A stretch of DNA of 64,000 bases from Pyropia yezoensis (lineage: Eukaryota > Rhodophyta > Bangiophyceae > Bangiales > Bangiaceae), in the NCBI GenBank assembly GCA_009829735.1, contig CM020619.1, forward strand, positions 29,352,063-29,416,062, given 5' to 3'. A program made the position numbers and the translations under genes. Numbering within the stretch: the first letter of the stretch is position 1; every line of letters begins with the position of its first letter. Below are positions 1-64,000 of this stretch, one piece after another. The notes under the pieces are model-generated. The model worked only from the letters and a program-made list of their open reading frames with translations, was not told the DNA's origin and searched no databases.

Positions 1-320
1 GGGCTCACATCCGTCCCCTCTGGCAATAAGTCTTGCCTAATGAGAGAGGCAGCAGAGCCTGTGTCGACTATGACACGAGAGGTAAACTCATATCCATCCT
101 GCAGCCAGAGTCGAGCTGCGACCTGGTAGTTACTCCCTACCAGCACTGACACAATCCGACTCGGGTCGTGCTTCTGAGGAGGGGCCTTGTCCCTAGGTCT
201 CACCCCTCGAGGTCGAGTCAGGACCTTCACTCTCCCATGGGTCGGTGAGCGTGAAGCAACCCGCTTCATTACCGCTGGAGCCTTTGGGTCAGTCTTAGTC
301 CCAGCGGCTAGGCGTTTCCC
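1..320 (-). CDS. pol: Pol, element A: N-terminal protease part only
   Basis: This is the beginning of Pol in the -1 frame relative to gag, cut by the window edge. The frame opens just after an in-frame TGA at 321-323, so it overlaps the end of gag by about a dozen bases; the first ATG is at 269. What remains matches element B Pol up to the start of the aspartic protease, with the D-T-G-S-A-A-S active-site segment near residue 69 counted from that ATG. Expression most likely uses the -1 frameshift at 314-320 rather than the internal ATG; that is inference from frame and heptamer. Confidence 0.8.
252..320 (-). promoter_or_regulatory. -1 ribosomal frameshift signal, gag-pol junction of element A
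   Basis: GGGAAAC at 314-320 (minus) lies in register as G-GGA-AAC, two codons before the gag stop. After five to six bases comes CCGCTGG, which pairs perfectly with CCAGCGG across a loop of about 22 bases (the arms on the plus strand are 301-307 and 272-278). A second hairpin, TGAAGC/GCTTCA with loop GGGTT, follows, and that loop can pair with GACCC in the first loop. Confidence 0.75.
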
Positions 321-2086
321 TCATCCGACTCGGATGATGGAGTATCCTTGCCACTTGAGCTGGGGGAAGAGGTTTCCCCCTTCTCAAGCGTGGACTCATC
401 CTCTGACTTAGGTTGAGTCATGGCCGTCACACGTGTGGTGTGTGGCCGGGTATCCGAATCAGTCCTCGGAATACCGAGCTTCCCAATACGAGCCAACAGG
501 GCTCTCAAACGAACGTCCAGAGTGGGGCATTGGGCTGCCCAGTGTCCCGACTTGGAACACTGCCAACACGGCCGATCACTCATCGACGCCGATGGCCCCG
601 CTTTTCCCTGTGACTTATCAGGGATGGCGGCCACCATACCTTCCGTCTCTCGAGTTGAGGACGAAGGTACTGCAGGGTACGTCCGCGTGTAGGAAGGCAT
701 CCTTGCAGTTCTGCGGAAGCGACTTGCTTCCATTCCCTTAACTTCTTTCTCTCGTTCCTTCCGCTGCTCAGACACGAGCCAGCGGTACTCATCACCCTTA
801 GTCTGGGCGATGCGTGCCAACTCCGCCAGAGTCATGGTCGGAGTATTACGCTCTCGCACAGTCGCTCGAGCTGCTCGGTGGACACCCTCCACAAAGCGTC
901 CCTTAATGACTCCTTGGGGATATAGGAATCCACAGAGGACGTTCAGCTGACGGAGTCGTTCAGCGAACTCCCGTTCCTCTTCACCCTTACTCTGGGTGGC
1001 GCGGTTGAACTCTTCAACCTGCACAGCCAAGGAAGCCTCGTCTGCGTGAAGACGAAGGATCCAATTAACCAACTCCAGGTAGGAGGTCACCTCACCCGGA
1101 TTCCCACCATGCCGACTTGGCATGACGTTCATCACCTCGGAGCGGAGTGGCTCCTTGGTGAAGTCCTGAAGCATGAAAAACGCTTCAGCTTCAGAGACAT
1201 CATTGTCATCGCAGGCTTTTGCGAACTTCCGCAAAAACTGGAAGACCTTCAGGGGTGGAGTCCCGTCCCATTCTGAACGGACCCCGAAGGATTGCGCAAC
1301 GTGTTTCTTGCGCCGGCCCAGGGTACGGGCCTGGCTATTTGAGTAGGTCAACGACTTGTTGACCAACCCATATGTCTCACAGTCGAAGACATCCTTGAAC
1401 AATGGATTATTCACCACGATCTTTCCTGGGACGACTCTAGTCCCAAGACGGTCCGTGTGAGTCACACGACCATGTCGAGTAAGATCTTCTTCACCCGACT
1501 TGCCACTTGCAGAGGACTCAGACTCCGAGTCCACCTCACGACGGAGAGTACGTCGAATCTCCCGTCGCTTCTGACGCCTCGAGGCCTGCTCAGGCGGAGG
1601 GGTGCTCCCCTTCAACGCCTTCCCCACCTCCTCTCGCACGACTTGTGCGATGGCAGTCATCACCGAGTTATCCACGATACCGGATGATCCAGGTGGAGCT
1701 TGACTCGAGCTCCCACCCGGTCCTTCCGGCACCAGTCGTGGCGCGGACCCACCAACCCGGGGTACAGAACTCCCTGTCCCGTCACCTCTACCGGTCGGCG
1801 GTCCCATGCCGAAGTGAGTGTCGTCACTCCCCGAAGAGGTTGCCGGAGCCTGACGCTGGCTCGGCGCTCCCACCGGAGAAGGGCGAACTCCGCCCGTCTC
1901 TTCCGGTGACGGCCTGGGAAGGAACCTGGCCGATCGCCGTCGGGGTCCAACCTCTGGACCCACCACATCCGCACTGCCCGGCCTGGGTGGTACTCCGCCC
2001 GTCGGGGGAGGACTACGCTCCCCCTCCCCAGGTACACTCGGCGCAATGGGGGGGTGTCCCTCACCAGCCATCTCCACAAGAGTCAC
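308..2086 (-). CDS. gag: Gag polyprotein, element A
   Basis: Structural capsid protein of a Ty3/gypsy element, 592 residues. The N-terminal third is Pro/Gly/Ser-rich and disordered. Residues of about 240-440 form the retrotransposon Gag capsid domain, with the W-D-G-T-P-P-L-K-V-F-x-F-L-R signature and a FAERLRQL segment. A single CCHC knuckle, CWQCSKSGHWAAQC, lies near residue 510 and would bind the genomic RNA. The tail is acidic and Ser-rich. It starts about 285 bases after the primer-binding site. The reading frame is intact and almost identical to the element B copy, so this Gag is probably functional. Its stop codon lies within a few bases of a frameshift heptamer giving access to pol. 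Confidence 0.92.
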   Translation of the reverse strand: MTLVEMAGEGHPPIAPSVPGEGERSPPPTGGVPPRPGSADVVGPEVGPRRRSARFLPRPSPEETGGVRPSPVGAPSQRQAPATSSGSDDTHFGMGPPTGRGDGTGSSVPRVGGSAPRLVPEGPGGSSSQAPPGSSGIVDNSVMTAIAQVVREEVGKALKGSTPPPEQASRRQKRREIRRTLRREVDSESESSASGKSGEEDLTRHGRVTHTDRLGTRVVPGKIVVNNPLFKDVFDCETYGLVNKSLTYSNSQARTLGRRKKHVAQSFGVRSEWDGTPPLKVFQFLRKFAKACDDNDVSEAEAFFMLQDFTKEPLRSEVMNVMPSRHGGNPGEVTSYLELVNWILRLHADEASLAVQVEEFNRATQSKGEEEREFAERLRQLNVLCGFLYPQGVIKGRFVEGVHRAARATVRERNTPTMTLAELARIAQTKGDEYRWLVSEQRKEREKEVKGMEASRFRRTARMPSYTRTYPAVPSSSTRETEGMVAAIPDKSQGKAGPSASMSDRPCWQCSKSGHWAAQCPTLDVRLRALLARIGKLGIPRTDSDTRPHTTRVTAMTQPKSEDESTLEKGETSSPSSSGKDTPSSESDEGNA

Positions 2087-2369
2087 GTGGAGTCAACCAA
2101 AACGACCAAACGGTGTCCAGAGTCGGGGATCGTCAGCTAGGGAGTTCCTAGAGCACGTTCCACCCCTCCACCTGCCTCAAGGAAGGCGGTGAGGTTTCCC
2201 GAAACTCCGGGTCTCCCACCAAGACTCACGGTGGCCAACCTCGTCGCCCAGCGAACGCTCGGAACGTAGGCGAGTCGATCGTGTCACCGGAAGTCTCGGT
2301 GCCGAAGGGGGAGAGGGGCCAACTTGGTCCCGTCTCCGGTCAAGGGAGGTACCAAAGTCGATATCCTCT

Positions 2370-2386
2370 CCCCCGCTGATCCACCA
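2370..2386 (-). other. Primer-binding site of element A
   Basis: TGGTGGATCAGCGGGGG on the minus strand starts two bases inside the LTR, as expected for tRNA-primed minus-strand synthesis. It begins with TGG, complementary to a tRNA CCA end. It differs at two positions from the site of families C and E (TGGTGGAGCAGCAGGGG). It is not the initiator-Met type of many plant gypsy elements; the tRNA is unresolved. Confidence 0.7.
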
Positions 2387-2388
2387 AC

Positions 2389-2927
2389 TGTAGCAGTACT
2401 CCCAAGCACCAACCCCGAGTCAGGGAAGGAAGAGGAGTATTGCCGATATCCCAACTTGGGACACCGGAAGCAAGCACCTCCACACAGCCGAACACGGAAC
2501 TTGCGTGTGGTGAGCGGGTCCACTCACCAAGGCACGAACAAGATGTGTCGGAGCCAGACGGTGTTTTCTTGCTTGGCCAGCCAAGGTGGGCCCTCCCCGC
2601 CTTGCTGTCCCTCCTTATCAACCCTCCTCACACGCTCACGCAACCCCTCAAAACACTCAGAAAATGAACCCTCAAACAAACCAATCATATCACTCCACAT
2701 GCAAAGAACTCAAAGCGTAGAAATCCGTCTGGCTCCCGTGCAAAAATCCCAAGAAACAAATACCAGCAGCATTACCCTGCTCTAGTATGTCGGAAGTCCT
2801 AGTCGAATTTCCGTCCAGAAGTCAGAAGTTTCACCATCGTGGGTCGGGTGAATTTCGACTTCCGGTCAGGTCCACTTGACCCGAATCTTCAAAGTATTGG
2901 TACCGAATTCCGGCCCAATCTCCCACA
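2389..2927 (-). repeat. 5' LTR of element A (539 bp)
   Basis: The LTR runs from TGTGGGAG at 2927 to CTGCTACA at 2389 on the minus strand, giving the usual TG...CA ends, and is followed after two bases by the primer-binding site. The outer edge is fixed by the loss of identity with element B. Positions 2450-2460 hold the dyad CCCAACTTGGG. A stretch around 2440-2640 aligns loosely with the LTR of families C/D. No partner LTR is in view, so age cannot be estimated from LTR divergence. Confidence 0.82.
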
Positions 2928-3316
2928 TTCCGGACGCTCACCGGCTGAGCAGACATAAGGCGCTGACGACGGAGCTCATCGCGCGACGTCGGCGAGACCG
3001 CAACGGATGGCGGCGTCACCAGCACGACGTCTTCGTCTGAGGTGAAGTCTGACTCCTCTTCAATGGAGGAGTCCCCCAACAGAAGCAAAGCATTCTTCTG
3101 CTTCATCTCATCACCGCTGAACTTGCGCTTCGCGCCACGCTTGGCGGAAGACGTACGCGGCCCCAGCGTCGCCTCTGGGTCCTTAAGGGAGGCGCAGTCG
3201 TCCTCGTCCACGTCCGTCTCAAAAAGTCGCACCCAGACGCAGTCCGGCCAGCTCGCCGACTCGAACAGGGCCGCCAGCTCTTCACAGAGTACAGCCCTGT
3301 GGGACGGGGTCAACCC
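2928..3316 (-). pseudogene. Unassigned coding-like fragment between elements A and C
   Basis: A 389-base island of non-element DNA between the LTR of A and the 3' LTR of C. One minus-strand frame is open throughout and looks protein-like: a hydrophobic/acidic start, an RLFETDVDEDD stretch, a basic KRGAKRKF patch and an acidic Ser-rich tail. It is truncated at both ends by insertions. I do not recognise the family; it may be a piece of the host or transposon gene into which A or C inserted. Confidence 0.4.
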
Positions 3317-3785
3317 TGTGGCAAAAACCACTAGCACACACGGCACCCAAGTTGGGGCGGTGTGCTATGGCTGCCTCCCGTGTCGGGGGAACCGGAAGAA
3401 GTGCAAGTCGCACACACTCTGTCCCTGTTGTGGGGCAAACCCCCCACGGACAAACAAGAGGATGGTGTGTGGTCCAACAGTTTCTTGGTCGGGACGGGGA
3501 CGCAGGGCCAAGCCCCGCTGTCCCTCCCCTTATCCCCCCAGGGTCCACTCAGAATCTCGCCACTCAGAATCTCCCACCCCAGCACGTGCCCACTGGGCCA
3601 CACGAAAATTCAAGGCGATAAATGCAGAAAACCCTCAAATCCAAGTTGGATTTACTACTAAGCTAACTATCCCAAACTTAGGGAATATGGACCCAAATGC
3701 AGGGGGAGGAACGGATCAGGCTAGTGGTCTGCCGCCCCTTGCATGGCACGTGTTGCCCCCCTACCTGGGGGTCAATACTGCCACA
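3317..3785 (-). repeat. 3' LTR of element C (469 bp)
   Basis: The ends form a perfect 7-bp inverted repeat, TGTGGCA...TGCCACA. The same sequence occurs as two solo LTRs (43164-43632 and 46386-46853) and at the edge of element D (50817-51286); the first 67 bases of the 5' LTR are seen at 12226-12292. CCCAAGTTGGG at 3346-3356 sits between the outer arms GCACAC and GTGTGC. One frame antisense to the element stays open through all copies and is Cys-rich. Confidence 0.9.
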
Positions 3786-3798
3786 CTCTCCTCTCCTC
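3786..3798 (-). other. Polypurine tract of element C
   Basis: GAGGAGAGGAGAG on the minus strand abuts the 5' edge of the 3' LTR exactly, the expected primer for plus-strand DNA synthesis. Element D has the same tract with one change (51287-51299). Confidence 0.85.
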
Positions 3799-4101
3799 AG
3801 TTCCGACCGACCCGGTCGGCCCTGTGAGGGGGTGCGTAAACGCACGTCTCGGCGTTGGGGGCGCGACTTGCTGTCCCCCATCGAGTACGTAACACGGATG
3901 TGGAGGCGGTCACGTTGACCTCCCCTCTCCTCAAGCTTGCCCACTCGGCAGCTTGCTCTCCTCAGTTCACACTTCACCATCACCACCACCTCCCCTTCAC
4001 CTTCCACTGGGCCACCCCACGCTGGGGAGGCCACCCGTATACCCACGATCCGAGTCCCCCTCAACTCGAGGCGGGTCTCGTGCTGCGATAGCCAGAGCAT
4101 C

Positions 4102-4120
4102 TCTCCCCAACTTGGGGAGA
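4102..4120. promoter_or_regulatory. Dyad immediately upstream of the antisense gene start
   Basis: TCTCCCCAACTTGGGGAGA is a perfect dyad with 9-bp arms around a central C, ending three bases before the ATG at 4124. It is identical in element D (51603-51621). It could be a protein-binding operator or a 5'UTR hairpin; which is unknown. Confidence 0.6.
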
Positions 4121-4123
4121 GCC

Positions 4124-6067
4124 ATGGCGACTCCGGGAGTGGAGACGGACTCTCTTGACGAGCGCATGGAGGACAACTCCTACGGGGCAGCACCCGCCGG
4201 GACTTCCGGCGGGGGCTCCGCGATCGCTCCGGGGGACGGGACTCCCGCGTCACCCGGCTTTGGGTTGACGGCGGGGTCTCCCCCGGAGGCGGGACAAGTT
4301 GTCCCGCGTGAGGCCTTGGGGCGGTGGTTTTACCCCGCTTGGCCTCTCTATGAGGAGGGGCTGACTGTTCTTCGCTGTGGCCGACTTGGCGCAGCGATGG
4401 GCCGGGTATGGGACCGCCTACGGGAGAAGTATCCCCGTAGGGTGGGGTTCCCTGCCGGCTTCAGGACGGACCAGTTTGCCTTCCTGGACGAAGAGGAGGT
4501 TGAGGACGTTCAGCGTGCCAAGGCCATTGTGGACCGCGGGGGAACTATCCCGGGTCCCGGCGACTTGCCGACCTTCACGTGGGACGCTGTGGCAACTCGC
4601 CCACCGTACCTCCACGAGGCCGATCCGCACACTCATCACTTTGATGTGCGGATGGAGAAAGACTTCCGGCGAGGTCCCTTTTTGGTGACCTCGGCTCAAC
4701 TTGAGTTTCCTCAACAGTCTGCTGCCAGTAAGGAGCAGTACTATCCGAAGAAGCCCGAGTGGTGGCCTCAAGTTGAGGTCCCCTACGGGTTCCCGGCGTT
4801 GTTGCCACGGTTGCCTGACCACTTCGGCTCCGTCATGTTGACGGCTGCCCCTGATCACCTGGTGTGGGCCATGTTGGCCACCCAGTGGCTCCTCGAGGTC
4901 ATGTCGACCTGGGTGTCCTGTGTTCAGCGGCGGGGGATGCTCTGGCATCTCCCCCTCCGGCTCCTCCAAGGTTTGGAACAGCTCACCCCTCAGCTAGTTG
5001 CTGAGGGGTGCTCATCAGGACAACTCACTCTACTTAGGGAGATGCTCCGGCTCCATAAGTTTATCGAGTGGGAGAGCATTGAGCACAAGTTGCGCCGCCC
5101 CACTCATGGGCCCAAGGACGATGGCGCACTTCGCCAGTTCGTGTGCGTCGCTCGTGAACTTCACGACGGCCGTGTGGTCCTACGAGAGGGGTTGGGCATC
5201 GGGGACTACCCGTATGCCCCGGGGGTGGATCGCCACACTGCGCCACCCCCGGACAAGCCCATCGTTATGGCCGTGCCGTCCTATGATGACCATATGACTC
5301 AACCCACTGCGGGGGCCCCAAGTCGGGGTCGCAGTTACACCCGGGTACCGCCAACTCGGCGGGCCCCTCCGCTTCCTCCTGTTCCTTTCCAACCTCACGG
5401 GAACATCCCGATCAGCGTGGCCGTGGAGTCTTCCACCCCGGTGTCCCCCAACTTGGGGGCCACCCTCCTGACGGTATACCCCAAGTTGGTGTTGCCGCCC
5501 ACGCCTCTAACCTCAGAGATGATGATCACCACGTTGGTGCGCACCATTTCCTGGTTGGCCGCGTCGACCGCAACCCTTCAAAGTTCCGAGACTACTCAAC
5601 TTGAGGAGCGCGTTCGTACTGCAGTGGCGACCGCGAGTTGCGAGTCGGTGGCGGAGTTTATGACAGCCGAGTTGGCTTGCATTGGGGCTATTATGCCCCA
5701 GCCAGCCCCACTTGGGCGTGGCAAACGTCGCGCGAGCCGGGCATACTCGCCTCCTCGCCGTCGTCGCCGACACTCGCGGCGCTCTCCTTCCGTATCGGAA
5801 GACGAGTTGTCTTACTCCGTTTCGGAGTCCTCTACCCCGTCGGAGACGGAGTCTGTCCAGCGTCTGCGTCGCAAACTTGCGCGCAAGACCAGGCAGAAGA
5901 GTGGCCACGGTCGGCGCCACTTGCGCGACCGTGAGGGGCGCGACGGTTCCGACTTGGAGCCGCCGCCCCCTCCAACGAGTGGAGACCGTTATCGGCGTGG
6001 GTCTCGCCGCTCGCCTCCACGTGAGGGCGAGGGCCGTGGAGTGGGAGAGTCTAGCATGCGTGCCTAG
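4124..6067 (+). CDS. Antisense accessory protein of element C (unknown family)
   Basis: 647 codons on the strand opposite to gag-pol, between pol and the 3' LTR. I chose the ATG at 4124 because its context is GCCATGG and it is shared with element D; the frame is open further upstream. Residues of about 1-60 are Gly/Pro/Ser-rich. A globular core of about 65-400 contains RVWDRL, YYPKKPEWWPQVEVPYGF, WLLEVMSTW and a Leu-rich helical stretch. A Pro-rich linker and a short helical segment follow. The last 115 or so residues are Arg/Ser-rich, with RRRRRHSRRSPSV-type tracts like an RS domain, suggesting nucleic-acid binding or nuclear targeting. The core resembles the antisense product of element E. 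No catalytic motif, membrane segment or known domain is recognised. The frame is intact although gag and pol of C are broken. Confidence 0.8.
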   Translation: MATPGVETDSLDERMEDNSYGAAPAGTSGGGSAIAPGDGTPASPGFGLTAGSPPEAGQVVPREALGRWFYPAWPLYEEGLTVLRCGRLGAAMGRVWDRLREKYPRRVGFPAGFRTDQFAFLDEEEVEDVQRAKAIVDRGGTIPGPGDLPTFTWDAVATRPPYLHEADPHTHHFDVRMEKDFRRGPFLVTSAQLEFPQQSAASKEQYYPKKPEWWPQVEVPYGFPALLPRLPDHFGSVMLTAAPDHLVWAMLATQWLLEVMSTWVSCVQRRGMLWHLPLRLLQGLEQLTPQLVAEGCSSGQLTLLREMLRLHKFIEWESIEHKLRRPTHGPKDDGALRQFVCVARELHDGRVVLREGLGIGDYPYAPGVDRHTAPPPDKPIVMAVPSYDDHMTQPTAGAPSRGRSYTRVPPTRRAPPLPPVPFQPHGNIPISVAVESSTPVSPNLGATLLTVYPKLVLPPTPLTSEMMITTLVRTISWLAASTATLQSSETTQLEERVRTAVATASCESVAEFMTAELACIGAIMPQPAPLGRGKRRASRAYSPPRRRRRHSRRSPSVSEDELSYSVSESSTPSETESVQRLRRKLARKTRQKSGHGRRHLRDREGRDGSDLEPPPPPTSGDRYRRGSRRSPPREGEGRGVGESSMRA

Positions 6068-6178
6068 TTGGCAGCTGCCTTTGTTGTGAGAGTGTGAGGG
6101 TTAGGGCTGTAGTTAAAAGCTACTCTGCGCACCACTTCGACTTGAAGCACTCTCTTGGCACTGTTGCTCGGCCTTCCC
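6068..6178. terminator. Convergent gene junction with hairpin
   Basis: The antisense gene and pol end tail to tail with 111 bases between their stops. At about 6172-6194 CTTCCCTCA and TGAGGGAGG form a stem (one G-T pair) with a two-base loop, overlapping the pol stop. Element D keeps it at about 53674-53696. A two-way 3'-end signal is plausible, but not shown. Confidence 0.4.
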
Positions 6179-9100
6179 TCACGTTGAGGGAGGGCTGTTA
6201 GGGTCTATCTCATTCCGGGCACAGTACGCCCGGACCTTCTCAGCGGGAAGGTCCTCCACATACTCCCACGTATCATCCTTGGCTTTGTAGCCAAACCAAC
6301 GCACCCTCAACATGAGGCGGTTAGTATCCTCATCCCAGCCGTGGTCGATGAACTTATCAAACACGTACTCCTGCGGGCCCTGTTTGGCCGCAGGCAGTGA
6401 GGGGAGGCGCCACGCTTCCAGAGCACGCGCCCAAGCTGGGTCGCCTGCAGGCGGTGGTGCAACTTTGACCACGTCCTGTCCGTTCACTGTGCGGACCCCA
6501 TCGTCAATTTCGATGGTGAAGCGCCGCCCATCAGTACGAAGGACCTGGTACGGTCCCTTCGTCTGGAATACCAGCTTACCCCCAGTTGGGGTGTGCGAGT
6601 GTACCAGCACCCAGTCACCCTGCTCGGGGACATGTTTAGCATTGCGCACCTTTTTGTCAAAGGTACGCTTGTAGCGCTTTTGTGCTTTGTCCATCTCAGC
6701 CATGACTTTAGGGATGAGGTTTTCAAGCCTAGCGGCGAACTCCGCCTTATTCTCAGTAGGAGTAGGCGTACTGCCACCATCCTCCCTAGTTGGGAGCGAC
6801 CGCCGCACGGCAATAGACCGCACGCGACGGGGGGTCACAAAAGCGAGGGTACTTCCCCTGTAGATGAGTGAACCTGCGAATTGTAGGCAGTAGTAAGGAT
6901 AGAAATGTATTGGTCCCACGTCTTCACGTGCTCACTCACATAGTGGCGCAGCTGCCTAACAATAGTTTTGTTGAAGCGCTCCACCTGCCCATTAGTTTGT
7001 GGGTGGTAGGGGGTGGCATAGTTTGCCTTAACCCCCAACATGTCCAGCACTCCCTGAAACAGTACAGACGCAAATTGCGGTCCATTGTCCGATAGTGTAC
7101 TATCTGGGATGCCATACGCGGCAACCCAGTGATCTAGGAAGGCTGACACGACCGACATGGCCGTGATCTCTGCCAGTGGGATCGCTCGCGTAAGTTTCGT
7201 GAAGCGGTCACAGATGACCAGGAGGTACTGGTTGCCCTCCTCGGTCACGGGCAGTGGCCCAAGGATGTCCATCGCCAACGCGGCGAAGGGCTCCTTGGCC
7301 GGGAACAATAGCATAGCCGTAGTAGGCCGCCGTTCCATCAGACGATTCTGTGCACAACTTGTGCAGGCAGCCACCCAACTGTAGATGTCCACCGCCATGG
7401 ACGGCCAGTAGTACCTGGTCCTCAGGGTCTGGTACAGTTTACTAGACCCCAGGTGTCCACCCGTGGGAGCGTTGTGCTCCCTCTCAAGGATACTGTCCTT
7501 GAGGGATGCGGGGACGACAAGTTGTTCGGTCCCCTGGAATACCCCCATCCTCATGAGGAGGCCATCGTCTCCCAGAAAGAAACGCGTCTCTACCACTGTA
7601 TCCAGTATATCCCTCTGCGACTTGCAGAAGGGATCCTCGGCCTGGGCCTTCACCACCTCGTCCAGGGACAGGGGCAAGTACTTCTTGTTCCCTGGCGCCT
7701 CGGGGTTCAACGCCTGACCCGAGCGCGTGACTACCCCCACGATGGGGATGTCCTCATCGACTGGGTTAGTGTCCAGCCCCTCGGTATGTACCCGAGAGAG
7801 GCCGTCGGCAAGGGCATGTTGCCTGCCAGGTCGGTATTCAATGTCAAAGTTGAAGGGTGCCAGTCGCACCCTCCACCGGTTGAGACGAGTGTTCGTACAG
7901 TCCGTCTTAAAGATGAACTGCAACGCGCGGTGGTCACAGCGGATGAGGAACTTCTCACCCTCCAGGTAGTGACGAAGTGACGTCACCGCCCACACCACTG
8001 CGAGTCCTTCCAACTCGGTGACTCCGTAGTTCTTCTCGGCCGAATTCAGCCCCTTACTAAAGTATCCCACCGGCAAGTACTCCTTGTCCGGCTGCTGCTG
8101 AAGCAACACACAACCAAGTTGGTCGTAGCTAGCGTCCACATCCAGGATGTAGTGGCCTCCCAACCTGGGAATAGCCAAGATGGGGGGCTTCAGCAGAAGG
8201 TCCCGAAGAGTCTCAAAGGATTCCTGCTCCGCCCGACCTGGGGGAGGCAGGTTCTTCGGTAGCGTTGAGCTCACTAGCTCATTCAACGGCTTCGCCACCT
8301 TGGCGAAGCCCTTGGTGAAACGTCGGTACTCGTTACACATCCCGAGGAAGCTCCTCATCTGGGTCTGGGTCCGGGGGTACTGAGCCTTACGAATGGCCCT
8401 CAAGTTCTTCTCGTTAACACTGAGACGCCCCGGATGGACAACATGTCCCAAGTACTCCACCTCTTGAGTAAAGAGGTGGCACTTACTCGCTTTCAGTGAC
8501 ACACCGGCGTCAGCAAGTAGCTTGAACACCTGGCCAAGATGGCCAATGTGTTCCTCCGGACTTCGGGAGAACACAATGATATCGTCTAGGTACACAAGAC
8601 AGATCTGCCACCGTACTCCGGCCAGAATCATGTCCATAGCGCGCTGGAAAGTTGCCGGCGCGTTGCACAGTCCAAACGGTAGACGCTTGCACTGGTAGGT
8701 ACCACAGTGACAGGTAAAAATAGTTTTATGCCTGTCCTCCGGGGCAATGGGAATTTGCCAGTACCCCGCGTTACAGTCTAGGGTAGAGAACACGTTTGCC
8801 TCCCCCAGAGAGTCCAGACAGTCATCCATCCTAGGTAGGGGATAACTGTCCTTCACCGTGCTCTCGTTGAGCTTACGGTAGTCGATACGAAACCGGGGGG
8901 TCCCATCAACTTTGGGGACGATAACCACCGGACTCGCCCACTCGGCGTTGCTGGCCTCGATCACATCGAGGGCCTCCATGCGAGCAACTTGCTCCTTAAC
9001 GAGGGCCCTTGAACGAGGTCCTCCCCTATACGGTTGTTGGCGTATAGGGGGTGCACCGGGCTTCAACTCGATCCGGTGTTGGGTGGCTCTCATGAGTCCC

Positions 9101-10170
9101 AATTGACCATCCCACAACTTGTGATATTGGTCCAAGAGGCGTTCAACTTGAACCCTCAACCTGGGGGGACACCCTCCATGTTCACATGGGGTCGAGGAGA
9201 GGCGGCCGACTTGGCTTCATGCTTCTCCTTTCCGGACTTCGGGTCGCTACTTGCGCCCGCGTTGAGGGTGACCGCTACTACCGGTCCCTCGTGTTGGTCG
9301 ATATAGCCGAACTTGGCTCCCGACTTGAAGTACTTGGGCATCGGGCTCAGGTTCATCACCTGTATCCTCCACGGGACTCCGGCTTTGGAGTCCATCGTGC
9401 CAAGGGCAACATGCACTTGGTGCTTGCGAGCAAGACGGGGGTGAGGGTGCACCAACCCGTTCCCCGTAAAATCAGTTACAACATCAACGTGCGCCACCGA
9501 GTTGGGGGGCAACGTGACTTTGCGGGCTAAACGCAGGGTAGCAGTAAACCCTTTCCTCACCGAACAAACAGGCTTCGGACTGTGAGACTGTCACAGGAGC
9601 CACAGACTTTCCCTTACCAAGGATGGGGATAGTCTCCCCATTCATCAACTTGACCCAGTACTCAGGGCCACAAATCAAAGGCACTTGTGTAACAACATAA
9701 GGGGTACCCAGAAGCAGGGGTACCGATATATTCTCAACTACGCCATAGGTCACGTCGACCTCATGGGTCCCCAACCTAGTTGGTAGGGTCACGGCACCAA
9801 CGATGGGAAGTACCCCACCATTGATGTCAATCATATGGTCAGCTTTGGACCTCCAGCGTTGGAGCTTCACCTCCTTTGGTAATAGCGACTTGCGTATCAA
9901 GGAGGCTCCTGACCCGGTATCAAGTACGATACGGGTACAGCATGCACGGCCGGGGGCAAGTTGCACCCGTCCAGCCACCTGGAAGTTCTCACCCGTCAGC
10001 ACCGCGATGACCCGACGTGGGTTTACGTTCTTGGGGAGTCCTACCCGAGGTGGGCGGACTCCCTTAGGTCGCCGCAGTATCCGGCACGGTTGGTTCGTCC
10101 TCCTGGCCCACTTGGCCGAGGCTGCCGTTGTGAGCTTCGGACGACCAGCCCCAACGGTCATTCGTTTCCG
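6179..10170 (-). pseudogene. pol: Pol of element C, frameshifted: PR-RT-RH-IN-chromodomain
   Basis: Minus-strand Pol in four pieces. 10299-9484 has the aspartic protease with VLDTGSGASL. 9560-9156 is a linker segment in another frame. 9159-6835 holds RT (FSTLDCNAGYWQIP, LPFGLCNAPATFQ, YLDDIIVF), RNase H and integrase with the HHCC finger (CTSCAQNR) and DDE residues (MDILGP, SDNGPQF, GQVERFNK). 6919-6179 is the integrase tail with a chromodomain (VRWFGYKAKDDTWEYV). Breaks lie near 9550-9570, at a C run near 9170 and in a G run at 6845-6849, where D has one more base. All catalytic residues I looked for are present, so decay is recent or partly due to homopolymer errors in the assembly. Confidence 0.88.
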
Positions 10171-12130
10171 CCGACTTGGCGTCCGAATCTGAGGGCGGGG
10201 AGGAAGACGACGAGTCCGAGGACGACGTGTCCGCCTCCTCCGCCCGAGGGTGTGGCGACCGCAACGACCGGTCGAGACCCACCCTCGCGGCGTGAACATA
10301 CTTCGTTCGTAGCCGACTTTTTACTCGGCATTCCTAACAAGTTGTGGATGCGTTTACTCAACTTGGGGCAATCATATGCCCAGTGACCATCGGAGTTGCA
10401 GTTCCAACACCGATGGTCCGTTCCGGGAGGGGTCTTCCCAACTGGGGAAGACGAAAGGATACCCTGGGAAGTTCCCACGGCAGCTACCACCCTCTCCTTG
10501 CGGATTCGGGCGTGCCTCTCTCAATTCTCTGGCCTGGCGCGCCTCCTCCCGTTCCTTGGCCAACTCGGCCTGACGCTCCTGGCGTTGTTCCTCCCGCAAC
10601 TTGCGGTTAGGCCTCGCCTCTGCGATAGGCGAGCCTGGCCAACTCGGCCAGGGTCGCCCGGGCAGTGTTATGCTCCCGGGTCTCCATCCGGACTGACCAA
10701 TGGAGTCCCTCCACAAACCGACTCTTCACCACAGCTTGTGGATGAAGAAACCCACAAAGATTGTTGAGCTTACGGACTCGCTCCGCAAAGGACAACTCGT
10801 CCTCCGCCTCTTCCTGATGGGCTTGCGTAAACTCCTCGACTTGAGAAGCCAACGCTGCCTCATCAACCATGGCTCTCAACAACCAGTTGACGAGCTCCAA
10901 ATAGGACGTCACCTCCCCAGCGCCTCCACTTGAGGAGCTGGGCATGACGGACATAAGTTCTGTCCGTAGGTCGCCCTTCGTAAACTCCTGTAGCATGTAA
11001 AAAGCCATGCCTTCACTTATGGCATTGTCGTCACAGGCTTTTGTGAAACGACGTAGGAACTCAAAGACACGGAGGGGGGGAGTTCCGTCCCACTCCGCTT
11101 TGTGCCCAAAAGAATGAAGTGCATTCTTCTTGGCACGGCCCATGGCTCGGGCCTGGTCAGGACCATACGCCACCGACTTGTTGTGGAGGGCGTAGGTCTC
11201 ACAGTCAAAAAGATCCTCTGGTAGACCGGGTTGGCTACCTGGATCTTGGGCGGCACCTCACGTTGAGGGAACAGCCGCTGTGGCACTGGGGTAAGTTCAC
11301 TCTCAGTGCCTGTAGTCCGGCGCGGCGCGCTTGGTGTAGCCGCCGGCGTTTCCGGGGGAACTCCCCCGTGAAGGGCGTACGCCCCACCGAGTATGGTGTG
11401 GCTCCCTCGTTGGGAGTCACAGGTGTCGCCCCCATTTCGGGGCGACCAGAGATAGGCGTAAGGGGGATTCCCCCTGCGCCTGCGGGCTCGAAAGCCCCAA
11501 TCCGGTTTGGACATTAAGGCCATCTGGCAAACTCGCCACAATCTGATTCAGAATAGTATTCGTCATCGTGACCACCAGGTCCGGCAAAGTCTGCCGCAAC
11601 ACATTGGTCGCCTCCCGACGGACAGTTTCCGCGAGGAGTGGATTGACGACTCCAGTTGAGTCTCGGTCCGCCTCCGGGAGTCCACCTGAGGGGTAACCAC
11701 GTTCCTCAGGGGTCTCAACCGGGGGCATGGGCGCGAGCCCATCGCCGACCAACGGAGGTCCACCGTCCTCCGAAAGCCTAGTTGGCGACGACTCCAAGCC
11801 AAAGTTGGCTCCAACCCGAGTGGAACCCGCGGGGACAGTTCTCACCCCTTGGGACGTTCCCGTTGAGTATACCACACGGTGGCCAGACTTCGGCCCACCC
11901 ACATCAGAAGTGTCACCCGAGTGAACTCCCGACTGAGTCGGGGTGGCCTGTTGCCCGCCCGTACTTCCAGTCCTGCTGGCTTGAGGGACCTCTAGTCCCT
12001 CTGCGACCCCAGGTAAACCCACCTGTGTCTCACCAGTATTCAAAGGCACTGAAGTACGTGCGTCACCCGTGTACTCCCCGGACGACGGGGGGTCCGAACT
12101 AGCCATGTTGGCTGACGATCCGTATGACAC
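10158..12130 (-). pseudogene. gag: Gag of element C, frameshifted
   Basis: Pieces in different frames align in order with Gag of A/B. 12130-11417 is the disordered N-terminus. Around 11541-11200 is the segment with PPKIQVANPVYQ. 11173-10607 is the capsid domain (AEWDGTPPLRVFEFLRRF, FAERVRKLNNLCGFL). About 10700-10500 is an Arg/Glu-rich coiled-coil-like stretch. 10490-10158 carries the knuckle CWNCNSDGHWAYDC. At least four frame changes are needed, so the gene is dead as assembled. The gag stop (TGA, 10158-10160) lies next to a degenerate slippery site. Confidence 0.82.
10164..10170 (-). promoter_or_regulatory. Degenerate frameshift site of element C (CGGAAAC)
   Basis: CGGAAAC in register before GAA-TGA occupies the place of GGGAAAC in families A/B and E. 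Pol is again in the -1 frame. A stem CCGTTG/CAACGG with a loop of about 21 bases begins six bases downstream, resembling the A/B arrangement. The first base breaks the canonical X-XXY-YYZ rule. Confidence 0.5.
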
Positions 12131-12206
12131 GGTCCAAGACCACCGTTCCTCTGAGACAGAGGGCCCCCTACACCCGGGTGCACCCGGAGGTAAAGTTTAC
12201 CTCTGT

Positions 12207-12223
12207 CCCCTGCTGCTCCACCA
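12207..12223 (-). other. Primer-binding site of element C
   Basis: TGGTGGAGCAGCAGGGG on the minus strand, two bases from the LTR edge. The same 17 bases form the site of element E (55665-55681), so two different families use the same tRNA primer. Confidence 0.8.
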
Positions 12224-12225
12224 AA

Positions 12226-12292
12226 TGTGGCAAAAACCACTAGCACACACGGCACCCAAGTTGGGGCGGTGTGCTAGGGCTGCCTCCCGTGT
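12226..12292 (-). repeat. 5' LTR of element C, inner 67 bases before the gap
   Basis: This begins (plus strand) TGTGGCAAAAACCAC and follows 3317-3383 almost exactly until the N run starts. It proves that 3317-3785 is an LTR rather than another repeat. Confidence 0.88.
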
Positions 12293-12792
12293 NNNNNNNN
12301 NNNNNNNNNNNNNNNNNNNNNNNNNNNNNNNNNNNNNNNNNNNNNNNNNNNNNNNNNNNNNNNNNNNNNNNNNNNNNNNNNNNNNNNNNNNNNNNNNNNN
12401 NNNNNNNNNNNNNNNNNNNNNNNNNNNNNNNNNNNNNNNNNNNNNNNNNNNNNNNNNNNNNNNNNNNNNNNNNNNNNNNNNNNNNNNNNNNNNNNNNNNN
12501 NNNNNNNNNNNNNNNNNNNNNNNNNNNNNNNNNNNNNNNNNNNNNNNNNNNNNNNNNNNNNNNNNNNNNNNNNNNNNNNNNNNNNNNNNNNNNNNNNNNN
12601 NNNNNNNNNNNNNNNNNNNNNNNNNNNNNNNNNNNNNNNNNNNNNNNNNNNNNNNNNNNNNNNNNNNNNNNNNNNNNNNNNNNNNNNNNNNNNNNNNNNN
12701 NNNNNNNNNNNNNNNNNNNNNNNNNNNNNNNNNNNNNNNNNNNNNNNNNNNNNNNNNNNNNNNNNNNNNNNNNNNNNNNNNNNNNNNNNNNN
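12293..12792. other. Assembly gap (500 N)
   Basis: Exactly 500 N. It must contain about 400 bases of the LTR of C plus the rest of element B: the end of RNase H, integrase, chromodomain, any antisense gene and the 3' LTR. That is several kilobases, so the length is a placeholder. Confidence 0.95.
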
Positions 12793-15150
12793 CGCATGCT
12801 TCGGGCCTGGCCGATATTCAACATCATAATCGAACTCAGCGAGGCAGAGTCGCCATCGATTGAGTCGGTTATTCGTACAGGCTGTAGTGGTGAGTATCCA
12901 CTTCAAAGCCTTGTGGTCACATCGAATGAGGAACTTCCTTCCTTCGATGTATGGCCGTAGCATGGAGACTGCCCATACCACGCCAAGACCCTCTACCTCC
13001 GTCACAGAATAGTTCTTCTGGGCGGGTGAGAGTCCCTTACTGAAATAGCCAACGGGTAAATACTCCCCCGAAGGCTGTTGTTGGAGTAAGCAACAACCGA
13101 GTTGGTCGTAACTTGCGTCCACATCAACGATGTAGTGAGCCCCCGGTCTCGGGATCGCTAACACCGGTGGGTTGCAGAGGAGCTCTCGCAACCTATCAAA
13201 CGCTTCTTGCTCCGGGGGTTTGGGAGCATCCAAGCGCTTGGGCATCTTGGAACTTACCAAGTGGTTCAACGGTGCAGACACTTTGGCATAGTTCGCCACA
13301 AAGCGTCTGTATACGTTACACATACCCAGGAAGCTCCTGAGTTGTGTCTGCGTCTGGGGGAACTTCGCCCGACGGATGGCCATGAGGTTCTTCTCATTGA
13401 CCAGAATGCGACCTGGCCGGACTATATGGCCGAGGTACTCCACCTCATTACTAAAGAGGTGACACTTCGTAGGTTTGAGTGTTACTCCTGCTTCACCCAA
13501 CAGGGTAAACACTCTGTCCAAGTGGGACAAGTGTTCTTCGGCAGTCCCGGAGAACACAATGATATCGTCCAGATACACCAGGGCGATCTGCCACTTGACT
13601 CCGGCAAGTATCAAGTCAATAGCACGCTGGAAAGTCGCAGGTGCATTGCAAAGCCCAAAAGGGAGCCGTGTACACTGATAAACTCCACAGTGACACGTGA
13701 AGGTGGTCAAGTGTCTGTCCTCCTTGCGGATGGGTATCTGCCAGTACCCCGCGTTGCAGTCCAACGTGGAAAAGTACTGTGCCTCACCGAGTGAGTCGAG
13801 GCAATCGTCCATACGGGGTAAGGGGTAACTATCCCTTACCGTCCGCTCGTTTAGCTTACGATAATCGATGCAGAACCGCATCGTGCCGTCTGACTTGGGC
13901 ACCAAGACTATGGGACTGGCCCACTCACTTGAGCAAGGCTCAATGACACCCATGTCTTGCATCCGTTGGACCTGCTCTCGGGTGAGTTCCCGTGAGTCTG
14001 GTCCCATACGGTAGGGACTCAGGCGAACTGGCCTAGCCCCTGGCTTCAACACGATTCTGTGTTCGGTGGCCTTGATGAGCCCAAGGTCACCATTCCACAA
14101 CTTGTGATGCTTCTGGATTAACTCATCCAGTCGTCCATGTAAACACTCCGGGATGTTCTCCCGATGTACCGTCGGCGACTTAGCCGTCGATGAACTCGAT
14201 TGGTCGGCAGAGCCTGCCATTCCAATATCCTCCCATTGCTGTTGAGTCACAGCAACGACATTCCCCTCAAAGGTAGAGATCGACGCAATCTTCATGCCTC
14301 CGGGGAGTCGTCGAGGTTCCTCCGACGTGTTGAGGACCTCCACCCACCAGGTTTGGTCATCCCCACAAGTCATGGGGCCCCAAGCAACTTGCACTTGGTG
14401 AGTATAATAGACTCGGTCCACGGGGGAAACAAGTCCATTCCCTCGAAACCGTGTGCGTACTCGCACAAAGGTCCTTGATCGGGGCGGGACTACCGTACCC
14501 TTACATACTCGTACATGGGTCGTAGAGCCTCCACCCTTGGGAGAGTTTTCCCTAGGTTGATGAGTCGTAGGGGAAACAGTCCTCCCTTTACGCAATATGG
14601 GGACAGTCTCTCCATTACGCATTCGGATTATCCCTTCCGGTCCACAGACGGCCGGGACATGGAGGTCCAGATAGTCAGTTCCCAGGAGTACGGGGACTGA
14701 CATATTGGAGACTACTCCAAAGTTCACCTGCGTCTGGTAGAACCCAATGCAAACAGTCAATGCAATAGACCCAACAATGGGGAGGAGTCCCCCATTGACA
14801 TCAAACATACGCCACTCGGGTGAGCCGGCGGGGCTCACATCTGTCCCCTCTGGCAATAAGTCTTGCCTAATGAGAGAGGCAGCAGAGCCTGTGTCGACTA
14901 TGACACGAGAGGTAAACTCATATCCATCCTGCAGCCAGAGTCGAGCTGCGACCTGGTAGTTACTCCCTACCAGCACTGACACAATCCGACTCGGGTCGTG
15001 CTTCTGAGGAGGGGCCTTGTCCCTAGGTCTCACCCCTCGAGGTCGAGTCAGGACCTTCACTCTCCCATGGGTCGGTGAGCGTGAAGCAACCCGCTTCATT
15101 ACCGCTGGAGCCTTTGGGTCAGTCTTAGTCCCAGCGGCTAGGCGTTTCCC
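12793..15150 (-). CDS. pol: Pol of element B: protease, RT, partial RNase H
   Basis: Pol in the -1 frame relative to gag; the frame opens right after a TGA at 15151-15153, and the first ATG is at 15099. In order from that ATG: aspartic protease with VIVDTGSAASL near residue 69; a linker; reverse transcriptase with FCIDYRKLNE, FSTLDCNAGYWQIP, LPFGLCNAPATFQ and the catalytic YLDDIIVF; RNase H with DVDASYDQLG and the VEGLGVVWAV helix. It ends at the assembly gap, so integrase and chromodomain are inferred from families C and E. No internal stop or frameshift is seen. Synthesis as a Gag-Pol fusion is expected from the signal at 15144-15150. Confidence 0.93.
15082..15150 (-). promoter_or_regulatory. 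-1 ribosomal frameshift signal, gag-pol junction of element B
   Basis: GGGAAAC at 15144-15150 is in register (G-GGA-AAC), followed by GCC-TAG, the gag stop. The downstream stem arms are 15131-15137 and 15102-15108 (CCAGCGG/CCGCTGG on plus). A second hairpin at 15082-15098 has a six-bp stem and loop complementary to 15116-15120 in the first loop, so a kissing or pseudoknot fold is possible. Switching here enters the open pol frame directly. Confidence 0.78.
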
Positions 15151-16916
15151 TCATCCGACTCGGATGATGGAGTATCCTTGCCACTTGAGCTGGGGGAAGA
15201 GGTTTCCCCCTTCTCAAGCGTGGACTCATCTTCTGACTTAGGTTGAGTCATGGCCGTCACACGTGTGGTGTGTGGCCGGGTATCCGAATCAGTCCTCGGA
15301 ATACCGAGCTTCCCAATACGAGCCAACAGGGCTCTCAAACGAACGTCCAGAGTGGGGCATTGGGCTGCCCAGTGTCCCGACTTGGAACACTGCCAACACG
15401 GCCGATCACTCATCGACGCCGATGGCCCCGCTTTTCCCTGTGACTTATCAGGGATGGCGGCCACCATACCTTCCGTCTCTCGAGTTGAGGACGAAGGTAC
15501 TGCAGGGTACGTCCGCGTGTAGGAAGGCATCCTTGCAGTTCTGCGGAAGCGACTTGCTTCCATTCCCTTAACTTCTTTCTCTCGTTCCTTCCGCTGCTCA
15601 GACACGAGCCAGCGGTACTCATCACCCTTAGTCTGGGCGATGCGTGCCAACTCCGCCAGAGTCATGGTCGGAGTATTACGCTCTCGCACAGTCGCTCGAG
15701 CTGCTCGGTGGACACCCTCCACAAAGCGTCCCTTAATGACTCCTTGGGGATATAGGAATCCACAGAGGACGTTCAGCTGACGGAGTCGTTCAGCGAACTC
15801 CCGTTCCTCTTCACCCTTACTCTGGGTGGCGCGGTTGAACTCTTCAACCTGCACAGCCAAGGAAGCCTCGTCTGCGTGAAGACGAAGGATCCAATTAACC
15901 AACTCCAGGTAGGAGGTCACCTCACCCGGATTCCCACCATGCCGACTTGGCATGACGTTCATCACCTCGGAGCGGAGTGGCTCCTTGGTGAAGTCCTGAA
16001 GCATGAAAAACGCTTCAGCTTCAGAGACATCATTGTCATCGCAGGCTTTTGCGAACTTCCGCAAAAACTGGAAGACCTTCAGGGGTGGAGTCCCGTCCCA
16101 TTCTGAACGGACCCCGAAGGATTGCGCAACGTGTTTCTTGCGCCGGCCCAGGGTACGGGCCTGGCTATTTGAGTAGGTCAACGACTTGTTGACCAACCCA
16201 TATGTCTCACAGTCGAAGACATCCTTGAACAATGGATTATTCACCACGATCTTTCCTGGGACGACTCTAGTCCCAAGACGGTCCGTGTGAGTCACACGAC
16301 CATGTCGAGTAAGATCTTCTTCACCCGACTTGCCACTTGCAGAGGACTCAGACTCCGAGTCCACCTCACGACGGAGAGTACGTCGAATCTCCCGTCGCTT
16401 CTGACGCCTCGAGGCCTGCTCAGGCGGAGGGGTGCTCCCCTTCAACGCCTTCCCCACCTCCTCTCGCACGACTTGTGCGATGGCAGTCATCACCGAGTTA
16501 TCCACGATACCGGATGATCCAGGTGGAGCTTGACTCGAGCTCCCACCCGGTCCTTCCGGCACCAGTCGTGGCGCGGACCCACCAACCCGGGGTACAGAAC
16601 TCCCTGTCCCGTCACCTCTGCCGGTCGGCGGTCCCATGCCGAAGTGAGTGTCGTCACTCCCCGAAGAGGTTGCCGGAGCCTGACGCTGGCTCGGCGCTCC
16701 CACCGGAGAAGGGCTAACTCCGCCCGTCTCTTCCGGTGACGGCCTGGGAAGGAACCTGGCCGATCGCCGTCGGGGTCCAACCTCTGGACCCACCACATCC
16801 GCACTGCCCGGCCTGGGTGGTACTCCGCCCGTCGGGGGAGGACTACGCTCCCCCTCCCCAGGTACACTCGGCGCAATGGGGGGGTCTCCCTCACCAGCCA
16901 TCTCCACAAGAGTCAC
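15138..16916 (-). CDS. gag: Gag polyprotein, element B
   Basis: 592 residues, the same architecture as the element A copy: disordered N-terminus, capsid domain, one CCHC knuckle near residue 510, acidic Ser-rich tail. Substitutions relative to A (for example at 16620, 16715 and 16886) leave the frame open. The LTR and primer-binding site lie 284 bases or more upstream, giving a short leader. Confidence 0.93.
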   Translation of the reverse strand: MTLVEMAGEGDPPIAPSVPGEGERSPPPTGGVPPRPGSADVVGPEVGPRRRSARFLPRPSPEETGGVSPSPVGAPSQRQAPATSSGSDDTHFGMGPPTGRGDGTGSSVPRVGGSAPRLVPEGPGGSSSQAPPGSSGIVDNSVMTAIAQVVREEVGKALKGSTPPPEQASRRQKRREIRRTLRREVDSESESSASGKSGEEDLTRHGRVTHTDRLGTRVVPGKIVVNNPLFKDVFDCETYGLVNKSLTYSNSQARTLGRRKKHVAQSFGVRSEWDGTPPLKVFQFLRKFAKACDDNDVSEAEAFFMLQDFTKEPLRSEVMNVMPSRHGGNPGEVTSYLELVNWILRLHADEASLAVQVEEFNRATQSKGEEEREFAERLRQLNVLCGFLYPQGVIKGRFVEGVHRAARATVRERNTPTMTLAELARIAQTKGDEYRWLVSEQRKEREKEVKGMEASRFRRTARMPSYTRTYPAVPSSSTRETEGMVAAIPDKSQGKAGPSASMSDRPCWQCSKSGHWAAQCPTLDVRLRALLARIGKLGIPRTDSDTRPHTTRVTAMTQPKSEDESTLEKGETSSPSSSGKDTPSSESDEGNA

Positions 16917-17199
16917 GTGGAGTCAACCAAAACGACCAAACGGTGTCCAGAGTCGGGGATCGTCAGCTAGGGAGTTCCTAGAGCACGTTCCACCCCTCCA
17001 CCTGCCTCTAGGAAGGCGGTGAGGTTTCCCGAAACTCCGGGTCTCCCACCAAGACTCACGGTGGCCAACCTCGTCGCCCAGCGAACGCTCGGAACGTAGG
17101 CGAGTCGATCGTGTCACCGGAAGTCTCGGTGCCGAAGGGGGAGAGGGGCCAACTTGGTCCCGTCTCCGGTCAAGGGAGGTACCAAAGTCGATATCCTCT

Positions 17200-17216
17200 C
17201 CCCCGCTGATCCACCA
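17200..17216 (-). other. Primer-binding site of element B
   Basis: TGGTGGATCAGCGGGGG on the minus strand, two bases inside the LTR, identical to element A. Confidence 0.7.
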
Positions 17217-17218
17217 AC

Positions 17219-17757
17219 TGTAGCAGTACTCCCAAGCACCAACCCCGAGTCAGGGAAGGAAGAGGAGTATTGCCGATATCCCAACTTGGGACACCGGAAG
17301 CAAGCACCTCCACACAGCCGAACACGGAACTTGCGTGTGGTGAGCGGGTCCACTCACCAAGGCACGAACAAGATGTGTCGGAGCCAGACGGTGTTTTCTT
17401 GCTTGGCCAGCCAAGGTGGGCCCTCCCCGCCTTGCTGTCCCTCCTTATCAACCCTCCTCACACGCTCACGCAACCCCTCAAAACACTCAGAAAATGAACC
17501 CTCAAACAAACCAATCATATCACTCCACATGCAAAGAACTCAAAGCGTAGAAATCCGTCTGGCTCCCGTGCAAAAATCCCAAGAAACAAATACCAGCAGC
17601 ATTACCCTGCTCTAGTATGTCGGAAGTCCTAGTCGAATTTCCGTCCAGGAGTCAGAAGTTTCACCATCGTGGGTCGGGTGAATTTCGACTTCCGGTCAGG
17701 TCCACTTGACCCGAATCTTCAAAGTATTGGTACCGAATTCCGGCCCAATCTCCCACA
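17219..17757 (-). repeat. 5' LTR of element B (539 bp)
   Basis: Same boundaries as in A, from TGTGGGAG at 17757 to the final CA at 17219. One difference from the A LTR was noticed (17649). Confidence 0.82.
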
Positions 17758-19651
17758 CTGACGGCCCTCAAAGGCACCACCAAAGTACGGGACTGGGCGC
17801 GCTCTAACCGAGTGCCACAGTACACCGGTTAAGCTGGTCGCGTAACAAGTGGCACGCTCCAGGCCCTGGAAAAAGTAGGCCGCCTCGATGCCAAGCCGTA
17901 ACAGCCATTGAGTGACACTGAGGGTGAGGTGGAGTGGCATCGGCGAAGTATGACTCGGCGGAAGAATGATAAGTGGACGCCGCTCGATGGAGAGGTGTTC
18001 TGTCAATGACAATGGCACCGCCTGCGAGTCGTTACTGCCGTCGGCATACGCGACCGCCATCCGCTCAAATTGTTCCTGTGTCCGCAAGGCGCCGCCTGCT
18101 CTGCTCCCGTCCTGCATATCGCCAAACTTGGCAATGAGGCGACCGTTTCGCTTAGTCCGGCGACGCATGACTGTACAGTAGAGGCAGGGCATTCTGCTGC
18201 TGGCCCCCATGTGACCACACCAGGTCGTGGTGAAGCTGTAGTCGCCTGTCAGTATCAAGCGCACAGCACGGCGCTGTCCATCGACCTGGACGCCCGACGC
18301 CCGGAGCTCGTCAATGTCCGGAACGTACACGTCAGCCATTGACGAGAGCGCTGCATAATCGCCCTTCTGGCAGGGGAATGCACCGTACAAGATGGTGTTG
18401 CCGCGACTGCATGGGTGCTCTTGGTTAGCAATAGAAAGAACAGCTTTGCAAGAGCTGATCAATGCGCCCTTGTCGAGGCCGAGGCTCAGCTGCACGTCGC
18501 GCACCGTCGGCGCGCGTAAGCCTGGCGCGTTGCCCTCACCTTAAAACGGGTCCACGGCCGCAATCTCCTTCCCATCCTTGCCACGCACAGGCCTCTCAAT
18601 AAAAAAAGTTGCCAGCCAGCAGGTCGTCCAATAGGCCCTGTACCGCCGCCGCAGGCGAAACCAAGAAGGCACCTTGCCCGTCCGTTCTTGCCTGGTTCCA
18701 TGGCTCTGTCTGCGCCTTGAGAAGGTCCGCGCGCATGCTCTCGCGACTGGCCAGCCCGCTGGACGGCCCGCCCACAAACAGCCGAACCTCTTGCCGCAAC
18801 GACCCGCTGATGTTGTTGTCGAAGATAAACTGCGTCTGAATCCGAGCTGGGGTTGGTGACAGCGCCATGGCTGTTGGGACCACAGCCACACCCCCGCTCT
18901 GCTGGGCTCGCGGGCATCAGTCCTGCATCATGGCTGTCACCAGGCCAAGGCCAACCTGCACCAGCCTGCCGACAGCCGCAGCCGCCAATGAGGCACGCCG
19001 CCGGGTCTGGCGCGGACCAACTACCGTCTTGATAGGAGTCACCTCCCGGCCATAGGTCCGCTTGCGCCCGTTGGGGAAGGTGACACAAATCTTCTCAGGT
19101 CTTGTGACGCTGAGGTGCTTGGTGACCAGTGATTGAACGTCCAGCAGGCTTGCGTCGCTGAGTGTGCTGTACGACCGGCGCGCCTCGCGCAAGGCGTCGA
19201 TCACGTCGTCCTGCCCACGAGCCTGAGGCTCCTCATTACAGCCAGGTAGTGCGTGACAGCTCCACTCAGCCGACATCGGGGCTGGGGCGACCAACCACCG
19301 AGGAAGCTTTTGATAGCGCAGAGCAGGGTGAGTGTCCAGCGATGGCCCGCCACGACATGCCCGGGCGCGCAGCCTGGCGTAGCAAACATTGCATTGCCCG
19401 TGGGACACTCCCAAAGATTCGACCAGCTGCGCAACACTGCACTTTCGTACTGGCGTCGAAGCCAAGAGCCGCATGGCGGCATTGTCTGTGACTTGCTCGG
19501 CGATGGCCGCCTCACGCCACCGCCGCCCGGCAAGCGTGTCCCGCACGTAAGGGAGAGCGCAGAGGGTGCACACGAACGCCAGGGGAGTGCCAGAAAATGT
19601 AGCTCGCACTTGGAGAGCAGCTCGCTTTCTGTGATGAGCACGCCAAGTCAA
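17758..19651 (-). pseudogene. Broken transposase-like gene interrupted by element B
   Basis: Minus-strand frames read as one decayed protein. 19651-18917 (244 codons) has two CxxC-type pairs, then a TGA; the same frame continues to a T7 homopolymer near 18603 where the frame changes. The C-terminal part, 18504-17758, contains GLDKG, a GDYSFTTTWCGHMGASS segment, the PCLYC pair and PPSHTSPMPLHLTL. The pattern (Asp residues, GD, a Cys pair, a PLHL motif) recalls transposase-like proteins of unnamed eukaryotic mobile elements, but I cannot name the family. A GTGAGG...GCAG pair around 18539-18490 might be a short intron. Element B truncates it at 17757. Confidence 0.45.
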
Positions 19652-20606
19652 TCCTCATCGAATGTCACGTATGGCGCCGTAGCGAGAAAGTGAACAGGGG
19701 AAACCGGGGAAACAAAAGTACAGGCGTGGCCAGCGAGTCGTCCTGCATCTCTCAGTGCCATCAGGAAGGTGGAGAAGCGGCGCACACTCCCAGTGTCTCG
19801 CCTCTTAGTGTACGTACAATCCGTTCTCATCACAAATATCACATGTAGTGGCGCCTGGCATCGTCCACAGGTCCAGTGAGTGAAGGAAGAGGAACAATTT
19901 GGTACAGGGCGACTTGGGGTGGGCGCGAATGAGTTGAACGAGTGTACACGGCTGTCGGAGTAGCGTCGCCGTCTCGGAGGAGAAGCGCCGGCGGATGCCC
20001 ACCGATGCGCTGCAATGGATCAATACTGGCCTGGAAAGAGTGGACTTGGCACGGTAATGCCTCAATACAAGAAGTCCGCCCTTAACTAGGTGTAGGGGGG
20101 GGGAGCATGAAACGGGGGGGAGCGGGATGAGGGGTGGGACGAGGGGGGGGAGTGTTGGTGGTGGGAGGGATCGGGTCGGCGGGGGACGAATGCTGGGATG
20201 GGTGCAATGACGCGGCATCACGCATGGTGAGGGAAGGAGTCGACATCGCTTGGCCGTACTTTAACTTTGCGTCCATCGTTCTGTAAGTCGTGCTCCTGAA
20301 TTTCAATGGTTAAGTGCGGCTCGGTTATAATCGAATACTGACTGTACGGCATGAAAACATTTACAATGTTCCTGCTGGTAAATACTGTTCTTTTTAATCA
20401 CATCTCGAGTAGGTCACCCACATCATGGGAGAATGATGCTCTCTCTCTCTCTCGCCCTGTCCTGCCCTCCGCCTACATACCTCTCGCTCAAGCCCCTCAA
20501 ACGCACCTCCACCACCTACACAACTGGCCAGACACACAACGAAAGCGGCAGGCAGTAAAGCCTTCACCAGCAGTCACTATGACCTCCATCTTTCCGCCGC
20601 CCTCCC
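19652..20606. other. Intergenic, no gene seen
   Basis: Mixed-composition DNA with G runs around 20095-20160 and a CT-rich stretch near 20437-20460 downstream of the nucleoporin gene. I see no coding or RNA feature I can support. Confidence 0.5.
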
Positions 20607-21605
20607 TCAAAAGTGGGGCACCCGGAACGTCCACACACCCCCCTCTGGCTCGTACCCCCCCCACCCCCCCCCTACCCGCTCCACGTACCTTCGGAGCGCG
20701 CGCTCCACCGCCGCCCCCCCCGGTACGCCCTCGAGCACCACCGTCGCGGGCCCCGTCGCGAGCGCCCCCCCAGCGTCCACGTCCACGCCCACCTCCCCCG
20801 GGGCGGGCCCAAACGAGACCGCCGCCCAAACGTCCACGCCCGTCAGGTCGACGGGGCCATCCCATGTGACCTCGCCAACGCCCTCGACGCCCACCACAAA
20901 CGACGGCAGCGCCGCCACGTCGGCGGGGGAGAGGAGCGCGAGCGTCTCAGCAGACGGGACGGTGTAGCCGCCGGGGGGGGGAGGGGTGGGGCTCCCGGGG
21001 GGGGGGGTACGCCGCCCCCCTCGGCCGGGGCGCCTCGGCGTCGGCCGCCGCACCACGCTGCCGCCGCCGCTGCCGCTGGAACGTGGGGTGGGGGTGCCGC
21101 CGCCGCCGCCGCCGCCGCCGCGGTCATCGGCAAACGACACGCGGCGGCGCGGGGGGTCCTCCACCGGCCGGATTGGGCGGGGGGTCCCCCCAAAGTTGGC
21201 CTCTGAAAAGAGGGGCTTGGCGGGCGTCGCCGTGGCGGGCGCGCCGTCGCCGCCGTCGTTCGCGTCTGCGTCGGCGCCCGCGGGCGACGGCCGATCCCCC
21301 CGCGTTGTGCCGTTGGCCGTGCCCGCCGTCGCCGCTGCCGTTGCCGTCGCCGCCGTCATCCCCGCCGGCAGCGTCGCCGCGGCAGACGACCGCGGCGGCC
21401 GCGCAACGGGCCCGCTGACACCCCGGCGGCAGACGGCCCCCCGCGGGGAGGCGCGTACGCTCCCCCCCCCCGATCCGAGGACGACCTGCCTCACCCAGGC
21501 GGCGGCGGAGAGGTCCAGGCCCCGGGCCGGGTGCGGCTTGACGCCGGGGGAGCTCATCACCACCACCGCCCCAGGGGGGACCGTCGGCCCGCCCGTGCCA
21601 TCACT

Positions 21606-21641
<36 letters not shown>

Positions 21642-23816
21642 GCCCGCGGCGGTCGCGGCGCCACTGCCGCCACCCGACGCGAGCGGTAGCAGCCCGATCC
21701 CCCCCAAAAGGGATCCGGGCGTGCCGGCCTGCGCCCCACTTCCCGCCACGCCGGGAGTGCCCCCCCCAGTGGATGACCCCCACGCGGGCAAGGCGGCGCC
21801 AAACAGGCCTCCCGCAGCGGCGGGGGTACCGCCCACGCTGGGGGCCCCCGCCGACGACGCGGGCGCGGTGGCGGGGGTACCAAACAGGCCACCCCCCGCC
21901 GACGCGGGCGCCGCCGCCGCCGCCGACGTTGGGGCGCCAAACAGCCCCGCCCCCGCCCCGGTGGCGGGGGTCCCCCCAAAGAGCCCCCCTCCCGCCGCGG
22001 CGGGCGCCGCGGGCGTCGATCCACCCGGTGCCCCCCACAGGCTGAAGCCCCCCGAAGCGGGTGCCGCAGACGCGGGCGTCGCCGCCGCCGGCGTTGCGGC
22101 TGCCGGCGCACCAAAGAGGCTCAGCCCGCCGCCCAGCGGCTTGGCCGCCGCTGCCGCTGCCGGCGCCGCGGCGGGAGCACCAAATGAAAAGGCGCCGCCC
22201 GCGGGCGCCGCCGTCGACGCTGCCGGGGGCGCCCCAAAGAGGCCACCTCCCGCGGCCGGTGCAGGGGTGCCTCCGGGGGCGCCAAAGAGGCCACTCGCCG
22301 CGGGCGCCGCCGCCGCCGCGGCGGGGGCAGCGCCAAAAGCACTCCCGCCCGCGGGCGCCGCGGCGGCACCACCGCCGAATAGGCCACCACCCCCCCCGGC
22401 TGGTGTGCCAAACGCGCCCGCTGCCGCGCCTGCCGCGGGGGCGGGCGCGCCAAACAGGCCGACGCCCGCGGCGGGCGCCGGCGCTGCCGCTGCGGGCGCG
22501 CCAAAGGCGGCCCCAGCAGCGGGCGCTGCGGGGGCGCCGCCGCCAAAGAGGCCACCCCCACCCGCGGCGGGAGCCCCAAACGGCGCCGCCGCCGAGGACG
22601 CAGGGGGGGCGCCAAAGAGCCCCCCCACGGGCGCCGCTGCCGCCGCGGGCGGTGCGCCAAAGAGGCCCCCGCCGGGCGCCGCGCCCGCGGCGGGGGTGCC
22701 AAACAGGCCGCCGGCCGCTGGCGCCGCCGCCGCGCCCGCAGCGGGTGCCCCAAATGCGCCCGTCGCTGCTGATGCGGCCGCACCAAACGCGGGGGCAGCG
22801 GCTCCACCCCCAAAAAGCCCCCCGGCCGCTGACGCCGCGGGGGCGCCAAAGAGCCCCCCCCCGACTCCCGCCGATGCCACTCCCGACGTTGCTGGAGGGG
22901 AAGGCCCCCCTTTATAGTCCATCCCGTAGTCGGCGGCCCGGAGCTCCTCGGGGGACCACCCCCGAAAGCGGGGCGCCATACACAGCGCCGCATACTTGAC
23001 GGCCGTTCCAGCCGAGGAGCCCGACCCGTCAAACTCAGACGTGATGGACCAAGTGGCGCCCGCTGTGCCAGGCGCATCGGTGCCATTGCCGCCAGCAGTG
23101 GCACCGCCGGCGGGCGCTCCCAAAATGCCACCGCCACTGGCGGCGGGGGCGGCTCCAAACAACCCTCCACTGGCCGCCGCGGGCGCAGACGACGCGGCGG
23201 CGCCGCCAAACAGGCCGCCGGCCGCAGGGGCGGCCGCCGCCCCCCCCCCAAACAGCCCCCCCCCAGCAGGCGCGGCGGCCGCCGAGGTGCCGCCAAAGAG
23301 CCCCCCCCCGGTCGCCCCTCCCGCTGCGGGCGCACCAAAAGCGGCGGTCGTGGCCGCCCCTCCAAAGAGGCCACCCGCGGCGGGCGCCGCCGTTGCCGCC
23401 GCCGGAGCGCCAAACAGCCCCCCGCCGCCACCCGCTGCAGGTGCGGGGGCGCCAAAGAGCCCCCCCGCGGGGGCCGCAGCGGCGGGCGCCGCTGCTGCGG
23501 GCGCCGCGCCAAAGAGCCCCCCGCCGGCGGCACCCGCCGACGCGGCGGGCGCCCCGAACAATCCCCCCGTTGCAGGAGCCGCCGCCGCGGCGGGGGCACC
23601 AAATAGGCCACCACCCGCCGCGGCCGGCGTCGCGGCGGCGGGCGCACCAAAGAGGCCGCCGGTGGCAGCGGCGGGGGCGCCAAAGCCGCCCGCCGCGGGG
23701 GCGCCAAACGCTGGTGCCGCCGGTGCACCAAACGCTGGTGCCGCCGCGGGTGCAGCCGTCGCGGCAGGGGCGCCAAAGAGTGAGGAACCGCCAAACGGCG
23801 TTGCTCCAAAGGACAT
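20607..23816 (-). CDS. NUP98: Nup98-type nucleoporin (GLFG repeats, GLEBS, C-terminal domain)
   Basis: A 1069-residue single-exon nuclear pore protein when started at the MSFGATPFGG methionine; an upstream ATG at 23867 adds 17 residues. Dozens of GLFG/FGAP repeats separated by Ala/Pro/Gly spacers fill residues of about 1-740 and should form the permeability barrier. A GLEBS-like motif (FRGWSPEELRAADY) near residue 290 would bind Gle2/Rae1. A poly-Gly tract encoded by CCG repeats lies near 21608-21640. The last 120 residues are the Nup98 autoproteolytic fold: GYTVPSAETLALL, FVVGVEGVGEVTWDGPVDLTG, VVLEGV and GGVWTFRVPHF. The family cleaves itself after His-Phe, before Ser; here the stop codon comes directly after His-Phe, so no cleavage would be needed. 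No Nup96 part is fused. Confidence 0.93.
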
Positions 23817-24536
23817 GGCGCCGGCGAGAGGCGTCAGGGAGGAGGGCGTTGGGAGGAGAGCAGGCAAAGAAAGAAGGTGTCAAACAAAAAGGGCATAAAC
23901 ATATGTAGTGATGTGGAGGGTGAGAGGCGGATCCCCGTACCCCGATTGCGAAGGCGGGGGGGGGGAGGGGACAAGGTGTGGCGGTGGGACAACCGGGGAG
24001 GAAGACGCGCACACGCAACACAGTCGCGATATGACCTGTCGATCGACGCGGGAGGGCGGGAGCGGGTGGAGTGGGCGGCGGGGAGGGCTGCCAGCGTGCC
24101 ATTGGCTGACCAGGGTGCGCTTCCGACAGTGCATGAAGCTTAATTGTTGTGTACTTTATGGAGTGAGAAGTATTGTCAATTGTCTTCGGTGTAGATTTAA
24201 GTTCTATGGAAGTATGTACACGCGTTCCATTCAACTACACTCGTGGCCCTTTTCGTCCTCCGCTATTTATCAATTACAGCGAGCACTCCTTGGCTTCGCA
24301 CCACATCACCATTTCCGTAACCTCCTTCGAGAATGGTGTATCACGGCGCAGCGGGTGGGAGGCGCGTAGCAAGGCCCCGCCGTCTCTCTCACACTCGCGC
24401 AACATGTGCATGGTCATGGCGCTTCTGTTGCGCTATGCGGCACCTCTTCCTCCCGCTCCCCACCATGACCATGCCTCGCACCCCTTCCCCCAACCCTCCC
24501 CGACGCTCCCCCACACCCGCAGCTTTCCCTTGCCGC
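23817..24536. other. Intergenic between NUP98 and cupin gene
   Basis: Contains the NUP98 upstream region (minus strand) and the cupin gene 3' flank. The stretch at 24110-24330 is AT-richer than its neighbours. No gene supported. Confidence 0.5.
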
Positions 24537-25265
24537 CTACGTATCTTCCTTGTCACCACCCCCCCTTCCCAGGTTGGGGTACTTTGGTCGCCGCTGCCCC
24601 CCCCCCCCGCCCCCACAGACCGCCTCAGCGGCAGCGGCCTCCACGCCCAGTGCCGCCGCCACGTCCGCGGTTGGCGCGTCGCACAGGCGGGGCCCCGCGG
24701 CGTGCACGCCCGGGTCAGCAGAGGAGAGGATGGCGAAAAAGGCACACGCCTCGTCGCCGACGCAGCGTTGTCCGTGGAGCAGCGCCCGCGGGAGGAAGGC
24801 CACCCCCCGTGGCCTCAGCGTATGCTGCACCACCCGGCGGTCGGCCGGCGTTGCCGCGTCGCTGTCAATGATGTAGACTTGCACCGTACCTGCCGTCACG
24901 GCCATTGTCTCTGCTGCCCGCGGGTGGAGGTGCGGCGGGTTGACCGCCCCGGGGGGTAAGGTGATGAGACCGGCGGCCGCGTCCAGGTCAGGGAGACCCA
25001 GAACAGGGTGGGTGCCCAGCGACGCCACGCGCACTGCCCCACCGCCGGGGGTGGTCTTGGCAGGCAGGGCCCCCATGTCCACCACTACGTAGTCGGACGC
25101 GGCAAAGGCCGCCCGGCGGGACGCGAGCGTGGGCCGATGGGGCGGGTGAGGAGGGGGGGTGGGCATCGGTGAAGCGACCTCTGCCGCCGTCGCCCACGAT
25201 GCGGCCGTCAGCGTGAGTAAAAGCGCCAGCGCCCTTGCCGCGGGCGACACGTGATGAGGCGGCAT
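24537..25265 (-). CDS. Secreted germin-like cupin protein
   Basis: 242 residues, single exon. Residues 1-28 are a signal peptide (basic start, ALALLLTLTAASW core, Ala-rich end), so the product is probably exported. The cupin barrel follows: the first motif, PGAVNPPHLHPRAAE, has two His and the Glu that bind metal, then GTVQVYI; the second motif is GVAFLPRALLHGQ with the last His ligand. This is the germin-like arrangement. Family members include oxalate oxidase and superoxide dismutase activities, but activity here cannot be read from sequence. The C-terminal 25 residues are a Gly/Arg-rich extension. I chose this start because it places the signal peptide at the N-terminus; the frame is open much further upstream in GC-rich DNA. 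Confidence 0.85.
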   Translation of the reverse strand: MPPHHVSPAARALALLLTLTAASWATAAEVASPMPTPPPHPPHRPTLASRRAAFAASDYVVVDMGALPAKTTPGGGAVRVASLGTHPVLGLPDLDAAAGLITLPPGAVNPPHLHPRAAETMAVTAGTVQVYIIDSDAATPADRRVVQHTLRPRGVAFLPRALLHGQRCVGDEACAFFAILSSADPGVHAAGPRLCDAPTADVAAALGVEAAAAEAVCGGGGGGQRRPKYPNLGRGGGDKEDT

Positions 25266-25945
25266 GGTCGCAAGGGTTGGGGAACTTGAGTGGTGTGTGC
25301 AGGGGAGGTGGGGGGAGGAAGGCACAACTGGTAGGGGAAGGCAGCAACGGCGATAGGGATAACGTGCTCGTTGAGCACGGCGGGGACGTAAACCGCGGTT
25401 GCTGCGGGGACGCACACCGACCCCTTTGGCCACGGCGGGGTGAGGACGGAAAACCGGCGCTCGCCCAACGTCCCCACCACAACCCTGGCGGGGGGCACCG
25501 CCCGTGTATAGCGGAGTTGTGGGAGATAGCCGCGTGGAGCGAGCGCTGGCTGGCCGGTCGCTGCTGCTGCCGCGTAGGGAGAGCGCCCACCTCTGCGGAC
25601 TGGAGCCCCCCCCCCGCCGCCAAAAGGGCGCGGACAGAGGGCCCACCCTCCCACACCCTCTCAGCCTGTTCCCCTCTCTCTGCCCCACAGACACAGTACT
25701 CGAGGGGCGGCGTACACTCCCGCGAGGACGCGCCCCCCCGGGTGCAACAGGCCGCCGATGAACGCCGCGCAGGGCGGGCCGTGGCGGCCGGTCGGCGGCC
25801 GCGTCTCGACGTAGCGACGGTGATCGCTTGCGATTTTTCTGCCGCCGAGGAGGGGACGCCCGTTCTGACGCGCCTGCCCCTTTGAAACAAGCTGCAGGCA
25901 CCGTTCTTCTGGGTTCTGGCCCACCTCAGGAGACGCGCGGGAGCC

Positions 25946-25980
<35 letters not shown>

Positions 25981-26195
25981 GAAAAAAAAAGAGGTGGGAA
26001 GGGGTGCGGTTACGCCTAAAAATTGCCTAGCCTTTAGGTAAGGGTATTAACCAACTTGCGAAAAAGCGCGTCTGGCCACACCTTGTTTCCACAGCCACAA
26101 CAAACGACACACACTCATACCCCGATAAGTTTTTTCGATTCACTGCACGCGCGGGAGTACTTGCACGCGGCGCTCTAAACGGCTTGTGCGGAGCG
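25266..26195. other. Cupin upstream region; no gene seen
   Basis: GC-rich DNA grading at about 25980 into AT-richer sequence with an A run, then a region with several T runs. Long open frames here are by-products of composition. A dinucleotide repeat is listed separately. Confidence 0.5.
25947..25979. repeat. (AC)n microsatellite
   Basis: About 16 uninterrupted AC units followed by an A-rich run. Confidence 0.95.
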
Positions 26196-28600
26196 CTACA
26201 GGCTCCTTTTTCTTTTTTCTTCTCGCGCGTACGTGTCGTGTGTTACCGTTGTGTGCTGTCTTGTTTTATCCTCAACGGGCTTCTTGTTCGTCCAGGAAGC
26301 GACAGAACATATTTTTGTTGATCCGTTCTGGTCCAGATGGCTGGAAACGCATCCGGCCTGCCGCAAACAGGCTGAAAACGCTGTTTCGGCTTGCATTCGA
26401 AAGGGCGTGACCTGTGTACTTGTCGTGGAGTTGTAAGAGACAGCCTCTGTTTGACTCCAGATGCGGGGTCGTTCAAACGCAAGCGACCGATGCCCCCCGC
26501 TGCGACGTCGTGCGATTGCGGGGGGGACCCCCTCACAAAGGTGCCTCTCCCCGCTTGCCCGCCCGCCCCCCCCCCCGCGCGCCCACCCACTCCCCCTCCA
26601 TCTCCCGGCCTGCTCACCTGCAGGCCTGCTGTCGTTGACTTTTTCTCGAGAGGGGGGGTGGAGGAGGACAAGCGCCGCATATTCGGGTCGTAGAGTGTCG
26701 GGTCCGTCAGCGCGGACGGTGTGTGGGTGGTGGCGGGTCGGTCGCACCGGCGCGGTCGACGGCACCGGCGCGGTCGACGGCGGCGACGACCGCGGCGACC
26801 TCGACGACCTCGACGACTTCAACGGCGGCAACGTGCATGCGCGGGGGTCGGCACAGCAGGACGGGGGGCGGAAGCGGCTTTTAACCGGGTTGCCTGTGGC
26901 GGGAGGTGCACTGGTGGGTAGGGGGTGTCGCAAGGGTGGTGTCGTTGGCGGCGGTGGCGATGGCCGCGGCGGGGGTATTGCTCCACCCGTACTGTGCCAC
27001 GCAAACGCCCCCCGTGGACGCCTTGTCAGTGGAGGGCGGCGGCCACCCTGAGGGGCGGCGGCCGCGGCCGGGAGGGCCGGGGGGGTGACGTGGACAGTGG
27101 ATTCAACCGGCGCGGCCGCCGGTGCGGTGCTAAGGGCGGCAGCCGGGGGCGGCGGCCGGGGAAGGGGCATTTGCGGGCGTGGCGGTGGGGGTGGTGCGGG
27201 TGGCGGCCGCGGTGACTGCCGCGGCAAAGGCGGCGTAGCAGACGCGGCCGTCAGTGGAGGGCGGGGTAGCAGCCTGGGTGGGGATCGTAGAGGTGGGCGC
27301 TGCGCCGACGCCATCGCCAACGCCGGCTGTAGCTGTGGCGGTGTTCGTTCCGACGGCCGTGGCGACCGCGGCGGCAGCCGACGAGGCGGCTGTGGCGACG
27401 GTGGCCGCGGTGGACGCGGTCGAGGTGGTGGTCGCCCCTCGGCGCCGGCCCCGGAACCAACGGCCCGGGCAAGCGCGGTGTGGCCCACCTGTGCATAGAG
27501 CGCTGCCGCCGCCGCGGCCGGCGCTGCGCTCTCCCCCCGTCTACGCCCCTCTACCACCGCCAACGGAGCGGCAGAGACGACTGGTGTGCCTCGGCGCCCA
27601 GAAGGTCGTCGCCCCGTGTGTGTGGCGGGAGCTGCTGGTCGCCTTCGCCGCCGATGCGGAAGGGGTGGACCTGTCTTTCCTCGACCGTGGCGGCGGTGGG
27701 CGCGGCTCGAGGGGGTGGGACGGCGGCGGGGCGGGAGCGGGGGACGGTGGTGGCTGTTGCAGCAATCATGGAGATGGGATTGCAGCACTAGTTCGGCGAC
27801 GGTTGAGGAGTGACAGTCACACAAGCGCGGCGGCGGCGGCGGTGAGGGGGTAGGGGCAAAACTGCGGCTCCGGTAGCGGCGGTCTTGGGAGGAGGTTGGC
27901 GGGATGGTGTCGGCAGTTGTGGGGGACGGAGGGGCAGCCTAGTTGCGGCAGCGGGTGGGCGGGGGGTTGGCAGTATGGTGGCGACAGCTGCGAAGGTGGG
28001 GAAGCGGTTCGACGAGAGGGAGTGGTGGCACGATGGCTGTTGCCATGCTGACGGCGGTGGGGACGAGCGGAGCGGCCTGAATATGGCGGCAACGGCGCTC
28101 AGGGGGGGAGAGGCGGCACAGTTGCGGCCGTGACCGCGTTTTTTTGGGAAGGGAGCGGCGGGGGGGCTGTGGTGGCGTTGGAACCTGCGGTGCGCGTTTT
28201 CGGGTGGGGCGGGCGGTGGTCCTGGCGGTCGTGACGGTCGTTAGGGCGGTGGATGACGGTGCGTTATCGGCGGTGGTGAAGGAGGGAGCCACGATATTGT
28301 GGCATGGACTGCGGCTTTCGGAGGAGTTGAGCCGTGAGAGGCACCGGCGCGCGTGTTGATGAGGTGGTGAAGGAGTAGAGAGGTATGCAGGGGGTAGGAT
28401 GTGCCCGCGGATAGAGTTGAGAAGAGTATCGAGGGGAGACCGCGGTAGTACATATCGGCGTGGGGGAGATAGAAAGCGGCGTGATCGAGGGTGGGGACTG
28501 CGCGGTGGCGGTGATCGGATGTATGCTCACAGTGGACGATGCGGCGGCAGCGGTGGTGCCAGTGCGTCGAGGTGGCTGCCGTTCTGTCGACGCCGGAGCG
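26196..28600. other. GC-rich low-complexity region, coding status unclear
   Basis: Long frames are open on both strands because stops are rare at this composition. The longest, 27824-26196 minus (542 codons), is almost all Pro/Arg/Ala/Ser. On the plus strand 27254-27853 ends in a less biased part (QRRLVCLGAQKVV, LLVAFAADAEGVDLSFL). Neither has a domain I recognise, and codon-position bias cannot be judged by eye. GGCGAC-type trinucleotide tracts occur around 26745-26830. Confidence 0.35.
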
Positions 28601-30691
28601 TCCTCTCGGTGACTAGTCCAGTCGCTGTTGGGAGTCATATACGGTAACGGCAAGAGTGGCCAGAGACCTTGTGTTGACTTGGTGAAGGGCGACTGAGGCG
28701 GCGACCAGCATCATCAGTAAAGTGCGCCACACCATTGAGGACCCCATCTGATGGATCCATTATGAGGCATGCGTTTATGGGATCCCGTGGTCCCTTTACG
28801 AGTGGTGCCCGAATGGTGCCCTGACAGCTCGGTCCATTGGCACCTGTTTTTTTTTTAATGGTTACGTTTTTCAAAACGGGCAGATGTTTCATGGCCACGG
28901 AAACATACTTTTTGATATCCTACCCAGCACACTCTCACCTACGGTGAGACTCCAGTCTCCAAGGTCCCTACCGCCGCTCCGCCGCTAGCAACATGTACGC
29001 GTTGCGAGAACCAGCCGGCTGCGCAGAGGTGGAGGCACCGCCGACCAGCAAGCTACACGCGCGGCGCCTCCCTCCACGGGTCCAACCTCGCATCCACCGT
29101 CACTAACGCCAATCTTGCCATGCTGCAGTTCATGCAGAACCCTCCCCTCCATGCTTCCCTCCCCACTGCCGCATGCGCCCACAAGAACTCACTGCCGCAA
29201 ACGGCGTGCCCGTTCGTCGTTCCGCACCCGACCCTCGCCCCCCCACGTACGTACCTGCCTCCATGCCCATCCACCACTCCGGGCGCTGTACCTCTGCGGA
29301 TGTATCATTGGCATGACCACATCAGCGTCCGCCGTACCGATAGGTGAACAAACATCCGTAGCCGCAAGCAGCGGCGGAGCGTCAGCGGCAGATGGCGCAG
29401 ACTCCCGGAACAACGATGGGGCAGCAGCGTTGGCAGCTGCTCCAGCCGCCTCTCGTGCCACCCCCGTCACCTCGGCCGCAGACGCCCCATCAAAAAAGAC
29501 CCACCCACCCTTCTACACGGCCCCCACCGCGGCCGCCGCCAGAACCCCTCTCTTGTCCCCGCGCACTCCCCTTCTCCCTTCTCCCCACCACATCCCTTGC
29601 CTCAACGTCCTCGGCCATCTTCACCCCCTCGCCCTTCTCACTTACCCCTCCGATACCGCCTCCCTCCTCGCCATCCTTGTCATCGTCCCTGCCCGTGCCC
29701 CCCTCGCTGTCCCAAGCTCCCTCGCCGTCCACACCCCACGCTCCTCGAGCCGACGAGCCGTGCGCCCCACGACCAAGTCGAAGTGCTTGCGGAGGGCTGG
29801 CGGCCGTTGTGCCCGCACAGTTGGCGGTCCCCCCCTCTTCTGTGCCGTTGTCAGCAACGCTTTGCCGAGGCGCTGCGTGACGCCGCACCAACCACGGCGT
29901 GGACGTGCCCACCCCCGCATCCTCCTGCCACGAAGAGACTTGCACACACTGCCCCTCAAAACGGCCCGCAGGACGCGGGCGGTGCGGCGCCACTGCTCAG
30001 CAGGCCGTGGCTTGGTCTTTGACGGAAAGAATTCTGCGAGGGGGGTCGCTCTCGGAACTCTCTGACGGGCCCCCTCTCAGACTGATCATTGAGCCTACCC
30101 CTGTGAAAGGTCTTTAAACCAACCTCTCAATCACACCAAAATGACTCAGTTACGGGACCCACCATTCGCCCATTGGAAGCTCAATAGGTGATTAGACGTC
30201 TAATCGACCCCACAATGGGCGCTCGCACGTTTAGTGATGATGATGGCCAACTCAAAAAGTGAGTCTGTGAAAAGCAAAGTAAGAGGCTGTGTTTTCGCGA
30301 ACGCGCTTTCAGCTTAGACGAGGGCGGGGGCTCGCGGGTCTCAGCGGACGCACTTCATTGGTTGACAACGCCTACAGACGCCCTGAAAGGGAGTGGAGAG
30401 AGCACTAAGAGACACAAACGGGCACCTGAGGCGAGACAGGTACGAGGTGGACATGCTTTCCATGGACCATCAACAGCGCCATGAGCTGCTCTGCTTGATG
30501 ATCTTTTTTTTTGTGTCCTGACCATCTGTGCTTCACGCTGCTTCTCGGGGTAGCGAGCCGTAGTCCGCTCTTGGGCCGTCTGAACCAGGCGTGCGGTGCG
30601 GACGGGAAGCTTTAGGCCCGGCGCGGGGGAAACAGCAAAGGGTTTCGTTGGGGAGGGAAGAGGGGAGAGGTATCATACCATGATGGGACAC
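28601..30691. other. No confident gene; downstream of bS6m gene
   Basis: Moderate GC, AT-richer between 28740 and 28930. An open frame on plus at 29115-30065 (316 codons) has strongly biased Pro/Ser/Arg composition and no domain. 30080-30660 has no frame of note. Nothing here is supported beyond open frame length. Confidence 0.4.
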
Positions 30692-31784
30692 TCACTGCGG
30701 GTACGCCAGCCCGTCTGATAGCTCGTACGTTGCAACCGCCCCGTCACGCAGGTACTCCCGCGCCACCTGGTCCAGCGCGTCCTCGCCCGCTGTCGCGCCC
30801 GAGCTGGTGGTCGCGGTGGGGCTGGGCAGCGGCCGCACCGCCGCCTGTGGGAGGGCAGTCGTGACGGGCGAGCCCGACGGGTCCGGGGCGGACGCGAGAG
30901 GGAAAGAGGCGGCAAGAAAGACAAACAAAACACAAGGGAAAGACCAGAGGCAAGAGAGCGTGGTGGTGGCGAAATTGAACACAGGCGACGTCGGTCAGTC
31001 ACAGGCCGCGCACCGATGTCACTCGCATGCTACCCCCCACCCGCTCACCCCTCCTTCTCTCTCTGAGCCCATCACCACCGCAAAAACGTACCGCCAAAGG
31101 CAGCTTCACGGCCAGGTGCCGGATGACCGCGTCGTCGTTGCGCAGGCGACGGCTGACCTCGGCCAGCGTCACCGGCGACGCAAAGGCTGTGCGCGGTGAA
31201 TCATGAAGAACGGCAAGAGAGTGCGTGGGTGCCGAGGTGTCAGCTCTGGCATCCAGTCGGTCACGGCCGCACGGCCGCCCGCAGGCGCGGCGTGCCCACC
31301 CACCCCTCTCCCTCTCGATCCATACAACCCGCCTGCCCACAAAGGCGACGGCCCAGCAGTACGCGCAACAGCGCGCCCCAGCTGATGATGCTCCCCCCAC
31401 ACACAAGCGCGTGCTCCGCTGCATTCCACAATGCATCGCCCGCACCACATTGCCCCTTCTGCACAAATCCGGACCCCCTCCTCCCGTCCACACCACACCA
31501 CCGCCACAACCGAGCACCTCTTGCCACTCCCCCCGCCAAAACGCACCACAAAACTGCAAGTAGTAGGCGTAGTGGTGGTTCACCTGGTTCCGCCGGATGC
31601 GGTAGGCGAGCCGCCGCGGCCCCGCCGGCGCCCCTGCGGGCGCCCCCGCCGGCGGGAGGGTGGCCAATCGGGTCAGCGTGGCACCACCGTCGAGGAACGC
31701 CGCGGCAGTGCGGGTGGTCAGGTCCACCAGGCCCGCTCGGGTGGTGCGCGCACTGGCCAGCGCCAGCAGCTCGTAGTACGGCAT
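30692..31784 (-). CDS. MRPS6: Small ribosomal subunit protein bS6, mitochondrial type (3 exons)
   Basis: Three exons by my reading: 31784-31550, 31186-31092 and 30844-30692, joined at GT-AG introns (donors GTGGTG and GTACGT; acceptors CACAG), total 160 residues. Exon 1 starts MPYYELLALAS, the classic start of mitochondrial bS6, and continues through RLAYRIRRNQVNHHYAYYLQF. Exon 2 supplies the conserved C-terminal segment with EVSRRLRNDDAVIRHLAVKLPL, matching the F-N-D-x-V-I-R region of bS6. Exon 3 is a 50-residue low-conservation tail. Phases agree (1, then 0), and the total is in frame. Red algal plastids usually encode their own rps6, so a nuclear copy most likely serves the mitoribosome. 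This is the only clearly intron-bearing host gene here. Confidence 0.88.
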
Positions 31785-32317
31785 TGGGGGGGGGGGAGGG
31801 GGGGGTACGGATGGTAGAAAGGAGCGCGCCAATGAAAGGGAACAACCACTGGGCAGGAGAAGGGTGGAAACGGGTTGACGCAACAGAAAAGGATGGCGTT
31901 TGAAAAGGTATAGGCCGCGGGTCAGAGCAGCAGAGGCGGGAGAGGGCGGATGAGCAAGAAAGTGGAGTGCAGCGCGGCGGAGCGTCGACGCCGGCGTTAA
32001 CGTTCCCGCGTGTCTATCTAGCCTAGGTAAGTGTCCTAGAAGACCTTAGAGATGTATACAACGGGCGTCCTCGGAATTGAATGAACTTCTTCAGCAGGAA
32101 ATCTCCTTCGTCGTGTCGTACTGCGGCCGACATCCGCGACGACACCTCAATGTTGTCGTCTTCGTCGTGGGGGACCCAACTGACTGTGAGAGTGACCTTG
32201 CCCCCCCGCGACAGCCACGCCCCTGACGTACACCGACACCGATCATTCTCTCCTCCCCACTTCCTTTCACCCCCCCCCCCGCTGCCTCGGCAGGGTGGCT
32301 GGCCGCCCCCTTTCCCC
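31785..32317. other. Divergent intergenic region between bS6m and formiminotransferase genes
   Basis: Shared upstream region of two divergently read genes. It has a G run at about 31787-31806 next to the bS6m start and a C run at 32269-32280 just before the other start. The plus-strand frame is open from 32081, so a longer N-terminus or a short 5' intron is possible. Confidence 0.45.
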
Positions 32318-33529
32318 ATGCTGCGAGTCAACCTATATTTCAGCACCGCCCGGGGGGTGGGGGCGGCTGTGCCCCCCGCCCTCACCGCCCTCCTCGCTAC
32401 CCGGACCGCGGGACAGTCGGCCACTGGGGCCTCAGACCCCGTTGTCGCCTCGGCGGCGTTGACGTCGCCGTCTGCGTCGGGGGGCGCGGGAACCCTTGCG
32501 CGGCCCCCACCCCCCCCCCTCTCCTTCCTCGACGGCGACGCGGCGGGCACGACGGTCCTCAACGTGTTTGACGACGCGGCGTACCACCGTACCAACGTGT
32601 CGCTGGCGGGTGCCGACGCGGGCGCGCTGGCCGCGGCGGCCACCGGCCTTATCGGTGCTGTTGCGCCGCGGCTGTCGCTGGTCGGCCACTCGGGCACCCA
32701 CCCGCGGGTGGGGGTGGTGGACCACGTGTCAGTGCAGCCAATGAAAGGGGGGGGGGGGGGGGCAGGGGGGGGGGGTGCGGTGCCGCCCCTCGCCGCAGGC
32801 GCCGGCGCCGGCGACTCCCCCGCGGCGCACGGCGGGCCGGCGGGGATGGCCGCCGCCCGCCGGCTGGCCATGGCCATTGGCCGCGCGCTCGGCGCCGACG
32901 TTGGGCTGTATGTGCTGCTGTACGGGATGACCCCGCCCGGGGGCGGCGGCTGCGGCGGCGGCAGCGGCGGCGGCGGTGGGAGTGCGCGATCGCTCGCCTC
33001 TCTTCGTCGGTCGGTTGGTTACTTCACACCCACCCACCCTGGCGGCGGGCCACGGGGCGCCGCTCCGCTGTGGGCCGGCCCGCTCCCCTCACCCCCTCAC
33101 GGTGGCGGCTTCCCCGCGGCCGACTTTGGCCCACCCGTGGTGGACCCCGCGGTTGGGGTGGTAGCGGTCGGCGCGTCCCTGCCTGTCCGCAACGTCAATG
33201 TCGTGCTGTCCGCGGTGGTGGCGCGACTGCCGGGGGGGCAGCGGCCTGAGGACGGTGGTCCCGTCCTTCTCACTGCAGCGAGGGCGCTCGCGGCAGCCGT
33301 CCGCGGCGCTGGCCGCGGTGGTGACACGGCCATGGCCGGGGTCGAGGCGATGGGCCTGGCTACTGTCGGGGGGGGCGCCGAGGTGGCGTGCAATGTCGGC
33401 GCCGACGCGGATGCGGCGGCGCTCGTCGCCGCCCTGACGCGTCTGGCGCCCACCCGCGGCGTCGCGGTCGTCCACGCCTATGACCCAGGCGATGGGGGGC
33501 GTCACGTTGAGGGGGAGGCGCGCCGTTGA
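32318..33529 (+). CDS. Formiminotransferase (FTCD N-domain type, plant-like)
   Basis: 403 residues, single exon, starting MLRVNLYFSTARG as family members do. Family enzymes move a formimino or formyl group between glutamate and tetrahydrofolate. Seen in order: TVLNVFDDAAYHRTNVSLAG; the substrate-binding stretch GHSGTHPRVGVVDHVSVQPM with the conserved His near residue 130; ADVGLYVLLYG; ASLRRSVGYF; ADFGPPVVDPAVGVVAVGA; NVNVVLS; VEAMGLATVGGGAEVACNV near the end. Poly-Gly insertions interrupt two loops. It lacks the cyclodeaminase half found in animals, as in plants, where the role is less certain. It reads away from the bS6m gene. The N-terminus is uncertain, since the frame is open upstream. 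Confidence 0.88.
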   Translation: MLRVNLYFSTARGVGAAVPPALTALLATRTAGQSATGASDPVVASAALTSPSASGGAGTLARPPPPPLSFLDGDAAGTTVLNVFDDAAYHRTNVSLAGADAGALAAAATGLIGAVAPRLSLVGHSGTHPRVGVVDHVSVQPMKGGGGGAGGGGAVPPLAAGAGAGDSPAAHGGPAGMAAARRLAMAIGRALGADVGLYVLLYGMTPPGGGGCGGGSGGGGGSARSLASLRRSVGYFTPTHPGGGPRGAAPLWAGPLPSPPHGGGFPAADFGPPVVDPAVGVVAVGASLPVRNVNVVLSAVVARLPGGQRPEDGGPVLLTAARALAAAVRGAGRGGDTAMAGVEAMGLATVGGGAEVACNVGADADAAALVAALTRLAPTRGVAVVHAYDPGDGGRHVEGEARR

Positions 33530-34210
33530 GTGGCGAGGAGGGGGAGAGCGAACGCGCGCCCTCTCACCCATGCCAGCGGCGGCGTAGGTGGGCTTTCCCA
33601 CCTTCCCCTCTTCCCTTTCCGCCCGCCCCACCCCGCTCGGCGCGCGGCTTGCGCCCGATGAGGCAGGGCGGCCGGCGGACACCCCGACTGCCACGCGTTT
33701 ACGATGGTGCACGCGCAACAGGGACACGAGGCCGTGGCGACGGCGGCGGCGTGGTACGGCGGCTTGCTCTTTCCGGCTCGCAGTGGCCCCGCCGTCCGCC
33801 GACGGAAAACGTTCACGTGACCAGGACGGGAGTTGCGGGCGACTTCGCCGGCAGTCGGGACGTTTACATAGGAGCTGGTGGGTATCATCCTGGAGAACCA
33901 CGAGCGCCGCTACACCCCCCCGTCCGGTACTCCTGCCTGTCTGTCGGGAAAGCAGGAGGGCCGGCCGAGTGCCACCGCCATGGAGAGGAGGCTTGCGGGG
34001 GGGGAGGGGTAGAGGGGGCGTCGCACCGCCGGCGGCTCGGCGGCTGGCCAGCGTTCCTTTAGAGGCAAGTCCGCCGTCGCTATCAACGGCGGTCGCCGCC
34101 GCTGCGCAGATGCGAGGGGTCGCGCGCACGGTCCCCTTCCTCCCCCCGTCGCCTCGCGGGGCAGTGCACAGCGCGGCCCTACGGGCCGCGGTCAGGACCC
34201 CCCGGGTTTG
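33530..34210. other. Intergenic, convergent genes
   Basis: GC-rich DNA between the formiminotransferase stop and the stop of the membrane protein on the other strand. Open frames are present but none has protein-like features I can defend. Confidence 0.45.
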
Positions 34211-36670
34211 TTACTTGGTGCGGCCCACACGGCCGACGCCCCGTGTCGCACCCCCGAGCACCGACGTGACGCCACCGCCCAGCCCCCCGCCGCCGGCAGG
34301 TATCCGGCCACCACCACCGGCAAATCCCCCTCCCGACGCGGGGGTGGCCGTCGTCCCCCCACCCGCCCCGGCGGCGGCAGGCGGCGGCACCCCCCCCCCC
34401 CCCTTGCCGCTGCTGCTGCCGCCGCTGCCGCCCCCCCCCGGGAGCTTTGCGAACGCCGCCACCGCGACGGGCGCCAGCAGCCCCCCCCGCCGCCCCCGGT
34501 GGCGTACGGCCATGACGAGGGCGTAGAGGACCATTGGCGCCACCGCCGCCACCGACACGGAGGCGGTCGCGACGGCGACGCGAACGACGCGGGTGGGGGC
34601 GTAGCCGTTGCGCGCAATCACCAGCACCGCCTCGTGGTGGGCCACGAGCGCGCCAGCCACCCCGTACATGGCGCCCAGGGAACTGTCGGCAGTGGGCGCC
34701 CAGTTGATGGTCGTCGCGGCCCGCCGGGCGGTGCTTCGCCACGCGGCGCCCGCGACCTCCGAAACGGCCAAGCTGCCAATGGCGAGGAGGCTCAGCATCA
34801 GCAGGACGATGAGGAGCAAAAGAAAGAGCAGCCGCCTGGGGCCCCACTTGACCGCGGGTGTGTGGAGAAAATAGTGGGCGACGGCGACGAGTTCGGGGAC
34901 CACCACCAGCACCGAAAGGATAATGTCCGTGGGGTTGGCAGGGTCCTGGGGCTCCTCCAACCCGAAAACGGACCGGTCGTACTGGCCAGACAGGCGCGCC
35001 AGCTCGCCGTTGAGAGAAGCCAAAACTCGCGGCCGAAGACGGCGTGCCTGCAAAACCCCCGACACGAGGTTTGTGCTCTGCGACGCAATGTTGAGCAGCA
35101 GCACCCGCTGCTTGAGGGAGAGCGCGAGTATGCGCTCCTCCAGGCTATCCGGGTCGAGCTCCCGGAGGCCCCGTCCAAGAAACAACGGGTCTGGCGGGTA
35201 AGGCTGTGAGTGGTACAACCCAGACGTCCGCAGGTTGACCACCACCCCCGCCGGTTCTGGGACAGAAACCGGCCGGAGGCCCGGATCCAATACCCACGTG
35301 GTGGCCAACAGCGCCTCTGGGCCCACGAGGCCGTCAAACGGCGCGCCACCCGCATCAACGACGGTGCGGAAGGGGGTGACGCCGTCGCACAGGCGGACAA
35401 CGTCCTGCACAAACGTGTCGCGGCGCCCCGAGCAAAGGATGTAGGCAAGCGCGTCGGGCCACCCGGTCGCGTTGACACCCGAGCGACTCACTTGCAGTGG
35501 CTGCCAGTCTGGGTCGGGGTGCCGGCCGTTGGTTGCCGCCCAGTGCGGGGGCGTCTCCCCGTCGAGCGTCCACCCGATCGTCACCGTGTCCCGGTCCTGC
35601 CTCAGCCGCCCATCCGGCTCACGGTAGGCGGGGTGCGTCTGTTCCACCGCCGCGTTCAGCCGGTACTCGGCGGAGCGGTTGCCGATCCAGTCGCTGCGGG
35701 CGAGTAGCCCCCGCCCCAACGACAGGAGGTCTCGCCGGAACATGGGCACAATCGCCTCCCGCGTCCACCCCGCGCCGAGGTAGGTGAGGACGGGGGTACC
35801 GGCGAGGGATGCCCGCAGGCCACACCCGCCGTCGTCCCCGCGGCCGGCGGGCCCGCCCGACACGGCCGAGCAGTTGAGCAGCGCCGAGGCGGTGGCCATG
35901 TCAATCGCCGCGGGGGAGCGGCAGCCCACGTCAATGCACACGCCCACCACCGCGCTGTGGGCGGCGAGGACCTCGAACTTGCCCGTGTGGCGGGCGAACC
36001 CGCCGAGGAGGGTGTTGCGCTGCAGACTCAACGGCTTGAACAGCTGGTTGTCATAGAGTGTCGCTCGAAAGCCGCCGCCGTCCCCAGTTGGGTCGGGAAT
36101 GGTATTGTTGTTGTCTTCCCGCCCCAGCACGACGGTGCCACCGGCCACGTCGCCCTGCCCGTCGACGCCCGCGTCCACGTAGCTGTACGCCCCGCCGCTG
36201 TCGTCGGTAACGGGGCGGCAGGGGCGGTCGCGCCCCGGGGTGGGGAAGGTCTCGACCGACTCGGAGACGCGGCGCGCCAGCGCCGGGCCGTCGCGGGACC
36301 AGGCCGTCGCCAGCGTGGCGGCCAGCCGCTCATCGTCCAGGTGGTACTGGCTGGGAAGCATGTTGGCGTCCAGCGCAGACGCACACATCCCACCCCGGAT
36401 GGTCACCTCGCTGCGGAACCGCTTTGACTTGGAGTTTTTGTTTGACAGGGGGCACTGCAGCCAGCACAGGTCCGACACTCCCCCATAGCCGGGCACGTAG
36501 GAGGGGGGGAACGGCAACGTGCGGTACCTGACGGGAGACTCGTCGGCCGCCGCGTCGGCCGCCGCCGCCGCACCCCACACGGACGCCGCGGCAAGGATAT
36601 GGGCCACCGCCGCCACGGGGGCGGCCTTGCCGCCCGGCCGCCAGACCAGTACCGCGGGCACCCCCGTCAT
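34211..36670 (-). CDS. Large secreted/membrane protein of unknown function
   Basis: 819 residues, single exon. I placed the start at MTGVPAVLVW, which gives a hydrophobic Ala-rich signal segment at about 15-40. An ectodomain of some 550 residues follows, with scattered Cys (CWLQCPL, GVCIDVGC, CGL, ILCSGR, RLCDG), several N-x-S/T sites (NRS, NCS, NAT) and YLGAGWTREAIVPMF. After a helical stretch rich in Leu (LSLKQRVLLLNIASQSTNLVSGVLQ) come hydrophobic segments near 605-625, 640-665, 690-715 and 725-750: an ILSVLVVVPELVAV segment, LLFLLLLIVLLMLSLLA, GAMYGVAGALV and VAVATASVSVAAVAPMVLYALV. The C-terminus is Gly-rich and low in complexity. I do not recognise the family. The topology suggests an exoplasmic domain anchored by a C-terminal membrane bundle. 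Confidence 0.75.
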   Translation of the reverse strand: MTGVPAVLVWRPGGKAAPVAAVAHILAAASVWGAAAAADAAADESPVRYRTLPFPPSYVPGYGGVSDLCWLQCPLSNKNSKSKRFRSEVTIRGGMCASALDANMLPSQYHLDDERLAATLATAWSRDGPALARRVSESVETFPTPGRDRPCRPVTDDSGGAYSYVDAGVDGQGDVAGGTVVLGREDNNNTIPDPTGDGGGFRATLYDNQLFKPLSLQRNTLLGGFARHTGKFEVLAAHSAVVGVCIDVGCRSPAAIDMATASALLNCSAVSGGPAGRGDDGGCGLRASLAGTPVLTYLGAGWTREAIVPMFRRDLLSLGRGLLARSDWIGNRSAEYRLNAAVEQTHPAYREPDGRLRQDRDTVTIGWTLDGETPPHWAATNGRHPDPDWQPLQVSRSGVNATGWPDALAYILCSGRRDTFVQDVVRLCDGVTPFRTVVDAGGAPFDGLVGPEALLATTWVLDPGLRPVSVPEPAGVVVNLRTSGLYHSQPYPPDPLFLGRGLRELDPDSLEERILALSLKQRVLLLNIASQSTNLVSGVLQARRLRPRVLASLNGELARLSGQYDRSVFGLEEPQDPANPTDIILSVLVVVPELVAVAHYFLHTPAVKWGPRRLLFLLLLIVLLMLSLLAIGSLAVSEVAGAAWRSTARRAATTINWAPTADSSLGAMYGVAGALVAHHEAVLVIARNGYAPTRVVRVAVATASVSVAAVAPMVLYALVMAVRHRGRRGGLLAPVAVAAFAKLPGGGGSGGSSSGKGGGGVPPPAAAGAGGGTTATPASGGGFAGGGGRIPAGGGGLGGGVTSVLGGATRGVGRVGRTK

Positions 36671-37368
36671 GGGAGAGACGGGGGAGGGGGGCGAGCGACG
36701 CGAGACACGTCCTGATCTGCCCGCCCCGTGGGCCGTGCCGGGCAGGTCAGGGGGGAGGGAGGGGGGGGGGGGCGGAACGAGGCAGAGGGAATGAGGGGTA
36801 GGGCCGCAGAAGGGGCTGGGCAGCGCCCGCCCGTGGGGGAACGCGTCCGAGGGCGACGGGGAAGTTACTCCGACGGGGACGGGGCGACTCTGGAGCGGCG
36901 GCACCGGCGGGCGGACGCCGAAGAAAATACCGGGCGGGGCCACCGCGATCCCCCCACCCGCGATCCCCCCACCCCCCCCGGGGGGGGTGGGGGGACCGCG
37001 ATCCCCCCACCCCCCCGGGGGGGGTGGGGGGATCGCGGTGGCCCCGCCCGGTGCCATGCTGACGCGGCTGGGCAGAGGTGGTGCGTCCTCGTCAGCCGCC
37101 AAATGGCGGGAGGGGGGCGCGGCCGCGCGCGGGGCAGGCCTGCAGGAGGGTGGCCTTTGCCGAGACTGCGCGGAGCTCCTCTGGGGATACAGACCGGTCC
37201 GACACGCCGAGATCGGCCCCAGACCCCGTGGACAGGTGTTGCGGCATCCGATGGACTTATGTAGCATCGTCAGCCCGCCCTCGTGAGGCCTCACGCGTCT
37301 GCCGAGAGGTTCAGCCAGAGATCTTTCTTGGTGTGACCGGTGCGAGTGCCCCCGATCGTCGCGTCCGC
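36671..37368. other. Upstream region of the membrane protein gene
   Basis: It contains G runs at 36755-36772 and a long palindrome (listed separately); otherwise no gene is supported. The minus frame is open from 37294 into the gene, but it passes through the palindrome. Confidence 0.5.
36929..37052. repeat. Long palindrome with perfect 31-bp arms
   Basis: Left arm 36929-36959 is the exact reverse complement of right arm 37022-37052. Between them CCCCCCACC...GGTGGGGGG dyads are nested, and GCGATCCCCCCACC occurs three times on plus. It can form a cruciform or hairpin 260 bases upstream of the membrane protein ATG. Confidence 0.9.
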
Positions 37369-37745
37369 TACCACCTTTGCTGCCGCTCCCGCCCCCGCTT
37401 GCGCGCCCACCCCCCCCCCGGCCTTCCCCACCCCGTCACTCCTCGCTATGCCCTCTCGCCGGCTGTTGAAACTCATCGGCTTTGCTGGGGCGGCCGCCCC
37501 GGGCGGTCGCGTCCACAGGATGGTCTCACCGGACCTACCGACGCGAGGCCACAGGCGCCAAGACGGGTTGCGTGGGCGCCCGTCGTTTGTGCCCCCCAAC
37601 CCACACGTGGTCGCCGGCTTTTTCCGCCCGTTGATCTCTTTGGGTGTGTCAGTCCGGCATCCTGGCGCGGCAAGGCGGCTCGGAGCGACGGTCGTGCGGG
37701 GGTTGGGGCACGGCGCGCCGGGTGGCCACGGGGCACGCATCCCCT
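37369..37745. repeat. Dispersed repeat R1, copy 1
   Basis: It aligns with 47691-48068 over its whole length, from ACCTTTGCTGCCGCTCCCGCC to GGGGCACGCATCCC, with many substitutions and small indels. Internal anchors include GCGCCAAGACGGG and TGCGTGGGCGCCCGTC. No terminal inverted repeat or LTR-like ends are evident. Confidence 0.8.
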
Positions 37746-37812
37746 GCGCAGAGATCCTTAAAAGCGGGATCCACAACAAGTCGAGCCCGTTTCTCGCCGG
37801 GAAAGCTTGTAC

Positions 37813-38640
37813 GCGGCTTGGGGAGCTGATGGGGCTGGCCTGCGGCGGTGGCCTGCCGCTGGGGACTGCTGCGGTGGCCTGCGGGGTTTGCCGGCGGCTG
37901 GGGCGTTCGTTGGCGGGGCTGGCCGGCGGGGTCGGGTGACCGGTGGGGGTGGCCGGCGGGGTTGGCCTGCGGCGATGGTCTGCCGCTGTGAATTGCGGCG
38001 TGGCCTGCGGGGGTGGCCTGTCGCTGTGGCCTGCGGGGGTGGCTGGCGGGGGTCGTCGGCGGGGTTGGCCGGCGGAGTTAGGTGGCCGCCAGACCTGGGC
38101 GGCGGCGGTGCACCGGTTGTGCCTGGTCAAGTGCCGTTTCCCCTCTCCCACGCCGCCGCTACCGCCGCTTCTGCCCCCGCTGTGGCCACCGCTGCCAGCC
38201 ATCCGACCGTGGCTGCAGTGACACAGCCGCGAGGGTTGTGGCCCGAGGCAGTAGTCTGCGGCGCTGGCCGGCTTGGGTGGCCGGCGGGGTTGGCCTGCGG
38301 GGGGAGCCGGCGGCTGTGGTCGGCGGAAGTGACCCCAGCAGTAGCCTGCGGCGGTGGCCAGCTGGTGTGGCCGGCTGATGTGGCCGGCTGGTGTGGCCGG
38401 CGGCGGTGGCTGGCGGTGGTGGCCGGCGACGGTGGCCGGCGGCGGTGGCTTTTGACCGTTGCCTTCGGCGGTGGCCTGTGGAGATAGCCGGCGGGGGTCG
38501 CCGGCGGGGGTCGCCGCGGCGATGGCCGGCGACGGTGGCCTGCGGCTGTTGCCGGCAGAAGCGACCGGCAGCAGTGGCATGCGGCTGTGGTCGGCGGGGG
38601 TGGACGGCGGGGGGTGGACGGCAGGGGTGGCCTGCAGCTG
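37813..38640. repeat. Degenerate GGTGGCC(G/T)GCGG minisatellite
   Basis: Imperfect tandem units of about 12-24 bases built on GGTGGCCGGCGG and GGTGGCCTGCGG, on both sides of a non-repetitive island at about 38085-38245. Long frames across it on both strands are repeat artefacts. Confidence 0.75.
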
Positions 38641-39211
38641 TCCCTGTTGAGTCTTTGGGCAGTCAGCTCTTCATGGAGACGGGTGTTTCTTGTGGGAGTT
38701 TCAGGCACTTAGTCGGTATTAGCGACGCGTTAGCTTAACAGGACGCACTTTGTCGCACTTACTCCCGCTTTAAGTCGGCTCCGGCACCAAGATTCGAGGT
38801 CGTTTCACCCGTCGTTTCCGCCGGCAGGTCCTGTTCGACAAACCCCGACAAGCCGTTTTTCGGAAAAACAAGCTTGTCGTGGATCCCGGGTCAAGAGACG
38901 ACTGCGCTGCCACGCGCCCTCTACGCTCACCGGCGGCGGCACGGCGACCTCCTTCGCCGACACTAAATACATGTCGGGCCTCGCGGTCCGCGGCGGAGGG
39001 AGATGGCGCACGCACATGACGAAGAAATGCGGTCGCGTGGGCGCGGCGGTCCCCTCCCCGCCCACGGCTGCCACCCCCGCCCCCCCCCCCCCCCCGCCGC
39101 CCCCGCTTCCTTTCCCAGTCACCGCGCGCTCCTCCGGTACCGGTACCCGGGTGACCGGTCACTGCCACCCCCCAACTCCCCCCCGCCCTCCCTCCCCCCC
39201 CCCCCCCTGCC
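38641..39211. other. Upstream region of sulfotransferase-like gene
   Basis: No gene seen. C runs at 39067-39085 and 39195-39208 lie just before the start codon at 39212. Confidence 0.45.
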
Positions 39212-40060
39212 ATGGACGCGACCCGCGCCCCCGCCGGCCCCCCCGCCACTCGCGCGTCGACGCTCAAGGTCATTGGCGCCGGCTATGGCCGGACGGGCAC
39301 GCTGTCGCTCGCGCGGGCGCTCCACATCCTCTACAACGCCCCCGTCTACCACATGGAGTCGGTGCTGCTGCCGACGCCGCCAGCGTCGTCGGCGGGGGAC
39401 CTCGCCGCCTGGGACGCCGCGTCGCGCGACGCGGCCGGCCCCGGCCACCCCGACTGGGCCACCCTCCTCACCGACCGCGGCTACGCCGCCGCCGTCGATT
39501 TCCCCGTCTGCACCCACTATGCGGACCTCGCGGCGGCCTTTCCAGATGCCAAGGTCGTCCTGACGGTCCGGCCAGCAGCCGACTGGTTCCGTTCTTGGTC
39601 TACCCTCATCGACGCCCTCTGGGAGACGGTCCGCGGGTGGGGGTGGGCGGCGCCCCGCCTCCGCGCCGCCGCCGACTGGCAGACACGCACCATCTTTGGG
39701 CCACTCTTTGGCTCGTGGGACCTGGCCAAGCGGGGGGCGCACCTGAAAGAGGGGCCCTGCGTCGCCGCGTACGAGGCGCACAACGCGGCCGTGGTGGCGG
39801 CCATCCCCCCCGAGCGGCTGCTCGTGCTGCACCTCGGCGACGGCTGGGCGCCGCTGTGCGCCTTTTTGGGGCTCCCCGTCCCCGACGTGCCCTACCCGCG
39901 CGTCAACGCGGCGGGCGGCCTCCCCGCCGCGTTTGCGCGCGTCCGCAACGCGGCGATGCGGGAGCGGGCGCGGGGGGTCGCGCCCGCGGCGGTGGCGGCG
40001 GTGACGTTTGCGGCGGCCGTCGCGGCGACGGTGCTGGGGGGGGAGGTGGACCGGGCGTAG
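39212..40060 (+). CDS. Sulfotransferase-family P-loop protein
   Basis: 282 residues, single exon. Near residue 30 it has VIGAGYGRTGTLSLARAL, the 5'-phosphosulfate-binding loop of the Sulfotransfer_4 group, followed by YNAPVYHMESVLL, a strong family marker. Asp/Trp-rich WDAASRDAA and GYAAAVDFPVCTHYADL fit the family. VLTVRPAADWFRSW matches the 3'-phosphate-binding strand and helix. LLVLHLGDGWAPLCAFLGLPVPDVPYPRVN is the conserved C-terminal part. The last 25 residues are Ala/Val-rich (AVAAVTFAAAVAATVLGG) and may be a membrane anchor. Family members are predicted PAPS-dependent sulfotransferases; the substrate is unknown, though red algae make sulfated polysaccharides. Confidence 0.88.
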   Translation: MDATRAPAGPPATRASTLKVIGAGYGRTGTLSLARALHILYNAPVYHMESVLLPTPPASSAGDLAAWDAASRDAAGPGHPDWATLLTDRGYAAAVDFPVCTHYADLAAAFPDAKVVLTVRPAADWFRSWSTLIDALWETVRGWGWAAPRLRAAADWQTRTIFGPLFGSWDLAKRGAHLKEGPCVAAYEAHNAAVVAAIPPERLLVLHLGDGWAPLCAFLGLPVPDVPYPRVNAAGGLPAAFARVRNAAMRERARGVAPAAVAAVTFAAAVAATVLGGEVDRA

Positions 40061-40635
40061 GGGCGGGTAGGGGAGGGGGGGGGCGCCACCCACCCCGCCG
40101 CCGTGTCCGCACGGCCGGGGACGGGGGGGGGGGGGGGGGCATTGCCGCCGCTGTACGGCGTGCGCGGCCGGGGGCTGCTGGCCAGGGCGGCGGCGGCGGC
40201 CCGCGACGGACGGGCGCCGAGCGGACGCCGACGCTGGGCGCCGCCGACGGCAGCGGCGGCGCTGCGCCGAGCCGGGCGCGGCGACCGTCCCGCGTCGCCA
40301 CCGCGGCTGGCACCGGCGGCCGGCGGCTGGCGGGGGGGGCGTGGCGGTGGGGGTGTCCAGGGGGCGTGCCCCGGCAAGGGGGGGGTGCTTGCTAGATATT
40401 TTTCGTGTTTCTTTTGTGGGCGGCGCCACGCCTGCGCCACCCGGCCGGTCGCCCGTACACGCTGCCTGCGCCACGCCTGCGCGCCTGCCGTCGGGTTGGC
40501 AAGCGCACGGGTGCGGCGGGGTGCGCGGCCACGCTGGCCCCGCCCCCCCTGCTGCCCTGCAAGCACAAACTTGGCCGCGCACCGGCGGCGGGTTACAGCC
40601 CATAAGCAACGGTCTCCATTGATGCCAGATGACCC
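40061..40635. other. Intergenic, convergent genes
   Basis: GC-rich with G runs (40073-40083, 40125-40139). Nothing supported as a gene. Confidence 0.45.
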
Positions 40636-41967
40636 CTACAGCTCGGTCGTTGGGGACGTGGGCGGCGGCGCCGGCCGCGCCGCCGCCGCCGCCGCCCCCC
40701 CCGCCGCCGCCGCCCCCTCCGGCGGCACGCCCGCCATATTCTCCACAACCGGCCCAAAGGAGCGCACCAGCTCCTCCCCCCCCTTCCACGCGGCGCCAAC
40801 GGCAGCGCGGCCCATCCCCAGCGCCGCCTCCACCCCCCCTCCCACCGCCCCCACCGCCGCGCGGACGCCCTCGTTCCGCATCGCCTCGTCGCGCACCCCC
40901 CCGACGACGCCGCCCACCCGCTCCACCCCCGCCTCCACCCCGCGCCGCACCCCATACGTCTCGTCCGCGGCCTGGGCGGCGGCAACGACGCCGGACGTGA
41001 GCTCCGCCGTCTTGGTGCGCGCCAGCGCGCCGGCGGCAGCGACGCGCTCCGACAGCTGGTACGCCGCGTCCACGTCCGCCGCCGACGCGCGGACGCTGGC
41101 GACGGCGGGGCTCGCGTCCAGGGCGCCCGCCGCGCGGGCGGCTTCGGCGGTGACGCGGGCGAAAAAGGCGCGGATCGCCTCGGCGCGGGGGAGGCCCGCG
41201 GCGGCGGCGGCGGCGGCGGCTGCGGCGGCGGCCGCCGACGCGGTACTGTGCGACCGCCCGTCGGCGCCGCCCGCAAGCGGCGGCGTCGGCTCTGCCTCCG
41301 CCGCGGTGGCGGCGGCGGGCGTGCCGCCCGCCGCCGCGGCGGCGGGCGGCGGCGGCGGCGCGGCGCTCCACCCCGCCGCCGCGGGCGTGATGCACACGCG
41401 CACATCAGCGAGCGCCGAGTCGTGGAGGAGCAGCGCCGTCTGGCGGGCGGTCGGGGTATCAAAGACGAGCACCGCCTCCATCGAGGGGGCGGAATGGGCG
41501 GCGGCGGCACCGCCGGCGGCGGCGGGCACGTCGCGGGACCGGAGGGCGACGAGCTTGCCGCAAAAGGAGAAGAAGTCACGGAGGGTGGCCTCGGTCGTGC
41601 CGGGCGCCAGGCCCGTGACGAGGACGGAGCGCTCGAGCGAGTCGGGGGGGGGGAAGGGGGACGCGTCGTCGGTGGTGGGGGGGGGGGGGGGGGCGCCGGG
41701 GCCAGGGGGGGGGGGGTGGTGAGTGGGAGGGGGCGCGCAGCAATGTCCGGAGGGGGCAGCGGGGATGGGGTGAGCGGGGGAGAGAGCACGTGGCGAGGCA
41801 GCCCAGGAAGCAAAAGATGGGCGATGGCAGTGCGGTCGGGCAGTCAGTCCGACGGAGAGCGTAGCGCAGGAAACAGACCGCTCGTCGAGTTCGGCAGTCC
41901 CGGTCTGCGACACCGGGAAAAGGACCGCGAGAGTTTTGTCCCTGAGCTGCAGCAGTGGCGCCCGCAT
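40636..41967 (-). CDS. BPA1-like RRM protein (binding partner of ACD11 type)
   Basis: 443 residues in one frame; the true start is uncertain because the first 100 residues are Pro/Ser/Ala-rich and a G/C run at 41679-41720 could hide a splice site or indel. An RRM lies at about 110-190: SVLVTGLAPGTTEATLRDFFSFCG, then AVLVFDTPTARQTALLLHDSALADVRVCITPAA. This closely follows the plant ACD11-binding RRM proteins, including the ALLL...V.ITPA ending. After an Ala-rich linker the C-terminal half is helical (DVDAAYQLSERVAAAG, VGAVGGGVEAALGMGRAAVGAAWKGGEELV), again as in that family. Plant members act in membrane lipid and cell-death signalling; no role can be read here. Confidence 0.78.
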   Translation of the reverse strand: MRAPLLQLRDKTLAVLFPVSQTGTAELDERSVSCATLSVGLTARPHCHRPSFASWAASPRALSPAHPIPAAPSGHCCAPPPTHHPPPPGPGAPPPPPTTDDASPFPPPDSLERSVLVTGLAPGTTEATLRDFFSFCGKLVALRSRDVPAAAGGAAAAHSAPSMEAVLVFDTPTARQTALLLHDSALADVRVCITPAAAGWSAAPPPPPAAAAAGGTPAAATAAEAEPTPPLAGGADGRSHSTASAAAAAAAAAAAAAGLPRAEAIRAFFARVTAEAARAAGALDASPAVASVRASAADVDAAYQLSERVAAAGALARTKTAELTSGVVAAAQAADETYGVRRGVEAGVERVGGVVGGVRDEAMRNEGVRAAVGAVGGGVEAALGMGRAAVGAAWKGGEELVRSFGPVVENMAGVPPEGAAAAGGAAAAAARPAPPPTSPTTEL

Positions 41968-42134
41968 GCATCGTCTGCTTCATGCCTGGGTAGTGTCAGC
42001 AAGTGCATCGAAGAAGTTCAGTACCAACGCTTGTAAAATATACACACAGTTGCAGGAAGCAATACATCATACATGACATGAATTGCTGCGGCCCCAATTT
42101 CGGCGATCTGCATAAAGACAAGAGTACCACAGCG

Positions 42135-42495
42135 CAGTGGGGCTTAACGGGGGTCCACGCTTTTCTTGCTTTTTCCTTGCAAAGTGGCCTGCACGAAACT
42201 TGCCGCCCCTCTCAGGGCCAAAAAAGGCTTGTTTTTTCTTGCATCTCCTTGTTTGAGCAGAGGTGTACAAAGGACCGTTTGTAGCAGCACACCAGAAGAT
42301 GCGTCGTGAGCTCGGCTCTTCTGTGGTACATGTTGTGCAGAGAGCGGTGGTACTCAACCATGTTCCGAGCATGGATGCGCAAGAAACTCGGCCTTTTTCG
42401 GCCCTGAACATGCCTGTGAGAGGGGCCTCAAGTTTTTGGCAGCCACTTGGCAAAGAAGAAACAAGAAAAGCCTAGACGCTCTTTAAGCCCCACTG
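42135..42495. mobile_element. MITE-like element, 361 bp
   Basis: Both ends are CAGTGGGGCTTAA in inverted orientation, and similarity continues inward for roughly 60 bases (CTTTTCTTG, TTGC, AAGTGGC). There is no coding capacity. GCGCAGTGG occurs in direct orientation at both ends (42132-42140 and 42495-42503), but the ends are themselves palindromic, so the target duplication cannot be assigned. Confidence 0.65.
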
Positions 42496-43163
42496 CGCAG
42501 TGGCTGACCGCTGGCATGACGCAAATCCAGCTGCTTCGACCGATGGGCAGTCTCTTATCGGGGTCTGTTAGTGCGCGAAAGGAGCTGTCGGAGAATTCTA
42601 ACTGTTTTGCCAGCGGATAGAACGGAGAACCGACCGATAGTAGCGGGGGCTTCCCGACTGTTCCGGCCCACGACTCGCCGGACCCCCAATCTATGACACG
42701 CCACGAGGATGTGGCGTGGGTTTGTGGCGCCGCGGTGCCATTGCCACATCCGAAGAGGCCGTCTGTGACATAGAGCGCGATGTGGCACTGGACTTCGCAA
42801 ACTTGACCAACTCAAAATTTCTTGTGGGGGGCTGGCGTGCCCACAGAGAGCGACGACCGCGAACGCGGCCACCGCCGCCATCTACTGCCATGCGCGGACC
42901 CAGACCGGTCTGCGAGCCGCGCTTCTCCACTTGCGACTCCACCATGGCTTCCGCTGGTGACTCGGATGACGAGGTCTTCATGGTTAACGTGCACCTCGCC
43001 GCCGGACATTTCATTACGGGCGGGGCTGGGGCGCGTTGCGAAGACAGCGAGCGCAAGGAGTTTTTTGAGAGCTTTCCGGCCGCGCGCAAGCAATAGGGCA
43101 CCTGTTTCACTCGCGCTATACGCATGTCAGGGCCGTGCTTTTCGCGGTTGGTTGTGAAGATTG
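42496..43163. other. Region left of solo LTR; uncertain open frame
   Basis: A plus frame at 42716-43096 (126 codons) ends MASAGDSDDEVFMVNVHLAAGHFITGG...FESFPAARKQ. It could be the N-terminal part of the Harbinger-like gene beyond the solo LTR, but I see no motif that proves it. Confidence 0.35.
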
Positions 43164-43632
43164 TGTGGCAGTACTGGCCCCATGTATGCGGCAGTGGGCG
43201 CCATACTAGGGGCGGCAGAGAGCTAGACTGACCCGTTTCTCCTCATGCATTTGGGTCCGAATTCCTTAAGTGATGGATAGTTAGTTTAGTAGTAAATCCA
43301 ACTTGGATTTGAATGTTTTCTGCATTTTTATAGTCTTGAATTTTCATATGGCCCGGTGGGCAGGAGCTGGGGTGGGACATTCTGAGTGGCGAGATTCTGA
43401 GGGGACCCGGGGGGGATAAGGGGAGGGACAGCGGGGCTTGGCCTCGCTTCCCCGTCCCGACCAAGGAACTGCTGGCCCACACACCATCATATTGTTTCGC
43501 AGTGGGGGGATTGCCCCACAACAGGGACAGCGTGTGTGCGACTTGCACTTCTTGTGGGTTCCCCGACACGGGAGGCAGCCCTTGTACACCACCCCAACTT
43601 GGGTGCTGTGTGTGCGAGTGGTTTTTGCCACA
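43164..43632 (+). repeat. Solo LTR of family C with target duplication
   Basis: 469 bp, TGTGGCA...TGCCACA, opposite in orientation to the LTR of element C. GATTG flanks it on both sides (43159-43163 and 43633-43637), a perfect 5-bp target duplication. This shows both the LTR boundaries and that a full element was lost by LTR recombination. Confidence 0.95.
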
Positions 43633-43637
43633 GATTG

Positions 43638-44523
43638 GACCCCTGCTTCCTTCTCACTGACTGTCGGCCAGCACACGCATGTGCTTGGCGTTGGGATACT
43701 ACGCGGGAGGGCGACGTATCCGGATGTGGTTGGAAGGTACCTGGTTTCAATAAGCAACATTTTTTAAATCGTTCTGGGGTACGACGGACGCGCTGCTCAA
43801 GGTGCCGGACCTGCAGATGCGGATGCCCCTGTGGGACGCGACGTGGCGGCGGCGAACGGCTGCTGGCTTCCAAGCGCGTGGCGTCAGCCCCACTTTCAAC
43901 ATCATTGGAGCCATGAAGGGTATCACTCTCCGACAGGAGCGACCGTCCCCGACGGAGGTGACGTGCAGCAAGGACAAATGGAGCCGGAAGGGGTTTTTCG
44001 CGTTGAATGTCCAGGCGGTGTGCGAGTCCAACCACGTGTTCATGCGGATGAGCTGTGGCACCCCCAGCTCCACGCACGACTCGACGGCGCTGGCTTTCAG
44101 CGATCTCCGCCGCCTGCTATCCGACCGATGAAGCCCTCCAACGATGATGTTGATTGCCAATGGGTTGTGCGTCGCAGCGGACGAAGGCGTACGCGGACAG
44201 CGGGGTGCTCGCTGTTCTGTGGCCGAGGGGGGGAGGGGGGGGGCATCTGGCGGGACAGGTACAGCTTCCACCAGTCCTCTGCCAGAATCCACATTGAGCA
44301 GGCCTTCGGTCAACTCATGTGGCGATGGGGCACTTTGTGGCGACGGCTTCGTATGCCTTTTGCGAAGCGGCCGCTCGTTATCAAGGCGGCTTTATTGTTG
44401 CACAGCGTTTGCCCCGAGAATGATGCTGCGCCGCTGGCAGCTCCTGGGGATGCGGCCGACGAGCGCGCACGGATGTACCTGAACGACAGCGGCGGACCCG
44501 ATGCCCCAGAGACCCGGGCCTGA
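43638..44523 (+). pseudogene. PIF/Harbinger transposase remnant (DDE_Tnp_4)
   Basis: Pieces in three plus frames keep family order. First LGVGILRGRATYPDV (helix-turn-helix region). Then NIIGAMKGITL, KGFFALNVQAVCESNHVF and GTPSSTHDSTAL (first and second catalytic segments). Then SARIHIEQAFGQLMWRWGTLWRRL and VIKAALLLHSVC (third segment). The second Asp and the Glu are present, but the first Asp, normally in GAIDG, is Lys. Frameshifts separate the pieces. The solo LTR lies just upstream and may have split the gene. Confidence 0.75.
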
Positions 44524-46385
44524 CAGCCGGGGTCGCGCCTGCGACGCCGCATGACAGCTGCCGTTCAGAGCGCAGGACGAGTAGGTCCGCCAGTGCGCCG
44601 GGCGTGAGAGAGTGCATGTGGCAGGTCAATGAACGCCGGCAGTGTACTACGGTACGCGACGTCCGATTGTGGGTATGTAGCGGCGGGGGAGGTCGAGGGC
44701 AGAGGAGTCATGTTAGCCGACCGGTGGAACGGTTGGGGACGAGTGGCTCAGCTGCAAGAGGCAGCAACAATGAAGCACAAGCAATTGGTTCATTCTTCTC
44801 CTCGTGCCCTGCCCTCACGTCCTCACCATTATGAGTACAAAATACATACCCCTGCTCAAGGGCGTCACTGTCACTCCCACGCTCACTCTCGGCCCCGCCA
44901 CCCTCAGCGCTGTAGGGGTTGTCAGACCCCTATGCTCGGAGCTCCAGACGTGGGGTGTCATAATGATTAGGATTGAACCCCGTCATCTGGCCTTCGATGT
45001 CAAGATTCAACCTGTAGCATAGTGGTCTATAGCACCTGTGTAAGGATTTGCCCCTTAAATCGCCACCCGGAACCCAGGGGATATGGACTGGGACCTCTCC
45101 TTACATGTCCGGCCCCGATAACTCCCCCCAAGACACATCAATTCCCCACTACCCTGGGCGACACCACGCTGTATCCGTGACATTTTGCGGACGTCGGCCG
45201 ACCGCACGAAAGCCGCCGGCAACGCACTGTCGGAACCCTGTCATGGACGTCGAAACTCGACAACGAGGAGCGAGTGACATCGTCGACCAACCACGGGCGG
45301 ACATCTCCGTCTGTGCTGCCTGAATTTTATTCTCTGCGCTGCTTGAAAGCTGGCATCAAGGACCAGTCACAAGATTCACCGACACTGAGGACACCGCACA
45401 TCCTCGCTGGCGGCTAAGTGCGATATGACTGGCTCGCCGGCTTTTGGATTGATTGAATTCGGCCAGCTGGTTGGTGACTGGCTGGCCGGTCAAGGGATTG
45501 ATTGAATTTGGCCTTGCTGGCCCTTACAGCCAGTCGGACCTTCTGGCCGACCGGCGTGTGGAGCCGGCTGGTGGGGCGCGCTGGGCGCCATCCACGGGAC
45601 CCCCTTCGTTTCGGGCAAACTGGGGCTGCACTCCTTTAGTGCGCACGCCCGCCCATGCTGTGTTCTGAGAGACATGCTTTGTTTTTGGACCGCCCTGTGC
45701 CTACCGGCGGTGCGATGGGGAAACGCATGCTTTGGGGCACCTCGGGTGCCCCGACGCGAGTATATAGTGCGTGGGTGTCGGCGCCACCGGGGGAGACGAG
45801 AGGGGTAACCACAGACACAGACCAAAGACACTGTTTACCTTTTGTACCCTCGATCCCCACCGACGTCGCGTCCATCTTCTTCCCCAGACCCACCCCCGTC
45901 GAGACCACCGTCCTCTTCCCCGTGCCCCGCCGCCCCATTGGCTCGCAGGGCCCGCTGACACCCCCACGAGTACGTTGAGGGCTCCCCGGTTTTAGGTGGG
46001 TCCTCACAACCTGGCTCACACACGAGTGTCAAAGCGCAGGTTCGAATCGGGATCCGACATTCACATTTTCCGATTGCGGTTCGGTCTAGAACCACAAACG
46101 CGGTTGCGCCAAACATTATGTCGGTCGAGCGACCGAGCGGGCCGAATGGCCGATCGCTACGAACATGGCAAACAATACGAAAGATCCCTCCCAAGCAAGG
46201 ACAGCTAAACAATACGGAACCGGTCGCGCCTCGATGGGTCGCCATGTTGGCGCGGGCGGGCTCGATTGAGCCGTGTGGGTGTCATCACCCACGTGACGAG
46301 TGAAGCGCTACTGGGGTCGATCTGGCCAGTGGTTGGCAGCTCGTCAGCGTCGTTGGGGGAGGGCCGCGCGGTCCAAAGGTGTTCC
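44524..46385. other. Repeat-derived intergenic DNA, no gene
   Basis: No frame looks like protein. A tRNA-type B-box GGTTCGAATCG is present at 46029-46039 without a tRNA fold. A short tandem duplication is listed separately. Confidence 0.45.
45428..45520. repeat. Imperfect tandem duplication, unit about 49 bp
   Basis: Two adjacent copies share ACTGGCT, GCCGG, GGATTGATTGAATT and GGCC...GCTGG. Confidence 0.75.
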
Positions 46386-46853
46386 TGTGGCAGAACTGGC
46401 CCCACGCGGGGGCCGGGCGCGCCACAAGAGGGGCAGGAGACATCTGGTCTAGCCCGTTTCTCCCTTTGCATTTGGTCTCGGATTTCCCTACGTCAGGGAT
46501 ACTTTGCTTGATAGTAAATCCAACATGGATTTTAAACTTTTCTCATTTTCATCGTCTTGACTTTTCGTGTGGCCCGGTGGGCTGGTGGTGGGGTGGGAGA
46601 TTCTGAGTGGCAAGAATCTGAGAGGACCCTGGCGGTAAGAGGGGAGGGACAGCGGAGCTTGGCCTCGCTTCCCCGTCCCGACCAAGGAACTGTTGGCCCA
46701 CACACCATCTTCTTGTTTCGCAGTGGGGGGATTGCCCCACAACAGGGATAGCGTGTGTGCGACTTGCACTTCTTGTGCTTTCCCCGACACGGGAGGCAGC
46801 CCTTGTGCACCGCCCCAACTTGGGTGCTGTGTGTAGGAGAGGTTTTTGCGACA
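46386..46853 (+). repeat. Second solo LTR of family C, older
   Basis: 468 bp, TGTGGCA...TGCGACA, with one end base changed. Flanks GTTCC and TGTAA do not match, so no target duplication survives. It is more diverged than the solo LTR at 43164. Confidence 0.85.
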
Positions 46854-47690
46854 TGTAAGACAGGCGACCCTCTCTCGACCTCTTCTGGGGCAGGGCTACC
46901 CCGGACGCTCCACAAGGAAGGCACCTTTTGAGCCTGCCGCCCCAGCCACGACCACGCCACTCGTAGGTCGGCCTTGTTTCGGCCGCTGCTCTGCTTCCCC
47001 CGGACGACCTCCAGCACCTTGCTGGAGATGCACGCCGTCTTGGCGAGGGAGCTTAAAAATCTGGAGCACTCGCTGAAGCTTGACACGTTCGTGGCCTCGG
47101 TATGAACCTCGGCGCTTGAAGTCAGGCACGGGTCCCGCTCTTTGCCCTTTCCACCTCCACGGTGTGCAGGGGTCAGCTCCAGAGAAGAAGGGGAGACAGG
47201 TGCCTGCGGGGGAGTTGGGGGTCAGGGGAGGGTGTGAGCAGGCGGTTCGTCGTGGGAAGGCGTGCGAGAGGGTGGGGCAGGGGCGGGTGACGGCGTAGTG
47301 AGCGGCGAGGGGGTTCATGAAGACATGGCGACCGATGGTGCCCCCACACCGCCGCGGACTATCGAGGTGGGTATCGAAGAAGGCGAAACTAAGGTAAAGG
47401 ACTGCAGGCGGCAAAAATGAGGTACTGGGGCACGTTCTACCCGCCTCCCGGTGTGCCGCGATGGCTGGACGCTGTAAAAAAAAATGGCGCCATTCGTCCT
47501 GTTGTCCTCACAATGGGACGCACGAAAGCTCCCACAGGGGTGAACAATATGCGCTGCGTGCTTTTCTGAAGCCAAAATGACCGACAGGCGACGGCAAGTG
47601 AGGGAAAAGAGGCGTCGAAAGACCGGATTAATGACTGCGAAAAGGATTATAAAAACATATTCTTCGTCAATAGAATAGACACTAGCTAGG
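46854..47690. other. Intergenic, no gene seen
   Basis: Mixed composition; open frames are short and different in each strand. Coding fragments near 46900-47100 cannot be assigned. Confidence 0.4.
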
Positions 47691-48068
47691 TACGACCTTT
47701 GCTGCCGCTCCCGCCGCGGCTCGCGCGCCCACCCCCCCCCCCCCCGGCCTTCCCACTGCGTCACTCCTCTCTGCGCCTCCTCGCCGGCTGTTGAGACTCA
47801 TTGGCTTGCAGGGGCGGCCGTCCGCGGCAGTCGAGGCCACAGGATGGCCTCACCAGACCGAACGGCGCGAGGCCCACAGGCGCCAAGACGGGCTGCGTGG
47901 GCGCCCGTCGTTTGTGCTCCCCACTCCACATCCGGTGGCCGGCTTGATCCGCCCGTTGATTTCTGCGGGTGTGTCGTCCGGCATCCTGGAACGTCAAAGC
48001 GGCACGAAGCGACAGTCGTGCGGGGATTGGGGCACGGCGCGCTGGTTGGACACGGGGCACGCATCCCT
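47691..48068. repeat. Dispersed repeat R1, copy 2
   Basis: Same orientation as copy 1 at 37369-37745, at roughly 80% identity by eye, with a longer C run. Confidence 0.8.
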
Positions 48069-49383
48069 TGCCACGGCGTGGCTAGAGATGTCTTCCTTGC
48101 CTCGGAAAGATTGAGTTGCAATGAAATTCTGTGAACGCCGTTCAGCCCTTTCACTGTCAGCAGCCATCTGCCCGAGATCCGGTCCGACTGTCAGACACTC
48201 GGGGACAACATGGCGACTTGAGCATGGACGATTCCGGCGGGACCGCCCGGATGGTGACGGGCGCCGTCACCACCCGAATGACCGGGTGGAACTGTGGCGT
48301 TATGAGCCCTTGGGACCGCTAGAACCCGGGAGACTGACTTGGGACCCGGCTGGTAGCGTTAGGTAGAACCACGCGCTGGCCGAGGATCCCTACATCGGTG
48401 GCCCGGGGCAGTGGCGACACGCCCGGTGCCCTGATTGGTCACCAGTAGCGGTGGACTTGCCCGGTTGGGGGGCATACTGACCTTCGGGTTGATTTTTTTG
48501 ATTTTTCGCTTTTGTTTTCCTTGCTTGATTCGTGTCTTTCCCATTTTTCCCACTGGGTTTTTTTTGGGATTGACATCTGAGTGTGGGGGGATTTCGCTTG
48601 CTTTTTGTGTGTTGGCCCGGTGAGCGGCCGGTGCCTTGCTGGCACTTGGCCCGCTGGGGGCGCCCTCTGGGGGCCTCGCTCAGGGCCCCCGGCGGGGCAA
48701 GGGGGGGAGGCTCTTGAGGGGTGCCCCGGGGTTCTCCCCGGGGCCATCTTGCAAAATCAACAGTACTTTGGGTTCCTTCTGCTTCGGGCTTTTGTCCTGT
48801 TTACCTTTGCCTCGTACCGTGGCGGGCGAGTGGACCAGCATGGGCTCTTACCTGTTCCTTCCTGGACTCCGGACTGTGGTCTCGGTGTGCGTGGTTGTGG
48901 TTTCTGGTTACGGGAATTTGGGTCCCATTACGCTACAGGAAGGCGGTACAGTGCGGGAATGGTGATGCGCATCCGCCACAGGGCCCGATGACGAGGCGGG
49001 TCGCACTCGAGGGAGGCACCCGCCCCCACGGCCGTGGCCGCAGGGCCACACGAGCCTTACCATGGTGGGGGGGGGCTAGTCAGCCGAACATGAGACTGGC
49101 CGCCCCCCACCTGACCGGGCGTCCACCCCCTCACCCCGCATCCGTGGCGGGTCCCCTAGTCACCTCCGAGCGAGACCACCCCGCCCCCCCCCCCCAAGCG
49201 CCCTCCCCCCCGTGGAGGTGAGGGGGGGGTGCCTAATCGAGGCACCCGAGCGTGTGACGCATTCCCTCCCCACGCGGCGGGGAAGCTGCCCCGGGAATGG
49301 ACCGATGCCGCACGGCTAGGACGGCACAAGAGCTCCGAGTTTACTACATTTGCTCATATACCAGGGGTACTCCCGCTGGGTTA
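48069..49383. other. Intergenic, no gene seen
   Basis: It includes T-rich stretches at 48487-48560, GC-rich hairpin-prone sequence at 48620-48760 and G/C runs at 49060-49230. No protein or RNA gene is recognised. Confidence 0.4.
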
Positions 49384-50816
49384 CTATAGTAACAGTTGAG
49401 AAACCCTGGCATCCACGTCCGCTGGGTCTACGTCGGAAAGAGCCTCCTCTTGATCCTCCCAGCCATCCAGCCCCCGGCCATCGGCAGCTGCAGCGTAAGC
49501 ATTGATGTCAGGAGCGACTACGCCAGCGGCATCCTCTCCCCCGAGAGCACCCCCCCCTGCCGCACCCACTCCCTCCTCCCCCCCTCCCAACTCGCCGCGG
49601 TCATCTGCAAGCAAAGAGAAACGGCCCATCATGGCCCCCATCGACGACCGCGCAAAATTTGTCTCGGGGTCTGGCCAACGCAACTGCGTCTTAAGCACAA
49701 TGTGGGTTAGCTGGTTAACTAAGACGGGGGAAAGGCGGTTGCACCGCGCCGTGTGCACTTGGTGCAAACGCTTGAACGCACACTCACCCCCAGCTTCCGA
49801 CTCTGGATAGGAGAATCAGCGAAGGCTGATGGGGTGCCACAGCTCCAAAAGCTCACCGTAGAGACGCCACCACGCCCGCGGATGCAAGCACCGCCAGCTC
49901 TCCTGACGAGATGGCTGGGCAGCAAAGGCCAGGAACTCACTGAGCTCGGCCTGTAGTCGAGCAGCCACTGCGGCATCGCCATCCACAAGAGACTTGATGG
50001 CCGCATCACGGAGCTCGGGTAGCGTCTGCCGACCCTGCCCCTCGCGTACGGCCCAGACCAGGCCAGCTACACGCCCTCGGGCGGCGCCCCAAAATCCGTC
50101 CAGATAAAACGCAAGGGCCACATGCGGGTCAGCGAACGCGGCGTATCGAGCCGACAGGTTGCATTGCAGCGCGGCCCGAGTGGCTGGAGAAAACGCAGGA
50201 AAATGAGTGTCCAAAGAAGAACGCAGACATGCAAGAAGCCCAGCATCGGGAGACGGCGACGCTGCGTCCGCCTCCAGAAACGCCTCTACAGCGGCCAACG
50301 TCTTCAGTAATGGGGTACACTGGCCAATGACTGCTCGGCTCGGCGCCTCGAGCGCCTCCGTGACGGTCGATGGGACGTCGAAGGGGTCGTCAGAGAGAGT
50401 GTTCACAAACAGGGTGTGCCTTAGCGCGGGGATGTTGTCCTCGACGGCTGAAGTGATGCTGGCCTCCCCAACCCACCGCGTCCGACTGTAGGCCTGTAAT
50501 ACGCGGACACGTCTCTGCCCCGGCTCTACAAGAATTAAAACGGTGGCCGCGTGCAGAGCGCGTGGGCGACCACAGCGCAAGAAGAAAATGTTCCTCGCCA
50601 GAGAGCTCCTCAACGCGAAGGCAAACGGCTGGACTTCGGGTATGTCTTTGGCCACCATGTTGCCGGCATGAGCTGCGCAGCCGTAGCCAAAATCGAGCGT
50701 GCCGTCTTTGATGCTCTCGCTCTGCAAGCGAACCATGGGGCTCGGCAAATCGGAGACTACCACCGGTGCTCGCTGTTCCAGTAAGCGTCGCCAGCGCGGT
50801 CCAGGTGTGGCCGCCC
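49384..50816 (-). pseudogene. hAT-family transposase, C-terminal half, with internal stop
   Basis: In one minus frame: DFGYGCAAHAGNMVAKDI (the conserved C-x2-H region), RNIFFLRCGRPRALH, SRTRWVGEASITSAVEDN (the TRW block typical of hAT), DPHVALAFYLDGFW, PRAWWRLYGELLELWHP, then a TGA at 49816-49818. The same frame continues with SEAGGECAFKRLHQVHTARCNRLSP-like residues, the C-terminal dimerisation region, to a stop at 49384. A single nonsense change kills it. The N-terminal part is cut off at 50816 by the LTR of element D. Confidence 0.82.
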
Positions 50817-51286
50817 TGTGGCAAAAACCACTTACACACGCGACACCCAAGTTGGGGCGGTGTACAAGGGCTGCCTCCCGTGTCGGAGGGAACCGGAAGA
50901 AGTGCAAATCGCACACACTCTGTCCCTGTTGTGGGGCAAACCCTCCATTGACAAACAAGAAGATGGTGTGTGGTCCAACAGTTTCTTGGTCGGGACGGGG
51001 ACGCAGGGCCAAGCCCCGCTGTCCCTCCCCTTATCCCCCCAGGGTCCCCTCAGAATCTCGCCACTCAGAATCTCCCACCCCAGCACCTGCCCACCGGGCC
51101 ACACGAAAATTCAAGACGATAAATGCAGAAAACCCTCAAATCCAAGTTGGATTTACTACTAAGCTAACTATCCCAAACTTAGGGAATACGGACCCAAATG
51201 CAGGGGGAGGAACGGATCAGGCTAGTGGCCTGCCGCCCCTTGCATGGCACGTGTTGCCCCCCTACCTGGGGGTCAATACTGCCACA
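50817..51286 (-). repeat. 3' LTR of element D (470 bp)
   Basis: TGTGGCA...TGCCACA, highly similar to the LTR of C. Followed directly by the polypurine tract at 51287-51299. Confidence 0.92.
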
Positions 51287-51299
51287 CTCCCCTCTCCTC
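51287..51299 (-). other. Polypurine tract of element D
   Basis: GAGGAGAGGGGAG on the minus strand abuts the LTR, one base different from element C. Confidence 0.85.
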
Positions 51300-51602
51300 A
51301 GTTCCGACCGACCCGGTCGGACCTGTGAGGGGGTGCGTAAACGCACGTCTCGGCGTTGGGGGCGCGACTTGCTGTCCCCCCTCGAGCACGTAACGCGGAT
51401 GTGGAGGCGGTCACGTTGACCGCCCCTCTCCTCAAGCTTGCCCACTCGGCAGCTTGCTCTCTCCGGTTCGCACTTCACCATCACCACCATATCCCCTTCA
51501 CCTTCCCCTGGGCCGCCCCACGCTGGGGAGGCCACCCGTCTACCCACGATCCGAGTCCCCCTCAACTCGAGGCGGGTCTCGTGCCGCTGTAGCCAGGGCG
51601 TC

Positions 51603-51621
51603 TCTCCCCAACTTGGGGAGA
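51603..51621. promoter_or_regulatory. Dyad upstream of the D antisense gene
   Basis: Identical to the 19-base dyad at 4102-4120 and at the same distance from the ATG. Confidence 0.6.
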
Positions 51622-51624
51622 GCC

Positions 51625-53568
51625 ATGGCGACTCCGGGGGTGGAGACGGATTCCCTCGATGAACGTATGGAGGATACCTCCTACGGTGCGGCGCCCGCCG
51701 GAACTTCCGGCGGGGGCTCCGCGGTCACTCCGGGGGATGGGACTCTCGCGTCACCCGGCTTTGGGTTGACGGCGGGATCTCCCCCGGAGGCGGGACACGT
51801 TGTCCCGCGTGAGGCCTGGGGGCGGTGGCTTTACCCCTCTTGGCCTCTGTATGAGGAGGGGTTGACTGTTCTTCGCTGTGGCCGACTTGGCGCAGCGATG
51901 GGACGGGTATGGGACCGCCTACGGGAGAAGTATCCCCGTAGGGTCGGGTTCCCTGCCGGCTTCAGGACGGACCAGTTTGCCTTCCTGGACGATGAGGAGG
52001 TCGACGACGTACAGCGGGCCAAGGCCATGGTGGACCGCGGGGGAACTATCCCGGGTCCCGGCGACTTGCCGACCTTTACTTGGGACGCGGTGGCAACTCG
52101 CCCCCCGTACCTTCACGAGGCCGATCCGCACACTCATCACTTTGATGTGCGGATGGAGAAGGACTTCCGGCGAGGTCCCTACTTGGTGACCTCGGCTCAA
52201 CTTGAGTTTCCTCAGCAGTCTGCTGCCAGTAAGGAGCAGTACTACCCGAAGAAGCCCGAGTGGTGGCCTCAAGTTGAGGTCCCCTACGGGTTCCCGGCGT
52301 TGCTGCCACGGTTGCTCGACCACTTCGGCTCCGTCATGTTGACGGCTAGCCCGGATCATCTGGTGTGGGCCATGTTGGCCACCCAGTGGCTCCTCGAGGT
52401 CATGTCGACCTGGGTGTCCTGTGTCCAGCGGCGGGGGATGCTTTGGCATCTTCCCCTCCGGCTTATCCAAGGTTTGGAACAGCTCACCCCTCAGCTAGTT
52501 GCTGAGGGGTGCTCATCAGGACAACTCACTCTACTTGAGGAGATGCTCCGCCTCCACAAGTTTATCGAGTGGGAGAGCATTGAGCACAAGTTGCGCCGCC
52601 CCACTCGTGGGCCCAAGGACGATGGCGCACTTCGCCAGTTCGTATGGGTCGCTCGTGAACTTCACGACGGCCGTGTGGTACTACGAGAGGGGTTGGGCAT
52701 CGGGGACTACCCGTATGCCCCAGGGGTGGATCGCCACACTGCGCCACCCCCGGAAAAGGCCATAGTGATGGCCGTGCCTTCGCATGAGGACCACATGACT
52801 CAGCCCACTGCGGGGGCCCCGAGTAGGGGTCGCACTTGCACCCGGGCACCGCCGCCTCGGCGTGCCCCTCCACTTCCTCCTGTCCCCTACCAGCCGCACG
52901 GGGACATCCCGATCAGCGTGGCCGTTGAGTCGTCCACCCCGGTGTCCCCCAACTTGGGGGCCAGCCTCCTGACGGTATACCCCAAGTTGGTGTTATCGCC
53001 CACGCCTCTAACCTCAGAGATGATGATCACCACGTTGGTGCGCACCATTTCCTGGTTGGCCGCGTCGACCGCAACCCTTCAAACTTCCGAGACTCCTCAA
53101 CTTGAGGAGCGCGTTCGTACTGCAGTGGCGACCGCGAGTTGCGAGTCGGTCGCGGAGTTTTTGACGGCCGAGTTGGCTCGCATTGGGGCTATTATGCCCC
53201 AGCCAGCCCCACTTGGGCGTGGCAAACGTCGTGCGAGCCGGGCATACTCGCCTCCTCGCCGTCGTCGCCGACGCTCGCGGCGCTCTCCCTCCGTGTCGGA
53301 AGACGAGTTGTCTTACTCCGTCTCGGAGTCCTCGACTCCGTCAGAGTCGGAGTCGGTCCGGCGTCTACGTCGCCAACTTGCGCGCAAGACTAAGCAGAAG
53401 AGCAGCCGCGGTCGTCGCCACTTGCGCGACCGTGAGGGGCGCGACGGTTCCGACTTGGAGCCGCCGGCCCCGCCGACTGGTGGGGAGCGTTATCGCCGTG
53501 GGCCTCGCCGCTCGCCTCCACGTGAGGGCGAGGGCCGTGGGGTGGGAGAGTCTAGCATGCATGCCTAG
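51625..53568 (+). CDS. Antisense accessory protein of element D (unknown family)
   Basis: 647 codons, the same length as the C copy with no indel between them, and an identical GCCATGG start context. Many amino-acid replacements are conservative (E/D, S/T, V/I, K/R), and the YYPK...VEVPYGF and WLLEVMSTWVSC core is unchanged. The Arg/Ser-rich tail is retained. It ends 111 bases from the convergent pol stop. As in C the frame is fully open even though pol of this element has a nonsense codon. It is on the strand opposite to gag-pol and close to the 3' LTR, so a separate antisense promoter in or near that LTR is implied; I cannot point to a TATA or initiator. Confidence 0.8.
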   Translation: MATPGVETDSLDERMEDTSYGAAPAGTSGGGSAVTPGDGTLASPGFGLTAGSPPEAGHVVPREAWGRWLYPSWPLYEEGLTVLRCGRLGAAMGRVWDRLREKYPRRVGFPAGFRTDQFAFLDDEEVDDVQRAKAMVDRGGTIPGPGDLPTFTWDAVATRPPYLHEADPHTHHFDVRMEKDFRRGPYLVTSAQLEFPQQSAASKEQYYPKKPEWWPQVEVPYGFPALLPRLLDHFGSVMLTASPDHLVWAMLATQWLLEVMSTWVSCVQRRGMLWHLPLRLIQGLEQLTPQLVAEGCSSGQLTLLEEMLRLHKFIEWESIEHKLRRPTRGPKDDGALRQFVWVARELHDGRVVLREGLGIGDYPYAPGVDRHTAPPPEKAIVMAVPSHEDHMTQPTAGAPSRGRTCTRAPPPRRAPPLPPVPYQPHGDIPISVAVESSTPVSPNLGASLLTVYPKLVLSPTPLTSEMMITTLVRTISWLAASTATLQTSETPQLEERVRTAVATASCESVAEFLTAELARIGAIMPQPAPLGRGKRRASRAYSPPRRRRRRSRRSPSVSEDELSYSVSESSTPSESESVRRLRRQLARKTKQKSSRGRRHLRDREGRDGSDLEPPAPPTGGERYRRGPRRSPPREGEGRGVGESSMHA

Positions 53569-53679
53569 TTGGCAGCTGCCTGTGTTGTGAGAGTGTGAGG
53601 GTTAGGGCTGTAGTTAAAAGCCACTCTGCGTACCACTTCGACTTGAAGCACTCTCTTGGCACTGTTAATCGGCCTTCCC

Positions 53680-55089
53680 TCACGTTGAGGGAGGGCTGTT
53701 CGGGTCTATCTCATTCCGGGCACAGTATGCCCGGACCTTCTCAGCGGGAAGGTCCTCCACATATTCCCACGTATCATCCTTGGCTTTGTAGCCAAACCAA
53801 CGCACCCTCAACATGAGGCGGTCAGTGTCCTGATCCCAGCCGTGGTCGATGAACTTATCGAACACGTACTCCTGCGGGCCCTGTTTGGCCGCGGGCAGGG
53901 AGGGGAGGCGCCACGCTTCCAACGCACGCGCCCAAGCTGGGTCGCCTGCAGGCGATGCTGCAACTTTGACCACGTCCTGTCCGTTCACTGTGCGGACCCC
54001 ATCGTCACTTTCGATGGTGAACCGCCGCCCATCAGTACGAAGGACCTGGTACGGCCCCTTCGTCTGGAATACCAACTTACCCCCAGTTGGGGTGTGTGAG
54101 TGAACCAGTACCCAGTCACCCCACTCGGGGACGTGCTTGGCGTTGCGCATCTTTTTGTCAAAGGTACGCTTGTAGCGCTTTTGTGCTTTGTCCATCTCAG
54201 CCCTGACTTCAGGGATGAGTTATTCAAGCCTAGCAGCGAACTCCGCCTTACTCTCAGCAGGAGTAGGCGTACTGCGACCATCCTCCCTAGTTGGGAGCGG
54301 CCGCCGCACGGCAATAGACCGCACGCGACGGGGGGTCACAAAAGCGAGGGGTACTTCCCCGGTAGATGAGTGAACCTGCGAATTGTAGGCAGTGGTAAGA
54401 ATAGAAATGTATTGGTCCCACGTTTTCACGTGCTCACTCACATAGTGGCGCAGCTGCCGAGCAATAGTCTTATTGAAGCGCTCCACCTGACCATTAGTTT
54501 GTGGGTGGTAGGGGGTGGCATAGTTTGCCTTAACCCCCAACATATCCAGCACCCCCTGAAACAGTACGGACGCAAATTGCGGTCCATTGTCCGATAGTGT
54601 ACTATCCGGAATGCCATGCGCGGCAACCCAGTGATCTAGGAAGGCTGACACGACCGACATGGCCGTGATCTCTGCCAGTGGGATCGCTCGCGTAAGTTTC
54701 GTGAAGCGGTCACAGATGACCAGGAGGTACTGGTTTCCCTCCTCGGTCACTGGCAGTGGCCCAAGGATGCCCAGTTCCAACGCGGTAAAGGGCTCCTTGG
54801 CCGGGAACAATAGCATAGCCGTAGTAGGCCGCCGTTCCATCAGACGGTTCTGTGCACAACTTTTGCAGGCAGCCACCCAACTGTAGATGTCCACCACCAT
54901 GGACGGCCAGTAATACCTGGTCCTCAGGGTCTGGTACAGTTTACTAGACCCCAGGTGTCCACCTGTGGGAGCGTTATGCTCCCTCTCAAGAATAGTGTCC
55001 TTGAGAGATGCGGGGACGACAACTTGTTCGGTCCCCTGGAATACCCCCCTCCTCATGAGGAGGCCATCGTCTCCGAGAGAGAACCGCGT
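53680..55089 (-). pseudogene. pol: Pol of element D, integrase-chromodomain part with nonsense codon
   Basis: Open from 55089 through the integrase zinc finger (HNAPTGGHLG, CKSCAQNR), the SDNGPQFAS and NGQVERFNK segments to a TAA at 54220-54222, where element C has Asn. The same frame then continues to 53680 with the linker and chromodomain (VRWFGYKAKDDTWEYV). In the first catalytic segment the residue corresponding to Asp of MDILGP is Gly (LGILGPLP), a second inactivating change. It keeps the G that C has lost near 54347. Confidence 0.85.
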
Positions 55090-55660
55090 TGTAGCATCCC
55101 TGGCCCCGACTTGGCGCCGACCCGGGACTACAACCAGAGGGCACCAGGTGCCAGAACACGCCCGCCGTGTGGTGATGGTTGGCGGCCGTGGCCCGTGCCC
55201 GGCACTGGGATGCGGTGGACTACGCTATCCACACGTGAGAGAGGGATTGCTGATGGGTTTTTGCATACTTGTGAGGGACTTGATTTGAGAGAATTTGAGT
55301 GTGAGATTAGTGAGTGGGAATAGAATTAGTAGTGATAGTGGCCCCCGACCTGACGAGGTTAGACTCGGGTCGGGGCCACTCGGGGTTATGGGGGGGCTAC
55401 CTGGCCAACGTGCCGAGGCTCCCCCAGATGCACGTTAAGAGGGACAGCGAGGCGCCCTTGGCCCGCGCCCTCAGGAAAAAGACAACTGCGCGTTTGCTTT
55501 CCTCTTCCCCGTGTGCACTACCGTGCGTATCTGTTTGCTCTGCGAGCAGGCACGTGAGGCAACAGGCATACCATTCTCGTAGTTCCCCTTTCTGTGTTAC
55601 CTGTCCCTTTCCCTCGAGGGATATTGACACGTGTCTGAGAGGATCGAGTTTTATACCACA
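55090..55660 (+). repeat. 5' LTR of element E (571 bp)
   Basis: It starts TGTAGCATCCC and ends TTATACCACA, followed after four bases by the primer-binding site. It shows no obvious similarity to the C/D LTR. Confidence 0.85.
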
Positions 55661-55664
55661 TATT

Positions 55665-55681
55665 TGGTGGAGCAGCAGGGG
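55665..55681 (+). other. Primer-binding site of element E
   Basis: TGGTGGAGCAGCAGGGG, identical over 17 bases to element C on the other strand at 12207-12223. Confidence 0.82.
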
Positions 55682-55874
55682 AATGATTGGAGTGTTTGAG
55701 AAGAGACATTTGGGAGCAGCGGTAGGGTTGTTCCTGTTCTGTCTTTTTCTGTGGTTTGGGGAATTATTTGCACCCGTTCACGGGAATCCCATTCCTGGCT
55801 CTCCCACCCCTCTCTTGTGGTCTGGCGATCTTTGGACACGCAGGCAACTGGACTGTGGCTGTCAAGAGACCAAC

Positions 55875-57635
55875 ATGGCTACCCTCCCTGGCACGACGGT
55901 GCCCGAAGGGGTAGACCCCGCGTCCCTTGATGCATCCCTGGTCACCGCGTGGGACGGTGCCCAACCCGGCGTTCTCCCTACGGGTGAAGCAGACCTGGGT
56001 GTGACATCCGGTAGCGGACTGGAGTCCACAGGCGGCCAAGCACCACCTGCTCCCGTTCCTCCGGCTGTTCCTCCTGTGGGAGCCACCCCGGGGTCAACGG
56101 CGTTTGAGTCCGCTCGCAGCAGACGACTCCCTCCTGTCGGTTCTACTCCTCAACCTCCAGGGATAGCCCCTGGTGTGTTTACTCCTGGACCCACACATGG
56201 CAGCTGGGTGTATACACCTCTTCCTGTGGGCACTAGCGATGCCAGAGGCACCGTTGTGACTGGTTCTACGGGTCTCCCTGAGACCTCGACTCCTGGGACC
56301 GGCCAAGCTTTTCCTCCCCTTGCATCCTATGGGGCGGGGAGCTCCAAGACTGGTAACCGGAGCAGCCGAAGGCGTCGGCGTCATCGCCGTCGCTCTAGCA
56401 CCAGCGAGACCAGTTCCTCCAGCTCTGAGGAGGGATATGATTGGGATGCATCTCCCGGTCCCACCCGGCGCAGGCTAGTCGAGTTTGACTTCCCTGCCCA
56501 CCAAGTGGGAGATGCCACCCTGAACACGGTCACGTATTGGGGTAACTACCGGCTGGAGAACCAAGACCAAGGTTACACCCGGAAGATGGCCAAGAAGATG
56601 GCGTCCCTGAACCGGCGAATGCAGCCGAGCTTCGGGGGACATCCTAAGTTTTCCGGGAAGAGACCGGCGCTTATCTTTGCCTTCCTGCGCCGGTTTGTCA
56701 AGGCATGCAATGACAACGATGTGTCCGAGGGCAAGGCTCTCTACCTCCTGGTTAACTTCATGACCGGAGAAGCGGAACAGCGGTTTGCACAGGTTCTACC
56801 AGACTCTGCCGGACACATTGTCGGACGTACCGTCGCGAGTTATCCGGAGGCGGTCAACTGGCTCCTGTCCAACTACGCTGACGCGGACTCTCTGCGTAAA
56901 GCAGTCGGCAGGCTGAACCGGGCAACCACGGAAAGACAAGAGACTCCAGAGGCGTTCGCCCGTCGTGTCCGGGAGATGAGCGATGCTTGTGGCAACGTTT
57001 ACCCTGAGGACAGGCTCAAGATGATCTTCTCGGAAGGGCTTCCTGAATATCTTCAAGTGGATGCGGAGAACTACAACCAGGAACATCAAGAACATGCCGT
57101 CCAGCAGTTGATGGCCTACACCCTGGGCAAGTACCGGCAGGCCAGGGCCCTCCAAGCTCCCATGGTATCAACTCCAAAGCCGTTGTCGCGAGTTCGACCC
57201 GGACCCGACAAGTATAAGGGAGGTGATAGCCCTGTACCGGTACTCGCAGTTGGCGAGGCCTCACGCATGGGGTCAGGGGAAAAGTGGGGCGGCTTCGTTT
57301 CCAAGGAGCAACCATCCCTGGTCGCCCCCAATCAAGTCAAGAACCAGCGGTTCCGGTCTTGTTGGCTGTGCCAGAAGGAGGATCACATGTCCTACCAGTG
57401 CCCGACCATTCCCAAGGACCTCCAGGAGAAACTCAAGCGTCAAGGACTGGTGTTTGCAAAGGCGGTCAACTGGGCTGACCGGCGAGCACCCTCCAAGATG
57501 GACCAGGCACAGGTACACGCAATCCGAGTGGCAACCTTACAGAGCATCACGGAGGCTCTGGCAAGAGAAGCTCCTACGGACTTTGACCTGGAGACCGAAA
57601 CCTCTAAGGACTCCTCGGACCCGGGAAACGAGTAG
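55875..57635 (+). CDS. gag: Gag polyprotein, element E
   Basis: 586 residues from MATLPGTTVPEG; the frame is open upstream into the LTR, but this ATG follows the primer-binding site by about 190 bases and starts a Gag-like acidic, Pro-rich N-terminus. A basic RRRRHRRRSS patch near 170 precedes the capsid domain at about 240-430 (PALIFAFLRRFVKACNDND, YPEAVNWLLSNYADADSL, FARRVREMSDACGNVYPEDRLK). The knuckle CWLCQKEDHMSYQC is near residue 497. The end, SKDSSDPGNE, is acidic. The stop TAG at 57633 is two codons after the slippery heptamer. A second in-frame ATG at 55683 would add a hydrophobic segment (GLFLFCLFLWF), so a longer form is possible. Confidence 0.9.
   Translation: MATLPGTTVPEGVDPASLDASLVTAWDGAQPGVLPTGEADLGVTSGSGLESTGGQAPPAPVPPAVPPVGATPGSTAFESARSRRLPPVGSTPQPPGIAPGVFTPGPTHGSWVYTPLPVGTSDARGTVVTGSTGLPETSTPGTGQAFPPLASYGAGSSKTGNRSSRRRRRHRRRSSTSETSSSSSEEGYDWDASPGPTRRRLVEFDFPAHQVGDATLNTVTYWGNYRLENQDQGYTRKMAKKMASLNRRMQPSFGGHPKFSGKRPALIFAFLRRFVKACNDNDVSEGKALYLLVNFMTGEAEQRFAQVLPDSAGHIVGRTVASYPEAVNWLLSNYADADSLRKAVGRLNRATTERQETPEAFARRVREMSDACGNVYPEDRLKMIFSEGLPEYLQVDAENYNQEHQEHAVQQLMAYTLGKYRQARALQAPMVSTPKPLSRVRPGPDKYKGGDSPVPVLAVGEASRMGSGEKWGGFVSKEQPSLVAPNQVKNQRFRSCWLCQKEDHMSYQCPTIPKDLQEKLKRQGLVFAKAVNWADRRAPSKMDQAQVHAIRVATLQSITEALAREAPTDFDLETETSKDSSDPGNE
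57623..57629 (+). promoter_or_regulatory. -1 frameshift heptamer GGGAAAC, element E
   Basis: It is in register as G-GGA-AAC, followed by GAG-TAG. The -1 frame is open from here to 61723. The first ATG in it is at residue 20 counted from 57764, well inside the ORF, so frameshifting is the most economical route to Pol. A weaker bulged hairpin CAG-GTA/TACCTG lies about 50 bases downstream; no strong adjacent stem was seen by eye. Confidence 0.75.
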
Positions 57636-60600
57636 GGCAGGCGCTCTCCCCAAGTGTCTTCCCGAATCTCCGACGGCAGGGTACTTCTACCTGTTCTCCC
57701 CATGCGTGCCAGGAGAAAGGACGGCAGTTACCCGCTCAACCGGTAGCCGCCTGGACACCCTGCTTGTTCAAGGGGACATTGCTCGTCCTGCGTAAAGAAA
57801 ACCTCAAGATTAATGCTCGTATGCGTGTGGGGGATAGCCTCCCCCAAGCTGTTACGCCGGTTGTTGACACGGGAGCCGGACCAAGCGTCATCACTGAGAA
57901 CCTGTTACCTCCGGGCTGGCGTCGACATTCCTGGAGAGCGCCTACCCGGACCCATATCGTCGACGCTTCGGGTCAAACCCTACGACCGCTTGGCCGTCTT
58001 CCTGTCGCCATCCATGTCAACAATGAACCAACGCTTTTTCCCTTTCTAGTAGTCAAGACCCTATCAGTCTTCCTCATCCTAGGCTGGGACTTCCAGAAGC
58101 AGCATGTCAAGAGCATCCTACCCGGAGAAGGGAAGGTCCAGTTCAACCATGGGTTTGTGTCACCGGTATTGGAGCATCTGGACGCCAAGGTTCGTGTAGC
58201 CAAGAGCAAGAGGGAACGCATCCCACCCTCTACCTTGACTCTCTTCAAACCGGTGCTCCTACCTCCTCGCTCGGAGACCAAGGTTCAAGTAACGACCCGG
58301 ATTGCAGGTCAATGCCTGATCTACGGACGTAAGGAATTTCTGGCGAAACACCGGTTATACTTGGCCCACGGACATCACAAGAAGGTAGAAAGGCACACCC
58401 CGTTCTCGGTGCTAATCGTCAACGTGAGCCGGAAGCCAATAACCCTCGCCAAGGGCACCCGAGTTGGTACAGCAGAGCCTTACCGGGGATCCGCCCGTGC
58501 TATGAGCAAGGAAGACCTCCTGAACCTGCAACAAGAACTGGCATCCAACTTGACGGCCTTAGACGTACCTCCGAAGCAAGAGCAGGCTGGCAGCGCTACT
58601 CCAAAACCCGAACAAGCACCACCCGGGATGCCGAAGGTCAAGCAAGAAAGTGTCCCTCCCGACTTGAAGGAGGCACTGGAGAAGCTTCTCCAGGAATATC
58701 GGCACCTGTGGTCGGGAGAGCTGGGCAAGATGGACGCCACTCTACACCGGATTCAACTCAAGCCGGAAGCTAAGCCAGTGCACATGCAACCATATTGGGC
58801 CGGACCTCATCGCCGGGATGAGATTGAGAAGCAGGTTAACAAGATGCTCAAGATGGATGTTATCGAGCCGTCTGATGGCGAGTGGGCTTTCCCGGTGGTA
58901 GTCGTCCCGAAAACCGGCGGTCACTTCCGTTTCTGCGTTGACTACCGGCGCCTGAACGAGATGACAGTCAAGGACGTATACCCGATACCCCGGATGGATG
59001 ATTGCCTCGACTTTCTTGGTGATGCCACCCTCTTCTCGACGCTGGATTGTAATGCCGGTTACTGGCAGATCCCTCTGGCTGACGAGGACAAGGACAAGAC
59101 CACCTTCACGTGCCACCTGGGACTATTCCGGTGCAAGCGTCTTCCTTTTGGTCTCACCAATGCTCCGGCGACCTTCCAAAGAGCCATCGACATCATCCTG
59201 TCCGGGCTATGGTGGAGAACATGTTTGGTCTACCTGGATGACATTATCGTTTTCTCCAAGACCCCAGCGGAACACCTGGAGCACCTTCGGGTGGTCCCGG
59301 CCCTCCTGTCCAAGGCTGGAGTTACCCTCAAGGCCGAGAAGTGCCACCTGTTTGAGACTGAGGTGGAGTATCTGGGGCATGTGCTGAGTCCGGGGGAGCT
59401 CCGAGTCAATGAGAAGAACATCAAGGCCCTCCGGCATGCACGGCAACCCAAAACCCAGACGGAACTCAAGAGCTTCCTGGGTATGTGCAACGTCTATCGC
59501 CGGTTCGTACGGGACTATGCTCTGATTGCCCGGCCACTGACCAAGCTGACCAGCAAGAAGCTTCAAGCACAACTCCCAGTGTTCGACGAGAAGCAGACGG
59601 CGGCCTTCGAAGAGCTCAAGAAGCGCCTGACCACCACTCCAGTACTGGCGTTACCCAAGCGGGAGGGCCAGTTTGTTCTGGAGACGGATGCCTGTGGCGT
59701 CCAGGTGGGGTGCTCACTACTCCAGCAGGAACCTGATGGGCACTTTCTCCCGATAGGCTACTACAGTCGCGTCTTGACTCCAGCTGAGAAGAACTATTCC
59801 ACGACCGAGCGCGAGTGCTTGGCAGTCGTCTTGGCTTGCTTCCTGTTACGGCCATATCTTGAAGGACAAGAGTTCCTCATCCGGACGGACCACGCCAGCC
59901 TAAGGTGGCTGCTATGCATGGACAGCAGTCAAGGAAGGGTCGCCCGGTGGCGCCTACGCCTTTCGGAGTTCAAGTACAAGGTGTGCACCAGAGCAGGGAG
60001 GGAGCACCACTGCGCCGACACCATGTCCCGGCTGGAGACTCCTGCAGCCGATACCGGTCCTATCCCGGAGGAAATACCTTGCTTCATCCTCCCGAATGTC
60101 GGACGTGGCTGGCACGCTCCCCTGTATGAGACACCTGAAGCTCATCAACCGGTGACCATTCACCGGATGCTGGAGGCACAACTGACGGATCCTCAATGCT
60201 TGGAGCTTCGCCACCAAATGGACCTGAACCGGAACAGTCGTTTCTCCGAGTCTACGGACGGACTCCTAGTACGGGTGTCACCCTTCGATGGGGCCACTCA
60301 AGTCTGCGTACCCCGGGGCCTACGAGCTGACATCCTACGCCTGGAGCACTCGTCTCCCCAGGCCGGACATCCTGGTATCAATCGGATGTATGCTTCCATG
60401 AGACGCCACTATTACTGGGAAACCATGGCCAGTGACGTCCATAAGTACCTGGAGGCTTGTGTTTCGTGTGCAAGGAACCGGTTGTCCCAGAGGAAGAAGA
60501 CTTCTAAGCTACGCCTATTCCCTGCGGCGGAGCCCTTTGCAAGCTTAAGCATGGACATCCTGGGGCCCCTACCTGAAACATCCAGTGGCAACATATACCT

Positions 60601-61723
60601 GCTCATCATATGTGACCGGTTCTCCAAGTTCACTCGAGCAATCCCGCTGAGGACCATCACGGCTCTGGATGTCACGTCAGCCTTCTGCGAGTACTGGATA
60701 GCTGCCTACGGCCCTCCAGACTCCGTCTTAACCGACAACGGTCCCCAGTTTGCATCCCTGTTCTTCCAAGGAGTCTGTGACCTGATGGGCATCAAGAACT
60801 TGTACACTACGACGTACCACCCTCAAACGAACGGCCAGGTGGAACGATTCAACCGGACCCTAGTAGACATGCTACGGCACTACGTGGAGGAGCACCAAGA
60901 AGACTGGGACGAGCTCCTGGCTGTCCTCACTCTAGCCTACAACTCCCGAGTTCACCGGACAACGGGGGTCGCTCCACTCGACTTTGTCACCCCAAGGCGG
61001 CTGACCAACTTCTCCCTGGAAAGAATACCAGACGGTCTCCAGCCTGCACTGAAGTCAGGTCCCAAGGCAAAGGATGAGTTCCTGGAACAACTGCAGCTCC
61101 TGCTCCCAAGAGTCAAGGAGTCAATCTCGAAGACCCAGGAGCGATACAAGCGGGGCTATGACAAGGGCGTTCGGGAAAAGAACAAGGAACTGGGTGGTGG
61201 CGACTGGGTTTTTGTGGACAACCATAGCAAGACCCGGGGGAAGCTGGACTCAAAGACGGATGGACCTTATGAGATCCTGAATACGGACGGTTGGACCTTT
61301 CTTCTAGACGTGGATGGCTCCCCGTACCGCGTGAGCAGCGACCATGTCACCCGAGCTCCACCGCCAAGCCAACGGGACTTGACCCGGCGCAAGCGGGCCG
61401 CAGTACCCTGGCTATCCCAAGAAGAAGGTCGGGAATATGTCTACGTCAAGTTTGTGGACCATGCCTGGAGAGACGGACGCCTGTACCTGCGAGTACGCTG
61501 GTTCGGTTTTAACCCGGCAGATGATACCTGGGAGCCCTCAAACCGGCTACCCATCGCGGATGTCTGTGCCTACACGCGACGGAACGGGATAGAGGGCACT
61601 CCAGTGGCCAGAGCCGGCAAGATTCTGGAGTCGGACTCGGAGGAGGACCAAGAGGATGGGGCCATCCAAGACCCTCGGGACGAGCCGAGTTCATCCGCAA
61701 CGGATTCGGAACAAGAGGATTGA
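57623..61723 (+). CDS. pol: Pol of element E: PR-RT-RH-IN-chromodomain
   Basis: About 1366 residues in the -1 frame, complete. From 57764 as residue 1: protease VVDTGAGPSV at 33-42. RT with FRFCVDYRRLNE, FSTLDCNAGYWQIP, LPFGLTNAPATFQ and YLDDIIVF near 490. RNase H with LETDACGVQVGC, ERECLAVVLA and IRTDHASL. Integrase with an H-H-C-C finger (HSSPQAGHPG, CVSCARNR) and DDE segments MDILGPLP, TDNGPQFAS and NGQVERFNR. A chromodomain, EYVYVKFVDHAW...LRVRWFGFNPADDTWEP, lies near 1235-1280 and would steer integration to marked chromatin, followed by an acidic Ser-rich tail. All catalytic residues are in place and no stop or frameshift is seen. Confidence 0.94.
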   Translation, partial: GKRVGQALSPSVFPNLRRQGTSTCSPHACQEKGRQLPAQPVAAWTPCLFKGTLLVLRKENLKINARMRVGDSLPQAVTPVVDTGAGPSVITENLLPPGWRRHSWRAPTRTHIVDASGQTLRPLGRLPVAIHVNNEPTLFPFLVVKTLSVFLILGWDFQKQHVKSILPGEGKVQFNHGFVSPVLEHLDAKVRVAKSKRERIPPSTLTLFKPVLLPPRSETKVQVTTRIAGQCLIYGRKEFLAKHRLYLAHGHHKKVERHTPFSVLIVNVSRKPITLAKGTRVGTAEPYRGSARAMSKEDLLNLQQELASNLTALDVPPKQEQAGSATPKPEQAPPGMPKVKQESVPPDLKEALEKLLQEYRHLWSGELGKMDATLHRIQLKPEAKPVHMQPYWAGPHRRDEIEKQVNKMLKMDVIEPSDGEWAFPVVVVPKTGGHFRFCVDYRRLNEMTVKDVYPIPRMDDCLDFLGDATLFSTLDCNAGYWQIPLADEDKDKTTFTCHLGLFRCKRLPFGLTNAPATFQRAIDIILSGLWWRTCLVYLDDIIVFSKTPAEHLEHLRVVPALLSKAGVTLKAEKCHLFETEVEYLGHVLSPGELRVNEKNIKALRHARQPKTQTELKSFLGMCNVYRRFVRDYALIARPLTKLTSKKLQAQLPVFDEKQTAAFEELKKRLTTTPVLALPKREGQFVLETDACGVQVGCSLLQQEPDGHFLPIGYYSRVLTPAEKNYSTTERECLAVVLACFLLRPYLEGQEFLIRTDHASLRWLLCMDSSQGRVARWRLRLSEFKYKVCTRAGREHHCADTMSRLETPAADTGPIPEEIPCFILPNVGRGWHAPLYETPEAHQPVTIHRMLEAQLTDPQCLELRHQMDLNRNSRFSESTDGLLVRVSPFDGATQVCVPRGLRADILRLEHSSPQAGHPGINRMYASMRRHYYWETMASDVHKYLEACVSCARNRLSQRKKTSKLRLFPAAEPFASLSMDILGPLPETSSGNIYLLIICDRFSKFTRAIPLRTITALDVTSAFCEYWIAAYGPPDSVLTDNGPQFASLFFQGVCDLMGIKNLYTTTYHPQTNGQVERFNRTLVDMLRHYVEEHQEDWDELLAVLTLAYNSRVHRTTGVAPLDFVTPRRLTNFSLERIPDGLQPALKSGPKAKDEFLEQLQLLLPRVKESISKTQERYKRGYDKGVREKNKELGGGDWVFVDNHSKTRGKLDSKTDGPYEILNTDGWTFLLDVDGSPYRVSSDHVTRAPPPSQRDLTRRKRAAVPWLSQEEGREYVYVKFVDHAWRDGRLYLRVRWFGFNPADDTWEPSNRLPIADVCAYTRRNGIEGTPVARAGKILESDSEEDQEDGAIQDPRDEPSSSATDSEQED

Positions 61724-61868
61724 GAAGAAGGGAACGGGTATATCAAGGAGAACATGCAATACACGCATGGAACAATCAAGGAAAACAAGCACCCGCTCGG
61801 GCAACCCTTCTCTCCGCCTCTTCCCTCCTCGCTTCTCCCAAGACCCTCACCCTCCCTGCCTCCAACTA
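61724..61868. other. Convergent junction between pol and antisense gene of E
   Basis: Only 145 bases separate the two stops, the same tail-to-tail layout as in C and D. Confidence 0.6.
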
Positions 61869-63986
61869 CTACTCCCGGCGCGGACGCTGAGCCGCGGGAG
61901 TGTCCTCCAGCGCTGCCTCCGCGGCACGACGGGAACCGGAGGAAGACGGGATGACGTAGTGCGGTGGACGCGGTGCATCCCGGTATGACGCCATCGGAGT
62001 AGTACCGGTAGTTGCCGGGGGCTCCCGCTCATCCAGATATGCCCGTCGGCGCCCCTGGAAGCCAGTGAAGGTTTCTGACCACTGCTGGGCCAAGCCATGC
62101 CGCGTCAAGGTCGCCAGAAGTTCGCCAACCACCGGGCTGTTCGACATCTGGCCGCTGTCCGCGCAAGCAAACACCCGGTTAACCACGTTGTTCAAGACGC
62201 TGGCGTGAGTACCCAGCACCAGGGAGGACCCAACGCCTTCAACCTGCACCGGAAGACGACCCAGCTGGTCTTCAATCATACCGACGTCGTACTGGTCGCA
62301 TGTCGGGCCACCTTGGTTCAGGTACCAGTCAGGCACCCGGAAGCGGGTAAGGCGCAGAGTCGGCGCCGGAATCTCGAACCGCCCCGAGGATGACACCACC
62401 GGACGGTCCACAACGGCCCCAGAAACCGGAGTACCCAACTCCAGCGGAGGCACAGCGCCGCCGGCGTTGGAAGAAGACGTCCGAGGCGGAGCGGCCGGAG
62501 TGGTAGGCGACCGCACGGTCACCCCCAGACTCGCCGCAGACAGGCGCGGTGCCGGGGGAGCTTGAAGTACCGGCACAGCCGGAACAGGGCGTGAACGCGC
62601 CGGCGACGGTTCAGGCGAGGCCACCGGGGCGACAGGTGCAACAGGAGGAAGCGGAGCCGCCGCAGACGCCTGACCGACCGCCGCGGCCCATCCCGACTCC
62701 TGCACCGTCGGCCCAACTGGCAGAAGATCAAGGGCGGCCGGGGCAGGAAAGCTACCTAGCTGCGGCCACGCCGGAAGCGGCGTCGCCAGCTGCACCTCGG
62801 CCGGAGAAGACTGGTAGACCACCTGCGCCCAACCGAAGCCATCCCGACGCGGGCGGTTCTGGTCGGCAATCGCGTTCAAGAAGTTCCGGTCATGCACCGG
62901 CACCAGACGCCGGAAGTCAATCATCGCCTGGAAGAGCCCCTTGTACTCTTCGTCCTGGCTGCACAGGAAGTCGACGGTCAACTTGTCGACAATCCAGACC
63001 ATCAGGAGGTCAGGGAGAAACCAAAGCCGGTTGGACACCAAGACCTCGTGAAGCCAGTGGTTGGCCGCCAAGACTGTCATCTCGGACGTGTACATCATGT
63101 ACGGGATCGAGTGGAAGAAGCCCTTGATCGACGCCTGAGTCAAGGCGTCCAAGAAGTACCAGGTGAAGGGGATGCTGGAAGGAGCAAACCCGACCGGGAT
63201 CTCGACTTTCTGCTGCTGCGGGATGACCTTGGGGTAGTACGCCGCCCGGTTAGCCTTATCCAGCTTCCAGAACTCCTGATGGTTGCAGCTCACGAGGAAG
63301 TCACGCTGGCGGCCGCGTCGCTCGCCTTGCTCCCGTGCCGGTGACAACTTGGAGTACTTCCGGGTCAGGAAAGGCGGCTGGAGAGCGACCATGCTCGGAC
63401 GGGGGTCGCAGTTCAGGCTCCCCGACCCCTTGAGCGCCTCGTCCCAGACCTTGAGCGCCCGGTGGACGTACCCTTCCTCCGCCGGCAACCGGAGAACGGA
63501 CGCGGACACGCGACGCTAGGTCAAGGGCAGATCCAGCACCAGCGCGAAGGGGAGATCCTCCAGACGAGCAACCCAGGAGGAACCCGAGAAGCTCTGGGAG
63601 CGGTCTTGTGCCAGGCGCATCTGGTCCGCCGTGTGAAGACGAGCCTTATCCATCTCTGTCAAGACCCCGCGCTGGAGTTCCTTGCGCCAGAGGTCCAAGC
63701 AATCCTGCTGGCACTGGGCCGCGCCGGCGTTGCCGACCACCGTGGAGTAACGCCGGGCCGCCAGAGGGTCCTGCCCAAGAAGCATCTCCGGGAGACCCAC
63801 CGGGGGGGTCTCGACCGGGTGCATCACAGAAGCCGGGGGAACCCGATCCGTCCCCGCCGTGGCGACCGGCGCCGACATCGACACCCGAGGAACCGGAGGC
63901 AGGAGAGGGGCGCGACTACCCGAGTTCTCCTCCGCAACACTCGCCGCCGGAACCACGGGCCCAGCTTGGATCTCGGAACTGGACAT
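61869..63986 (-). CDS. Antisense accessory protein of element E (in-frame TAG)
   Basis: Read on the minus strand from ATG 63986: 156 codons of Pro/Ala/Ser-rich sequence and a helical WRKELQRGVLTEMDKARL segment, a TAG at 63516-63518, then 546 more codons in the same frame (next ATG 63509) to 61869. The second part has a core like the C/D protein: EEGY...VWDEAL, AAYYPKVIPQQQKVEIPVGF, TVLAANHWLHEVLVSNRLW and LPDLLMVWIVDKL. A Pro/Ala-rich linker and a C-terminal helical region (ADSGQMSNSPVVGELLATL) follow, with a modestly basic end instead of the RS tail. The amber codon could be a recent mutation, a readthrough site or mark a separate upstream ORF. No known domain is recognised. Confidence 0.72.
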
Positions 63987-64000
63987 GACGTCCAGACTCC

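Follow-up and report, generated by a model that had tools for sequence, protein, structure and literature searches.

Whether gypsy retrotransposons of the red alga Pyropia yezoensis carry a working gene on the strand opposite to gag and pol was the question raised by this locus, a stretch of 64,000 nucleotides of contig CM020619.1 (hereafter, the window). An earlier note, made from the letters of the sequence, had pointed to a minus-strand open frame in element E, near the right-hand end, and had claimed that it shares its place, its orientation and a protein core with an open frame in a second family (elements C and D), as an old, useful accessory gene and not a chance frame. The features concerned are collected in Table 1; further copies were sought in the genome (107.5 Mb in 11 contigs).

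Table 1. Retrotransposon features in and beside the window (L061, the 10 kb to its left; L062, the 4 kb to its right).
Feature	Position	Strand	Evidence or remark
A gag	308..2086	-	third family
A 5' LTR	2389..2927	-	identical to 3' LTR at L061:2691-3229; target duplication TTCCG
A antisense gene, 900-codon open frame	L061:3449-6148	+	opposite strand to pol
C 3' LTR, TGTGGCA...TGCCACA	3317..3785	-	followed by complement of polypurine tract
C antisense gene, 704-aa open frame, likely start Met 4124	3953..6067	+	111 bp tail-to-tail from pol
C pol	6179..9159	-	RT, RNase H, integrase 6835-9159; chromodomain match 6179-6919
D element as far as E insertion	50817..55089	-	3' LTR, antisense gene, pol end
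D antisense gene, 704-aa open frame, likely start Met 51625	51454..53568	+	ORF, C-D comparison
E 5' LTR, 571 bp	55090..55660	+	99.8% identity to E 3' LTR
E gag open frame	55314..57635	+	zinc knuckle match weak, E=0.02, below cut-off
E pol	57764..61723	+	protease (weak), RT, RNase H, integrase, weak C-terminal chromodomain match
E antisense gene, main part, 546 aa	61869..63509	-	ORF; C/D homology; dN/dS by domain
E core query segment, 236 aa	62802..63509	-	part homologous to C/D and A = residues ~27-225
E gene N-terminal piece	63516..63986	-	severed by in-frame stop in E copy
E 3' LTR	L062:171-741	+	LTR match

Element E is a complete, young insertion within the pol gene of D, since its LTRs are 99.8% alike (about one difference in 571 bases), the 5-bp target duplication CGCGT stands on both sides (55085-55089 and L062:742-746), and the interrupted pol frame of D picks up again in L062 after the E 3' LTR. 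The gag open frame of E starts within the 5' LTR. The antisense frame runs from 63986 to 61869 and is also open beyond 63986 to the end of the window, extending to the right past it; the 3' LTR starts at base 171 beyond the window. Only one in-frame stop, at about 63516, cuts the gene, leaving ORFs of 156 and 546 aa, while the remaining five frames of the same stretch have 6-19 stops each. This site was open in the related proteins P0001 and P0005 and in 29 of 30 E-type loci fetched from the genome, the exception being E itself. An alignment divided by eye resolved the main part into a conserved core, a Pro/Ala-rich linker, a second constrained domain and a tail.

The note was right that E has its gene in the same place and orientation as C and D, and the arrangement recurs in a third family: in A, C, D and E, an antisense ORF lies between pol and the 3' LTR, on the strand opposite to gag-pol. 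Pol and the antisense gene converge, with 111 bp between their ends in C and D, 145 bp in E and about 128 bp in A. The candidate start codon of C is 338 bp away from the 3' LTR, that of E 184 bp, and the likely start Met is common to A and C/D in alignment (METT.../MATP...). The LTR pair of A is identical over 541 bp, so that A moved recently, and its antisense frame is open. Copies of the A/B family at 1-2927 and 14831-17757 are 99.8% identical over 2927 bp; the antisense gene of B cannot be judged, because the 3' end of B falls in a gap of 500 Ns (12293-12792). All four integrases end in a chromodomain match (PF00385) that is below the curated cut-off (E, 7.5e-4; A, 1.2e-3; C, 4.1e-5; D, 1.1e-4); a 2012 survey describes retrotransposon chromodomains as not detected in the Pyropia yezoensis data of that time (PMC3350952).

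Elsewhere in the window, a solo LTR of the C/D family is present at 43164-43632, with target duplication GATTG, and a second C/D-type LTR copy occurs at 46386-46853 with no visible target duplication. A defective gene-bearing element between these two (43.2-46.9 kb) was considered; none was detected by tblastn and self-comparison, and the first LTR is solo. The window also contains a GC-rich repeat array at 21854-23685, with 27 copies of a 65-nt unit (two of them elsewhere) and a recurring CCAAA core, lying within long open frames; repeats with a 13-nt step at 37924-38621; and two host-type genes, for a cupin domain protein (24540-25901, minus strand) and a formiminotransferase N-terminal domain protein (32081-33526, plus strand).

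The E core proved to be homologous to the C/D protein. BLASTP gave 23% identity over 166 aa (E=5e-8), the homologous core covering about 160 residues, and the observed score was reached by one of 2000 block shuffles for D-E and by none of 2000 for each of D-P0001, C-E and P0003-P0001. The profile check that had been suggested also gave a significant match: weaker with hhalign (E=5e-5, probability 67%), where the profiles were practically single sequences, and clearer with a profile of the A, C, D and P0003 cores from which E was left out. The latter scored E at 41.9 bits, P0001 at 41.2 and P0005 at 20.2, all above the top score among 20,000 block shuffles (16.0 bits); four shorter E-type relatives that lack much of the core (P0002, P0004, P0006 and P0007) fell outside the best 25 lines of this test. 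The antisense protein of A was homologous to both: a tblastn alignment of 412 aa with C showed 32% identity (E=3e-44), one of 454 aa with D 31% (E likewise about 1e-44), and a BLASTP alignment of 210 aa with E 24% (E=4e-8).

The motifs on which the comparison had originally been based fared unequally. YYPK...VE(V/I)P(Y/V)GF was aligned in every comparison, but the supposed pair EEG...VWD was not homologous, VHRALKVWDEA of E being aligned with DVQRAKAxVDRG of C/D. For W-L-x-EV the methods disagreed: hhalign set HWLHEV of E on QWLLEV, while BLASTP, MAFFT and HMMER set it on STWVSCV of C/D. Of the region put forward for comparison, residues 65-400 of the C protein, only a core at about residues 180-370 of C/D was significant.

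Divergence of the antisense protein was compared with that of the integrase, with the A-family copy at locus L066 standing for A. Integrase identities were 70% (A-C), 59% (C-E) and 56% (A-E), against 32%, 23% and 24% for the antisense protein; the two series are roughly parallel within the gene-bearing clade, as expected if the genes were inherited together. On these sequence comparisons, the antisense gene predates the divergence of the three families, A, C/D and E, from one another.

Selection on the backward frame was evident from the window pair, which carries no selection bias in how its members were chosen: C and D differ at 143 sites, distributed 27/22/94 by codon position (dN 0.035, dS 0.182), and their integrases show dN 0.022 and dS 0.155. 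Among genome copies, where dN is lowered because the copies were picked as best protein matches, dN/dS was 0.19 for C/D (30 fetched, 28 used, 22 stop-free), which is near the value of 0.167 for the pol C-terminus of the same loci (26 of 28), and 0.073 for the E core (all 30 loci used). Third codon positions accounted for 62% of the differences in C/D and 77% in the E core. By stretch, the C/D gene gave 0.155 for residues 57-205, 0.118 for the core, 0.19 for 401-500, 0.35 for 501-585 and 0.25 for the tail, while the stretch before the likely start Met was weakly constrained (0.62); these values used 25-28 of 28 copies each, and the whole gene 22 of 28. In E (29-30 of 30 loci), dN/dS was 0.55 in the linker, 0.21 in the second domain and 1.09 in the tail; at these loci the pol tail gave 0.45 (26 of 30). 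The antisense frame is a real protein gene, and one under purifying selection.

Two other explanations of the frame are affected by this result. The window holds 146 ORFs of 120 aa or more, many of which overlap others and so must be chance, which would speak for a chance frame in GC-rich DNA; homology across three families combined with protein-level selection refutes this, leaving it practically no credence, and the description of the gene as old and useful is borne out by the same evidence together with the profile match. Alternatively, the antisense RNA might be the active product, pairing with genomic RNA and setting copy number through double-stranded RNA. The transcript of the gene would indeed complement genomic RNA, and such a role has been discussed (PMC7264820), but selection acts on amino acids (dN/dS 0.19 in C/D and 0.07 in the E core, with differences mostly at third positions); an RNA role, possible in addition, cannot explain it, and this explanation was considered highly improbable.

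The gene is abundant in the genome. The copies listed for each query were the best candidates, and are biased to intact copies, with stops counted by hand. The D protein matched at least 63 places (among those listed, 45 of 63 stop-free and 18 with stops), the E core at least 150 (146 of 150 stop-free, four with stops) and a 421-aa query from A at least 100 (82 of 100 stop-free, 18 with stops). Among the matches listed, diverged A-type copies stood at 73, 67 and 50%; a search with P0002, in which the best 124 of 673 candidates were scored, found E-type places 57-68% identical to it.

A survey of the position downstream of pol in other elements, likewise suggested at the outset, was carried out on a sample: four places were taken from the 150 best integrase zinc-domain matches and followed for 4.5 kb onward from the domain. 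One of these (L066:1-4500) was a copy of family A, in which an internal deletion in the antisense gene took out the core; its upstream frame is Cys/Pro-rich and repetitive. At the other three (L063, L064 and L065), no antisense-protein match was found at E<=0.01 within the 4.5 kb; their integrases were only 28-34% identical to those of A, C, D and E, and were placed apart from them in the integrase tree. The pol frames of these three members of a second gypsy clade measured 1186, 1255 and 1361 aa, the antisense gene being absent there. The gene extends to a third family, but the three sampled elements of another gypsy clade were without it, and it is not common to all gypsy elements of the genome.

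No known family accommodated the protein. Pfam yielded nothing for the antisense proteins up to E<=10 (HMMER), PF04195 included, and neither did NCBIfam, so that these searches point to no domain that binds DNA or RNA. Three PDB sequence matches (E 0.23-0.37) and a weak match to a PHROGs tape-measure family (one of six members, E=0.07) were judged to be chance. Scans of viral_contigs with E, D and a joint alignment returned no relative, and about 5.8 billion proteins, searched three times with 8000 candidates scored on each occasion, yielded seven relatives altogether, among them the EukProt gene models contig_9112_g2169 and contig_9543_g2287. Derivation from Gag was also examined and set aside, as BLASTP against the Gag and Pol frames tested gave nothing significant (best E 1.8).

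These searches bear on the idea that the clade's ancestor acquired a host or foreign-virus gene in a single capture and took over its function. As capture would suggest, no relative turned up in the three sampled elements of the other gypsy clade, nor outside such sequences; set against this, neither the protein search nor the viral scans, at the depth given above, revealed a clear host or viral homologue, and capture was thought improbable. Being a hypothesis of origin, capture would not conflict with the explanation of function preferred below.

An envelope-like protein in unusual orientation would suit the location between pol and the 3' LTR. However, the gene is antisense, and hydropathy revealed no clear transmembrane-like stretch, the highest 19-residue value, 1.54 in E, coming from a segment that contains charged residues; hence the protein is not Env-like, and this option was given hardly any weight.

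For the antisense accessory genes of LTR retrotransposons, whose best descriptions come from plants, a review gives no known function (PMC7264820). In plant Ty3/gypsy elements such as Grande (gene23), RIRE2 and PvRetro13, additional antisense ORFs between pol and the 3' LTR are termed aORF-3R (PMC7264820); like the gene of A, C, D and E, they occupy that place in many copies. The plant genes are present in most copies of a family and conserved like other element genes; the many copies of the red-algal gene and its dN/dS beside that of pol in C/D (0.19 against 0.167) would fit the same pattern, though one A copy has lost the core. The Grande gene is reported to have its own promoter and a nuclear location (PMC7264820), and a regulatory role has been proposed for the antisense genes of both Grande and Retand (PMC7264820, PMC11963269). 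The present gene differs in belonging to a red alga and to elements with a chromodomain-like integrase end, and in that its protein matched no Pfam or NCBIfam family. Antisense ORFs of the Retand lineage carry the TRP28 domain, PF04195 (PMC11963269), for which the red-algal antisense proteins scanned gave no match (Pfam, E<=10); Pfam gave no support to a suspected likeness between the core and plant TRP28, and any tie would have to be a remote one, beyond the filters of HMMER. Moreover, Retand elements are non-chromoviruses of flowering plants, while A, C, D and E have the sub-cut-off chromodomain match. Beyond plants, Boty of Botrytis/Sclerotinia is likened by its description, as cited in PMC7264820, as a retrotransposon with an antisense ORF, and the retroviral genes HBZ of HTLV-1 and APH-2 of HTLV-2, as cited in PMC11963269, are antisense and encode nuclear proteins; these last belong to another group of elements, and the red-algal proteins are without any Pfam match. 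Given the anatomy of the plant genes, the missing TRP28 match and the chromodomain-like integrase end, the red-algal gene is classed as a variant of the antisense accessory genes, probably with an independent origin. In the open-access literature searched, chiefly titles and the openings of abstracts, no report of an antisense gene in red-algal gypsy elements was found.

By analogy with Grande and Retand, the explanation tentatively preferred, at slightly less than even probability, is that this is an antisense accessory gene of a Ty3/gypsy clade that encodes a nuclear regulator. The clade comprises families A/B, C/D and E, with chromodomain-like integrase ends and the gene tail-to-tail with pol. 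Antisense transcription would start from a promoter in or beside the 3' LTR; the protein, in which a Pro-rich linker connects the core to the second constrained domain, would be a trans-acting nuclear accessory factor with a regulatory task, controlling LTR transcription or chromatin, or relieving silencing. The sampled elements of another gypsy clade manage without it. The basic, Arg/Ser-rich tail of the C/D protein speaks for a regulator. Against one, this tail is weak in E and absent from A, so that nuclear targeting is not a shared sequence feature; the family searches point to no nucleic-acid-binding domain; constraint applies to parts only (dN/dS 0.55 in the E linker and 1.09 in its tail); and some copies are broken, by stops or by the loss of the core in L066.

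The tail of the C/D protein is also one reason to consider instead a structural or RNA-handling helper, acting Rev-like in export of genomic RNA, or in packaging or particle assembly, and not a regulator of transcription or silencing. The two constrained domains of E, with a weakly constrained linker between, would also fit a helper, and there is precedent for nuclear export of genomic RNA needing a retrotransposon protein (PMC10309623). Conversely, A does not share the basic tail, and neither a family match nor a significant BLASTP match to the Gag and Pol frames tested was obtained. A helper of this kind was regarded as rather unlikely.

The nuclear regulator can be framed more boldly, as a protein family absent from the libraries searched, ancestral to the whole red-algal chromodomain-type clade, that supplies an antisense-encoded regulator acting in trans against host silencing, and that arose independently of Retand and Grande; put so specifically, the proposal is doubtful, if still a serious one. 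For the study of these elements, the gene provides a further case in which to ask what antisense genes do, in a different, strongly constrained protein family that is present in three families of one red-algal genome, along with the means of asking: its copies are numerous and nearly identical, its constrained domains are mapped, and more distant gypsy elements that lack it can serve as natural controls. If the bolder proposal were true, the opposite-strand slot behind pol would be a recurrent solution, reached in very distant hosts.
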